NCBI RefSeq assembly: GCF_000002985.6
Contig: NC_003281.10
Location: forward strand, 13,392,001-13,456,000
Reading direction: 5' to 3'
Length of the DNA: 64,000 nt
Origin: Caenorhabditis elegans
Lineage: Eukaryota; Nematoda; Chromadorea; Rhabditida; Rhabditidae
Positions 1 through 64,000 of the stretch are shown here, piece by piece (positions within the stretch are counted from its first letter, which is position 1; the number at the start of each line of letters is the position of its first letter). The translations under genes were made by a program, and so were the position numbers. The notes below the pieces were generated by a model. That model had not been told where the DNA came from. It ran no database searches and worked only from the letters and a program-made list of their open reading frames with translations.

Positions 1-282
1 AAACGTTTTATTTAGATTTTTCGATTTTAAAAGATCAAAAAAAAATTTTTTAAAGGAGTTCCGATAAATCTATAATTTTCGTTTTTCAATTCTCAATGTT
101 TCGATTATTGTGCATTTTTTAAGCTTTTTTTTAAACAAAAATCGTTTGAAATTAAGGTTTTGCAGCCAATGCCTAACAAGACCCAACTTTGGAGGCGGAG
201 CGATTTAATTTTTCCGTGAAGCGTACTTGCATCTCCATTTCAAAAATGGCATTTTTCTGCGTCTTTATAATATTCTGCTTAC

Positions 283-1335
283 ACAGTTTTGAACGATTTG
301 CTACAAACAACACAATATGGAAGTTCTTCTCCTTCTTCATCACATTCATCACTACAAGTATCGTAATCCTCGGCCATTTGTAGACTAACTTCAATCAAAT
401 GAGCAAGACGGGCTGCCTCGGCTTCTTTGTCGTTCAGATATGAGTTGGCTAGCCTGAAAAATTCAATTTTTTCCTTATTTTTCACAATTTCGGAACTTAC
501 TCTTGATTTTTGGCGATCTGCTTTTTTCGATTATCAGCTTGTTTCTTATGTGCTTCCAATTTTTTTTGCTCCAAAATTTCCCTATATGCTTTGACACGTG
601 GATCACGTTTTCGAACAAAAGCGACCAGATTCTGAAAAATTTTGTTAAATTTAAATTTAAAATTAAATATTCCGGACAATCATACCCTAATTTGCTCGTT
701 CCTTTCCTGCTTTCCGACATCCCTAAACTTCTTATTTTCCTGATCGATTTGCCGTGATTCGAATCGATTTGAAGCCTGTGTGATATCATAATGATCCAGC
801 CAGGCAAAAGAGCGAGTTGTCGAAAAAGAGCTCCAAAAACCGTAGAAACCATTCACAGTTTGCTCCAAATCGGTATCCTTGTCGCCAAACTCTGGATAGA
901 CTATTGTTGAATCGTTGTACGCATCATATTCCTCAGAAACTAGGATATTGAAGACTTTCCGGTAGACAGTGAAGAAGCCCTGTAATTTATAATTTTGATT
1001 TACTTTTTAGATTTCATTCTCACATTTTTATCGTTTTCATATCCTTGATAGCAAGAAGCGGTGAAATAGGGGAACAAATCCGTGGATTGTTCCTCGAAAT
1101 CCGTATTTTTTCCCTTCAGAATACTTTCTCTATGTCTATCGTAAAATTCGCGTTCTCGTGGATCACTCAAAACGTCGTACGCAGCTTGAAGAAGCCTAAA
1201 TTGCTGAGTACACTCTTCGATGCGATCCGGATTTTTGTCGGGATGCCATTTGAGCGCTAGTTTTCTGTAGTTCTTTTTGATTTTATCGTCATCAGCGTCG
1301 CGTTCAACTTCGAGCACTTCGTAATGGCATTTCAT
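283..1335 (-). CDS. dnj-17: DnaJ/J-domain co-chaperone, DNAJC21 type (dnj-17), 3' end off the window
   Basis: Type III J-domain co-chaperone of the DNAJC21/Jjj1 family, which acts with Hsp70 in cytosolic recycling of factors from pre-60S ribosomes. Four exons are seen on the minus strand: 1335-1024, 979-686, 631-501 and 453-283, all with GT-AG borders and a continuous frame (about 302 residues). The J-domain fills exon 1, with the catalytic loop HPDKNPD following helix II and an YDVLSDP segment. Exon 2 carries the family-specific region ending FGFWSSF-like (seen as [13 protein letters not shown]), and exon 3 is a basic helix. Exon 4 is acidic and ends in [11 protein letters not shown], the first half of the U1-like C2H2 zinc finger, so the rest of the finger and the C-terminus lie left of position 1. 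The next intron (from 282) contains a dispersed repeat. The start is the first ATG and directly opens the J-domain. The family call is firm; the symbol rests on my memory of gene order. Confidence 0.9.
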
Positions 1336-1918
1336 AGCTGAAATATTTAAAATTTACTCTAAATATGATTTTATTTTATAAATTGAAATGAATAGTTCAT
1401 GCGAAACCATTTAAATAATAATAGAAACAAGAAAAAGAATTAAATGAAAAGAAAAAGTTATCTATCGTCTCTCCTTTCCACACGATGTCTCGCCATCTAC
1501 ATTAGAGCGCAATTGTAAAAAAATAATTTCCTATATTTTTTCCCACGATGTTTTGACGAATTCTGAGAAGCTAATTCACATTTTCCTGTTGTGATTCATA
1601 TTAAATGTTGTTGAGCTAAATAAGAGCTATCGATTGATATGTCTGCCAAATTTCTTGCAAAAATATAACTGATAAAACTCTCGATAACAAAAGTTCGTTT
1701 CGAGTTCAAGCTCGGAAACCGATTTCCAAAATGTTGTTTCATCTTTATTTTCCTGAATTCCATCAAGTTTTCCCTCATTTAACATTAAAAATCTGTGTCT
1801 CTGATCACTCGTTGATACCAGTATCACATTAAAATCGTCCTTGACGTCGTCCACGCGGCCAATTTGTCCTTCAACCTCCATATTGTCATTCTTTACTTTT
1901 TCCTTGCAGTTTCGAACA
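1336..1918. promoter_or_regulatory. Divergent dnj-17 / qdpr-1 intergenic region with trans-splice acceptor
   Basis: A 583-bp region between two divergent start codons, so it should hold both promoters. TCCTTGCAG ends at 1909, ten bases before the qdpr-1 ATG. That is the usual look of an SL1 trans-splice acceptor and supports the chosen start. A minus-strand open frame at 1627-1881 also lies here and is treated in the findings. Confidence 0.5.
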
Positions 1919-2850
1919 ATGTCCAGTGGAAAAGTTATCGTATACGGAGGCAAAGGCGCACTTGGATCTGCTATTCTTGAATTCTTCAAGAAAAATGGTT
2001 ATGTAAGTTTTAAAAGAAATTGAATTAGGATGTTGTAAATTAATTTTCATTAATTTTCAGACTGTTCTAAACATCGACTTGAGTGCCAATGACCAAGCTG
2101 ACAGTAATATTTTGGTGGACGGAAATAAAAATTGGACAGAACAAGAACAATCCATTCTCGAGCAGTAAGTTGTATTTTTAATTTAAAAAAAAGCTACCGT
2201 AACCTCATAAAATATTTGCAGAACTGCTTCATCTCTCCAGGGAAGTCAGGTTGATGGAGTTTTCTGTGTTGCCGGTGGATGGGCTGGAGGCTCCGCTTCT
2301 TCAAAAGATTTTGTGAAAAATGCTGATTTAATGATCAAACAATCGGTAACATATATTAATCCTAAACATCTGGTATTATTCTACCGTGAATTTTCAGGTC
2401 TGGAGTTCAGCAATTGCAGCCAAATTGGCCACCACTCACCTCAAGCCGGGAGGTCTTCTTCAGCTTACAGGAGCTGCTGCTGCTATGGGACCAACTCCAT
2501 CAATGATTGGATATGGTATGGCAAAAGCTGCAGTTCATCATCTGACATCTTCATTGGCTGCCAAAGATTCGGGATTGCCTGACAATTCGGCCGTTTTGAC
2601 AATTATGCCAGTCACTTTGGACACCCCAATGAACAGAAAATGGATGCCAAATGCTGATCATTCAAGGTAAAATTAAATTACTCTTTTTCTTTTGCATAGT
2701 TTTCTATGTTTTTTTTTCAGCTGGACTCCACTCTCATTCATCTCTGAACATCTTCTCAAATGGACCACAGAAACATCGAGCCGTCCATCTTCCGGGGCTC
2801 TCCTCAAAATAACCACTGAAAATGGAACATCGACTATCACTCCACAATAA
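1919..2850 (+). CDS. qdpr-1: Dihydropteridine reductase (quinoid form), SDR family
   Basis: Short-chain dehydrogenase that reduces quinonoid dihydrobiopterin to tetrahydrobiopterin with NADH, regenerating the cofactor of aromatic amino acid hydroxylases; cytosolic. Five exons: 1919-2002, 2061-2164, 2222-2345, 2398-2666, 2721-2850, giving 236 residues, close to the family's usual length. The N-terminus carries the Rossmann glycine motif [11 protein letters not shown], followed by a CVAGGWAGG-like stretch ([11 protein letters not shown]) typical of QDPR. The SDR active site appears as [26 protein letters not shown], in which Y and K form the YxxxK catalytic pair. An SL-type acceptor lies ten bases before the ATG. 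Nothing is odd about the gene; introns are 50-60 bp, typical for worm. Confidence 0.93.
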
Positions 2851-3012
2851 TTTTACCGACATTTTTCAGCCTTTTTTACATTCCGCTTATTATCTGTTAT
2901 TTTTCCATGTAGTATGCTATCAATTTCTAAATCATTTGTCCATAAAGCTTGTGATGTTTTTAAGTAAAAATGTTTTATTATCTAGATGCGAAATATTGCA
3001 ATTTTTCTGCTG

Positions 3013-3195
3013 AAAATACGGTACCGGTCTCGACGCGACAATTTCTTATGGTTTTTTTTTAGTTCCCTATTTTCTTTAAATTTATAGAAAATTCTACGGC
3101 AACAAAATGTTACAAAATTACAGTACTCCCTAAAGGCGCATCCCTTTTCGAAGTTAATCAAAGTTTGTCGTGTTGAGACCGAGTACCGTATTTTC
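3013..3195. repeat. Palindromic (MITE-like) repeat with GTCTCGACACGAC-type ends
   Basis: The left end (3013-3042) reads AAAATACGGTACCGGTCTCG then ACGCGACAA, and the right end (about 3164-3195) is its near reverse complement. Between them are ACAGTACTCC and AAAGGCGCA blocks. The same building blocks recur near 35985-36195, 41890-42100 and 49758-49895, so this is one dispersed non-autonomous family. The rest of 2851-3723 shows no gene. Confidence 0.75.
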
Positions 3196-3723
3196 GGGGC
3201 AAAAGTAAAAATTTGCTAGAAACTCGCAAAAGATTTTATACAAATTACGTTGAAAATAACTTTACCAAAATATTATGAATTCAGAGAATGGAAAATATAC
3301 CTTGGAAGGGGCACACCACTTTTGCGATGGGTCCTGAAACGATTTTAATTAAAAATCTACAACATATTGTTCATGCTCCTTTAAATTACCGAAAAATTGT
3401 TTTTTTTTTTCGTTTTCTTTTTCAGCGTATTATTACATAATTCTTGTCCCAAATCTTTAGTTTAATTCGTCAATTCTCACCATATTGATATGACAAGAAA
3501 ACAGAGAAACCCGCAGTTTATTAGTCACTCCCATATCATTTTCTCTCTTCCAATTCTCCTCTATCTGTTTGCAGAGAATAAATCTTCACACTTTTTTCTG
3601 TTCTTTTTTTCTCGATTTTTGTTTCAAAAATAATTTGTTCACTCCCGCCGTTCTTCGGGGACGGAACTGTGTCTTCAAAATTTCGATTCACTTGTCATTT
3701 ATCATCATATTTTCCAATCATCT

Positions 3724-6700
3724 ATGAGTATTGGTATTGATTTGGGAACTACTTTCTCTTGTGTAGCTTATTATCAAAATGGACAAGTGAATATATTGGA
3801 AAATGAGAATGGTGAGGCTTTTTCCACATGGCCGCAAAAACAAGAAACTCGCCCGCAATAATCATATCGGTGGCAGAGTTTTTGTAATTTTCTAGTCCCA
3901 AAACTAACCATGCCGCAGTCGACTGTATGGTTGAATACGCAGCGAACGGCTAAAATTTTATTTCAATGCAAATTGGAATTCCATTTTGAACAGAAAAAAG
4001 CTTGATATCTGAAATTAAAATCTAAGCAAAGTTCTATACCAAATTCTATGTTATTTGAAATGTTAGTTACAAAAACTGTTCCAGGTTGCAGAACAACCCC
4101 GTCAGTCCTAGCTGTTGGTGAGGATGGAGATTTACTTATAGGTCAACATGCAAAAGATGTTATCGGAAAGGCTACTAACTCACTCTTTGGTCAGTGTTAT
4201 GTTTAATGGAGCTAAGTAACACTTTACATCAATTTGAAAATTTTCAGACGTTAAACGAATAATTGGACGGCGATATGATGACGTTTTACTTCAAAGGGAC
4301 ATGCCACTTTGGCCGTTTAAAGTTGAAAAAGATGACAACGGAATTCCGTATTTAGAAATTCACAAAAACGAAAAACCATTAAAATTCTCTGCTGTTACTG
4401 TATCCTCACTTATACTGAGATGCTTGAAGTACAATGCGGAGAGAAAATTGGGTCTTGAAGTGAAAAGCGCAGTGATTACTGTACCTGCATATTTCAATGC
4501 AACACAGAGGAGAGCCACGGAAGAAGCTGCTGAGATTGCAGGTTTGAAAGTTCTTCGAATTTTGAACGAGCCAACAGCAGCCGCAATAGCATACAGTCTC
4601 AAGGGACAGAGACTTTCTAGAAGAAATATTTTGATCTACGATCTAGGAGGTGGCACTTTTGACGTGGCAGCTGTGAATGTAGACGGGCCAAGGATTACTG
4701 TAAAAGCTAAAGGAGGAGATACTCACTTGGGCGGTCAAGATATTGATAATATTATAATGATAAAGATGTTAGAAGAATTTAAGAACAGACATGGAATTGA
4801 TTTGAAAGGAAACTATCGAGCACTGAAGCGGATCAGAAAAGCAGCCGAGGTGGCAAAGATCACGTTATCGGCAAGTTCGGTTGCTAGGATTGAGGTATGA
4901 ATTTTTGTGAAATTGCTGAACAACTTTCACAAATTTAGAGCTAGGGCCATTTTGAGAGTTTCAGTAATTTCCCCACATTCACTTCTTCACTAAATGTCTA
5001 AAAAATATTTTTTTAGCTCGAATGCTTACACCTCGGTATAGATTTCATCATGAGAATCAGCCGAACGGATTTCGAATCTTGGATCGAAAATCTTTTAATG
5101 GCTACAGTAATCCACGTGGAACGGGTTATCCGAGAAGCGAATCTCAAAAAATCTCAGATCAACGAAATTGTGCTAGTTGGCGGAAGCACACGAATTCCCA
5201 TTTTAAAGAACATTATCAAACAAAGTTTTGAATCAAATACAAGAATTTGTGAATCAATACATCCGGATGAAGCGGTGGCGTACGGTGCGGCGATTATGGC
5301 TGCGGTGCTATCAGGTAAGTTATTAAAATATAAATGCGTTTTTTTCTACATTTCCAGCATTGATATATACACAATAAATTAGACCCAACAATAATTTTTA
5401 ACAGAAAAAAATCACTTGGATAAAAATATAAATTTCAGGCGCAGAAGAAGTTCAAGACATGCGTTTGATTGATGTCATTCCAATGTCAATTGGTGTTCAA
5501 TGTAATCGTGATTATATGTCAGTTCTTATTAAAAAGGGAACGGTTTTCCCATGTACAAAGAGGAAGACTTTCATCAATAGTGATGATTTTCAGACATCAA
5601 TCAATGTTCCAGTTTACGAAGGTGGGGTTCGTAGAATTACTGGCATGATTTTTTAGAATAACATGTTACTAACAATCGAAAGACAATATTGAATGTTCGG
5701 TGTATTTATTTACAAAATCATTATTTATACAATGTACACGGACAGTGAGAAAAAAGAAAATTAAACATTGACTGGGGTTGGTGGAAGTTCTGGAAGTGCT
5801 CCTCCGTTGAGGAGTTGAGTGATAATGAAGATGATTGTATTGAGTTCCTGTAAAAGTTTAAATGGATCTGTGAAATAAAGTTCAAACTTACAATTTTGTT
5901 TGTTCCTCTCAATTGATTGATAGCGTCGATCTTCTCAACAGATGTTAGATTTTTGTCATCCACGATTTTAGATAAATCTCCTAAAACATCTGGAAGACTT
6001 TGAAGAATATCGGCAACTTCATTCAGCAACTGTTCAATAAGTTTGAAGACTGTTGAAATAAGATTCTTAAGTTCATCCTGAATTTATACTTTAAATGAGA
6101 ATCAAAGTAATCCATCTCCAAGAAGAGACAAATTCAATAAATCTGCTGGATTTATAATTCCCAAAAGTCCATCTGTTGCATTTGCACTTCCAAGAAGTTG
6201 ACCAATGATTCCTCCCAATCCACCATCCTCTCCTCCAAGTACTCCTCCCAATCCATTTCCTCCGAGGATTCCACCTAATCCACCATTTCCAAGTATTCCC
6301 CCTAAACCACCTTCACCTCCACCAAGGATTCCTCCGAGACCTCCTTGTCCATTTCCTCCGAGTATTCCTCCAAGAGGAACTGCTGTTACAATTGCAATTG
6401 AAACAACAAGAGTGAAAGCAACTTTGGATGAATACATTCTAAAAATTCAAATATTTAAATTGAACATTAAATGAAAACTGAAACTGATGATTTTTCCTTG
6501 TCACCGATGGTTCTTATATACTGTTGGATTTCGATGATCTTTGTAAAATTACAATAGATTGATTTTTGAGCAACTACTGATTGTCAGGTTATGAAAAACA
6601 TCATGTTCAAAATAATATCAAAATAAAAACAAAATGTACTCAATTCAACTCATTCCAATGAGAAATATGCAAATTTGCAAATTTTATTTTCAAAAGTTTC

Positions 6701-8520
6701 AGAGTGACCAACTGTCTGGTGTTCGAAGACCATTCCATTTAAATTATTCTAGTTTGAATAAAAACAATTGCTCAAAAATCAATCTATTGTAATTTTACAA
6801 AGATCATCGAAATCCAACAGTATATAAGAACCATCGGTGACAAGGAAAAATCATCAGTTTCAGTTTTCATTTAATGTTCAATTCAAATAATTTTCAGAAT
6901 GTATTCATCCAAAGTTGCTTTCACACTTGTTGTTTCAATTGCAATTGTAACAGCAGTTCCTCTCGGAGGGATACTCGGAAGAAATGGACAAGGAGGTCTC
7001 GGAGGAATCCTTGGTGGAGGTGAAGGTGGTTTAGGAGGAATACTCGGAAATGGTGGATTAGGTGGAATCCTCGGAGGAAATGGATTGGGAGGAGTACTTG
7101 GAGGAGAGGATGGTGGATTGGGAGGAATCATTGGTCAACTTCTTGGAAGTGCAAATGCAACAGATGGACTTTTGGGAATTATAAATCCAGCAGATTTATT
7201 GGATTTGTCTCTTCTTGGAGATGGCCTCACTCAAAAAATTATTGATCTTGTTGAAAAGATTCCAGGAAGTGCTCTCCCTAAAGTACAAGAAATTCTCTCG
7301 AATGTGGATAATCTTGGAGTTGAGGAAGTTCTATCCAAGCTTAACGGTCTTGTTCCTGGCCTTGGAGTAAGTTATTCTCTACTTTGCTTCTCATTTTAGT
7401 ATATATTCAGGATGAACTTGAAAATCTTATCACAACAGTTCTCAATCTTATCGAACAGTTGCTCAAAGAAGTTGCCGATATTCTTCAAAGTCTTCCAGAT
7501 GTTTTAGGAGAATTATCTAAAATCGTGGATGACCAAAATTTAACATCTGTTGAGAAGAACGATGCTATCAATCAATTGAAAGGAACAAACAAAATTGTAA
7601 AGTTGAACTTTATTTCACTAATCCATTTAAGTTATTACAGGAACTCAATACAATCATTTTTATTATCGCTCAACTCCTCAACGGAGGAGCACTTCCAGAA
7701 CATCCAGAACTTCCACCTACTCCAATCAATGTTTAGTTCCACTTCTCAATATAATCGCGTGTATTGTATAAATAATGACTTTGTAAATAAAAATATCGAG
7801 CATTCAACAGTTTCAATCATTCTTTTTTAAGTTTAGAAGTTCTTTAGAAATATTTTTAACGTTTCAGGAGAACGAGTGTTGTGTTCACACAACCGCCAAC
7901 TCGGAGAAATAAGTCTACCAATTCAACCAAAAAGACGTGGTGAATCAGTAGTTGATATCACATTGGAAGTAGATTATAATGGAATTCTTCAAGCAACTGC
8001 ACTTGATTTAAACACAAAAAAGGCAATAACCACAACAATTTTATACGATTGTTGTACTTATACTCAACCGGAAATTGATGAAATGACTAGCCAAAGCGAA
8101 GAAGATCGAATCTTTGATGAGCATTTCAAAATGCGATACAAACAATTACAAAAAAGTGAAGACATGGCATATGGTTATAAACATCGATTAGAGAAAGTTA
8201 AGGTACATAAATATGAAGCACTAGTAATTTCTATGTGACACTTCGTAAAATAGGAAAATGCAGTTTTGATAATCTGAGAAATTTCTGAGCAAGTAACCAA
8301 TGTCAATAAATTAAATGTTTCCTGATGAGAAAATACGGTCTATTGCTTCCAGGGGAGCGTTGAGCCTGGAAAATTCTCGAACTTGATGGAAACAGTGGAA
8401 CGAGAAATTTCATGGTTGTCTGTATTCCCAAAAGTGTCTCCAAATGAATATATGCAGAGAAGGAGAGCATTACGACTTAAAGTGTATCCAACTCTTTTTA
8501 TTAATTTATCGTTCTATTAA
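3724..8520 (+). CDS. Divergent Hsp70-family chaperone with a truncated C-terminus and nested genes in intron 5
   Basis: Hsp70-type ATPase chaperone, cytosolic by type (no signal peptide, no ER retention signal). Seven exons: 3724-3811, 4085-4189, 4248-4894, 5017-5314, 5439-5621, 7868-8202, 8353-8520; 607 residues. Visible motifs: phosphate-1 GIDLGTTFS near residue 3, [10 protein letters not shown], phosphate-2 [11 protein letters not shown], adenosine motif [20 protein letters not shown], and in the substrate domain a VYEGERV stretch that is interrupted by intron 5 and resumes after it. The C-terminal lid is short and the protein ends FINLSFY, without the Gly-rich tail or EEVD used to bind TPR co-chaperones. 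Many usually invariant positions have changed, so it is a divergent paralog. Intron 5 (5622-7867) contains two complete transcription units of another family. I recall this gene as F11F1.1; I assign no symbol. The frame is intact through all exons, so I do not call it a pseudogene. Confidence 0.85.
5761..6437 (-). pseudogene. Glycine-rich secreted protein, copy A-minus, broken by a 153-bp deletion
   Basis: First of four paralogs, lying antisense inside intron 5 of the Hsp70-like gene. Exon 1 starts at 6437 and encodes the family signal peptide and glycine-rich repeats. Aligned to the intact copy at 8962-9773, a 153-bp block is missing (equivalent to 9312-9464): the last 141 bases of exon 1 plus the first 12 of intron 1, including the GT donor. 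The frame now stops at 6102 after 111 codons. Exons 2 (6077-5892) and 3 (5847-5761) remain intact with good splice sites and an open frame, but have no donor to join them. Either only a short glycine-rich peptide is made or the gene is dead. The TATA-like promoter is still present. Confidence 0.75.
6438..6898. promoter_or_regulatory. Palindromic bidirectional promoter of glycine-rich gene pair A
   Basis: The two arms (6438 to about 6563 and about 6773-6898) are near-perfect reverse complements. Each carries a TATATAAG box (minus-strand copy at 6513-6520, plus-strand copy at 6821-6828) about 75 bp from its start codon. TTTTCAG lies just before the plus-strand ATG, a likely trans-splice acceptor. 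The arms flank a unique spacer of about 210 bp. Confidence 0.7.
6899..7736 (+). CDS. Glycine-rich secreted protein, copy A-plus (nested in Hsp70 intron 5)
   Basis: Predicted secreted 249-residue protein of unknown function. Exons 6899-7366, 7411-7596 and 7641-7736. Residues 1 to about 20 form a signal peptide (core [12 protein letters not shown], then AVPLGG). Residues 20-80 are repeats built from GGLGGILGG units. Residues 85 onward are an amphipathic helical region with [13 protein letters not shown], then exon 2 (DELENLI...[11 protein letters not shown]), then a hydrophobic exon 3 ending LPPTPINV. The gene lies on the same strand as its host Hsp70 gene but wholly inside one intron, and is head-to-head with the broken copy. 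It has its own TATA box at 6821. The low-complexity N-terminus and helical C-terminus suggest a small structural or antimicrobial-like secreted protein, but no family I can name fits. Confidence 0.8.
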
Positions 8521-8961
8521 TAAACTGATTTAAAATTTTTGTTTCTTTGTTACTGACTCCAAGCTAATTTATTCTTAATTTCAAAATGAAGATTAAAGTT
8601 TTAAGTTTATGAAGATATGAGATTTGTGATATTTGAACACCTTTCGAAGTATGGCTCCGAGAACATATGATATGTAGCATGCAACGTACAAAGTTAGTCT
8701 GTAAGAATGCTTGAAAAAAATTGATTTGAACTTGATTAATTGTTATTATGGATTCAAATTAAATGGTACAGAAAAACGGAGCATTGTATTGAATCATGTT
8801 TGTAACCTTACTCTTCATTTGAAGAATTTCAAAAGAGATGTCAGAGTTCGGAAAAAAACCACTGTACCTCTTATTTCTAGAACACCTTATTGAATGTTCG
8901 ATATATTTATTTACAAAATCGGTATTTATACAATATACATGGAAAGACGGAAAAGTGGGAA
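8521..8961. other. Intergenic stretch with no recognised gene
   Basis: Lies between the Hsp70-like stop codon and the 3' end of glycine-rich copy B-minus. Only a 60-codon open frame (8711-8893) with no family resemblance is present. Both flanking genes end here (convergent), so it holds their 3' UTRs. Confidence 0.5.
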
Positions 8962-9773
8962 TTAAACATTGATTGGAGTTGGTGGAATTTCTGGAAGTTT
9001 TTCTCTGTTGAGGAGTTGAGTGATAATGAAAATGATTGTATTAAATTCCTGTAATAATTAGAATAAATATTCGAAATGAAATTCAAACTTACAATTTCAT
9101 TTGTTTCTTTCAATTGATTAATTGCATCGTTCTTCTCAACAGATGTCAGTTTGTCGTTACCGATGATATCAGACAACTTTCCAAAGACATCTGAAAGGCT
9201 TCTCACAACATCAGCTACTTCATTGAGCAACTGTTCAATAAGGTTGAAGACTGTTGAAATAAGATTTTCAAGTTCATCCTGAATATATACTTTAAATGAG
9301 AATCAAAGTAATGAATAACTTACTCCAAGACCAGGTACAAGATCATTAAGTTCGGATAGAACTTCCTCAACTCCAAGATTATCCACCTTTGAGAGAATGT
9401 CTTGAACTTTTGGGAGAGCACTTTCTGGAATTTCTTTCACAAGATTTATAATTTTTTGAGTGAGTCCATCTCCAAGAAGAGACAAATCCAATAAATCTGC
9501 TGGATTTATAATTCCCAAAAGTCCATCTGTTGCATTTGCACTTCCAAGAAGTTGGCCAATGATTCCTCCCAATCCACCATCCTCTCCTCCAAGTACTCCT
9601 CCCAATCCATTTCCTCCAAGGATTCCACCTAATCCTCCATTTCCGAGTATTCCTCCTAAACCACCTTCACCTCCACCAAGGATTCCTCCGAGACCTCCTT
9701 GTCCCTCTAGAGGAACTGCTGTTACAATTGCAATTGAAACAATAAGAGTGAAAGCAACTTTGGATGAATACAT
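8962..9773 (-). CDS. Glycine-rich secreted protein, copy B-minus
   Basis: Same family as the pair inside the Hsp70 intron. Exons 9773-9324, 9278-9093 and 9048-8962; 240 residues. The signal peptide is the same, but the repeat region is six residues shorter at its start (PLEGQGG where the other copies have PLGGILG and six extra residues). The C-terminal exon ends LPPTPINV and carries a NREKLPEIP variant where the other copies have NGGALPE. Every intron position matches the paralogs. Head-to-head with copy B-plus 434 bp away. Function unknown. Confidence 0.8.
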
Positions 9774-10207
9774 TCTGAAAATTAAAGTATTTGAATTGGA
9801 AATTAAATGAAAACTGGAACTGATGATTTTCCCTTGTCATCGATGGTTCTTATATACTGTTGGATTTCGATGATCTTTGTAAAATTATTCAAACTAGAAA
9901 TATTTAAATGGAATGATCGTCGAACACCAGACAGTTGGTCACTCTGAAACTTTTGAAAATAACATTTTCAAATTTGCATATTTCTCATTGGAATGAGTTG
10001 AATTGAGTACATTTTGTTTTTATTTTGATATTATTTTGAACATGATGTTTTTCATAACCTGACAATCAGTAGTTGCTCAAAAATCAATCTATTGTAATTT
10101 TACAAAGATCATCGAAATCCAACAGTATATAAGAACCATCGGTGACAAGGAAAAATCATCAGTTTCAGTTTTCATTTAATGTTCAATTTAAATATTTGAA
10201 TTTCAGA
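9774..10207. promoter_or_regulatory. Bidirectional promoter of glycine-rich gene pair B
   Basis: Arms match those of pair A, with TATA-like boxes at 9849-9856 (minus) and 10126-10133 (plus). The central spacer (about 9890-10075) is homologous to the pair A spacer but in reverse orientation. The left arm lacks the ACAATAGATTG block next to the spacer. TTTCAG lies immediately before the plus-strand ATG. Confidence 0.65.
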
Positions 10208-11036
10208 ATGTATTCATCCAAAGTTGCTTTCACTCTTGTTGTTTCAATTGCAATTGTAACAGCAGTTCCTCTTGGAGGAATACTCGGAGGAAATGGACAA
10301 GGAGGTCTCGGAGGAATCCTTGGTGGAGGTGAAGGTGGTTTAGGAGGAATACTCGGAAATGGTGGATTAGGTGGAATCCTTGGAGGAAATGGATTGGGAG
10401 GAATACTTGGAGGAGAAGATGGTGGATTGGGAGGAATCATTGGTCAACTTCTTGGAAGTGCAAATGCAACAGATGGACTTTTGGGAATTATAAATCCAGC
10501 AGATTTACTGGATTTGTCTCTTCTTGGAGATGGACTCACACAACAAATTATTGAACTTGTTAAAAAGATTCCAGGTAGTGCTCTCCCTAGAGTACAAGAA
10601 ATTCTCTCAAATGCGGATAATCTTGGAGTTGATGAAGTTATATCCAAACTTAACGGTCTTGTACCTGGTCTTGGAGTGAGTTATTCTTCACTTTGATTTA
10701 TATTTAACTATGTATTCAGGATGAGCTTAACAATCTTATTTCAACAATCTTCACCCTTATCAAACAGTTGCTCAATGAAGTTGCCGATATTCTTCAAAGT
10801 CTTCCAGATATTTTAGGAAAATTGTCTAAAATCGTGGATGACAAAAATCTAACATCTATTGAGAAGAACAATGCTATCAATCAATTGAAAGGAACAAATA
10901 AAATTGTATGTCTGAATTTTATTTCGTTAGTACATTCAAAATATTACAGGAACTCAATACAATTATCTTCATTATCACTCAACTCCTCAACGGAGGGGCA
11001 CTTCCAGAACTTCCACCAACTCCAATTAATGTTTAA
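10208..11036 (+). CDS. Glycine-rich secreted protein, copy B-plus
   Basis: Exons 10208-10675, 10720-10905 and 10950-11036; 246 residues, with every splice position equal to copy A-plus. Signal peptide at 1-20, GGLGGILGG repeats to about residue 80, then the same helical C-terminal region ([18 protein letters not shown], then DELNNLI) and a final LPPTPINV. The high identity to copy A-plus, including the promoter, points to recent duplication or gene conversion. Secreted, function unknown. AATAAATATATCGA follows the stop by about 55 bp and is the likely poly(A) signal. Confidence 0.8.
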
Positions 11037-11302
11037 TACTCACTTTTCTTTCTTGCCATGTATATTGTATAAATAATTATTTTGTAAATAAATATATCGA
11101 ACATTCATCAATTTTAAATAACTTTTCAATATTAATCAACATAATAGTTTTCCAAGTAATTAAACACTGATTTATACTTGATATCATCACTTGTCACGTT
11201 TCTCCCCTCGAGCCCTTCAGTCATGTCCTCTTTACACATTTTCTTTAACCTGGGTCACTATTCCATCGTTCTTCACTTTGCTCCACACCACTTCTCATTC
11301 CA

Positions 11303-12306
11303 ATGACCTTTACTCTGCGTCTCTTGGTTTTGTGTACTGTCTATTCATATGTTATCTCACAATGTGATGATAATGGAGTCATTTATACAAATGGAGACAA
11401 GTGGATCCGAAATAATCATTTTTTGGTCACTTGTCGAGATGGAAATATTCAGGTTAATTTAATAAGTATTGGTTATATTTTTGGATTAGAATTTTAGTGA
11501 ACCAAAATGTTTCGATGTGTATTTTAATTTATAAAACTTCAGACTCTAAAATGTGTAACCGACAGTGGTCATTTACTAGAAGTCGGCTCCAAAAGCTATG
11601 TGGAAAATGGATATGAATACATGTGTGCACGTGAAGTTACGGATAATCTGAACACAAACACTTGCCCCACATTCGCCGATTTTTCCGATGATATTTTCAA
11701 GGATAGATTCGCAATTTGTTGTATTTCAAGACGATTTAAAGGATGTGTTGATGCAAATGGAGATATTGTCAAGAGTGGATTCTTTGTGATTGGAAACAAA
11801 AGTTTGAAGTATTGCAGGATTCAGGCAAATCAATTACAGGCAAGGATTGAGCCGAAAGGCAAGTTTTTTTTCGATTTATTTTCTAACTCTTATCGTATTC
11901 CAACTTAACTCTTATGGGATTTTGTTGGAGTATTGAAAAGTTTTTTTTAGAACGGAACAAACAAAATTGTAAGTTTTTTCTAGCAAGTTTTTTTCTAAAA
12001 AACCGACAAAGCAAGTGCTAAATCAAAAGTTACATTTTCAGGTTGCTTCAACGGAACAGAGAAAGACGATGTAAATGATGAAGAATTGCACATTAAAAAA
12101 TATGCAGTTTGGCGCGAAGGTATTATTTGTTTTTTTATCAAGATTTGTTTAAAATACATTTAGGTGACATTGAGTATCGTTGTGGAGATGATGGAGTTCA
12201 TATTCAAAGATGCTTTCCGCCTGAACTCAAGAAAAAGGCTATTTGGGCTGGAACGGCTTGGATTCAAGAAGACGGACAAGTGAAGACGTGCGGAAAAATA
12301 AATTAA
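11303..12306 (+). CDS. Secreted cysteine-rich protein with two related domains and a GC-AG intron
   Basis: Exons 11303-11452, 11543-11858, 12042-12119 and 12164-12306; 228 residues. Starts with a signal peptide (core LRLLVLCTVYSYVIS, mature QCDDNG). The rest is rich in cysteine in a loose repeated pattern: C-x-DNG-x(3)-NGDKW...LVTC-x-DG, then GCVDANGDIVKSGFFV...YC, then GCFNGTE...YRCGDDGVHIQRC. This resembles nematode secreted families with short von Willebrand C-like modules, but I cannot name it. Intron 2 appears to use a GC donor (AAAG|GCAAGT at 11858/11859). With that junction the frame continues into GCFNGTE; the nearby GT in the same stretch (11863) runs into a stop within 15 codons. 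Probably an extracellular protein. Confidence 0.75.
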
Positions 12307-12760
12307 ACTTTATTGTTTCAATTAAAAATGTTTTGGAATAATATGATAATGATCTGTCAGTAATTTACGATTTATCAGGTCGGCAGATCGACATTATTTT
12401 TTCTTTAAAAAAAGTTTGACCTTTGATAATTATAGCTAAAAAAATAAATAGTAGTTGACATTTATAGATCTTCAGAGCTCAAATTTGTAATTGAAAAATG
12501 ACCTAGTCATGTACATACAAGTGAGATGTGAAACCATTAGATCCAAATATCCACATTAAATTAACGGTAACACATAAATATCTACTCCACAACTGAGAAG
12601 AATGCACTTGAGTGTTTGCTGACACGATGACACCAATGAGCAAATAAATATGAACATGATCGATAAGATAGGAGTCCATGATGTTCCCCCAGGGGAGTCT
12701 CTTCAACCCCCACGCATTCCTTATACTCCAATATTCTCCAACAAAAGACTTTCAAAACAT
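12307..12760. other. Intergenic stretch upstream of the transthyretin-like gene
   Basis: No gene recognised. An in-frame upstream ATG at 12650 would add 37 residues to the next gene, but these do not look like part of a secreted protein. Confidence 0.4.
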
Positions 12761-13645
12761 ATGTCGAGATTTTTGATTTACTTCCTGCCTTTTTTCATTT
12801 ATTCAGGGAACGTTTTATCAAAAACTAGTTGTCTTATGGCAACTGGAGTCTTAAAATGCCCAACAGATCCTGAAGCTGTTAAAAAAGTGCATATCGATTT
12901 GTGGGATGAAGATTGTAAGTACTTTGTAATATTAATTTTTACTATCAAATTTGTTTAATCTTGAAAAATTAAAACATTTCCAGCATTACCTCTAGAATCG
13001 GATGACTTGATGGGTCGAACATGGAGCGACCGTAACGGGAATTTCCAAGTGACTGGTTGTGCAAGTGACTTTGGTCCAATTAATACACCTGATCCATATT
13101 TATATATTCAACACAATTGCCCACATCGTGATAGTAATGCTACAAATCCTATACAGGTATATCTGAAGGTTCTGGAGAATGCAAGTTTTTAAAAACTAGC
13201 AAATTTTCGGCAATTTTATTTTTTGATTTTGAATTTTTTGGAAATTCTGAAAAAATAACAAATTTTTTATACCAAGAACTATGAAAAATATCAGTGTAAG
13301 TGCAATTAAATAACATGGAAAAAACATGGAAACCGACTAAAAAAATTGAAAAATACAATCCTGTAAAATTTTTTTTCAGTTTTTTAAAGAATGAATATTT
13401 GGAGATCAAAAGTAGGATTGAAAAATAAAATTTAATATCTACTTTGCCAATAGATATTTTTATAGGCATAAGGCAGGCAGGCTCATGTTTATATGCCTTA
13501 TGAAAGGTTTCTTATAGATCAGAAAGCCAAACTTTTTTGCTGAAACTTTGCTCACAAATTTCAGATTGACGTAATACCCCTGTTCCTACCATCAATTGTC
13601 CGTCTTGGTAATGTTTATCTAGATCGATACCTTGAAGACTACTAA
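12761..13645 (+). CDS. Transthyretin-like (TTL) family secreted protein
   Basis: Nematode transthyretin-like protein, a large family of small secreted beta-sandwich proteins; TTR-52, for example, bridges phosphatidylserine on dying cells. Exons 12761-12914, 12984-13156 and 13565-13645; 135 residues. The start at 12761 gives a clean signal peptide ([15 protein letters not shown]). The mature part shows the family hallmarks: [42 protein letters not shown], then [11 protein letters not shown], and a final strand [13 protein letters not shown]. The longer frame from 12650 lacks a sensible signal peptide and was not used. Intron 2 holds AT-rich DNA with GGCAGGCAGG and GCCTTA tracts. Confidence 0.87.
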
Positions 13646-13849
13646 AGAACTCAACTGCAAATAAAATGATTGCCGTAAAGTCAATGTTTGCATAAAACTG
13701 TTCATGATTTCTGTCTCGATATACTTCCGACCTCCTTTTCATCTATGTCTCTCAAATCTGGTATAATAAAAGTCAAATATTCTCTTCATTTTCTTTTTTT
13801 TCCGCCTCCCACTCTCCACAGTTTTGACAGTAGTAACAGCGCGGAAGAT

Positions 13850-14034
13850 ATATGTACGCGGCACACACCACGCGGAATGGGTAACCGGTTCCAATGAGCT
13901 TTTGCACATTGATGCTCCCTCTGCGTGAAATACTAGCTTCTACCATGAAGGAGGCGCGACCTTTGGGAGAGAAAGGCAGCTTACGAGTTGAAGCTCATTC
14001 CAGCATCAACGGAGCAACACCCGGAGCATTATAG
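13850..14034 (+). other. GC-richer block upstream of nas-1: possible 5' exon or structured RNA
   Basis: This block stands out from its AT-rich surroundings. It holds a 46-codon open frame (13894-14034) and ends in ATAG|GTTTGT, a usable splice donor. TACTTGCAG just before the nas-1 ATG (14550) is a matching acceptor, so it could be a 5' untranslated exon. It also contains two complementary pairs: AATGAGCTT (13893) with AAGCTCATT (13991), and TTGATGCT (13909) with AGCATCAA (14002). The pairs interleave, as in a pseudoknot. The rest of 13646-14549 shows no gene. Confidence 0.3.
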
Positions 14035-14549
14035 GTTTGTAATTTACCGGATTTTGAATTTTTCCAACTTTTTGATTTGAGATTTTCCAAACTAAAAGTC
14101 CCAATTTGTTCAACTTTTTTTTCAATTTCTGCAAATGAGCTTCTATGATTTAATCGATTTTATTGTAGTTTAGACATTTTTTCAATTTAATTTTCCCAAT
14201 TAGAAACAGTGAGGATTTTTGATGTGCCATTTGAAACATCTTCTGAAATTGGTAACCCGTAAAATTGGTAACTCGAAGACATTGGCTGAAACTCCAAAAA
14301 AAACCTAAAAATTGATGATTTATAGATTTTTCCACTTTTTGGCTGAAAAAATTACTGAAAAGTATCAAATTTAAAAAAACCATAAATGTTTCCACGACTG
14401 CCTAAACTTGATCATTCATTTGGGCGCGAATTCAAAAATTATTAGGTTATTTGAATATTTTTTCTGCAAAGTCAGAAAAGATCCCATTTTCAGGAACATA
14501 AAAATTATTTGTTAAAATTTTCTTTATCAAAAATACTTGCAGATCCATA

Positions 14550-17175
14550 ATGCTCCCGATCGTTGTGTCCATCCTTTTGGCAACTCCCTTGGCACTGTGC
14601 CAAGCTCCCTTCTGGATGCCTAATATGCAGCAATTCTCATTTTTAACCGAAACAGATTTTCGTAATGCTCTTCTCTTGCCAACAACTAATACTCGACGGG
14701 TCAGAAGTCTTTATCATGATATGAGAATTCCATTCCAGGTATGATTTGGTCAAAAGTAATATCTATAGAACACAACCCTGGTTTACAAAAAATTATAAAA
14801 TTAAACTTGAATAAACCTCCTAAGTTCAGTTTTTCAAATGAAAGAATGGCTTGAAAATTTGAAAAAAAATTTCTCCCAAATAATATTGACTTTTAAAATC
14901 AAGATTATACTGGAAATCCATCATTTAAAAAAAAACTCTAAATAATGAGAAAGTGGGCTGAAAAACGTTTTGATAAACTTTTTTCTGGTCAATTTCTTCC
15001 ACTTTTCAGAGATTCAAACGCGGCGGTGGTGTCGCAGTGGCTGCTGAAAAGGACAAATGGCCAAATGGAAGAGTTCCCTATATTCTATCTGCAGCTTACA
15101 GTAATTTTGCTATACTTTTGATTATTTAAATTGAAAATTTGTTTTCAGCAAGTGCACAAAGAGCCGTGCTAGCCCGAGCGTTTGATACATACGCCAAGAG
15201 AACTTGTATTCGCTTTGTTCCAAAGTCACCAGCTGATAAGGATTATATTGTCATTCAGAAGTTGGATGGGTATGTTTTTCAATAAAATTTCTAATATAAT
15301 GTGGCCAAGTCGCTAGCTGCAAGTTTCTGGGCAAGCTTATCAACAGCAAAATTTTTTTTCAGAAAGTTGCAAAAGTTTGAGAGAAATTTGTCTACAAATA
15401 CATTTAAATTTCAACCTATTTCAACTAAAAATATTCAATTTTAAATATAATTGAGCTCATTTTTTTGTTCGATCAACTTGCCAATAATTCTGAGTAATTC
15501 TGAAATTGTACCCCTATATTGTATAGAGGCAAATTTTAAATACATAATTAATTAAAAATAAAAACTGTACAAAAATTGGTTTTATGATTTACTTCAAAAA
15601 TTATGAGCACATAGAAAAACCTGTTGATTGCCACCAGGGGTGGGCAAACTTTTTCCAAGTCAAAAAGCCAAGAAATCAAGAAAAGCCGTTTCAAACCTCA
15701 AGAAAAGTCAAGAAATCAAAAGAAATCAGGCAATTTTTTTCCAGTCAATATTTTTGAGCGAAATAAGAAGAAACAGTTCAATTCAACAGTATTAATTGAT
15801 TTTTTCAACGAATATCAACAGAAAGAACTTCGAAAATGAACAAAAAAAGGTGCAAAACTAATAATTTTTTAGAAAAAGTGTTTTTTTTGTTCTGAGGTTC
15901 TTTCTGCAATCCTCGTTCCTCCAACTAAAATTTTTTTAAAAATTAAAATAAATTTTTCTGAAAATCAAGTTTTTCAGCCTAAATTTCGAGTAAAAAAATG
16001 TATTGATTTCTTGACACAATTTATCAAGAAATCAAAAAATCAATCAATCAAGAAAGCCCACCCTGATTGCCACAGTATTTAAAAGTTCCAAATTAAATTT
16101 TAAAATTAAAAAAGGTGACTTTAACCATATATTATAAGATTCTTCGCCACTTTCTAGAATTTTTGAATTTTCGAAAAGCTAAATTTTTCTAAAACTTAAA
16201 ATTACAGATGTTACGCAGACTTCTCACGTGTTGGAGGCCGTCAACAAGTGTCTCTGGCTGATGAGTGTATTGATTACGCAACTATCATCCATGAGTTGAT
16301 GCATGTTATTGGTTAGTTGAGATCATAGAATTTGTTTATTTGTTTAATTTATTTGTGTACTTACGAGAATCTGCTCATGAGTAGACAAACAGAGAAAATA
16401 CAAAAAAAAGTTGTGATGCCAATGGTATGGGTGTACTTGTATTAGAGATCCCATATTTTGATGATTAAAAAATATATTTAAACAGGATTCATCCACGAAC
16501 ATCAACGAGAAGATCGTGATTCATATGTCTCCATCCTGTATCAAAATGTTATTCAAGGTACGCATGATAAACGCAATTCATTTTTAACATCTTCGAAGCT
16601 ACATATTTGAACTTCAGACACTTTTTTTGGTTTTTGACTACCGTTTTTTAGATTATGAAATTCAAAATTGAATTATGATTTTTACAGGAGCTAACACTGA
16701 CTTCGACAAGCTGTCAAACTTGGGACTATCCTATTATGGAGAACATTACGATTATAGTTCTATCATGCATTACGAAGCGAATGAAGGATCTCGAAATGGA
16801 AAGAACACAATTGAGGCAAAGGTGAGATATTTAATTGTGCCTGATTTATGCCTAATAGTAAGTATTTCTCATAGTTTTATACATTGAAGTGCTATCGATT
16901 TAAATGGTGTGTATCAACTTATAAAATACTTTCGCAAATTTCGCTGCGGGACCACTAACATTTTAGGAGTATTTTACGGCTCTCTTGGTTGTCGCAAAGA
17001 AACACCGGTGTATGAAAATATGTTGTTCAACTTGCAGAAAATCAATGAAAACAATTTTTAAATTTATTTTCAGAACTCCCACTTCACAGCAATAATGGGA
17101 AAAGCCAGCGACTTCTCGACTTCAGATCTTCGACGTGTCAATAGAGCCTATAAATGTTCCATTTTTGCGTTTTAA
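14550..17175 (+). CDS. nas-1: Astacin-family zinc metalloprotease (nas-1)
   Basis: Secreted zinc endopeptidase of the astacin family. Exons 14550-14738, 15010-15100, 15149-15269, 16208-16311, 16486-16557, 16688-16821, 17074-17175; 270 residues. Signal peptide at 1-18 ([16 protein letters not shown]), a propeptide, then an RFKRGG cleavage site near residue 66. The catalytic domain carries [11 protein letters not shown], the zinc motif [17 protein letters not shown] (HExxHxxGxxHE, split by intron 4 at the glycine) and the Met-turn SIMHYE. The protein stops soon after the protease domain (YKCSIFAF), with no EGF, CUB or ShK module, as in the simplest worm astacins (subgroup I). TACTTGCAG shortly before the ATG is a probable trans-splice or 5' intron acceptor. 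The family is certain; the number nas-1 comes from my memory of gene order. Confidence 0.9.
15629..16075. repeat. Repeat in nas-1 intron 3 with CAGGGGTGGGCAAAC ends
   Basis: GATTGCCACCAGGGGTGGGC near 15629 and AGCCCACCCTGATTGCCAC near 16056-16073 bracket the stretch, and AAGAAATCAAGAAA motifs run in both orientations between them. This looks like a decayed inverted-repeat element inside the 938-bp intron. Confidence 0.5.
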
Positions 17176-17942
17176 GTGATCTATTTGTACGTGTAATTTA
17201 TATAATTTTGGTCCTCCCTTGCTCTTCAAAACCTCCCCGGTGCTGCTTTTGTCTGTACATATTGAAAATTAAAATGAATTCTTCCCTATCTCAGTGGCTA
17301 AAAACTTAAGTTAAAATTTTGTTCAGAAAAATAGAAAAATAATTGAATCTTTATCAGCTAATAGGGATTCCATGATGGCATGCCTGCCTGCCTGCCTGCT
17401 TCCAAAATGGCTTTTTTCATGCCTTTGGGGCGTTGCAGATTTTTTTTGAGTTTATTCCTGCAAAATGTGGTATTTTGTAGTTTTTAATCTTTTTTTCAAA
17501 AATTACGCACATGCTTGTTTAAGTAAGCGTGATAACCTAAAAAGTGACTACCAAAAAAAAGTACGTACATCAACAAAATAGTAATTTTCCCCATGTTTCT
17601 ACACACAAAATGCCATCACCGATCATCCCAAATCTTCCGAGTCTTTACCTCATTCTTAAGTGCTCAAACTTCTCTCAATTCCATACACTATATTTTCATC
17701 TGCGGTAGAGTTTCTCATTCTTTTCTTCCAAATGACATTGTGTATCCACAAGGGGGAGAAGCTTCTCCGACTCAAGAGAGCTCTCTCTCTTTCTCTCTTG
17801 CTCCAAGCCCAGCCGCCTCGGCCACCCATTGATAAAATTTTTTTCTGATTTTTTTTCTTGCTCTGATCAGTTTTATTTGATTTAGTGAGAATTTTTTATT
17901 ATTGTAAAAATTGGCTTTTAAAAGTTCTGATCTTTTGCCAAA
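17176..17942. other. nas-1 / myosin intergenic region
   Basis: Contains the nas-1 3' UTR, a short TGCC tetranucleotide tract near 17383-17398 followed by ATGCCTTTGGGGCG (similar GCCTGCC/AGGCAT tracts recur at 13470, 29840-29925 and 36230-36360), and pyrimidine-rich DNA (CTCTCTCTCTTTCTCTC) before the myosin start. The 79-codon frames here have no family resemblance. Confidence 0.4.
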
Positions 17943-20900
17943 ATGGCAAATATCGACTATATGATGGACCCGGGGTGGAAGTACTTGCGGCAGGCACAGG
18001 ATGAGGCATTAAAGGTTTGTTTTTTCTTGTATTATTAATAATTAGAATACTATATTGTTTCTATTTTTTTAATTGCAAAAAATTCCAAACTTTTGAAACG
18101 GACAAATCTAGGCAAGTTCTACATAGATTTGGGTACAGGTTTCGGGCTTACACCAAAGTGATATCTGGTTTTTGATTTAACCTAAGCCTATGCCTATCCT
18201 ACGTCTAAGCCTAAACCTAAGCCTATACCTCAGCCTTAGCCTAAGATTAAAAATAAGCCTAAGCCTAATCCTAAGTCTTAGCCAAAGCCTAAACCTAAGC
18301 CTTAGCCTAGACCAATGCCTAATAAATGGCAGTAATAAATAATATATGTTTTGGTATGTACAGAGATTTTTGAGAGCGCCAAAAAAATTGGCACAGTTCC
18401 CAGTTTCTTTCTCATACGGAGAGGCGCCCAAGGGTAAATATTTGTGAAATGCGCGGGATGAGTACAAAAAGAAAATAGAGAAAACATTAGTTATCTCTTC
18501 AATATCTTCACATCAACACGTTTTGAGTTGAGAGCAGGGACAAAAAGTAAAGGGATCTAGATAGACATCGAAAACCAAATAGTTTTGGAATTTGGGGGTT
18601 GCTTTTTTGATGATTGAATAAAATACAATACTACTATGTAATGTTATTTTATTCAAATTTTTGAAATAAAATTATTAGTTTTGAACGAAATTTGTTTTCA
18701 GGAGCAAGCAGCTCGTCGTTTCGACAACAAGACTCATGCATGGGTACCAGATGCAGCTGAGGGGTTCGTGACTGCTGCAGTTGCAGTTCAAGAAGGCGAC
18801 AATCTGACATTCACCATGCCAGATGGTACACCAAAGAAGCTCACCAGAGCTGAAGTTCAGGAGATTAATCCGGCGAAATTCGAGAAAACCGAGGACATGA
18901 GCAATCTGACATTCTTAAATGAAGCATCTGTTCTTCATAACTTGAGACAAAGATATTATTCCATGATGATTTATGTGAGTTTTGAAGATTTTCAGAAGTG
19001 TTGAAATCAATTTTAGAATTTTTAATAATACAAAATTTTATTTAAAAGAAAAGAAAAGTTGTAACGCTTCATTTCATCTTTATAGATGTCAGTGTTCAAT
19101 TTAAGATCAGGAAATTTAACCTAATTATGTAAAATTGAAAAAAATGAACATTTTAATTTCTAGACTTATTCGGGACTTTTCTGTGTGTTCATCAATCCCT
19201 ACAAGATGCTTCCAATTTACACGGATTCCGTTGCCAGTATGTATGTGAACAAGCGTCGTGCGGAAATGCCACCTCACTTGTTTGCTGTCTCTGATGAGGC
19301 TTTCAGAAATATGATGTCTGGTTAGTTATAGCTGAAAATCAGGGGGAAAAAATGACAAAACTTGTTGCCCCCACGCAGGATTGAACTACGGACCTTTGGT
19401 TTACAAGACCAACGCTCTACCACTGAGCTATAAGGGCACGGTTAAGCATATATTTTCGCTATTGAAAAGAAATATATTTCACAGTAGAGACTGGTGGTGT
19501 GTACGTTTGTTTATTCAACCATTCACAGTGTACTGGGGGGAATCACTAGAGGAGTGTGATATTAGAATGTATAGAATGACCAGAAAAATATTTGTTTTTT
19601 TATTAATAGACATTATATGAGCGTTTGAGTTGCCAAAATCTTGTTTTTGAGTTGTAGAACCTTGACTTCACAGTTAATTTGAACGAACTCTCGATCTTGA
19701 TGTGTTCATGGTGCACTGAGACTGAGACATTTCACTGTGTATTCTAAATCACTTGAATTTTCCGATAACTAGACTCCAGTTTTCCAGACAAGGAAAATCA
19801 ATCTATGCTTATCACCGGAGAGTCTGGAGCCGGAAAAACTGAGAATACCAAAAAAGTTATTGCATACTTTGCAATGATCGGATCCGGAAACAAGGATCAG
19901 AAATCGGTAATTTCACTAAAATCTCAGAATACTTTACAGAAGCATTTAATTTATAGGAATCATCATTGGAAAATCAGGTGGTTCAAGCTAATCCAGCTAT
20001 TGAAGCATTTGGAAATGGAGCAACTACCAGGTTGGTAATTGGCTGAGTAGCGACTCTATCAAAATTCATTTCAGAAACTACAACTCTTCCCGTTACGGAA
20101 AATTCATTAGAATTCATTTTGATAGAAAGGGAAAATTGGTTGGAGGAGATATTGAGCATTGTGAGTTTCAAAATATAGTAATTTAGATTTGATAAGCAGG
20201 AAAGTAGTTCGAAGCTTTTATGCTATATTTTTCTGAAACATCAATAAAAAATTGCAGATCTTCTCGAAAAATCTCGCGTGATCAAACAAGCTCCCGGAGA
20301 GCGTTCCTATCACATTTTCTATCAAATCATGACTCAGAAGGCGTTGAGAGGTATTTCAATTTGCGAAACAATTTGAAAAGGGAGCATAATTTTCAGAGAG
20401 ATACGGATTGAGTGACAACATTCGTGACTACAAATTTGTATCACAAGCCGAGATTACTGTCCCAGGAATGAATGATACCGAGGAGTGGCAAATCACTGAT
20501 GTAAGAAATCTACAGAGTACGACAAATATTAATGAGATTTTCCTTAAATAGGAATAAAGCTAAAATAGGCTCAAGATTGTCTGAGAGTGCCCTCCATGGG
20601 AAATTTTATTTTGCAGGGAGCATTCAACGTGATGGGCTTCTCGGAACGCGAGAAGGATGATCTTTACAAACTGTGCTCCGCCATTATGCACATTGGAAAC
20701 TCGACATTTAAGCAAAAGCCAAGAGACGAACAAGCTGAGGTAGATGATATGACGAGTAGGTTTATATAGACTGAAATGCAAAAAAAAATTGGACCTTCTC
20801 AGGTCCAACTGCCGCTTGTAAACTATTTGGAATTAATACTGATCAATTCTTGAACGCTTTGACGAGACCAAGAATAAAGGTTGGAATGGAGTGGGTCAAC

Positions 20901-23900
20901 AAGGGGCAGAATGTCCAACAGGTGAGAAATATATTTCTTTAATTTAAAGCGCAAATTTCATTATTTTAGGTCGACTGGGCAGTTGGAGCATTGTCCAAAG
21001 CAATCTACGCTAGAATGTTCAATTGGCTCATCAAAAGAGTTAACAAGACACTTCAAGCTAATTCAGATGAAATGGTTTATTATATTGGAGTACTTGATAT
21101 TGCTGGATTCGAAATTTTCGATGTAAACTCTTGTTTTTTTTTTGTTGAAAATTTGCAAATTCCTCCAACTTTCAGCGCAACTCTTTTGAGCAGCTGTGGA
21201 TCAACTTTGTAAATGAGAAGCTTCAGCAATTTTTCAATCATCACATGTTTGTTTTGGAGCAAGAAGAATATCAAAGAGAGGGCATTGAATGGACTTTTAT
21301 TGATTTTGGACTCGATTTGCAGTCCTGTATTGAGTTGATTGAGAAGGTGTGAAAAAATGTTAAGATGACTATATGTGCAACGATTTATCAAGCAGTTTGC
21401 GCTTTTAATAGATTCAGCCAGTAATTTGCCTAATTTTTGAGAAATCTTCAGATGATGTTCTGAATGTTAATTAGTTTGATGAATCTATTTTTGAAAGCAG
21501 CATCGTACATATTTTTATTTTTACCAAATTATTCTAAATTTCAGCCTCTCGGTATTGTGTCAATGCTTGATGAGGAGTGCATTGTACCAAAAGCAAGTGA
21601 CATGACATATGTAGACAAACTTCTAACTCAACATCTCGGAAAGCATCCAAACTTCCAAAAAGCCAAACCACCAAAGGGAAAACAAGCTGAAGCTCACTTC
21701 TCAATTATGCACTACGCTGGAACAGTTCGATACAATGCTGAACAGTGGTTGGATAAGAATAAGGATCCATTGAATGATTCGGCAGTTGCTATATTGAAGA
21801 CAAGTGATAAGGAAGGTGTGCTTTATCAGTTATGGGAGGAATATCAAACAGATGTTGATAGAGAGGAAAGTGAGAAAAGAGGAAAAGCTCAGGCAAAGAA
21901 GAAGGGAAAATCTGCATCGTTCCTTACTGTTTCGACTATGTACAGAGAATCATTGACTTCTTTGATGACTATGCTTCACACAACACATCCTCATTTTATC
22001 AGGTTAGTATTCCGAAGTGGTGAAACTTGCTAATTTTTTATTTGTTAATTCTGAAAGACAATATTCTGAAGAAAGTCAAAAAAAAAAAGAAACTAGAATT
22101 TTGTATTTTTTACGACCACTGTGAAATTTCTAGCCAGCAGCAAATAGTGACACTTTTACCGTTATTCATAAAAAATTTCAGATGTATCATTCCAAACGAG
22201 AAGAAGACATCTGGATTAATCGATGCTCCATTGGTTCTCAATCAGCTCACGTGCAACGGTGTGCTGGAAGGAATTCGAATTTGCAGAAAAGGATTCCCCA
22301 ATAGAATGATGTTCGCCGATTTCCGATTCAGATATGCTATCCTTGCAGCTGATGAAGCTTCTGATAAGGATGCGGCTAAGGTAGTGATATGATGCATATG
22401 GATTTCTAGTCTGGAATTTCAGGCTTCAAAGGCAATGCTCCGTAAGTTGAGCAAGAATAATCAGCTGAATGTGGATACTTTCAAAGTTGGAACCACGAAG
22501 GTATGTTGTACTTTTGAATGATATTTAGTTTCATAAAAAGATTTCTCAAAACATACGTTTTTGATAAATTAGTTTTGCGAAATTCAGAACTCAAGTTTTT
22601 AAAAAATGTTGGCACGACTAGCGCCCAATAGAGCCCGCTAGTTCCCCATCCTTTTTTGAATTTACAGTTTCCGTTTGATATACCAGAGAGGACAGTGTAA
22701 ACTAGTTTTCATAGTTCTCACGGCGACTCCAATCACTATATACCAATAAAAACTGAAATTTCAAAAAAAAAAAAAGAAAACCCAAGAAAAGGAAAGTGAA
22801 TAAAATTCACTGTAATACCTACCAATGCTAAGAGATTTTGATCCCAATTATTTTTGAAATTTCAGTTTCGGCTCGATATACCAATGAGAGAGCACAGTGT
22901 AAACTAGTTTTCATAGTTCTCACGGCGACTCCAATCACTATATACCAATAAAAACTGAAATTTCAAAAAAAAAAGGAAACCCAAGAAAAGGAAAGTGAAT
23001 AAAATTCACTGTAATACCTACCAATGCTAAGAGATTTTGATCCCAATTATTTTTGAAATTTCAGTTTCGGCTCGATATACCAATGAGAGAGCACAGTGTA
23101 AACTAGTTTTCATAGTTCTCACGGCGACTCCAACCACTATATACCAATAAAAAACCGAAATTTCAAAAAAAAAACGAAACCCAAGACAAGGAAAGTAAAT
23201 AAAATTTAATGTAATGCCAACCGATGACAAGCGATTTCGATCCCATTTTTCAAAAGAAACATAATAACTACCGACCACACGGTGAAAAACAAGCAAAAAA
23301 ACAAATGATTCTCTCTTAGCCAGCTGACACTACTCTAAATTATCATTGACTTTTCTCCAATCTGGCTCGTGTCCTTCAACCAGGTCCTTCGCAACAAGAA
23401 AAAATCTCAAAGCGGCAATCAAGCAATACTCAGAATCTTTGCCAGCTGGACTCTACAGGCATGATGGATGATATAACTAAATCCTAGTTTGATTTTCTTC
23501 GATACATAATTCATTGAAAAATAGGTCAGAACTTTCCCGCCAAGCTAATACCCATGAGAGAGCAGTGTAAACTAATTTTCAAAGTTCTCACGGCGACTCC
23601 AATCACTATATACCAATAAAAAACTGAAATTTCAAAAAAAAGGAAACCCAAGAAAAGGAAAGTGAATAAAATTCACTGTAATACCTACCAATGCTAAGAG
23701 ATTTTGATCCCAATTATTTTTGAAATTTCAGTTTCGGCTCGATATACCAATGAGAGAGCACAGTGTAAACTAGTTTTCATAGTTCTCACGGCGACTCCAA
23801 TCACTATATACCAATAAAAAACTGAAATTTCAAAAAAAGGAAACCCAAGAAAAGGAAAGTGAATAAAATTCACTGTAATACCTACCAATGCCAAGAGATT

Positions 23901-26900
23901 TTGATCCCAATTATTTTTGAAATTTCAGTTTCGGCTCGATATACCAATGAGAGAGCACAGTGTAAACTAGTTTTCATAGTTCTCACGGCGACTCCAATCA
24001 CTATATACCAATAAAAAACTGAAATTTCAAAAAAAAAGGAAACCCAAGAAAAGGAAAGTGAATAAAATTCACTGTAATACCTACCAATGCCAAGAGATTT
24101 TGATCCCAATTATTTTTGAAATTTCAGTTTCGGCTCGATATACCATTGAGAGAGCACAGTGTAAACTAGTTTTCATAGTTCTCACGGCGACTCCAATCAC
24201 TATATACCAATAAAAAACTGAAATTTCAAAAAAAAAGGAAACCCAAGAAAAGGAAAGTGAATAAAATTCACTGTAATACCTACCAATGCCAAGAGATTTT
24301 GATCCCAATTATTTTTGAAATTTCAGTTTCGGCTCGATATACCAATGAGAGAGCACAGTGTAAACTAGTTTTCATAGTTCTCACGGCGACTCCAACCACT
24401 ATATACCAATAAAAAACCGAAATTTCAAAAAAAAAACGAAACCCAAGACAAGGAAAGTAAATAAAATTTAATGTAATGCCAACCGATGACAAGCGATTTC
24501 GATCCCATTTTTCAAAAGAAACATAATAACTACCGACCACACGGTGAAAAACAAGCAAAAAAACAAATGATTCTCTCTTAGCCAGCTGACACTACTCTAA
24601 ATTATCATTGACTTTTCTCCAATCTGGCTCGTGTCCTTCAACCAGGTCCTTCGCAACAAGAAAAAATCTCAAAGCGGCAATCAAGCAATACTCAGAATCT
24701 TTGCCAGCTGGACTCTACAGGCATGATGGATAATATAACTAAATCCTAGTTTGATTTTCTTCGATACATAATTCATTGAAAAATAGGTCAGAACTTTCCC
24801 GCCAAGCTAATACCCATGAGAGAGCAGTGTAAACTAGTTTTCATAGTTCTCACGGCGACTCCAATCACTATATACCAATAAAAAACTGAAATTTCAAAAA
24901 AAAAGGAAACCCAAGAAAAGGAAAGTGAATAAAATTCACTGTAATACCTACCAATGCCAAGAGATTTTGATCCCAATTATTTTTGAAATTTCAGTTTCGG
25001 CTCGATATACCATTGAGAGAGCACAGTGTAAACTAGTTTTCATAGTTCTCACGGCGACTCCAATCACTATATACCAATAAAAAACTGACATTTCAAAAAA
25101 AAGGAAATTCAAGAAAAGGAAAGTGAATAAAATTCACTGTAATACCTACCAATGCTAAGAGATTTTGATCCCAATTATTTTTGAAATTTCAGTTTCGGCT
25201 CGATATACCAATGAGAGAGCACAGTGTAAACTAGTTTTCATAGTTCTCACGGCGACTCCAATCACTATATACCAATAAAAACTGACATTTCAAAAAAAAA
25301 ACGAAACCCAAGACAAGGAAAGTGAATAAAATTTAATGTAATGCCAACCGATAACAAGCGATTTCGATCCCATTTTTCAAAAGAAACATAAAAACTACCG
25401 ACCACACGGTGAAAAACAAGCAAAAAAACAAATGATTCTCTCTTAGCCAGCTGACACTACTCTAAATTATCATTGACTTTTCTCCAATCTGGCTCGTGTC
25501 CTTCAACCAGGTCCTTCGCAACAAGAAAAAATCTCAAAGCGGCAATCAAGCAATACTCAGAATCTTTGCCAGCTGGACTCTACAGGCATGATGGATGATA
25601 TAACTAAATCCTAGTTTGATTTTCTTCGATACATAATTCATTGAAAAATAGGTCAGAACTTTCCCGCCAAGCTAATACCCATGAGAGAGCAGTGTAAACT
25701 AATTTTCAAAGTTCTGACGGCGACTCCAATCACTCTACACCAATATAAAACTGTCATTTCAAAAAAAAAAGACACATATTTTTTCCAACATAATAACGCC
25801 CGACCACGTGTTGAAAAACAAGTGAAGGTGGAACTGGCAAAATATGAATGGATGAATCTCCGTCAGCCACCGTATTCTCCTGACACTGCTCCAAATTAAT
25901 TCTTGGCTTTCTCCGATCGGCCACTCGAATGAGTGTCGAGCCTCGAGAACCACTATCGGAATACCCCTCGAGCACAAATATCCAGCTCTTGTCGACGTAG
26001 AACGATGATGTCACCAGTACGAAACTTCAACCGAAGTTTCATCATGTCTGGAGGTTCTTCTACTTGCAAGCTTGTGAGCGGAGGTGCTGATAAACTCATC
26101 TTCAAGTTCAAGTCATTCAACAACAACTTCGCACCAGCCCCAGCTGATGCTACTGATGCTCGTGCTCAATCATGGAAGTTGTGAGCATGGGGTTAAAACC
26201 TAATGTAAGGGCCAGGATAAACTAGTTGGAAAAAAACGAAAAGAATGTGAATAAATCACAAAGAAATTATGAAATATAGAACAATATTTCACAATAGCGT
26301 GCTTTCATAGAAGGCCAGCAGGCGCGCGAAGGCAGGCGAAGGTCGCCGCAAGGCGGGCGAGGCAGGCGTTTATGCGCCTGCATGGAGCTCGACTTCAATC
26401 CAAAATCCGTCGTTTCCTCCTGTTGAACTGCTCACGGAGCCACCCTTCCAAAAAAACGTCCAAATTGTTGCATTGTGTGTGACAGTCCCGAGTTGCTAAA
26501 ATTTCAGATACTTATTAAAATGCTCCGAAATATCTTTAAATTGACCTTCAAAGCACGAAAAACAGAACTCTCTTCCGAGCCAAGCGAGCCGAGATTCCAG
26601 GGATCTTCTCGGGACTTTCAATGAATAGAGTTCTCTTCGGACCACATCGACAACAGTCGGACATGAGTCGGACAGTCGGAATTACTGGCAAGAAGGTGGT
26701 CACTGAAAATAAATGAAATGTCTGTCGCAATATGTGAGAAGAAACAAAGACATGTTTGCAACTTTGCGGAGCTACAAAAAATTATTTCGATAAAAAGTTT
26801 TCAAGCATGGAAAAGAAAGGTGCAGAAAATATGGAAAGAGAGAAGACAACGAGGATTTGAAAGCAAAAAAACAATTTTAAAAAAACTCTGCACCGCAAGA

Positions 26901-27440
26901 ATTATCGAACGGTTTCCAGACAACACTCTATTGTGAGAGACGCAGAAGGAGGGAGGAAGAGGACCATGTTGCGCAGTGATCGCATCACCGCGGGCACTGT
27001 GCCAAGTATCATTCAGGATGACGGTCTGTGCATGTAGGTTAGACGACAAGAGTCAAAAACAATGCAGGAGACGTTTGTTTTTGTAGATCACGCGTAGATC
27101 AAAATAAAAAAGCAACAGAAACACAACACTGTATTGTGAGAGACGCAGAGGGAGGGAGGAAGAGAACCATGTTGCGCAGTGGTCGCAACACCGCGGGCAC
27201 TGTGCCAAGTATCATTCCGGATGACGGTCTGTGTATGTAGGTTAGACGACAAGAGTCAAAAACAATGTAGGAGACGTTTGTTTTTGTAGATCCCGCGTAG
27301 ATTACAATGAGTTTGTAGATCACAATAAGAAAGCGACAAAAATACAACACTATATTGTGAGAGACGCAAAGGGAGGGAGAAAGAGGACCATGTTGCGCAG
27401 TGATCACAACAGGCACTGCCAAGTATCACTCCGGATGAGG

Positions 27441-27478
<38 letters not shown>

Positions 27479-30400
27479 TGTTGTGGCTGCCTTGTCAAAG
27501 GAAGGGGAGGAGGATTTGCTAGTCACTGTTTCACCTTAAGAACCGTAAAAAACCATCTAATATTTCATTTCTGATCGAGAAATTTAGAAATGAAAGTGAT
27601 CGAAATCTTCTCAGAAATCGAGTGAGAGAGAGAAGCTTTTGACGTCGAACAAATCTTTTTAATTTTGCGAAAATTGAATGATGCCCTACATTTTGGAAAG
27701 TGGCTCACTTTTTATCAAAATAGTTTCGAAAAATCGGTACTTCGATTCTTGTTCCTGTGCACAAATTGGAACGAAATAGAGTTAAAACTTAAGAATTGGG
27801 ACTGAAAAAACATGATATTCGTCAGTACAAAGAATATATTAGTTTTTATTTTTGCAAAGGTTGCAATTTCCATATTTAATATAGGAAATTCAAAATTTAG
27901 TTTCAAAAAATTCTACCGATATTAATTTGTTTTTTTGTTGGCACAAAATTCAAAAAAGAAACACGGCTTGTATAAATCAATTGGTTTAAATAAGAAAAAT
28001 AATAGTTTTTCAAAATCGAATATGCTAAAACTCGTCAAAAAATATTTTCAGTTTTTTTTTTCAAATTATGAAAAGGGTTTTATATACACTCAACAGTTCA
28101 TAAAAATATTTTTGATAGTAGGACATCGAGTCAAGGGAGAAGCCAACTATTCAATTGGAAATAATTAATCTAAAAATATTTCAGGTGTTCTTCAGAGCTG
28201 GTATGTTGGCTCGTCTGGAAGAACTGCGTGATGAGGCTCTGTCTGCAGTCATCCTTAAGTTCCAGTGCTCCCTTCGGCATTATCTTGCTCAGGTTTGAAT
28301 TTTTTTAGTTAAAAATTAATCTGAAATCTAAAAAGAAATAATGTATAATTTCTCATGCAACCTTTGCAGTTGTTAATTCAATTTATTCAAAAATCAATCC
28401 CTTAATACGGTGATAGTTTCAAAAAAAGGCCAGTCCGTTTCGTTTTTTATCGCCTTTGTGCCAAGTGGCTGTAAACTGCGTCTCTTGGATATTCCATACT
28501 ATTTATGCGAATTGTTTGCATGGCTCCCAAACGACTTACGCGCACAAAATCCACCTACACTCTTTTGACACACATACTGTCCCCCGTTGATATATTGATT
28601 ACTTTAAAATTATTGATTTTAAATAGTTTTCAACGAGTTAAAGTTTCAGCTCGAGTACAAAAGAAGGCTCGATCGTGAGGACGCATATCCGATAATTCAG
28701 GAGAATATTAGAGCTTGGATCAAACTACGGTAGGTTTTTATGATCACTTGAAAATTTTAATTCAGAACACTTTAAATTTGTCTTTTTAAAAACTTGTCTA
28801 CAGAATTTGGCTAAAAAATTAGCCCAGCTGAAAGTCCAGTCCAGATAAATTGGTGAAAATATGTTGTTATTTTCGGAATTTTTTGAAAATTGAATAAAAA
28901 AATGTTAGTGGTGTCCATTTTTGCAATTTTAAAATTATGATGCCCAATTTTAAAAACTTCCAGATCCTGGCCTTGGTATCGTCTATTCTCGCGTCTGAAG
29001 CCTATGCTCAAAGGAATGAAGTCGAACGCCGAAATTGAAGCTCTTGAGAAGAAGTGCAAGGAATTGGAGGAAAACCACAAGAGAGAGGAAGAGGCTAGAA
29101 AGAAATATGCCGATGAGCTCAGGTACCGTTTTACTTGTTTTTTTTTATTATTGCACATAGGCAGGAATTTTTGAAAATTGGTCCTTTCGAATTTTGAAAG
29201 CGCTTGATTTCAGAGCCAAAATCGATCAATACGAGGAGACAAAAGCTGCTCATGAGCGTGACCGTATGCTTTTAGACAAGCGTAACAAAGAAATCGAAGA
29301 GCTGAACCGAAACCTCAAAGCCGAATCCGAATCGAATTATGAGAATGCCAAAAAGGCATCTGAACTCGAGAGATTGAGAGAGAAGGAGAAAAAGGAGTGG
29401 GATGAGAAAGAGAGAAGAATGCAGATGGAGGCTGAAAATGAGGCGAATCAACATAAGACTCAAACTGAAAAACTCAAGGATCAAATATCGACATTGCAAA
29501 CTGATTTTGAGAAGGTGTCAGCTCAAAGAAAGGCTCAAGTAAGCTACTGTCAAAAACTAATAAATTTTGAAATTTGCCGAGCACGGTGAGTTTGGCAAAT
29601 TTTCTGTCGTCGTTATACTCGGTAAATCGCAATATTTTTTGGACCTCAAAAATTGCCAAAATTAATGGAAAAAACTAAGTTCACTAGTTTTAGTTTGATT
29701 TTTGCCTAATGCTTGTGTATTGAATAGAAGATGAAAGAAACATGATATGTTTTGGCAAATTCGGCAAGTCCATATTTTTGAAATTTATCGAGCTCGGCAA
29801 ACGGAAAATTCGGCGAATTGGTCGCCCGCCCCTGGTGCCTACCTCACTTGTCGGCAAGGCGACTTATGCCTACTAGAAGAAAATAGCATGCCTAAAAGGC
29901 ACGTAGGTAGGCATTTTTATGCCGGCGTAGATGAAGAAAAATTGAAACAAACTTTATTTCTAATCTAGATTTTTTATAACAAAATTTAAAATTCCAACTT
30001 TGACTTACGTATTTTTTCAGGAACAAATGAATGCTGAACTTGTTGATGAAGTTGCATCGTTCAAGCAGAAAGCCGAACGCGCTGAGGAACAAAAGAAGAA
30101 GCTCGTCGAGGATTTGGACAGCTTGGATGATAAGTTGGCGGCCGAGAAAAGAGCTAACAATGAGCATGTTAAGCGTAAGATATTAATTTAAATTAAACTA
30201 TAAATCAAACACTGTCTATTTCAGACAACAAGAAGCTCGAGGGACAACTCAAGGCCACTCAGACTCAGCTGACATTGGCTCTCAAGGAGAAACATGAATT
30301 TGATGTGGATTGCAAGAGGTAACATTTGTAACTTTGTACATTTTTCTGTTCAAGAATACCATATTTTTGAATTCCAGACGTGAATCTGAAATTGGAGAGC

Positions 30401-31340
30401 TGAAGCTTAAAGCACAAGGAGACGCGAATTTGATCTCGAAGCTTCAGGCAATGCTCCGCAAATGTATTTCTCGAATCGAAGAACTTGAAGAGGACTTGTT
30501 GGAGGAACGTAAACTCCGAATGAAGGCAGAACGACAGTTCAATGAGCTCCGTTCTGAATACGAAGTTCTCCAAGAGCAAATGGCTGAAGCTAGTGGACAA
30601 CTTACGGCGGAAGCTCATATCAACAAAGTTCGCGCTGAGGAAGTGTCGAACCTTCGACGAGATTTACAGAAAAGAAATTTGAATCATGAAGCTTATATTT
30701 CGGATCTATGCAATATGCAATATGCAACTGTCAACAATTTGAGAAATTTGTCCCAGCAAGTAAGAAAAATGATGCACTTCTGAAAATCTGTGGGATCCTG
30801 CCACGAAAAATTTTACTTTAAACTAGTCATACTGGTCCATTATGCCAAGATACCACAAAAAGAAGTCATTGAAAGTGAAAGAAAATTATTTGAATTGCCG
30901 AGCTTACGGTGTTTAAGCCACGCCCTTTATTTCGTGCCGCACTTCGATTGTAGTCAATTTGGACGCTTTTTGCTCTTTTTTGTCATTTTTTTAAAGAGAA
31001 AAAGGTTATATAAAAAACATTTTTCAAAAAAAAATACAAGACTCAACACAGAGCAAAAAAGAGATAATATGCGTCGAAATTGATGAAAACTGGAAAAATA
31101 GGCGGGGCTTAGGAACATGGTAACTCAAATCAAGAAATCAGCAAGATGTGAATTCTTCGGGAAGCCCTAAAATTTATTGAAAACTAAGCTGGGAAATTGA
31201 AAAAAAATCTATAAAATCTCAACTTTCAGTCCGCAACTCTGGAATCTGAAGCTCTTCGTATTTTGGATCACCGCCGTGCCCTCAGCAAGCAACCACTTCC
31301 GAGAGTTTACGTCGAGGATCCGGATAGTGATTCGGACTAA
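17943..31340 (+). CDS. Myosin II-type heavy chain with a severely shortened rod
   Basis: Actin-based motor of the muscle myosin II group. Twenty-three exons (17943-18014, 18702-18974, 19164-19320, 19788-19906, 19957-20030, 20075-20160, 20258-20350, 20397-20500, 20617-20755, 20803-20921, 20970-21122, 21176-21346, 21545-22002, 22182-22380, 22423-22500, 28185-28292, 28650-28729, 28964-29122, 29214-29538, 30021-30174, 30225-30318, 30378-30759, 31230-31340) give an intact frame of 1,235 residues. Motor features: P-loop GESGAGKT at about 178-185, switch [11 protein letters not shown], switch [11 protein letters not shown], loop 2 with a [11 protein letters not shown] lysine cluster, TLxxTHPHFIRCIIPNE, and [16 protein letters not shown]. 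Two IQ-like segments and a [12 protein letters not shown] hinge follow at about 766-840. The coiled coil is only about 350 residues and ends in DPDSDSD, where muscle heavy chains run to about 1,950. I recall it as F45G2.2. Introns carry telomeric repeats, a tRNA and a tandem repeat array. Confidence 0.9.
18178..18310. repeat. Interstitial telomeric repeats (degenerate CCTAAG/TTAGGC) in myosin intron 1
   Basis: About 130 bp made almost entirely of six-base units close to CCTAAG (complement of TTAGGC-type worm telomere DNA), such as CCTAAGCCTAAACCTAAGCC, with scattered substitutions (CCTATG, CCTACG, CCTCAG). Degeneration implies an old insertion or expansion. The low-complexity Arg/Leu frame on the minus strand is a by-product. 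Confidence 0.9.
19367..19437 (-). tRNA. tRNA-Thr (anticodon UGU), antisense in myosin intron 3
   Basis: The 71-nt minus-strand sequence folds as a full cloverleaf. The acceptor stem GCCCTTA pairs with TGGGGGC (two G-U pairs), the D-arm is GCTC-AGTGGTA-GAGC, the anticodon stem is TTGGT/ACCAA, and the loop CTTGTAA gives anticodon TGT. The variable loop is AGGTC and the T-arm CGTAG-TTCAATC-CTGCG. The A and B box regions (TAGCTCAGTGG, AGTTCAATCC) match RNA polymerase III promoters. It reads ACA threonine codons. The gene sits wholly within a protein-coding intron on the opposite strand. Confidence 0.92.
22600..25720. repeat. Higher-order tandem repeat array in myosin intron 15
   Basis: Eight well-kept copies of a unit of about 198 bp begin with GAAATTTCAGTTTCGGCTCG near 22855, 23055, 23725, 23921, 24119, 24318, 24985 and 25184, after a diverged copy near 22650. 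Three longer units of about 667 bp carry an extra insert at about 23221-23555, 24477-24814 and 25337-25680. The inserts are near-identical to each other. All monomers share GTGTAAACTAGTTTTCATAG and TCACGGCGACTCCAA. Minus-strand frames of 62-92 codons repeated through the array are by-products of the repeat. Confidence 0.9.
25690..25960 (+). mobile_element. Dead mariner-type transposase fragment at the end of the repeat array
   Basis: Plus-strand frame 25681-25899 contains [14 protein letters not shown] and [13 protein letters not shown], clear matches to the mariner transposase signatures HDNARPH and PPYSPDLAPSDY. Both catalytic aspartates expected here are gone: the first motif has N, and the second runs APN into a stop codon. 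Only the C-terminal part of the catalytic core is present. The long-unit inserts of the adjoining array are decayed copies of this same stretch (for example CCGACCACACGGTGAAAAAC against CCGACCACGTGTTGAAAAAC). Confidence 0.8.
26890..27440. repeat. Three-copy tandem repeat (203-221 bp) in myosin intron 15
   Basis: ATTGTGAGAGACGCA starts near 26930, 27133 and 27354. Each copy continues with GGGAGGAAGAGGACCATG, TTGCGCAGTG, GCACTGTGCCAAGTATCA and a GTCTGTG block. Copies differ by substitutions and small indels, and the third is truncated, running into a GT microsatellite. Confidence 0.85.
27440..27472. repeat. GT dinucleotide microsatellite
   Basis: An uninterrupted run of about 15 GT units directly after the third copy of the preceding tandem repeat. 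Confidence 0.95.
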
Positions 31341-31740
31341 AGAAAATTGATATATTTTACCAAACCTTCTCTTTTAGTTTTTTTTCTTGTACTTTATCTT
31401 CTGACCCTCTTTACTCTGGCGCCAACTACTCAAATAATTTCACTTTCAGTTTTACTCTTTCAATTTTAACTGTTTTTTTTTTCTTTTTCTCTTTTTCTCT
31501 TTTTCAATTTATGATAAACCAATTCACCTTTTTCAAATCAGAAAAATTATAAAATCACCGGTTACCGTTATCTTCCACGAACTTATAAGTCGAGAATCTG
31601 TGCCGACTGTGGCGTCTCTATGCATTTACGCTCAAACGATAATTTTCAACGGCGCCAGTTTGAACTTTGAAATTTCGTTTTTGATTTTTATAATTTTCTT
31701 CTCTTTTTTATTCAATTCTTCACAATTTAACATAAAATCT
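31341..31740. other. Myosin 3' UTR and exo-1 upstream region
   Basis: 400 bp of pyrimidine-rich DNA with long T/CTTTTT tracts (31440-31510). No separate gene seen. The two genes are on the same strand, but the gap is larger than usual within a worm operon. Confidence 0.45.
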
Positions 31741-34100
31741 ATGGGAATTTCGGGTCTATTACCGTTTGTAAAAAATGCTTGTCGAAAAGTAAGTCTAGTA
31801 ACTCGAAAATTTTGTCTAAATTTTGTTATTTCTAGGGAAATATTTTGGAGTTGCGAGGAAAGTCGGTCGCAATCGATGTGAGTTGCCTTTTACATCGTGG
31901 ATTGACTGGGTGTATGGATAAAATTCATATGGGAGAAGAAACTCAAAGTTATGTAAATTATGTTAACAAATATGTCAAAGAGCTTCTCGGAATGGGATGT
32001 CACGTTGTTATGGTATTCGATGGACGTCCGTTGCCGGCGAAAAAGGTAATTTTCCAGAGATGATAATTTTGTCTTTGTTTTTGGAAGTATTCAGTTTTTA
32101 GGGCACAAATGAGGAGCGTCGTGAGCTGCGTGAAAAACGAAAGGAGCACGCTGAAATGCTCCTGGCAAAAGGATTGGAACGAGAAGCCCGTGATACATAT
32201 CGATTGGCCACTAGCATTTCTGCAGATATTGTCGAAAATACCATTCAATATTTTCGAAGTATGACAAATGTCGATATTGTTGTGGCTCCCTATGAAGCAG
32301 ATGCTCAGCTGGCGTACCTTGTGCAGGAGAAACTTGTCGATGCAGTTATCACTGAGGATTCTGATCTGATTGTTTTTGGATGTGAAATGATTTATTTCAA
32401 ATGGCAATCTGCGACTGGAGAGTGCAGTGTTTATGAGAAGTGCAATCTGAAAAATTGCTTCACTGGAGAGCTTGGTGGGGATAAATTCGATTTCGTTAAA
32501 TTTCGACGAATCTGTATTTTATCAGGATGTGATTATTTGCAGGTATGTAGCTCAAGAACAAAAACATAAGCAAAAAGCTCAAATTGTTTATCGAAAAAAA
32601 ATACTTTTCAGGCAGGTCTACCAGGCGTCGGGTTGAGCACAGCTGCCAAATTTTTCTCCATGACATCAATCAAGGATCTCAGAACTTTGCTCCGAAAAGT
32701 TCCATCATACCTGAAAAATCCTAAGCTCAAGGAGCACGTGAACGATGAATTCATTCGAAATTTCGAAAAGGCGGAAAATACATTCAAACATCAAATTGTA
32801 TTTGATCCTAGAGAACGGTGCCAGAAGCCGTTGACACCGTACCCAAAAGAAGTTTTGATGACTGGAGTCGACGATCTGGAGGAGGTTATAGACTTGGATG
32901 TAGGCTCATCAAGCTTATCTAGTCACTAATATCGTTTAAATGTGAATTTCAGTCACCAAAGAAGACGGCTCCAAGCTCCAAAAGTTTCGCGTATGCAGGA
33001 ACAGCTTCTACTCAGCGAATCGCTATTCGGTTAGCGCTAGGAAATCCGGTTAGCAATTCTTTAGGAGCATATAGTTTTATTACATAACTTGAACATTTTT
33101 CAGGAAAACAAGAGCTCAATCGACGATCAGTTTCTTCTAGTTCAGCCAACCCCGGAATGGAGTGTCTGGGGATTACGGTAGAAATATAACTTTGAAATAG
33201 TAGTGAATACTCTATTAAATAATTAAGATATGAAAGCAAAGGAAGCACACTAGACAAGATCAGCAAACAGAAAGAGTTAGAAGCTACGCAATGTGGTGGA
33301 GCTTTCAAGGTAAGAAGAATGAAAATCTCAAAATTTTGGACGATATAAAATTTTCCAGCTCGATTCGCCGTCTGTGAAGCGTGTCAAAGTTGCTTCGAAA
33401 ACTACCCCAAACGATGACGAAGATGACATTGTGAAGCAATTCATGGCAGATATCGAAAAAGAAAAGAAGGCTATCAAAAAACGGAAAAATGCGCCTCAAG
33501 TGGACTATAATGCTGATGTTCTTCTCAAAAAGTATGCAGAACCACCACCGGAGAAGAGACAAAAGATTCTGGAAGTAATCGATGATGATTTCTCGGAATT
33601 TTTTCAAGAAAAAGTGAAAGAAAATACCAAGGAAAGTGTTGCCGAGGAAAAAGTTGAAAATAGCAACGAAGAGCTGAAGCCTCCTCCGATTCTTCGAAAA
33701 GCGGTTTCAACTCCTGATTCGGCAAGAAAAACTCACAAATTTCAATCGCCGCTTCTCAATCATCAAAATTCGGCTCCTCCGTCGTTGCCGGATAGAAAAC
33801 CTGCACAAACTTCCAAGTATTTCTCTAAACCAACTTCAGAAAATGGGCGAGTTACAAAACAATCCGCTTGTGAATTAATAAAAATATAATCTAAATACTT
33901 TTTTCAGAGTTCCCAAAACGAAAAATCCATTCCGATGTCCTGCATTTGTCAAACCAACGCAAAAAGTTGAAGAAAAAATCGAGAAAACTACGATTCTCGC
34001 TGCATTGGAAGAGAACAGTGTTCCGATGCCTAGTTCAAATACCACATATCGATTTGTTGGCTTTAAATCCGCAGGACTCCGTAGAAAATCGAAGCAATAA
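31741..34100 (+). CDS. exo-1: Exonuclease 1 (Rad2/FEN1-XPG family)
   Basis: Nuclear 5'-3' exonuclease and flap endonuclease acting in mismatch repair, end resection and meiotic recombination. Exons 31741-31788, 31836-32045, 32102-32542, 32612-32899, 32953-33048, 33104-33177, 33228-33309, 33359-33846 (or -33816), 33908-34100; 639 residues with the longer exon 8. The N-terminal XPG domain starts MGISGLLP, with AIDVSCLLHRGL and VFDGRPLPAKK. The internal XPG domain has VAPYEADAQLAYL and TEDSDLIVFG, followed by ILSGCDYLQAGLPGVG (helix-hairpin-helix). The C-terminal half is acidic, low in conservation, and has a TSKYFSKP segment. Only one reading frame continues sensibly into exon 9 (KTKNPFRCPAFVKP). 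Reaching it needs either a GC donor at 33847 or a GT donor at 33817; no standard donor at the end of the open stretch works. Confidence 0.93.
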
Positions 34101-34353
34101 TTTTTTAAAAACTTATTTTCGTTATTATCATTTTATACCGGTTTTTTGTTACGTAAAATATTCGTTTTGTGCCTTTTTCCGAAAATAAATTATTTTCTTC
34201 TTTTATTGAAAGTCCGCAATATTACATTGCGCGTGAAGTATGGTGTTTTGTCCGCAAATATTTTGAAGTGACGTGGTGAATTTTTCACCGATTTAATCGA
34301 GCTTTTATTCTCGATTCTAAATATCTCCCCTTTTTCAATAGAGATTTCAAAAA

Positions 34354-35580
34354 ATGGCTGACAAGTTGTTCTCGATTCGCAATTATTTCTTTCTCGGAAG
34401 TTATCAGTCTTGTATTGGAGAGGCTTTGGTGAGAAATCTTGTTTCCTTCGATTTCCTGGTTTATTTTAATATTTCAGAAGTTCTCATCGAAAAACGAAGA
34501 GGAAAAGCAGGAGAAGGATGTTTATTTGTACAGATCGTATATTGCACAAGGACAAGCTTTTATTCCATTGAAAGAGGTAGTTATTGATTAATGAGCAAGC
34601 CTGAACTCTTTTATTTATTTTAAGATCCCAGCCGCCACGAAGTCTGCTGATTTAGCTGCTGTTCGCAGGTACGCCGAATTCCGCAACAATCCAGCTGCCA
34701 AGAAGAAGATTCTGGCTGAAGTTCAAGAAGAAGTTGCCTCAAGAAACATTAAATCAGAAATCGCAGCTGTTCTTGCCGCTACTATTCTCAATGAAGCTGA
34801 TGTGAGATATTTATACATTTAATGTTATTTTAAAATTACCAAGAATGAATTTCAGCTCTCCCAAGACGCATTCCGTGCAGTTTCCCGTTTCGAAGGTCTC
34901 GAGGCTCGTGCCTCCAAGGTGTTTATTCTCATTAAAATGAACAAGCGGAAGCTTGCAATTGGTGAAGTGAAGAAAATGAATCAAATCGACGAGGACGCTA
35001 CTCTTTCTCAACTCGCAAATGCTCTCGTCACCTCGTTCGGTGCATCTGGAAAAGTAAAAGATGCTCTTTACATTTACAGCGAAATGTCTGATAAATACGG
35101 AAGAACTACTGATTTGGAGATGCATCAAGCTGTTGTTAGTATTTTGACTCAAGACTATGCTGCTGCAGAGGAGCTTTTGGAGGTGAGAGAATAGAAATTT
35201 AAGTTAATTAATAATTTTATATTTTCAGAGTGCTCTGGAAAGAGATAACAAAGATGCTGATGTGCTCATCAACTCAATCGTTTCCGCCCAGCTCAACGAA
35301 AAAGATGACGATGTTAGTTTCCTTCACTTTAAAACCTGAAAAAAGTGTAATTTTCCCAATTTAAAAAATGTTTAAACTCAATTTTTTTTAAGAAATTCAA
35401 AAATTTAAAGTTATTTTTTAATGATTCCAAAAATTTAACAATATTAAACTGAATATTTTTCAGGTCGTCGAACGTTTCATCTCTCAGCTGAAGCATGAGC
35501 ATCCAAATCATCCATGGGTTATCGATTTCAATGAGAAGGAAGCCGAATTCGATAGAGTCGCCAGCGATTCCAGAGCCTAA
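34354..35580 (+). CDS. cope-1: Coatomer subunit epsilon (COPI)
   Basis: Epsilon subunit of the COPI coat, which moves cargo from Golgi to ER; cytosolic and membrane-associated, binding alpha-COP. Exons 34354-34428, 34478-34576, 34625-34801, 34856-35182, 35229-35312, 35464-35580; 292 residues, the normal length. The protein is all TPR-like helices: LFSIRNYFFLGSYQSCIGEA at the N-terminus, VYLYRSYIAQGQ, and a C-terminal HPNHPWVIDFNEKEAEFDRV that is highly typical of epsilon-COP. TTTTCAATAG shortly before the ATG looks like a trans-splice acceptor. Exo-1 ends 254 bp upstream on the same strand and has AATAAA near 34185, so the two could share an operon. Exon 3 uses a TTTTAAG acceptor, slightly off consensus. 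Confidence 0.95.
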
Positions 35581-35722
35581 TTTCCATAATCTCTTATTTA
35601 TTTTCTGAAATACGCCCTCTCTCAATGTGATTTCTTTGGTTTCTAATTATGCACGTCTATTGGTTGAAAAAATCGATGTAAAAATTATGAGAAAAATAAA
35701 TTAAAGTGTGGAACCAAAAACC

Positions 35723-37713
35723 TCAGAAAAGATGAAAGTTGGACTGATGATAATTAGTAATTCCATTTATCGAACCGATACAGTAATCCTCACAATGTGC
35801 GCGAGTTTTGAAATTGTTTGCCGATGACGGCCTTTCGGGATTCCATTTGAATTCAATACATTGTTCACCATCGAATCCCCATCTAGACAGATATCCATCA
35901 TCCGGATGATCGAATATTGGGTGGACGCATGTTTTGGCTGAAATTTTGATTTTAAAAAATTCTGAGATTTTTGCGATAAAAATATGGTCTCGACACGACA
36001 AACTTTTGTTAAATGCGAAAAGATGTGCGCCTTTAAGGAGTACTGTAGTTCCAAACTTCTGCTGTTGCGGACTTTTCATCGATTTTCTGATGATTTGTTA
36101 AATTTGTGAAATTTTACAGTACCCCTTGAAGGCGCAAACCTTACCCAATTTAAATTAATAAAAATTTGTCGTGTCGAGACCGTCTGCCGTATTTTTAACG
36201 GAAAGCATCTAAATTTTCATAATATTTCCTGCCTACAAGGCGGCCTACGCACACGAGCCTTGCTCTAATTTATTGAAATAAATACTGTGCACACACCAAC
36301 CACGGGATACTATGTGAAAACATAGGCAGGCCCGCGTGAAAGGCAGAAAGTGTGCCTACCATGATCAAAAAGGGAATATATACCTCTATCAGGACAACAA
36401 ACTCCATCCAATGCTCCAAGAATTGATAATCCCTGAATACATTCAAATCCTTCTGGACACGTATCTGGCTTCTTTTTACTCGAACATTTCACCGGTTCTC
36501 CATCTTTTCGGTACATTACTTGGTATCCAGCTCCTTCCGGAGTTGGACATGTCAATGGAGGACCCGAGTTGCCGGCTGAAGATATTATATATAGTTGATG
36601 GACTATATGAAACTGGTATATATTGGCTACTAATTTAATTTAATTTAATTTAATTTATTACGATAGTAAGATATCGTGAGGTAGAGAAAAAAAAGAACAC
36701 ACATTAATAGATACAAACCATCACAAGTGGTTACATAAATAAATTACATAAATAAAACGAAACAAAAATAAAAAAGAGATGAGAAGAAAATAATGGCTAC
36801 ATTGGAGAAGAAGCAAAAACACAAATATCGATGTATAAAAGGCAAGAATAAATGATGGATAGAAGTGAGGATAAGGTAACATTAGACTAGCGATTTTGCT
36901 ATAAAATTTTTCTAGTTGCGAGTTTATTTTGAATATAAAATTAAAAACTCTAAATAAACGGAAATATTTGCTCTGCTAGTTCGCAAACTAGTTGCCAGAG
37001 TAAGGAAATCAGAAAATCTACTCAAAATTAAAGAATAATTTTCTAACTCACTTGCATCATTAGTTGCCAAACAAACCCATTCTCTTGATGCACTTTTCTT
37101 TCGAATTGTATTCTCAGAACAACGGCATCTTCCACGAACACATATTGCGTCTGGCCATTTCAAATCGCATTCTTCATTGGTCAGGCATTTCTGGAGTTAT
37201 GTGGAATTAATAATATTAAACAGAAAACTTATTTAAAGTTTAAAGGTGGGCTAAACTGTCCAAATAATTTTTAAGCATTTTTGTATGCATTCAAAAAGTG
37301 CAGAAATTTTACAACTTGTCACCTGTAATAACTTTGGAAGTCGCTTTTTATAATTATGTTTGATTACCTAACGATGTAAAGCGATGCTCGAAATTTATCA
37401 AAACGCCTAATTTTTAAAAATGTTTTTGAAAATTAAAAAAAAATACACTAACTTAACATGGTGGATTATAAATAATTAGAAAAATTATTCACTGAAGATA
37501 CTCCCACATTAGAGAATAAAAACGCATTCTACGATAATTATAACCAAGAGTGCAGCCACAAAAAATCCGAAATTAAAAATCCAAAAAAATATTTTCAAAC
37601 ATGAGGATGTTCGTCCTGCCCAGACGTAAAACGTGCCGTTTCAAACATACCTCACAAAAACAAATTGATATCATTAACATCAATAAGATGAATGAATTAT
37701 GGATAGATACCAT
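35723..37713 (-). CDS. bli-5: Secreted EB-module / Kunitz protease-inhibitor-like protein (bli-5)
   Basis: Secreted cuticle-related protein. In C. elegans bli-5 is a Kunitz-type protein whose loss blisters the cuticle. Exons 37713-37651, 37190-37052, 36575-36384 and 35937-35723; 202 residues. Exon 1 is only 63 bases and encodes the signal peptide (core FILLMLMISICF, then CE). I chose it because it ends in phase 0 at a strong GTATGT donor. Exon 2 is an EB module (KCLTNEECDLKWPDAICVRG then RCRC). Exon 3 is a second Cys-rich block (TCPTPEGAGYQV...CPEGFECIQ...GVCCPD). Exon 4 is a Kunitz domain (TCVHPIFDHPDDGYLSRWGF ... AHCEDYC), with a long loop and fewer cysteines than a classical inhibitor. Intron 3 holds two repeats. 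It lies antisense between cope-1 and trf-1, matching the known order. Confidence 0.88.
35985..36195. repeat. Palindromic repeat with GTCTCGACACGAC ends in bli-5 intron 3
   Basis: The left end has ATGGTCTCGACACGACAAAC and then GCGCCTTTAAGGAGTACTGT. The right end has ACAGTACCCCTTGAAGGCGC and GTCGTGTCGAGACCGTCTGC. It is a close relative of the element at 3013-3195. Confidence 0.8.
36632..36660. repeat. TAATT pentanucleotide microsatellite
   Basis: About five and a half perfect TAATT units in bli-5 intron 2. Confidence 0.85.
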
Positions 37714-38601
37714 GGTTCTGAAACTAAACGCCTTTTAAAACCAAATGATCGATAAATGATACTGCAAAGGTGTTATTAAAAAGATGAAGTGAGACTTTAT
37801 GTGAAAAGAAAAAGAGAAAAGTGATATGAATAGAAAGTGTAACAAACTGGATAAGGAAGTGAATGGAGGCAAAGGAAAAGCTGGTAGCAGAACGGAAATT
37901 TATTGGTTTGAAACTGACACGTTTTAAGTACATACATAATAAGCTTAAAAGGATCAAGAAAATCTTTTATCCCGGGAGTTTTGGACTCTGAAATTTCCAT
38001 CTGATCTAATAAAAATTTATGAGTCTACCTTGAAACGATTGATGTATTATTCAATTATGTTCCAAAAAATGCTCTACCTGGTGTACGTAGTATCACAGCT
38101 TTAGTTCATCTTACTTTTTTTTAAAAATATCTCTCAATTCAAATATTTTTCAAAACTCTCATACAGCACCTCTAGCGTACCACTACAGTAACCAAATGGC
38201 AATAGGTATTTTGTAATAAACGCGGAAACTGAATTTTAAGAAAGCAACAGTAGTTTTAAATCCCATCTTTCCCACCATTTTATCCCTGTTCTTGTTGTAT
38301 TTGCTTTCCTGTAGAATTTCCATATTACAAATCCAATTTCCATTTTCAATCCTACACAAAAATATTTGCTCTTACGTGCACATCCTTACCAAAAAATGCG
38401 CGCACCGGAATCTAATGGTATCCATGGAAATCTCTATAGCAATTTCTGAATTCCATAGAAATGCGGATGATTCCAATAAAAATTTGGGCGGCCGACGTGG
38501 ATGTATCCATAGGTTACCGGGCTCCTCGAGCCGCCTCCAATACTCTCGGAATTTTCAGTTATTCGGCAGAATACACTCTTTGTACTCTCCCTATCAGCAA
38601 C
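37714..38601. other. bli-5 / trf-1 divergent intergenic region
   Basis: Both flanking genes start here, so it should hold both promoters. GGAATTTTCAG near 38550-38560 is a trans-splice-type acceptor that removes the upstream in-frame ATG at 38461 and leaves 38602 as the first start of trf-1. Frames of 60-77 codons on the minus strand (37724-38000) are not supported by splicing into bli-5. Confidence 0.5.
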
Positions 38602-41394
38602 ATGACTTCTCAATCGGTAATGTTCAAAGGTGGATTACCAGCGGACTGTACTTGTCCAATATGTGAGCAAGCACTTCGCGATCCGATCAAGCTGAACTGT
38701 GATCATCACTATTGCCGTCAATGCTTTGAGAATGAAAATCGGTAATCTTAAAACACATTTTTTTACTTTTACCGTAATCATATTACAATAACCTTGAATT
38801 AAACTTGTGTTTTCCTCAGAATTTTGAAAATAAAATACAAATTCTACAAAAGCACTACTATAGTAACAGTAACCCAAAAGTTTTCCGACATTGATGGTTA
38901 TTTCGTTATCTATGGTAATTATGCCAACAGTAATACCAATCATACCATAAGTCTACTTTTTTTTAGCATGCCGGGTGTTTTTCAGAACTCCAGGATGCGC
39001 GGCATGCCAAACGATCATCCAACCGGAGCTGTGTCAACATGATCGGGCAAAGCAGAAGCAAGTGAGTCTATGACGTCATCGATTCGAATTTTTGGGAGAA
39101 CCGTTTTAATCAATTGCTCTACTTTCAGATTTTGGCTCTTCCAGTCGTTTGCACTTTTGAGTCTTCGGGTTGTCCCTGGGACGGACAACTTGGAACACTT
39201 CATGATCATTTATCGGAGTGTACATTCAAATCATCGTTGAAATGCGAAAAGTGTGGACGACAATTCGCAAAGAACGATTTGGAGAAACATCGAGCGAAGT
39301 GTGAACTGAATCGAGCTGTCTGCTCATTTTGTAACAAGACCATCCGAGATAGTGACCGTGAGAGGCATCCAAAGGTTTCCAGTTAAAACAAAATATTTCA
39401 AAATTGTAAAGTTTTCAGACCTGTCCTCAAGTTATCATCAGCTGCCCATTCCAGTGCGGTCTCACCGACCGCCCACGTCTCGAGGTACAGTAATCCGAGT
39501 TTCTAAAGGCAATTAATGATTTTCAATTTCCAGATCGAAGCTCATTGTCCCAGCTGTCCAAATGTTGACAACGTGTGCCCATTTGTACCATATGGATGCA
39601 CGTTTGCAGGTGATCTATAATTTACTGATTTATTGATTAGAAAGTAGTTTTTTTTTTCATTTTCAGGAGGAAAAGAGTCAATTCAACAACATCTGAGCGA
39701 CGAACCAGTTCGACATTTGATGTACCTCTGTGACGAAATTACGGATTTGAAGGTTTTTAACAAACTAAAACGGGGGTGAAGCCATTTACTTTCAGGGAAC
39801 CTATGAGTTGATGGAGAGGGATATGGGATCCTTCAATGATCGTCAGACCAGGATTTTATCAGCTGTAAGTTTGAGATTTTTCGGCCAATAGTTTAAATAC
39901 ACAATTGAAAATTTTCAGGCTGAGACATGCACCGAGATGTTCGGTCCTCAACTGATATGGAAAATCGATAAGCTTCAACAAAGAACTAATGAGGCGAAGG
40001 TAGGAGATTGAACTGAAGAATAATCAAGGAATTTGAAATTTCTACAGCTTATAGATCAGCATTATGACTCATTCGCGCTTAGTTAAACGAGCTATTACTG
40101 GAACACATAATTCTGGATATGTGTACCGCGCAACTTATTTGACGCGCCAAACATCTCGTACAGAAATTCTTTAATAGACTACTGTAGCACTTGTGTCGAT
40201 TTACAGAAATTATTTATTAATCGGTAAAATGTTTCTTCTTAACACCGTAAATTAATTTATAATTTTTAAATTTATATTACGGGATCATGAGATCATGAGA
40301 ATGCCTATTTACTGGCGCGAAAATATTGGCAGGCCGCGGCGGCGAGAGAGCATGTGGCGAAGAGAGACGGAGGTCCCTTCGCTACGAGATATTTGCCGCC
40401 AGAAAAGTAGGCATTCTCATGATCTCAAGGTTCCGTAATAAATTGACACAAGCGCCACAGTAGTCATTTAAAGAATTACTGTAGTTTTCGCTACGAGATA
40501 TTTTGCGCGTCAAATATGATGTGTAACACGCATTCTAGATAAATAGATAATATTCATTAAAATGCGCTTTTCGTGACTTTTCTAAGAAGAAGTTGAAAAT
40601 GGGTTGGCGTGCCATGGCAGTCATATTATTGAGAGTAAACAAGAAACTGGTATAGTACTCCTACAGTACCCCTGCCGTGCCAGACAGAATTCTAAATTTA
40701 CAGTCCGGAGCCGACACGACCATTTTCTCGGTGCCCTTCATGTCTCATCGATTTGGTTATAAGATGATGGCTTGTGCATGTCTTTTCGGTGATGGATCAA
40801 GTAAGAACTAATTAACCACTCGGTTAAAAAAGTAACACATTTAGGCGCTGGAAAGTCAATCTCCTTGTACGTGTTGTTGCTCAAAGGAGAGTTCGATCCA
40901 ACACTCGAATGGCCATTTCATCGAGCAATCAAGATATCTCTGTTGGATCAGGTAATCAGTTTAGGCTCTATACAATTCGAGAAAATATTACAGAACCCGC
41001 GTCCCGAAGATCGTGTAAACATCACTTATGTCATTGATCCTCGAAAACTGAAAGCCAATGAGAAGTTCTTGGCTCGTCCACGTGGTGAACGTAATGCTGC
41101 TTTTGGATCTCAGTCCTTCTGCTCATTGGCTATATTGCAGAATTATGTGAAGGTATTGGGATAGATTTTAAAATCAATTAATAATTATTTTCGATTTTTG
41201 AATTTCAGGACGACAAAATCTACGTTCAAATCGACGTGGATCGCTGTGAGACCCTTCCAGTTCAGCTTAAGAGTCGTGATGCAAAAGAACGAAAGCAAAT
41301 GCTCGATGCAATGCGTGCAAAGACTCCAGATGTTCGCCTTCATCAAGTTCGTCCAGTCACCAGTCAATCCAGCTCTGCGGAGCTCAGAGTTTGA
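38602..41394 (+). CDS. trf-1: TRAF-type adaptor: RING finger, TRAF zinc fingers, MATH domain (trf-1)
   Basis: TRAF-like E3/adaptor protein expected to link receptors to signalling. Twelve exons (38602-38741, 38986-39061, 39129-39374, 39419-39484, 39534-39609, 39667-39752, 39796-39864, 39919-39999, 40704-40800, 40845-40951, 40994-41152, 41209-41394); 462 residues. The RING finger occupies residues 15-60 (CPICEQAL, HYCRQCF, CAAC). TRAF-type zinc fingers run from 80 to 210 (CTFESSGCPW, CEKCGRQFAKNDLEKHRAKC, CSFCNKTI, CPFQCG). A short coiled coil follows, then the MATH/TRAF-C domain from about 300 (FMSHRFGYKMMACACLFGDG, SLYVLLLKGEFDPTLEWPF, FCSLAILQNYVKDDKIYVQI). The start at 38602 follows a trans-splice-type acceptor; the upstream ATG at 38461 would add an unrelated leader. 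Intron 8 (704 bp) holds nested palindromes. Confidence 0.93.
40110..40545. repeat. Nested palindromic elements in trf-1 intron 8
   Basis: The outer arms are TTTGACGCGCCAAACATCTC near 40138 and GCTACGAGATATTTTGCGCG near 40489, with matching TACTGTAG and TTGTGTCGATT/AATTGACACAA blocks. An inner palindrome has ATGAGAATGCCTATTTACTG near 40294 against AAGTAGGCATTCTCATGATC near 40404, flanking a GC-rich core with CCGCGGCGGCG. This looks like one inverted-repeat element inserted in another. Confidence 0.75.
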
Positions 41395-41536
41395 ATCATT
41401 CATTCAAACATTTGTTAATAAAAAATTCTTCTCGGAAATATTTACCTTCTGGCATATTTACATTTATTTACAATACAATTTTCATGATCATATAATAAAA
41501 TAAAATTGAGAAGTAGGGGAGAAAAGGCGCCAATCA

Positions 41537-42498
41537 TCATCGACTTTCGACTCGTTTCTGAATCCTATCCATCATTGCTTTTGCCTCTAGAAGCTTCCAG
41601 ATAAAATCGTTGAGTTGGGCCTCATCAAAGTCAACGACAAGAGCCTCAACATCCATTTTTCCAGCTGGAATCACTTTAAGTGTCAGTACTACTCGTTGAA
41701 ATGTGTGGTCCGCGTGCAGAGAAGACTTATTGTTTTTGGATATCGTGACGTCATAATCTACTAGTTCATCGTTTTTCCATTGAATTGTTCCGAGCTGGGC
41801 TTGGAGGCGAAGACGGATTTTCTGAATAAAAAACAATTATTACAGTATTTAGCCTTTTGGTTTTGGCAAGTATTTAATTAATTCCCAGTTGCAGGTTTCA
41901 ACGCGACCAAAACTTTACAGCTACCGTACCCACATGTTATTCGCAATGTTTTAGGGGGTTTCTGCGTTTGATATTTTCAAAAAAAAATTCGAAGTCTTAG
42001 CGTTACAGATTTTGAAACTATTAAAAATGAGGTTAAAATAGCGAAATACTGGTGGTACGGTAGTTGCGAAGTTTCGGTCGTGTCGAGACCGATTCCAGTG
42101 TTTTTTAACCTTGCAACTGCGTAATGCTGTTATTTTTTTATAGACTTTCACGTTTCGAAGTTTCAAAATTACCTCAAAAACACTTTTAAGTTGCTTCGCC
42201 ACGTCACCATCTCCAAGATTTTCGCTGAGATTGCCACTTCTGCCAGCTTCCGTCAAGACCACCCAAACTGATTCGGCCACTTTCTGATCGGCAATTAGGT
42301 TCCAATCTGTAATAATTATTAATTACAAAAAATGAAAATAAACAAATAATTTAGAAGCAATCAAATTCAACGTTAAATTTTCTGATTTTTCTTACCATCC
42401 ATCGTTGTGACCAAGATCTCCGCCAGTTTCTCCAGCACAATTTTGTCAATCTTCGAATTTCTCAGGAACTTTTCGGCTTCTGCCAATGTTGGAGCCAT
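41537..42498 (-). CDS. COMM-domain-like protein (COMMD10-like)
   Basis: Three exons: 42498-42396, 42307-42173 and 41821-41537; about 173 residues. The N-terminal half is helical (LAEAEKFLRNSKIDKIVLEK, then VAESVWVVLTEAG). Exon 3 looks like a COMM domain: RLRLQAQLGTIQW, DYDVTIS, RVVLTLKV, and VVDFDEAQLNDFIWKLLEAK near the end, in the place where COMMD proteins have the conserved F-x-x-x-x-L...L-E helix. COMMD proteins form the Commander complex in endosomal sorting. The family call is by eye and moderate. The exon 1 to exon 2 junction is odd: the obvious donor (GATG|GTAAGA) leaves phase 1, while exon 2 reads only in phase 0 from its acceptor. A weaker donor inside exon 1 (TTG|GTCACA) would fix the frame. 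Intron 2 holds a palindromic repeat. Confidence 0.6.
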
Positions 42499-43025
42499 TT
42501 ATCTCTGAGATTTGGATAAGGATAAAGGATGCAAAAAATAAATTTTGAAATTGAAATGCAATCCCGCTCCAACGGCACATGAAAACGCTCCACCACCAAA
42601 AATTGGGTCTCGTTAGGTAAAAAAAAAAGCGGCAGAATCATAATATCTAACGTTTTAAGACATTTTTCTTAGTTTTTGTTATGTTTTCAGTTATTTTTAA
42701 ATGATTTTTTATGTCGAAATAATTATTTAAATTTTTTTAAATCCATGCGTTCTCATTTAGCGGTGGAAAGCTTTTACACCTCGATTTTCGAAAAGACCAA
42801 ATTTTCAAAATATAATATTGGAAAGATTATTGACCAAATTAATAAAAATAAACGCATATCAAACATCGATATTTATTAAAAGAAAACACGGGAAAAACAG
42901 AAAAAACTCTACAACAAGGAATCCTAGAAACGAAAACGAAAAATTCTACTATGAACAAAAATTGAGAAAAGGTCTGATTTTTCAGAAAGTTTTACCGGTG
43001 AACAAGAAAAGTAATAAGAATGTTT
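42499..43025. other. Intergenic region with a dispersed repeat
   Basis: 42541-42620 holds the repeat TTGAAATTGAAATGCAATCC-CGCTCC ... GGGTCTCGTTAGGTA, also present at 44229-44325 and inverted at 170-245. The rest is AT-rich with no supported gene; the frames at 42676-43138 are not gene-like. Confidence 0.6.
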
Positions 43026-43663
43026 CTACTCAGTTTTGGCATTTTCCTCTTTTTTCTTTTCTTCTTTCAGTTCAATTCGTCCAAACTCTTCGTCTATCCG
43101 CTCTTTTGCACGGAATACCTGGAATGAATACAGGTTAAATTATAATTCAATAGACTTTCTCACTTTGCTCTGCAAATACAAAGTTCCTCCTTTCGATTTA
43201 TCGTTGATATTGAACAAGTGTTCGTAGTGTTTTTCGACTTCTTCTCGATTCAATGGAGTTTTCACGTTCAGAATTTGCAAGGATTCCTGGAAATTTTTAT
43301 TTTTAATCATTAATTTGAAGAGCTTTGAGTTTTCTACAACTTACCTCTAATGAGATACCCAATTTTGCATTAGAATTCGCATTTTCTCTTGTTTCACTTG
43401 CAGATTGTCCAGTGGAGGCGGCGTGACGAGCAGCAGCTTGTTGGGTTTCTGAAAAAATGTTAATTTATATTTTTTGAATAATTTTCGACAACTTGCGACA
43501 ATTTTGGACAACTTTCGACAACTTTCGATAATTTTCGACAATTTTCGATTGGTTTATCTGCAAAAAACTCACGTTTGATCTCATCTCTTACGGCTCTTGT
43601 GAGCGCTTTTGCGACTGCTTCTCCAGCGGCAAGAGCCACTTTCAGTGCAGTTCTCCACGGCAT
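43026..43663 (-). CDS. PAM16/TIM16 (Magmas), presequence translocase motor subunit
   Basis: J-like subunit of the mitochondrial TIM23 import motor. It pairs with PAM18/TIM14 and restrains its stimulation of mtHsp70 on the matrix side of the inner membrane. Exons 43663-43573, 43448-43345, 43286-43164 and 43118-43026; 136 residues, the usual size. The N-terminus is a hydrophobic amphipathic region ([20 protein letters not shown]). The degenerate J-domain has [32 protein letters not shown] and [13 protein letters not shown], with the HPD motif replaced by NDK, as expected of PAM16. The methyltransferase gene ends only 124 bp upstream on the same strand, so this is a likely downstream operon gene. 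The C-terminal tail is charged ([10 protein letters not shown]). I recall it as F45G2.8. Confidence 0.94.
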
Positions 43664-43786
43664 TTTCGAACTAAAAAATAATTATTCAACTATAATAGAA
43701 GAAATTTAAAAACAAATATATATGGAATTCCGCGAAATCCAATAAAAATTCACAAGAATAATAGATTTGCAAACAAAAAATCACAT

Positions 43787-44930
43787 TTATTTTTTGAAAT
43801 TTCTACAAAATAAATAGAGCTCTGCACTATTGTCACGACATGCTGTAGGTTTGACCGTTTTGACAGTTGAGAATCGATCGGAAAGTTCACGGACGAACTC
43901 GGCACGTGCACTTCCATCCCAAATCTGGAAAAAAAAAATTATAGTCAAGAAGAATTATTATTAATTTCAGCGAACCTTGCACAAGTAAACTCCATTCTTC
44001 ACTAATTCAATTTCATTTTCCACTGAAAATAATCGAAAAACGGATCGGCACAGCTCGATAAGCCTCAAGTGATCCGTAGCGTTATCTCCAGTCGGATTTG
44101 GTGCCATATCACTTAGAACAACATCCACTTGCCGATGTGCTAGTTTTTCTCGAATTTTCAGTTTCACTGCTGGATCGGTAATATCGGAGAGTGATAAGAT
44201 GTCGGCACCGCGGATTGGGAGAACATTCTGTAATAATTTGCATTTTGAAATTGAAATGCAATCGCGCTCCAATGCAAGATGAAAAAGCTCCGCCCCCGGA
44301 ACGTGGGTCTCGTTAGGTATTTGGCGGCGAAACCGGAAATTCAAAAATTTTAAATTACTTTTCAAGCATTTTCCGTCGTGTATTTGTTCTTTTATTTTAA
44401 TAATTGTAAGCCAAAATGGGTGACAAATGAAAAAAAAATTATTCACTTTTAAACAAACTACTTAAAATTCTTGAAAACTAGCGAAATCGGCAAAAAACAA
44501 GAAAAAACTTTTTTTATTTCCGATTTTGCAGTCAAATACCTAACGAGACCCAACTTTTGGGGGCACAACGTTTTTTTTTCTAAAACTAATTTTAATAACT
44601 TACTTGTAAATCTACACCCGATGCATATCCATTTGGACACTTCTGCACAACTACTTGAAGCCATGAGCCAGGTGCACATCCAATATCGATTACAGTACTC
44701 TCCGGTTTCAGAAATTTGAATTTCTCATTAATTTCGATTAATTTGAAGGCGCTCCGTGCTCGGTAATTGTGCTCACGAGCTTTAACCGCAAATTCGTCTG
44801 TTGATTGCCGTTGAATATATCTGAAATTTAAATTTGAAAAATAAATTTATATTTGATGGGGGAAGAAAACTCACTTGTGCAAATTTCCTTGTGATTTTTT
44901 CGTTGAGAACATCCTGACACTTTTGAACAT
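43787..44930 (-). CDS. FtsJ/RrmJ-type rRNA 2'-O-methyltransferase (mitochondrial MRM2 type)
   Basis: SAM-dependent 2'-O-ribose methyltransferase; the MRM2 branch methylates a uridine in the A-loop of mitochondrial large rRNA. Exons 44930-44875, 44820-44604, 44227-43976 and 43924-43787; 220 residues. The basic N-terminus (MFKSVRMFSTKKS) suits a mitochondrial presequence. Motifs: YRARSAFKLIEI with the first catalytic Lys, SAM-binding DIGCAPGSWLQV, DVVLSDMAPNPTG (catalytic Asp), and LCKIWDGS (second Lys). The final Glu lies in the SAELYLFCRNFK strand. The AATAAA poly(A) signal overlaps the stop codon. The CIAO2-type gene ends 207 bp upstream and PAM16 starts 124 bp downstream on the same strand, consistent with a three-gene operon of housekeeping, partly mitochondrial genes. 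Intron 2 holds a dispersed repeat plus an inverted half-copy. Confidence 0.94.
44228..44603. repeat. Dispersed repeat with inverted half-copy in methyltransferase intron 2
   Basis: TTGAAATTGAAATGCAATCG then CGCTCC and GTGGGTCTCGTTAGGTATTT lie at about 44246-44322. The complementary AAATACCTAACGAGACCCAA lies at 44535-44555. These are two ends of one palindromic element that nearly fills the intron. Confidence 0.75.
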
Positions 44931-45136
44931 TTTTTTTCGAATTCTTAATCACTAATTTTTCAACAAAAAAATAAATTCCCTGAATCTAGATACTTTTCTG
45001 GTGATTTTTAAATCTAACCTATGAAAATGAAAATTTCGACAAAAAAACTAAATAATTTTAAACACGTTTTTATTCGAAACCTGATAGATAGGCAACTTTT
45101 AATATCACAAAAACTTTAATCTGGATCTTTTTTTGG

Positions 45137-47525
45137 TTATTCTGGAACTCTGAGGCATTCGTTAACAGCGTGCATTAGTCCTTGATTTTCCATTGCAGCA
45201 GCTACTCGTTCCTAAATGAGACATTTTGAATTTATGTTTTAAAAATTAACTTTTTGAGGGGCTTGCTTCTAAACTAAAAAATACAATGTTTTAAATTTTT
45301 TTTGAATTTTTTTATTGGTTTATTCGGAAACTTCGGTCTTATTTTCTATACTTTAAAATTTAATTTCAAAAAATTTCGAAAATAAAAAATGCAAAGTATA
45401 AAAATAGACCGAAATCTCCAAATAAACCATTAAAAAAATTAAATAATTTTTAAAATGATTTTTTTGCCATTTTGCAATCAAAAAATTCAAATTAATGTTT
45501 TCAGACGGTTTTCAGCATAAAATATTAAGAAGAAATGTTGAATTATCGAATTTTGGCGAATTTTAAAGTTTTAGTGATTTTTTTAAATTTTTGCGCAAAT
45601 TAATGCCCGAGTTTTGAAATTACGTTTTTTGGCAAATTATGATTTAAACTTTTTTTTCAAATTTTTTAGACATTTTCTAGCAAAAAAAAAAGCTAATTAC
45701 ATAGTTTTTAAAAATTTTTAAAGTCGTTATTTACTATTGATTTTTCCTCATTTTACATATTACTATAGTTCGAAACAGTTTTTTGCCAATTTTACAGGCG
45801 TTTTTCAGCAGAAAAGTCAATTTTAGAGTTTTTTTTCGATTTTTTTGCAAAAATAAATGGTTTTTAAATTATATAGATTTTACTATTTTCATCAAAAATT
45901 AAAAACTTACCTTGTCGGCCAACTGCCTGTTAATTGATTCTTCCGTAGAATGTGATCCTGGAGTGATTGAAACGCTAACTTTAACTTTCGGATGCAAAGA
46001 TCTCAAAAGTTTCACTCGAATCGCCAAACCGATTAGTGTTGCCATACTGCAGTGTGGAATGGTTGGTGTGAAATTCACCTGAAATTTTTTTTCAAATTTA
46101 AAAAAAAATTAATTTTAAATTACCAATCAATAATTTTCTCGCAATATTTTTCATTAAAATTTAGTGATAGAAGGTAGAAAAAAAATATTTGTTTTACCTG
46201 AAAAAAGTTTATTTCAGTTGGAACAATTGGGAAACGCTCAAGAATTGTCTGATATTTGGAAAAATCAATTGTTCCAATTTAAATAAAAGCAAGATAAATC
46301 AACTTTTTTTATCAATTAAATCAGTATATTTTGATTAAATATATCAGGAGAGCCCTGCATTGCTGAGACCAATTTTTAATATTTTTTCAAGCGCATTTTT
46401 TTCACTTTTTTCCAATCAATGCTGTAGAATTTCTGTTCAAAGATTGGAAGCTTCTTGGAAATGTTTTGTAAAAAATTGTAAAAAATTTTAAAGTTATTTT
46501 AAAATTAAAGTTACCTTCACAAAGGTCTCTTCTTCGTCGATAAACACTTTGATAAGCTCCTCTTGAACCACATTTAACTGCTCGAGAGTATATGGATGCT
46601 CTGGATCGTTGATATCTCTGATCAGATCGAAAATCTCCCACGAATCGATTGGATCTTCGACGCTTTCATCTCTGGAATCATATTTTTTGAATTAAAAATA
46701 ATGTAGTGGAATTGAGAGCCAATTTTTACAAGCGAAACAACACAAAAAATTCATTTTTCGATGTTTTCTATTTTTTCAAGGAAAATCAAAAACTTAAAAA
46801 AAACTCAGCAGAAAATTCTTTTTTTTTTTAAATTTAATTTTGTTTAAATAAAAACGTCTTCTAAACAGAAGAACAATTATCAGAATTTTTAGCTAATTTT
46901 AGAAAAATCGAAAAAAAATTCGAAATATTGGAAAATCGAAAAATCTAAAAATCAAAAAACGGAAAATTTTCGTTTTTCGATTTTATTTTTTCGAAAATCT
47001 AAAAACCGACACTTTTGACACAGATGTTCTGGAGCTTCAAAGTGTCAAAAATTCATCTCCTCTTCCATTTTACTGGAATTTTTTATTTAAATGTTTGGAT
47101 TTCATGCGATTTTTCGTATTTTATCGTGTTTTTGTTAAATTTATTATGTTTTTCGTTTAAATAACAGGTAAAAAGCGTTTTTCTTGATTTTTCTGTGTTT
47201 TCAATTTAATAATCGAAGTAATTACGTTTCAAACTATAAATTTTCATTTGAAAAAATACGAAAAATGGCTGAAAATTCGAATTTTCAATTTATTAATTCG
47301 CTGTTTTTTTGCGGAATTTTTTAAAAATTCTGTACTTTATTTATATAAAAACTTAACCGTGAAAATATGCTCTTTTTGAATTCAAAGTAAACTTTTAACG
47401 ATTAAAACTTGATTTTTGCGTTAAAACCCTCCAAAAACCAACCTTTCAGTGCCAGTAACAGGTCGATGACGTGGTTTTGAGTCGAAAAGTGTTGGATTTG
47501 CATTGTCGAGACGTTCTTGGCCCAT
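45137..47525 (-). CDS. CIAO2/MIP18-type cytosolic Fe-S assembly targeting factor (DUF59)
   Basis: Homolog of CIAO2B (MIP18/FAM96B), part of the CIA targeting complex that delivers iron-sulfur clusters to cytosolic and nuclear enzymes such as DNA polymerases and helicases. Exons 47525-47443, 46671-46515, 46078-45911 and 45211-45137; 160 residues. Visible family motifs: [17 protein letters not shown] at the N-terminus, [20 protein letters not shown], then LEQLNVV, the reactive-Cys motif [20 protein letters not shown], and [20 protein letters not shown] with a C-terminal ECLRVPE. All are close to the human sequence. An AATAAA signal lies near 45067. It is the first gene of a probable operon with the methyltransferase and PAM16. 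Its introns (771 and 435 bp) are AT-rich with no recognised content. Confidence 0.95.
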
Positions 47526-47920
47526 TTTTATGTGATATAAGCCTGGAAATTAAGCTGGAAATGGAAAATGACGAAAAAATATCGGTGGCCTAGTGGCCGT
47601 GGAAGAAAAAACAATACATATGTAGTTTTTGGCGAAAATTTAAATTTGAATAATTTTTTGTTGCAATAATTTCCAGAGATATAAAAATTTGAAAAATACT
47701 TTGAGATTTAAAATCAAAAATTTATAGTTAAATTTTTAAAAAATGTTTATTAAATTCGATTCAAAATTTGGAAAATACAAGAAAATAAGGCAAAAAATCA
47801 CAAATTAAAACAATAAAACCGCGTAAAAAATGGAATTTGGTCGGTATGTGTGTGATGAGAGTGAGATGACGAAACGAAGCACGCAAAATGTACAAAAAAT
47901 TGGATAAAAAATCAAAAAAA
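47526..47920. other. Gap between cua-1 and the CIAO2-type gene
   Basis: 395 bp of AT-rich DNA containing the cua-1 3' UTR and the upstream region of the next minus-strand gene. No other gene seen. Confidence 0.4.
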
Positions 47921-50900
47921 CTACACAATGAGATCCTCTAAATCTGATCCAACATTATCCAAAAGTCGTTGCTTTTTCGAGCTCCCAGAGCTCACGATAC
48001 TTGTTGTTGAGCCGAGCAGTGAGCCAACTTTTGAGCTTAATATTGATAATTTTGAAGAAGCAGCACCTCGAAAAACAGCCGAATCGTCTAGGCCTCGATG
48101 CACTTGAACTTGGAAAGAGCCCGATTCGAGGAACTTCTGATGTCGTTTGAAGCTCGTCGTATAGAGATTTGCAATCGTTGGTTTTCGGAAGTTTTTGAGT
48201 AAAAGTGAAGAAGAAACCACGGAGACACTGGAAAGAGCCATTGCAGCTGCAGCCATCCATGGTTGAAGCATGAAGCCAAATGGGCGGAATACACCTGGAA
48301 ATTTGGAAAATTATTAAAAGTGGATTGTTTTTTGTTATTGGAAAAATAGCGTTTTCTAGAAAAACAATATTTTCTTCTTTTTTTTTCTCAACGAAAATCA
48401 ACGAAAATTTCATTAAATTTTGAATTTTTCAAATTTTCCAGACAAAAGTAGAAAATTTCCGTTTTTTTCTCGAAAAATAGCTTCAAACTTAAGCTATTTT
48501 TCTTTTTTTTCAGAAATTTTTTTTCTTAAGTACTTCTCAACAAGATAAACCGAATTTGATAAAATTTTGAATTGTTTAAAAATTTTCTAGACGATTTTTC
48601 GTTTTCCGGGTATTCGAAAAGTCGAAAAATTTTGATTTTTTTTGTTCGAAAAAAAATTACCCGGGTTTTCGAAAAATAGCTACAAATTTTGACCAATTTT
48701 CTTTTTTCAGAGAAAATATAATTTTTAAAGTTTTTCTCTTCAAAAAAAATTGATATTTAAAATTTCAAATTAAAAAAATGTTCTAGACATTTTTTTTCAA
48801 TTTTTTCGTTTTTCGGAAAATTGAAAATTTTTCGACATTTTTAACACTTTTTATTCTACCATTTGAAATCGGTTTTTTTGTTCGAAATAACTTTTTTAAA
48901 ATTCACCTGCAGCAATCGGAATTCCAATCGCATTATAAATGATTGCAAACAAAAAGTTCAATCGAATCCTTCTCGTCGTCATTTTCGATAGCTTAATTGC
49001 TCCAACAACATCCACAAGATCATTTCTAACAAGTACGATTCCAGCTGACTCAATTGCCACGTCACTTCCTGCAGCAATTGCGATACCAACATTGGCTTCT
49101 GCGAGAGCCGGCGAGTCGTTGACACCGTCTCCAACCATTGCAACTTTGTTTTTGTATCCTTTCAATTGCTTAATCTTTTGTTGCTTTTGATTTGGAAGAA
49201 CTTCTGCGAATACTTCATCAATTCCGACTTGTTTCGCAGTTGATTCTGCAGTTTTCGAGTTATCTCCTGTGAGAAGTACGACACGAAGACCCATTTCACG
49301 TAGAGTATAGATTGCAAGTGATGCTTCTTTTTTAACTTGATCAGCAATTGAAATTACAGCAACCACTTCCGCTGAAATAGTTAATTTGTCAATAACTACA
49401 GCTGTTTTGACAGACGAAATTGACTTTTTTCATTAAAAAAAAAGGATTTTTTCAGTGGAGTAAAAGAATTTTTAAAGCAAGATCCAAGAGCAAGATCCAA
49501 GACCAAGAAAAATATACTAGTTTTTTTTTGGTTTTTCTTTGGAAAAAATGACTTTTTTGAGTTTTTGGACCAAGAAAACAGTTTTTTTTTCAAAAATTGT
49601 AAATTTTACTTGGAAGGAGAAATACAATTAAAAAGTGTTTTGTTTTTTTTTGGTCCAAATTTCAAATTTTGTTAAAAACGGCGAACATTCAGCAAAAATC
49701 TTTAAAGGCAAGGTAAAAATTCCCTCCAAAAATAAACGAATGATTCATTCAAATTCAAAAGAGTGTACGCCTTTAAGGATAACTGTAATTTATTGAAGAA
49801 GCGAAAAGTGAAAAAGGAATACACAAAATTTTGGGAAAAAACTTTAGCAACTACAGTAAGAAAATTTGTCGTGTCGAGAACCGGGTACCGTAGCTTTCGA
49901 ACAAAAACTGAAAAATTTTGGTTCTGAACACTGAAATTTTTAAAATTAGGTGTTAATATTGGGAATTTTAGCGAAATTTTATTTTTGAGAAATATTTTAA
50001 TTTTCCAATAATTTCCAGTCACTTCTTGATTTTTAAATAAATTTGCTTGTTTTTTTTATCGTTTTCCGATTTTTTTTGATTTTCTCTGAAAATCAACGAA
50101 ACAAAAACTTACCGTTAATTGCACAAATAACCGAAATGTGTCCTTTTCTCTGTTCTTCTGAAAGTGTCATTTTCACAACTTCCGATACGGGAATTCCGTG
50201 TCTTTCCATCATTCTTTCGGTTCCAATCACAATGTTCGCAGTGTCCGGGTTTGGTTGGCTAACTTGAAATTATATGAATTTATATTCATTTATAAATTAA
50301 AAAGACTACCTTCTTTACTAGAAACTTGAAGTAAATTGACTTCGGTTCCAGGAATCGTGATAGTTTGACCATCAGGAAGCCTTGGAATTTCACAAGTAGA
50401 TCCAGAAAGTGCCAAAGACGAGAACGACTGCCGAATTGAGTCAATTCTACAGGTAACACCATGTCCAGCAGATACATGGAATCGGGAAGTGTTCGGCCAA
50501 GTTGGCTCATTGAGAAGCTGAAAAAATGGATTTTCTTGTTTTTTTTCAGTTTTTTTGGCAAAAATTGATTTTTTTTTGTATTTTTTTTTGGTTGGTATGA
50601 TGAGAAAATCGAATTTTTTTTGTTTTTTTGTTGGCAAAAATGGATTTTTTGTTTTTTTTTTTTTGGTTTTTTTTTGTTTCTTGATTTTTTGTTTTTTTTT
50701 TCGGCAAAATAAATTTCTGGTTTTTTAATAATTTTTTTTTTGCAAGAATAGATTTTTTTTTTGGTTTTTTTTGGTTGGTATGATGAAAAAATCAAAAAAC
50801 TTTTTTTTTCCGTTTTTTTTTGGAGAAATCCGATTTTTTGTTTTTTGATCCAAGTTTGAAACAATTTTTTTTCGTTTTTTTGGTCGAAATATTTTACTCT

Positions 50901-53900
50901 CTTTACTCTTAAAATACCTGTTTCGCAAAAGCCGCTACCGCATTTCCAATCGGATGCTCCGACAAAGCTTCAGTGGCTCCGGAGAGGAATGTGATAAGTT
51001 TTAGTGACATTGTAGATGGATTTACAAACGACGCAATTTGAACTACTCGTGGACGTCCTTCGGTGATTGTGCCAGTTTTGTCGAAAACAATTGTGGTTAC
51101 CTGGAAAAAAGAGTGATTAAAAAATTTGAGATTTGATAAATATTGCTTTTTTTGTTCATATTAAAGATAATTTTGTTAATGTTTCGATTTTTCTTTTTTA
51201 TTTATTTTTCCCTGAAAAATATCGAAATTCGCGGTTTGAAAAATGGATCTTTCTTTATTTCTCGATTTTTTTTCGTTTTTTCGTGCAATTTCTGATTTCA
51301 CACTAATTTGGATATATTATATCTTTAGTGGCTTCGTGAAATTTTAAAAAAATTATTTTCTGATATTTACGAGTGAAAATAAAAAAATGGTACTCTAAGA
51401 AACAAGGTTTTTTTTCTGGGAAGTAAAAACATCTAAATTTTTGTTTTTCGATGTTTCAAAATTTCGGTTATGTCTCTTCTATTTGAATTTGAAATAAATA
51501 TGTTTTTTAGTGTTGTTAATATGAGAAAATGTTTAAAATTTTGACAGTGACATCCAAATTTCTAAATCCGAACTCACTTTATGTACACTCTCCAATGGTT
51601 CGCCTCCTTTAATCAAAATACCATTTGCTGCTCCAACTCCAGTTCCAACCATAACAGCGGTGGGCGTTGCGAGACCCAGACTACAAGGACATGCAATTGC
51701 AAGTACAGTAATCGCAGCTTCAAATGCGATTTTCAAGGCTTCTTCGAATCGAAGACCGGGTGGCTGGAAAAATACATGATTTTGATTAAAACTCGGGCTT
51801 TGGCTTTAAATTTTAATTTTTCAAATCGAATTTGCAATATGCAATAAAAATTTTTTTTTTTAAAGCTGATCTTGGAAAAGCCAAGATCTTGGCGGGCTTT
51901 AATTTGGGAAATTTAGCAGCGAGGAACGAAATTCTCGATCTTCTTATTTACAGCTCTTTTTGAAAATTTTCAAAAGCACGACAATCAATTTTTAAAGATC
52001 CAACTGAAAATTTGCTCATGAATTTCTTTCTTTGCTGCTAAATTTATAATCATAAATTCACGTTTTCGAGCATTCTGAATCCAACTTTATAGTATTTAAT
52101 CTATTTTTCCCTTACCAAATTAGCATTTCTCGCCGAATTGTACTCAATATAGATCCATACTCCCAACGTGAACAACGATAATACAATGACAAACGGGACA
52201 AAGTATCCGGCAATTTTATCGGCAAGTTGTTGAATTGGAGCACGATTCGTTTGAGCTTCTTCGACGAGACGGACGATTTGTGAGAGTGTAGAATCATTGC
52301 CAACGTGTGTTGCCTTCACAATTAGAACTCCTTTTTGATTCACCGAGCCACCAATTACAGTACTTCCTAGAAATTATTGTTGTGAAAAATAACTTACAAT
52401 TCGGTTTTGAACAGAAATGTTCTTTTTTTGGATTTTTTAATGACAAAATAATTTTTTTGAATTTAAAAAATAACGAAAAAAGTTTATTTTCGAAATATTT
52501 ATACAGTCGTGAGCATGACTGTAGATTTTTCGAAAAAATAGTGAGCAAAAAACGCGAGAAATTTCGACATGAATGTTTAAATTTTGCATTTTTTCCAAAA
52601 AAATCACACTGATAATTATAATCAAAAATTTATAAGTTCTTCTAAATAGCGTTTCAAACTAAACATGTTTTGTTTTTTCGTGTATTGGCTAGAAACATTT
52701 TTTTTCTCGTTTTCCAAATGAATAATTTTTTTCTCAAACAGTTGAAAATTTTAAATTTTTGGTGATAAATGTTCGATTTTGTTATGGTTTTGCAGAAATT
52801 TAAACGAAAAATGTTTCTTTTTTTTTTCGTTTTTTGATGGAAACATTGATTTCTCGCTTTTCTTCAAGAAAAACTAGGGAAAACGCGAAAATTTGGAAAT
52901 TTTTTCTAACTTTTTGTTTGTAGCTTTCAAAAAAACGTTTAAAAATTTTTTTTGAAAAACAGACCGTAACCGTTTTTTTTGTGTTTTTTGAAAAATTTCA
53001 GGAAATTCCGAAAAAAAAATTTGCAACAAAAATCCGAATTACCTGGTTTCTTAACGACAGGCATCGATTCTCCAGTTATAAAACTCTCATCAACCGAACT
53101 TTTTCCATCAACTACAACTCCGTCGACTGGAACTTTAGCGCCAGGAACCACTTTAATCAGGTCATTTCTTTGCACTAATTCAATATTTATTCCTTTTTCA
53201 GACGTTAACCGTCCTTCCGAATCCATTGTGACAAGTGTAGCTTCTTTTGCTTGTAATGACATAAGTTTCGATAAAGCTTCAGATGTTTTCCCCTTTGCTT
53301 TATGTTCCAGCATTCTTCCAAGTGCAATAAATACAATTAACATTGGTGGAACATCGAAAAATGTCATTGGAGACGACGGCCATTTGAAAATGATTGCGAG
53401 GAGAAGAACTACGATTGAATAGGTGTAGGCAATGGTTGTGGACAGCATTATTAGTACATCCATATTTGCATTTCCATGTTTTATTGCTTTCCATGAGGCT
53501 ACGTAGAAATATCGACCGCCAAAAATCTGCAATTTTCTTATTGTCAATTTTTTAAAAAACTAAGAAGAAAATATTTTAAATTTTACCTCCAGAACAGGGG
53601 TGTCGGTTTTTAGATTTTTTGAAAAGCGAAAAAGTTCGTGTTTCTCCGATTTTTAGTTTTTCAATATTTCGAATTTTTTTATAGACTATTCTAAATAAAA
53701 TTCTCTTAAAATTTGTATCATTAGTCTTATTTTTAGAGAACATTTTTATGTTTCCTTATGTTATTTTCCCATTAATATACACGAAATTAAATAAAAAAGC
53801 GAATTTTATGGTTTATTTTCTAAATTTTTTTCCGATTTTCCCGGAAAAAATTTTAAAAAAACGAACGAAATTTATTCAGATTTTTCGATTTTCCATTTTT

Positions 53901-56900
53901 TTTTCCTAAAAATTATAGTCGATTTTTTTTTGCTTTTACTTCCGTGTTTTCGGAGGAAAATTTATTTTTTCGCAATTTTCGAAGAAAAATTTTTATAACA
54001 AAAAAACAAAATTTTAGTCCTAAAATTATACCCGAATTTGTTTTTATTGGGTTTTTTGAAAAAAAAAAATTTTTTTCGTGTTTTTGGCCAAAAAATTATT
54101 TTTTCAATTTTTGAAAAAAAAGCAAAAAAAGAAAATAAATTTATTAGCCTGTCGATAACTGGAAAATTCATAAAATTTTAAGTTTAAGCTCTTTTTTCTT
54201 AAAATTATAATTGAATTTTTTTCCTTTTTTTCGTGTTTTTCATGGGAAAATGTTATTTTCAGAATTTTTCAAAACATATTTTTTTGGTAACTGAAAAATA
54301 TTTTTTGGCTACTCCAAAAAAACTTCTTTTTATTGGTGTAAAACTGAAAATTCTCACCTGAACCGGTGTGCAAAGACATAAAAGCAGAAAGTTGTCAAGT
54401 GAAAGAGCTGGAGTGAAAATTGGTGTTTGTTTGTCTGGATGCATTGGCGTTCGGAGAATCCAGTGAAAGATTATCATAATTATCATTACAGGGACTCCGA
54501 ATATTAATGCGATGAAGAAAGTGTTACGCCATCTGAAAATACCGTTATTGTGAATTTTTGCTTGAAAATAGTCGGAAAAAAAAAAATATATACCAGCCGC
54601 TGACCGCGCCTACGGCGCGGGCAACGACTGGCACCATTAAAAGTATTTGACACACATACCTTCAATCACTCAAAAAATTTCTCATCATGAAAAAAACTTG
54701 ACACACTTAAACGCGGTTTACTGGCACTGTTACACGTATTTTTCTACGACATGCATGTTTCGAAAATTCACAGACAGTATGAAAACGTTCTGTTACTTTC
54801 TGACCAAGACAGTAACCTTACAATACCACTACAGTACCTTGACATTATCCTCCACCGACTCCTAACTCAATACCTCTTCAAAGGACGAAATGCCAATTTT
54901 TCCAAAACTACAGTAACCCTACCGTATACCTACAGTACCCCTATAGTACCACTACAGTACCTTGACTTAATCCCCCATCAACTCCCAAATAACTACCTCT
55001 TCTAAAGCTCTAAGCTCAATTTTTCGGAACATTCCAGAATTTTCTCGATTTTTCTAGAAAGTTCTAGAACATTCCAGAATTTTCCCGATTTTTCTAGAAA
55101 GTTCTGGAACATTCCAGAATTTTCCCAATTTTTCTAGAAAGTTGTGAAACATTCCAGAATTTTCTCGATTTTTCTAGAAAGTTCTGGAACATTCCAGAAT
55201 TTTCCCAATTTTTCTAGAAAGTTGTGAAACATTCCAGAATTTTCTCGATTTTTCTAGAAAGTTCTGGAACATTCCAGAAATTTCCCGATTTTTCTAGAAA
55301 GTTCTGGAACATTCCAGAATTTTCCCAATTTTTCTAGAAAGTTGTGAAACATTCCAGAATTTTCTCGATTTTTCTAGAAAGTTCTGGAACATTCCAGACT
55401 TTTTCCGATTTTTCTAGAAAGTTCTGGAACATTCCAGACTTTTCCCAATTTTTCTAGAAAGTTCTGGAACATTCCAGAAATTTCCCAATTTTTCTAGAAA
55501 GTTCTGGAACATTCCAGACTTTTTCCGATTTTTCTAGAAAGTTCTGGAACATTCCAGAAATTTCGCGATTTTTCTAGAAAGTTCAGGAACATTCCAGAAT
55601 TTTCTCGATTTTTCTAGAAAGTTCTGGAACATTCCAGACATTTCCCAATTTTTCTAGAAAGTTCTGGAACATTCCAGAAATTTCCCAATTTTTCTAGAAA
55701 GTTCTGGAACATTCCAGACTTTTCCCAATTTTTCTAGAAAGTTCTGGAACATTCCAGACTTTTCCCAATTTTTCTAGAAAGTTCTGGAACATTCTAGAAA
55801 TTTCCCAATTTTTCTAGAAAGTTCTGGAACATTCCAGACTTTTCCCAATTTTTCTAGAAAGTTCTAGAACATTCCAGACTTTTCCCAATTTTTCTAGAAA
55901 GTTCTGGAACATTCGAGAATTTTTTCGAAATTTCCAGAAGATTCTAGATTTCCAGAATTTTAGAATTTTCAGAAAATTTAAATTTCCCGCAAAAATATTT
56001 TTCACAGAAAATTTAAATTTCCCGCCAAAATATTTTTCTCAGAAAATTTCAATTTCCCGCCAAAATATTTTTCTCACAAAATTTAAATTTCCCGCCAAAA
56101 TAATTTTTTTCAGAAAATTTCAATTTCCCGCCAAAATATTTTTCTCACAAAATTTAAATTTCCCGCCAAAATAATTTTTTCTCAGAAAATTTCAATTTCC
56201 CGCCAGAATTTTTTTCTCCGAAAATTTAAATTTCCCGCCAAAATTTTGGGGGTTACCCCGGTGGGGCTCACCACGACGGGTCTCACCACGGTGGGTCTCG
56301 CCACGATGGGTCTCACCACGATGGGTCTCACCACGATGGGTCTCACCACGGTGGGTCTCACCACGATGGGTCTCACCACGATGGGTCTCGCCACGATGGG
56401 TCTCGCCACGATGGGTCTCACCACGATGGGTCTTACCACGATGGGTCTCACCACGATGGGTCTCGCCACGATGGGTCTCGCCACGATGGGTCTCACCACG
56501 ATGGGTCTCGCCACGATGGGTCTCGCCACGATGGGTCTCACCACGAAGGATGACAGACCCCGCCCACAATTCTCAGTGACTTTGGGTGTGACGTCACAGA
56601 CTACAAAGACTACATAGACTACAAACTATGGAACAAACGGAATTATTTTTTTATATATAAGTAATGATAAGTAATGATATATATTGAAATTGAAAATATG
56701 ACTTCGACAGATTTTCTAATTTCTTAATTTTAATTACCGCGATTATTTCTCTAAGTAAGCTACGCCCTTTTTTCTGTGCCGCACTCTGGTTTTCCTTAAT
56801 TTCGACAAAAATTATGAAAATTATTTATTAAAAAAGTATATTTAAACCCGATATTTGGAGAATAATACATTTTTGATTCATTTTCTGTTCTGAAAGCGTG

Positions 56901-59900
56901 GTAATTAAAATAATTTGATTAGCCAAATTGAATATTTTTCCAAAACCAGTGGGTTTTTCCTAATTATTTTTTTAAGTCACGATTTAAAGGTGCAGTAGAG
57001 GCAAAAAAATTTTTTGCTTCAAATGACAGAAAATGCACCCAAAGAACCGAATATAACTGTAAAAAAATTTTTTTTTAATTTCTAAATTTTTTATGATTTT
57101 TTTTAATTTTTCAAAAATCAAAGAAACGGCTGAATAAACTTGAATTTAATAAATGAGTGACGTCATTTTTTATATGTTCGCGTTTTCTGGCTAAATTCGT
57201 CGGTTTTTCTCAATTTTTTTTTCTATATTTGATTTGAAACACCGTTTGTCAATTATTCAACCACTTTTCCATAAAAAAAAACTTGATAACCCTAAGGAAA
57301 TTGCCAGAAATGGCAAAATTGGCCTAAAATCCGCAATTTAACATTTATTATTAATTTTTTTTTCAAAATAACTATTTTAAATAATTGACAAACAATGTTT
57401 CAAATCAAATATAGAAGAAAAAATTGAGAAAAACCGACGAATTTAGCCAGAAAACGCGAAAATATCAAAAATGACGTCACTCATTTGCGCGGTAATTCAA
57501 ATTTATTCAGCCGTTTCTTTGATTTTTGAAAAATTTTAAAAATCATAAAAAATTTAGAAATTTTTAAAAAAATTTTTTACAGTTATATTCGGTTATTTGT
57601 GTATATTTTCTGTCATTTAAAGCAAAAAAATTTTTTGACTCTACTCCACCTTTAAAAAAACACCAATTCTCACTTTTTAACATCGTCCGAATGATCCAAC
57701 CGCTTCATTTGATCATCTCGAGTAGCTAAATCTGCGGTGAAACCAAGTGATTCGACAACATTTATAATATCCCTCGGACCAATAACCTGTGGAGAGAACT
57801 CGACAAGAGCCATTGATGTAGCAATTGAGACATTACACGAGTCAATTCCCGATTTTGAAAGTACATGGGATTCTATTCGATTCGCGTCGCTTTCTGTGGA
57901 GAGATTGCCGATCTGAAATCATTTTCATATAATTTATACGGATTAAAAATTCGATAACTCAGAAATTGCCGACTGAAAATTTTTACTGAAAATTTTATAA
58001 CACAGAATTGGGGAGCTTTTTAGGTTTTAGAAAAAACCGCATTTCTTCACTAAACTTTTCGAATTTTAAGCTTGGTAATTACCGAATTTCCTAAAATTTT
58101 CGAAAAAAAAAAACATATATTGCCAGTCAATATTTGAAAAAAAATTCTAGAGAATTTCAAAGCCTATGCAAATTGCCGATTTGCCGATTTGCCTAAAAAT
58201 TTCAATTCCTGCATTTTGCCGATTTGCAGGAAAAAATCGTTTGCCGCCCACTATGCCATAGAATAAATTTTTTTTTGATTTTTTTTCAATTTTTCGAACG
58301 AATTTCAAAAAATGTCGAAATTAAATCATCCATTTGCGCGGGAATTTAAAAATTGTTCAGCGGTTTGAACTTTTTTGCTAAACTTTCTCAAAAAATGATA
58401 TATTTTTGGGCAATTTGAGTATGTTTGGGAATTCAAAAAAAAAATGTTTTTGGTACCAAAATCCAAAACTCACAATCAACCGTATCTTGCTATAATTCGG
58501 ATTAGCTCCCATAGAATCCAGAAGAGTAGCCTTATATCCAAGTTCTCCCGTCATATGTTCCCGAATCGCGTCGGAAGATGTTACCCGACCATCATAAATG
58601 ACTTCAGCTTTCGCAGCAATCAGTGCAACCACAATTGAGTGAACTCCTTCGATTTTTGAAATATTTCGTTCAATGTACTGTACACACGAAGCACACGTCA
58701 TTCCTTCCACTGCGAATGTGCATTTTTCGAGATGATCCGATGAGCCCTGAAATTAATCATATTTTTAATAAAGATTCAAATAAGGATTTGATAATTTTAG
58801 AATAATTTATGAAAATTTCACTACAAAAAATCACAAAAAATCATATTTTCAGCGAAAATTTTGAAAAATCACTGAGAAACTCAGTTTCAGAGCGAAAAGT
58901 TCAAAAAATAGCTCAAAAACTCATATTCCCAGCAGAAAAACTGCGAAAATTCACTGAAAAATGTTTTTTTTTTCATTTTTTGGGCTAAAAATACAAAAAA
59001 TGTCAGTTTTTCATTAAAGGTGGAGTAGCGCCAGTGGGGGAAATTGCTTTAAAACACGCCTATGGTACCACAATGACCAAATATCATGATAAAAAATTCA
59101 AAAAAATTTTCTAAATTTTATATGATTTTTTGAAAATTGAAAAAATCTCAGTTTTTGCCTAATTCCAATTTGAATTACCGCCAATTGGAGTTGTTCGATG
59201 GAGCGCGCTTGCACGTTTTTAAATTTATTTATTTTATTTTTTTGTTATTTTCCATCGATTTTTAATGTTTTTGGTGTATTTTTGCTTGAATTTTAGAGAA
59301 AAAAGTCAAGATAAATGCAAATTTTCAATTAAAAAGCACGCTTGCAGGCGTAAAAATTACAAAGTAACGATTTTAAACGATTTCGAACCTGAATTAATTA
59401 ATTTCACTGATTTACGCCTGTAAGCGTGTTTTTTTATCGAAAATTTGCATTTATCTTGACTTTTTTTCTCTAAAATTCAAGCAAAAATACACCAAAAACA
59501 TTGAAAATCGATGGAAAATAACAAAAAATAAAATAAATAAATTTAAAAACGTGCAAGCGCGCTCCATCGAACAACTCCAATTGGCGGTAATTCAAATTGG
59601 AATTAGGCAAAAACTGAGATTTTCTCAATTTTCAAAAAATCATATAAAATTTAGAAAATTTTTTGAATTTTTTTATTATGATATTCGGTCATTGTGGTAC
59701 CATAGGCGTGTTTTAAAGCAATTTCCCCACTGGCGCTACTCCACCTTTAAATATCTTATTTAAAAACCAGAAAATTCAATTTTTGCCTGGAAAAAGTTTA
59801 GTTTTTTTTTTTTTTGAAAAAAATAATACAACTTTTTGGTCGAGTTGTGAAAAACTTTCCGACATTTTTTTAAAAATTAACTTCTATTTTTTTTATTTAT

Positions 59901-62900
59901 CAAGTTTTAAGGTAACGTATTTAGAAAACTATAAGTACTCTATTTATCACAAAAAATATTAACCTCTTTCGAATATTTCACTCCATTCAGCTGTAACTCT
60001 ACTTTTCCATCAGATAAGTCAACTGTTTTAAGGGGACTTATCGATAATTTTGTGGTAGATGCTTTTTGGGGTTCCACTGCGGCGATTTCTGCAAAAATTA
60101 ATTTTGAAAAGTGTTAAACAACACATTTTAAATCATACCTTGATCAGTAATCAATTTACAATCAAATCCCATATCATCAATGGACTCGGCAACTGATTCG
60201 CCGTTCCATTTCTCGGAATTATAGTCGACGGTTCCTGAAATTGCAGTCGTTGGCAAAATAAATTTTGAATTAAGAAAAATCAAATTTAATATTATGCAGA
60301 CGCGAAATTTTGTGTTAAAAAAGGTACATTTCGGTAATTGGGAATAGTTTTTGGTTTGTTTTCTTTTTCAGAACATATTTATATATTTTAATTTTGAAAA
60401 ATATTTTTTGGAGGCAGCACCTTTGCAGAATCATAATAATTTGGCAAGGAAAATTACCTTGTTTCTGTTCCAAACTAACAACAATCTTCACAATTCCATC
60501 TTTTGAGCCTACAGTATCTTGAATATTGTTCACACAAGCATGGCAGGTCATTCCCTCAATAGAGACGATTGCTCTACGAATTTTGGGTTTTTCTGCCATT
60601 TGTGTAGGAGGTTCTGCAAAAAAAACGTACATTAGATTTTGTGGAAAATCAGGTATAGATATGAAATTTGAATGATAGAAAAAAAATTATCAAAATTACT
60701 GTTTTTTTATTGGAAAAAAAAAGTTTTTTCCTTGGATTCCTTGGATTTACTTTCCTTGGATTGAAAAATAAAATTTGCCGGAAAACTTCAAAAAAGTAGC
60801 CATAAACTAATTAGAAATTCAAAAGTTTATTGAAATTTATTAGGATTTTCAAATAATTTTTATATTTGATCAATACGATTCTTTCTAATTTTCTGAAGAA
60901 AAAAAAAGCAGAGTTCTATAAAACAATCAATTTTCATTGAAAGCACGTAGACAACCCACTTTCGTAAAAATCTAATTTCACTGGAATCATTGTCTTCCTT
61001 ATCACTATCGTTTTTTTTTGTATTTCTAATCAGTATCAGCGAGCGCGCAAACCAACTTTTTCGCACTGCAGAAGACGAGCAAATTTATGGGTTAGAAAAA
61101 ATGCCTTAGAATATTTAACAATGACGAAATTTTCTGGCACCGTGAGGTTCAGAATTTAGATGTTTTTTTAAACGTTTTTCTCTCTGTAACAGTTGATTTT
61201 TTCAATGTTCAAAAATTTATGATACTGTAGCTGAAAACTTTTGCTCTCTTCATGGCCAAGGGCGTCATTTTTCGATTTTTCGATGTTTCAAGGAGGAACG
61301 AAAAACGAAAAAATTTCGATTTTCTGGAAAATTGAAAAAAAATGTTCAGAAAATTAACCATAAAATTCGATTTTTTTAAATCTAATTTTCTTTACATATA
61401 TTGGTGAGAATTTCAAAAAACAAGAACGATGATTAAAATTTTAAGCTAATTTCACTGCAACTTTTTCCTCACGAGGGACGAGGCAAAAAGGTTTCTAGGC
61501 CATGGCCGAGTCCCCGACAAATTTCAGCGGCCATTTATGTTGCTTTGTTTTCCGCGTGTTTTCTTTTGTTTTGCACCAATTTTTCCCGTATTTTCTTATT
61601 AAAACTAATAAATAAATATTTTTTGCAGATGCTAAAACAATTTCCCAGTGAAAAAAGTATGTATTGAGTCGGTAAGTAGCGGTGAAAGTGGTCAATGTAA
61701 TATGATGGATTACGGAAATACAAAACCTAAACTTTTTCCCAAGCATGATACATATGCTGCTTAAATGCTGAAACTACCTGATTTTCATAACGAGATCGCT
61801 GAAAAAGTTTTGAGGTTTTCAAAATTCAACTTTTTTGGTGAAAAAGTAGAGATTTTCGCACAAAATGTTGAATTTTAAAAATCTCAAAACTTTTTCAGCG
61901 GTCTCGTTATGAAAATCAGGTAGTTTCAGCATCTAAGCAGCATATTTATCATGTTTGGAAAAAAGTTTAGGTTTAGTATTCCCGTAATCCATCATATAAC
62001 ATTGACCACTTTCACCGCTACTTGCCGACTGAATACATAATTTTTCATCTGGAAATTATATTAGCATTAGCAAAAAATATTTATTTATCAGTTTTAATAA
62101 GAAAAAACGGGAAAAATCGGTGAAAACACAAGAAAACAAAGCAAGTACAAAATGTCGTTAAATGCGGTGTATTGTGTGCAAACACCGATTTTTCGCATTT
62201 TTTCTCGGCCCCCGTTTGAAAAAAGTTGCAGTGAATTTTAGAAAAAATCGAAACTTTTCGATTTTCCAAAAACCAAAAAATCTAGAAATTTTGCCCAAAT
62301 TAAAAGTATTTTTATGTTGAAAAAACTGGTATCGTAAAGCGTTTGCGATAAGGTAAAACGAAAAATAAACTGAAGTATTTGTTTATTTTTTTTCTATTTT
62401 TCTATAAACCCTCCTCGTTAACAATCGAACTGATCTTTACCTTTTTTCAAAACTTTGCAATCAAAACCCATATCATCGACAGCTTCAGCCACTTTCTCAG
62501 CTGTCCATTTTGTAGTATCAAATGAACATTTTGCATTTTCTTCTTTTAAATTCACTTGGATACTATGAATTCCTGGCTTCGCTCCAATTACGTCTTGAAT
62601 ATTTTTGACACAGGAGTTGCACGTCATTCCTCTGGAAAATGTGACTATTTTTTGTTAAAAATTTAGATTTTGAACAGCTAATTTGCAGAATTTTTCTTTT
62701 TTTTTTGTTGTATAAATCGAAAAATTAATCATTTTTAGTTAAAAAATCGAACAATTTAAAATAAGTGCAGAAAAATATGTTTTTAAAAAAGTTTTTCGAA
62801 AATCTTATCGGAAAACATACAAAACCTCAACCTTTAAGTTAAAAATTATATATGGAAATGCAGCAAAATGCCTTTAGATCTGAAAATAATATTTATTTTT

Positions 62901-63260
62901 GTTGAAAAATTAGTTTAAAAACCCCAAATGGGGCCTGAGAGTTCCCGTTTTCAAAAAAAAAATTGAAGGAGACTGTCCGACCCTATTTGAGCTCTTTTTT
63001 CACTGAAAAATTAATTATTTTCAGATCTATGAAAACTTTTAATCAACAGTTTTGCCAAGCAAAAAATCCAAATTTTAAAATACTTTAAATTCAATTTACT
63101 TAATCTCCAGCATTGTTTCTTGTACATTTCCATCCGTCTTCGGTGCTCCAAAATCCACCAAAAGTTGAATATTTTTCGACGGAGACGGACGTGGTATTGA
63201 TGATGTTGATGGACGTGATGGAAGCGGCGAACCGTCGAGAAGACTCACATTTTCCGACAT
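47921..63260 (-). CDS. cua-1: Copper-transporting P1B-type ATPase (ATP7A/ATP7B ortholog)
   Basis: ATP-driven Cu(I) pump of Golgi and secretory or lysosome-like compartments that loads cuproenzymes and detoxifies copper. Sixteen exons (63260-63100, 62631-62441, 60613-60458, 60234-60139, 60088-59964, 58746-58474, 57912-57674, 54532-54358, 53526-53043, 52366-52116, 51763-51578, 51100-50918, 50517-50310, 50262-50113, 49371-48907, 48294-47921); 1,238 residues. Three N-terminal heavy-metal domains carry GMTCNSC, GMTCHAC and GMTCASC, fewer than the six of human ATP7A/B. Then come the actuator TGES, the transport site [12 protein letters not shown], the phosphorylation site FDKTGT, nucleotide-binding SEHP, and the hinge [10 protein letters not shown]. 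The C-terminus after the last membrane helix is Ser-rich. TTATTTCAG at 63308-63316 (minus) is a trans-splice-type acceptor about 48 bp before the ATG. Introns are unusually full of repeats: an HSE satellite in intron 8 and palindromes in introns 2, 6, 8 and 14. Confidence 0.96.
49755..49900. repeat. Palindromic repeat (GTCTCGACACGAC family) in cua-1 intron 14
   Basis: Contains TGTACGCCTTTAAGGATAAC TGTAA near 49764 and GTCGTGTCGAGAACCGGGTA CCGTAG near 49869. The left terminal motif is not preserved, so this looks like a partial copy of the element at 3013-3195. Confidence 0.65.
55025..55930. repeat. Heat-shock-element satellite: ~22 copies of a 40-bp unit
   Basis: The unit reads GTTCTGGAACATTCCAGAAT then TTTCCCAATTTTTCTAGAAA. 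TTC and GAA alternate every five bases (TTC-TA-GAA-AG-TTC-TG-GAA-CA-TTC-CA-GAA-TT-TTC). Because 40 is eight times five, the lattice stays in phase from unit to unit, with one weak pentamer (AAT or GAT) per unit. This is the binding pattern of heat shock factor. Variants such as GTTGTGAAAC alternate in the left third, suggesting an earlier 80-bp or 120-bp expansion unit. Confidence 0.93.
56262..56550. repeat. 15-bp minisatellite (CACGATGGGTCTCAC)
   Basis: About 19 units of CACGATGGGTCTCAC or CACGATGGGTCTCGC in tandem. Because 15 is a multiple of three, several frames stay open on both strands and produce false pentapeptide-repeat proteins. Confidence 0.95.
56985..57655. repeat. Long inverted repeat with TTTAAAGGTGGAGTAG-type ends in cua-1 intron 8
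   Basis: The left arm starts TTTAAAGGTGCAGTAGAGGC and contains GAATATAACTGT. The right arm is the near complement, ending CTCTACTCCACCTTTAAA. The arms are about 300 bp long with a short centre containing ACATTTATTATT. Likely a palindromic MITE. Confidence 0.85.
59017..59752. repeat. Long inverted repeat, TTAAAGGTGGAGTAG family, in cua-1 intron 5
   Basis: The left end is TTAAAGGTGGAGTAGCGCCA and the right end CGCTACTCCACCTTTAA. The arms (about 59017-59380 and 59390-59752) are almost perfect complements, including ACACGCCTATGGTACCACAA and its complement. Same terminal motif as the element at 56985, with a different interior. Confidence 0.9.
61495..62165. repeat. Long inverted repeat in cua-1 intron 2
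   Basis: CTACCTGATTTTCATAACGA GATCGCTGAAAAAGTTTTGA near 61777 is mirrored near 61880-61925. The arms extend outward through TCCATCATA/ATGATGGATTAC, AGTAGCGGTGAAAGTGG and TTTTCCCGTATTTTC to about 61530 and 62150. Confidence 0.85.
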
Positions 63261-64000
63261 TTTGTGTACTCGATAAATTCACATGAGAATTTGGGAAATG
63301 ATTTGTTCTGAAATAAATTGTAAAATTAACAAAAAAAATACTTTGAGTCAGGGCTGTTGCAAAAAAAATTTCGACCAAAAAACGAAAAATCGAAATTTTC
63401 AAAAAAAAAAAACAAAAAACAAAAAAATCAATTTTTGATTTCAAACGGGACAAAACGGAAATTTTTCATATAATATTTGAAATTGAACGAGTGGAAGGTT
63501 TTTCGTTCTTCTTTGTTTAATTTTTTTGCTGAATCAGTGGTTTCAAAAAACCAAAAAATCTATTTTTCCAACAAAAAAAAAGCCCTGCTTCGAGTCGTAG
63601 AAATAACTGAAATTTGAACGATGTATGTTTTTTGTCGATTTTTGATTTGAGTTCATTTCTGAGAAATATTGCTGTCAAATATTCTTTAAAAACTTAGGCT
63701 TTTTCAAATTTGTTAAGTTTTTTTTCTTTTTTTTTCCTTTTTTTCAAATTAAAAACCAAGCGACTTTTAAAAAAATGTTTTTAACATTTCATATGAAGAT
63801 TTTTAATTTAAAAAATAATTTTTTTGTCCAAAAGTCTCCAAATATAATTTTAAAATGTAGAAACGACTAAAAGTGAATGTAGTAGCCCCGGCGAAATGGC
63901 CTAGGTTTCAGCGTGGTCCCCTCTCGGTCACGCCCACATTTCCACTCGTTTTGCATCAGATGATGACGTCAATCTATTTTCGAGAGAGAGTGGAGAAACC
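63261..64000. promoter_or_regulatory. cua-1 upstream region
   Basis: The acceptor TTATTTCAG lies about 48 bp from the cua-1 start. Beyond it is AT-rich DNA with long A/T runs and, near the right edge, a less AT-rich patch (GCCCCGGCGAAATGG, TCACGCCCAC, GATGACGTCAA). No gene recognised. The ACGTCA core is a CRE-like match but unsupported by anything else. Confidence 0.4.

Follow-up and report, generated by a model that had tools for sequence, protein, structure and literature searches.

We found that the dense array of heat shock elements (HSEs) in an intron of a Caenorhabditis elegans copper ATPase gene is almost certainly the middle of a complete non-autonomous Helitron. The array lies in the window, the 64,000-nucleotide stretch of DNA that was analysed (C3:13392001-13456000); coordinates below are positions in the window unless a contig is named. 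As an overall explanation, we consider it likely that a HelitronY4_CE-type element inserted into the cua-1 intron and brought with it an array that recruits HSF-1 and has little effect on the normal cua-1 mRNA.

The array consists of 22.5 copies of a 40-bp unit at 55026..55923 (TRF, period 40, 92% matches). Within it, TTC alternates with GAA at 5-bp intervals in a single register, with 84 of 87 TTC and 58 of 61 GAA triplets between 55025 and 55930 falling in one phase each. These results bear out the earlier note on this DNA where it described about 22 copies of a 40-bp unit, with TTC and GAA every 5 bp and the register carried over from unit to unit. The same interval comprises 181 five-base slots, among which 142 are perfect, 27 carry one mismatch and 12 carry two. 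In 1000 dinucleotide-preserving shuffles of the interval, the number of perfect slots averaged 13.3 (sd 1.9) and reached a maximum of 21, under a counting rule that gives 141 instead of 142 for the array itself. The density of HSF pentamers that the note had pointed out is therefore real, but its "continuous" lattice of "150 consecutive" pentamers is not: no perfect run is longer than 7 slots, and allowing one mismatch in each slot raises the maximum to 31. In 22 of the 23 units, a single slot out of eight has AAT or GAT in place of GAA, and further slots have been lost (GAC 8, TTG 3, TTT 3, AAA 3), which keeps the perfect runs this short. At least three alternating nGAAn pentamers are the sequence criterion for a functional HSE, and 34 non-overlapping perfect trimers of this kind fit within the 0.9-kb array.

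The cua-1 lattice is not unusual in the C. elegans genome. Across 100,286,401 bases in 7 contigs, we counted 2231 + 2317 five-slot and 1038 + 1000 seven-slot lattice matches, compared to 1 + 0 and 0 + 0 for a control pattern read backwards; the window holds 40 of the five-slot and 10 of the seven-slot matches. With thousands of matches across the genome, the idea that the lattice is unique to cua-1 was rejected. Among the matches listed, those to the 40-bp unit extend over ~8 kb at C5:7917004-7924922, apparently a far longer lattice than the cua-1 array.

We also compared 252 units from the window and 19 other loci, two of which share a flank; the window's array was covered in full and the others in part, and the units, which are not independent of one another, were picked by similarity to the window consensus with at most 10 mismatches. 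The weak slot reads GAT in 151 units, AAT in 74, GAA in 25, and GAC and AAA in 1 each. Column variation was 0.041 in the HSE cores (0.027 excluding the lost slot) vs 0.080 in the spacers, and 0.030 when the core mask was moved by one base. Constraint on the HSE cores is thus not clear, and purifying selection on them was rejected as proof of function, since the shifted mask varies less than the full core mask.

Helitrons begin with TC after a host A and end with CTRR before a host T, create no target-site duplication, and carry a small hairpin some 10-12 nt before their 3' end. The window element (54593..56667, minus strand, 2,075 bp) runs from a 5' end at 56667 to a 3' end at 54593, both common to other copies, and on its own strand reads A|TCATTACTT...CTGG|T. 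Its 3' terminus (54593..54620, minus strand) consists of the terminal CTGG (CCAG on the plus strand), 11 nt, and the 7-bp hairpin CCGCGCC-TAC-GGCGCGG; the next host base on the minus strand is T. The remainder of the 3' domain (54621..55025, minus strand) contains short CTACAGTACCC repeats at 54908-54961 and adjoins the 40-bp array. On the other side of the array lie a 35-bp satellite of TTTCCCGCCAAAAT type (55966..56244), also present in an autonomous Helitron, and 19 copies of a 15-bp satellite (56262..56546), followed by the end of the 5' terminal 182 bp (56486..56667, minus strand). The right-hand terminal 10 bp occur twice in succession, so that the right end is either 56667 or 56677. We rejected a free-standing satellite as an explanation, the array being enclosed by defined Helitron ends. 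A structured RNA family was likewise set aside, as an Rfam search of 44000-64000 returned no match.

The same ends were sought in 38 loci (L010-L028 and L030-L048), retaining matches that came to 8 bases or less from the left end or that, on the right, extended to base 80 or beyond of the terminal 100. The left end is present in 32 of the 38 loci, which correspond to 25 places with 24 distinct flanks; a host A (plus strand) precedes the element in all 24, and the element starts with CCAG in 23. The right end was recovered in 17 loci with 16 distinct flanks, 14 of which read AATGA and then a host T. Of the other two, L013 has its terminal bases doubled before the T, and in L023 similarity ends 10 bases early. 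In all 13 loci with both ends, the opposite flanks share 0-2 bases (2 in the window), and therefore no target site was duplicated. Two copies ~16 kb apart, L044 and L045 (C5:6089252-6089680 and C5:6072842-6073275), have an identical left flank, and because of this shared flank we attribute them to a duplication of host DNA, not to two insertions.

Sequences related to the window element are abundant. The left domain (54592-55026) recurs in at least 21 other places, with 89-97% identity across 400 bp or more, and, where the locus extends far enough, adjoins the same 40-bp and 35-bp arrays; other parts of the element also have many genomic copies. The Helitron Rep profile PF14214 matches the genome 13 times, and none of these 13 Rep-helicase matches falls within the window. 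To assess kinship with an autonomous Helitron, we used the 5' end, in a 2,001-base stretch at locus L091 (C2:1968300-1970300) that lies 5' of a PF14214-matching gene and is, by coordinates, the ZK250.9 Helitron in Table 2 of PMC9918286. The 5' terminal 182 bp of the window element share 91% identity with the corresponding end of this autonomous Helitron, down to the same final base. The element thus lacks a Rep-helicase gene and has one end in common with an autonomous element, as expected for a non-autonomous Helitron. The 35-bp and 15-bp satellites follow in identical order in both. The autonomous stretch has a few HSE-like clusters that separate its satellites from the Rep gene, the position at which the window element carries the 40-bp array; TTCnnGAAnnTTC occurs 4 times in the 2,001 bases. 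A local match of 33 nt at 91% between L091 and the array edge may signal kinship as well, but it is suggestive only, because any two HSE lattices look alike.

Two further features were observed in these comparisons. Immediately after an autonomous-type 5' end (..AAGTAATGA) at ~C2:1969834 in L091 comes another Helitron-like 3' end (CCAGCCGTTCGCACGCGCC-AA-GGCGCGTG), so that the minus strand reads CTGG|TCATTACTT, a head-to-tail Helitron junction. Part of the window element's 3' domain (54809-55025) is ~82-84% similar to large arrays with matches every ~123 bases, among the best candidates C5:3434630-3441083, C3:6567565-6572208 and C1:1371563-1373466; the piece may have turned into a satellite or been derived from one.

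Both the 40-base and the 15-base repeat published for HelitronY4_CE (PMC4039745) are identical, up to rotation and on the minus strand, to the 40-bp and 15-bp units of the window element. Dense HSEs and Helitron ends are further likenesses, and we found no distinctive difference in this comparison of published repeat units and ends. Helitron1_CE, an autonomous, Rep-helicase-encoding element that is heat-induced via HSF-1 (PMC6765114, PMC6927752), resembles the window element in the 5' terminal 182 bp (91%) and in how the 35-bp and 15-bp satellites are ordered; its Rep-helicase gives way, in the window element, to the 40-bp array and the 3' domain. PMC9918286 describes a C. elegans 40-nt satellite family, Fam_5_40_94, and assigns the satellite at III:8344363 to HelitronY4_CE; our match at C3:8344420-8344992 is the same place. 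That paper treats the family as a transcribed satellite, and its main text mentions neither heat shock nor HSF. A literature search for TTCTAGAA as a satellite did not find the sequence. Nor did the literature searched contain RcS5, an older repeat family that we take to be heat-shock-like.

We take the host gene to be cua-1, and the copper-ATPase matches agree with this name. The intron containing the element, as predicted from sequence, spans 54533..57673 on the minus strand, with a GTGAG donor at 57673 and a TTTTCAG acceptor ending at 54533. The upstream exon (57674..57918, minus strand) encodes the last heavy-metal-associated domain (PF00403, E 1e-6) and matches the copper ATPase chains 7xuk at residues 574-648 (whole-sequence E 2.9e-37) and 7si3 at residues 572-645; its high-coordinate edge is the end of an open reading frame (ORF), not a mapped splice site. 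The downstream exon (54262..54532, minus strand) encodes the first transmembrane region and matches 7si3 at residues 640-705 (E 7.3e-6); it starts at 54532, and its low-coordinate edge is likewise an ORF end and not a mapped splice site. The first whole codon of the downstream exon encodes a W that aligns about two residues past residue 645, where the upstream match to 7si3 stops. On this basis, we consider the exons consecutive. Joining donor and acceptor gives an in-phase product, DVKK|WRN, and an intron of 3,141 bp. Nine of the ten window pieces tried as exons match Pfam families related to P-type ATPases (HMA, E1-E2 ATPase, hydrolase), one of them (51536-51805) at 0.1 bit under the cut-off. 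Pfam gave no match for the tenth piece (54262-54609), whose place in the gene follows from its similarity to a solved structure; all three pieces tried against copper-transporting ATPases of known structure matched. The location of the array inside a copper-ATPase intron, as the earlier note had it, is thereby confirmed.

The element makes up 2,075 of the 3,141 bp of the intron, about two thirds, and has the same minus-strand orientation as the gene. Its end lies 60 bp, and the array edge 493 bp, from the splice acceptor. Of the ten pieces tried, the metal-binding exon located farthest upstream is 62421-62654, ~6.5 kb upstream of the array. The downstream exon starts with ATGGCGTAA, a two-codon reading frame (ATG GCG TAA), and the first in-frame Met after a splice at 54532 is residue 16, within the first transmembrane region. 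The same intron also contains a palindromic repeat at 56983-57656, with arms at 56983-57116/57523-57656 (87%) and 57151-57260/57377-57486 (95%), which is MITE- or foldback-like.

That Helitrons spread heat-shock elements and draw Caenorhabditis genes into the heat response is already known. PMC6927752 reports that Helitrons contain 61.4% of genomic HSEs (11,527 of 18,766), that heat raises HSF-1 and Pol II at Helitron HSEs, and that 556 heat HSF-1 summits have Helitron HSEs. The same analysis counts more than 100 HSEs in eight HelitronY4_CE copies and 96 in the copy upstream of nhr-247, a gene induced 254-fold in N2 and 3.2-fold (p 0.16, not significant) in an isolate without the Helitron copy. 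The heat induction of Helitron1_CE RNA depends on HSF-1 (PMC6765114). Binding does not always mean activation, since HSF-1 on the Helitrons upstream of fbxa-215 accompanies compromised Pol II elongation in heat, and deleting these Helitrons gives phenotypes (PMC12062965). The link that the earlier note drew between the lattice and Helitron HSEs is consistent with the HSF-1 and Pol II recruitment published for the class (PMC6927752), but the array is not free-standing; it belongs to a complete non-autonomous Helitron. The note's suggestions of an effect on cua-1, of a tie to copper proteostasis and of stress-body seeding found no support in the material analysed. For cua-1 itself, the main texts of PMC6927752 and PMC6765114 contain no occurrence of the name, although the supplements may differ, and our literature search for cua-1 with heat shock and intron found no report.

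We propose that a rolling-circle transposon of the non-autonomous HelitronY4_CE type inserted between an A and a T in the cua-1 intron, where it has the orientation of the gene and the next exon follows 60 bp downstream. The array would be the Helitron's amplified stress-promoter module, because it is located where the autonomous element has its promoter HSEs and transposase gene, and it would be kept because it travels with the element. In heat, the array at cua-1 would probably recruit HSF-1 and give weak Helitron-initiated transcription, while normal cua-1 mRNA would probably be little affected. By analogy with the published Helitrons, we regard HSF-1 binding at this copy in heat as probable; that the element has no notable effect on cua-1 dose also seems fairly likely. 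The published association with heat-induced genes counts genes that start no more than 2.5 kb downstream from a bound HSE (PMC6927752), and cua-1's own promoter would fall outside this range because of the metal-binding exon ~6.5 kb upstream of the array. The prior odds that the element affects cua-1 transcription, splicing or isoforms are small. What we have here is probably a selfish HSF-1-recruiting array with a small local effect, and only a demonstrated change in the pump gene would make the cua-1 copy anything but ordinary.

Several other explanations were weighed against this one. The element could be an inert satellite-bearing transposon remnant in silenced chromatin, with no HSF-1 occupancy that matters. 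Repressive marks are higher and Pol II is lower at Helitron-HSE genes than at other heat genes (PMC6927752), transposons are common in introns, making up 13.8% of C. elegans intron sequence (PMC8896005), and the HSE slots drift, as the weak slot shows, which 22 of 23 units have lost; against inertness, HSF-1 and Pol II gain in heat across the Helitron class (PMC6765114, PMC6927752), and we consider this reading unlikely but quite conceivable. The earlier note had also suggested that the array acts as an HSF-1 sponge or seeds a nuclear stress body. Thirty-four trimers in 0.9 kb would suit such a role, but the cua-1 copy accounts for only 40 of the 4548 five-slot matches in the genome, which makes a sponge role for this single array unlikely. 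The 40-bp-unit matches over ~8 kb on C5, among those listed, point the same way, and any effect would be a property of the whole family and not of the cua-1 copy; we find the proposal scarcely credible.

The array could also alter the output of cua-1 by serving as a heat enhancer within the intron or as an alternative promoter, for instance through a heat-induced, Helitron-started transcript spliced to the exon at 54532. The element's orientation and the short distances from its end (60 bp) and the array edge (493 bp) to the acceptor would favour this, as would the enrichment of HSF-1-bound Helitron HSEs upstream of heat-induced gene starts (PMC6927752). A leader spliced to 54532 would, however, first meet the two-codon frame ATG GCG TAA, and the first in-frame Met, residue 16 inside the first transmembrane region, would give a product that lacks every metal-binding domain and may not fold. 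We regard an enhancer or promoter role as doubtful, and its particular version in which HSF-1 on the array starts an intronic transcript and a leader trans-spliced at the acceptor yields a copper-ATPase message without metal-binding domains as very improbable. The element might instead act through cua-1 RNA, its strong folding and splicing-linked heptamers altering splicing or retention of the intron. Its sense RNA contains GAATGTT 23 times and CCATCGT 15 times, both over-represented in introns adjoining alternative exons of multiply spliced genes (PMC4039745), and the sense RNA of a 300-nt stretch of the array has a folding energy of -115.4 kcal/mol, giving a z of -11.6 against 200 dinucleotide-preserving shuffles; the element end is again only 60 bp from the acceptor. 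The strong fold, however, follows from the palindromic lattice itself, PMC4039745 found HelitronY4_CE in only one of its multiply spliced genes and drew no conclusion, and the two cua-1 isoforms in the review PMC11083455 differ at the first two exons, not at the element's intron. An effect on splicing or retention is thus improbable in our estimate.

Should the trans-spliced message exist, heat would, through a jumping element, have gained control over the catalytic half of a copper pump. At cua-1 the insertion is a clean case within a gene and not in a promoter, has the orientation of its host and ends 60 bp short of the splice acceptor; were it active, intronic Helitrons would be shown to give rise to gene isoforms that depend on heat. 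This question was not taken up in the main text of the 2019 analysis (PMC6927752), from which the word intron is absent.

Elsewhere in the window, a 198-199-bp tandem repeat forms three blocks within 22653-25372 (22653-23245, 23548-24507 and 24810-25372; 92-96% matches, TRF). A degenerate array of CCTAAG hexamers, with 21.7 copies at 69% matches (TRF), occupies 18181-18309 and resembles an interstitial nematode telomere repeat.
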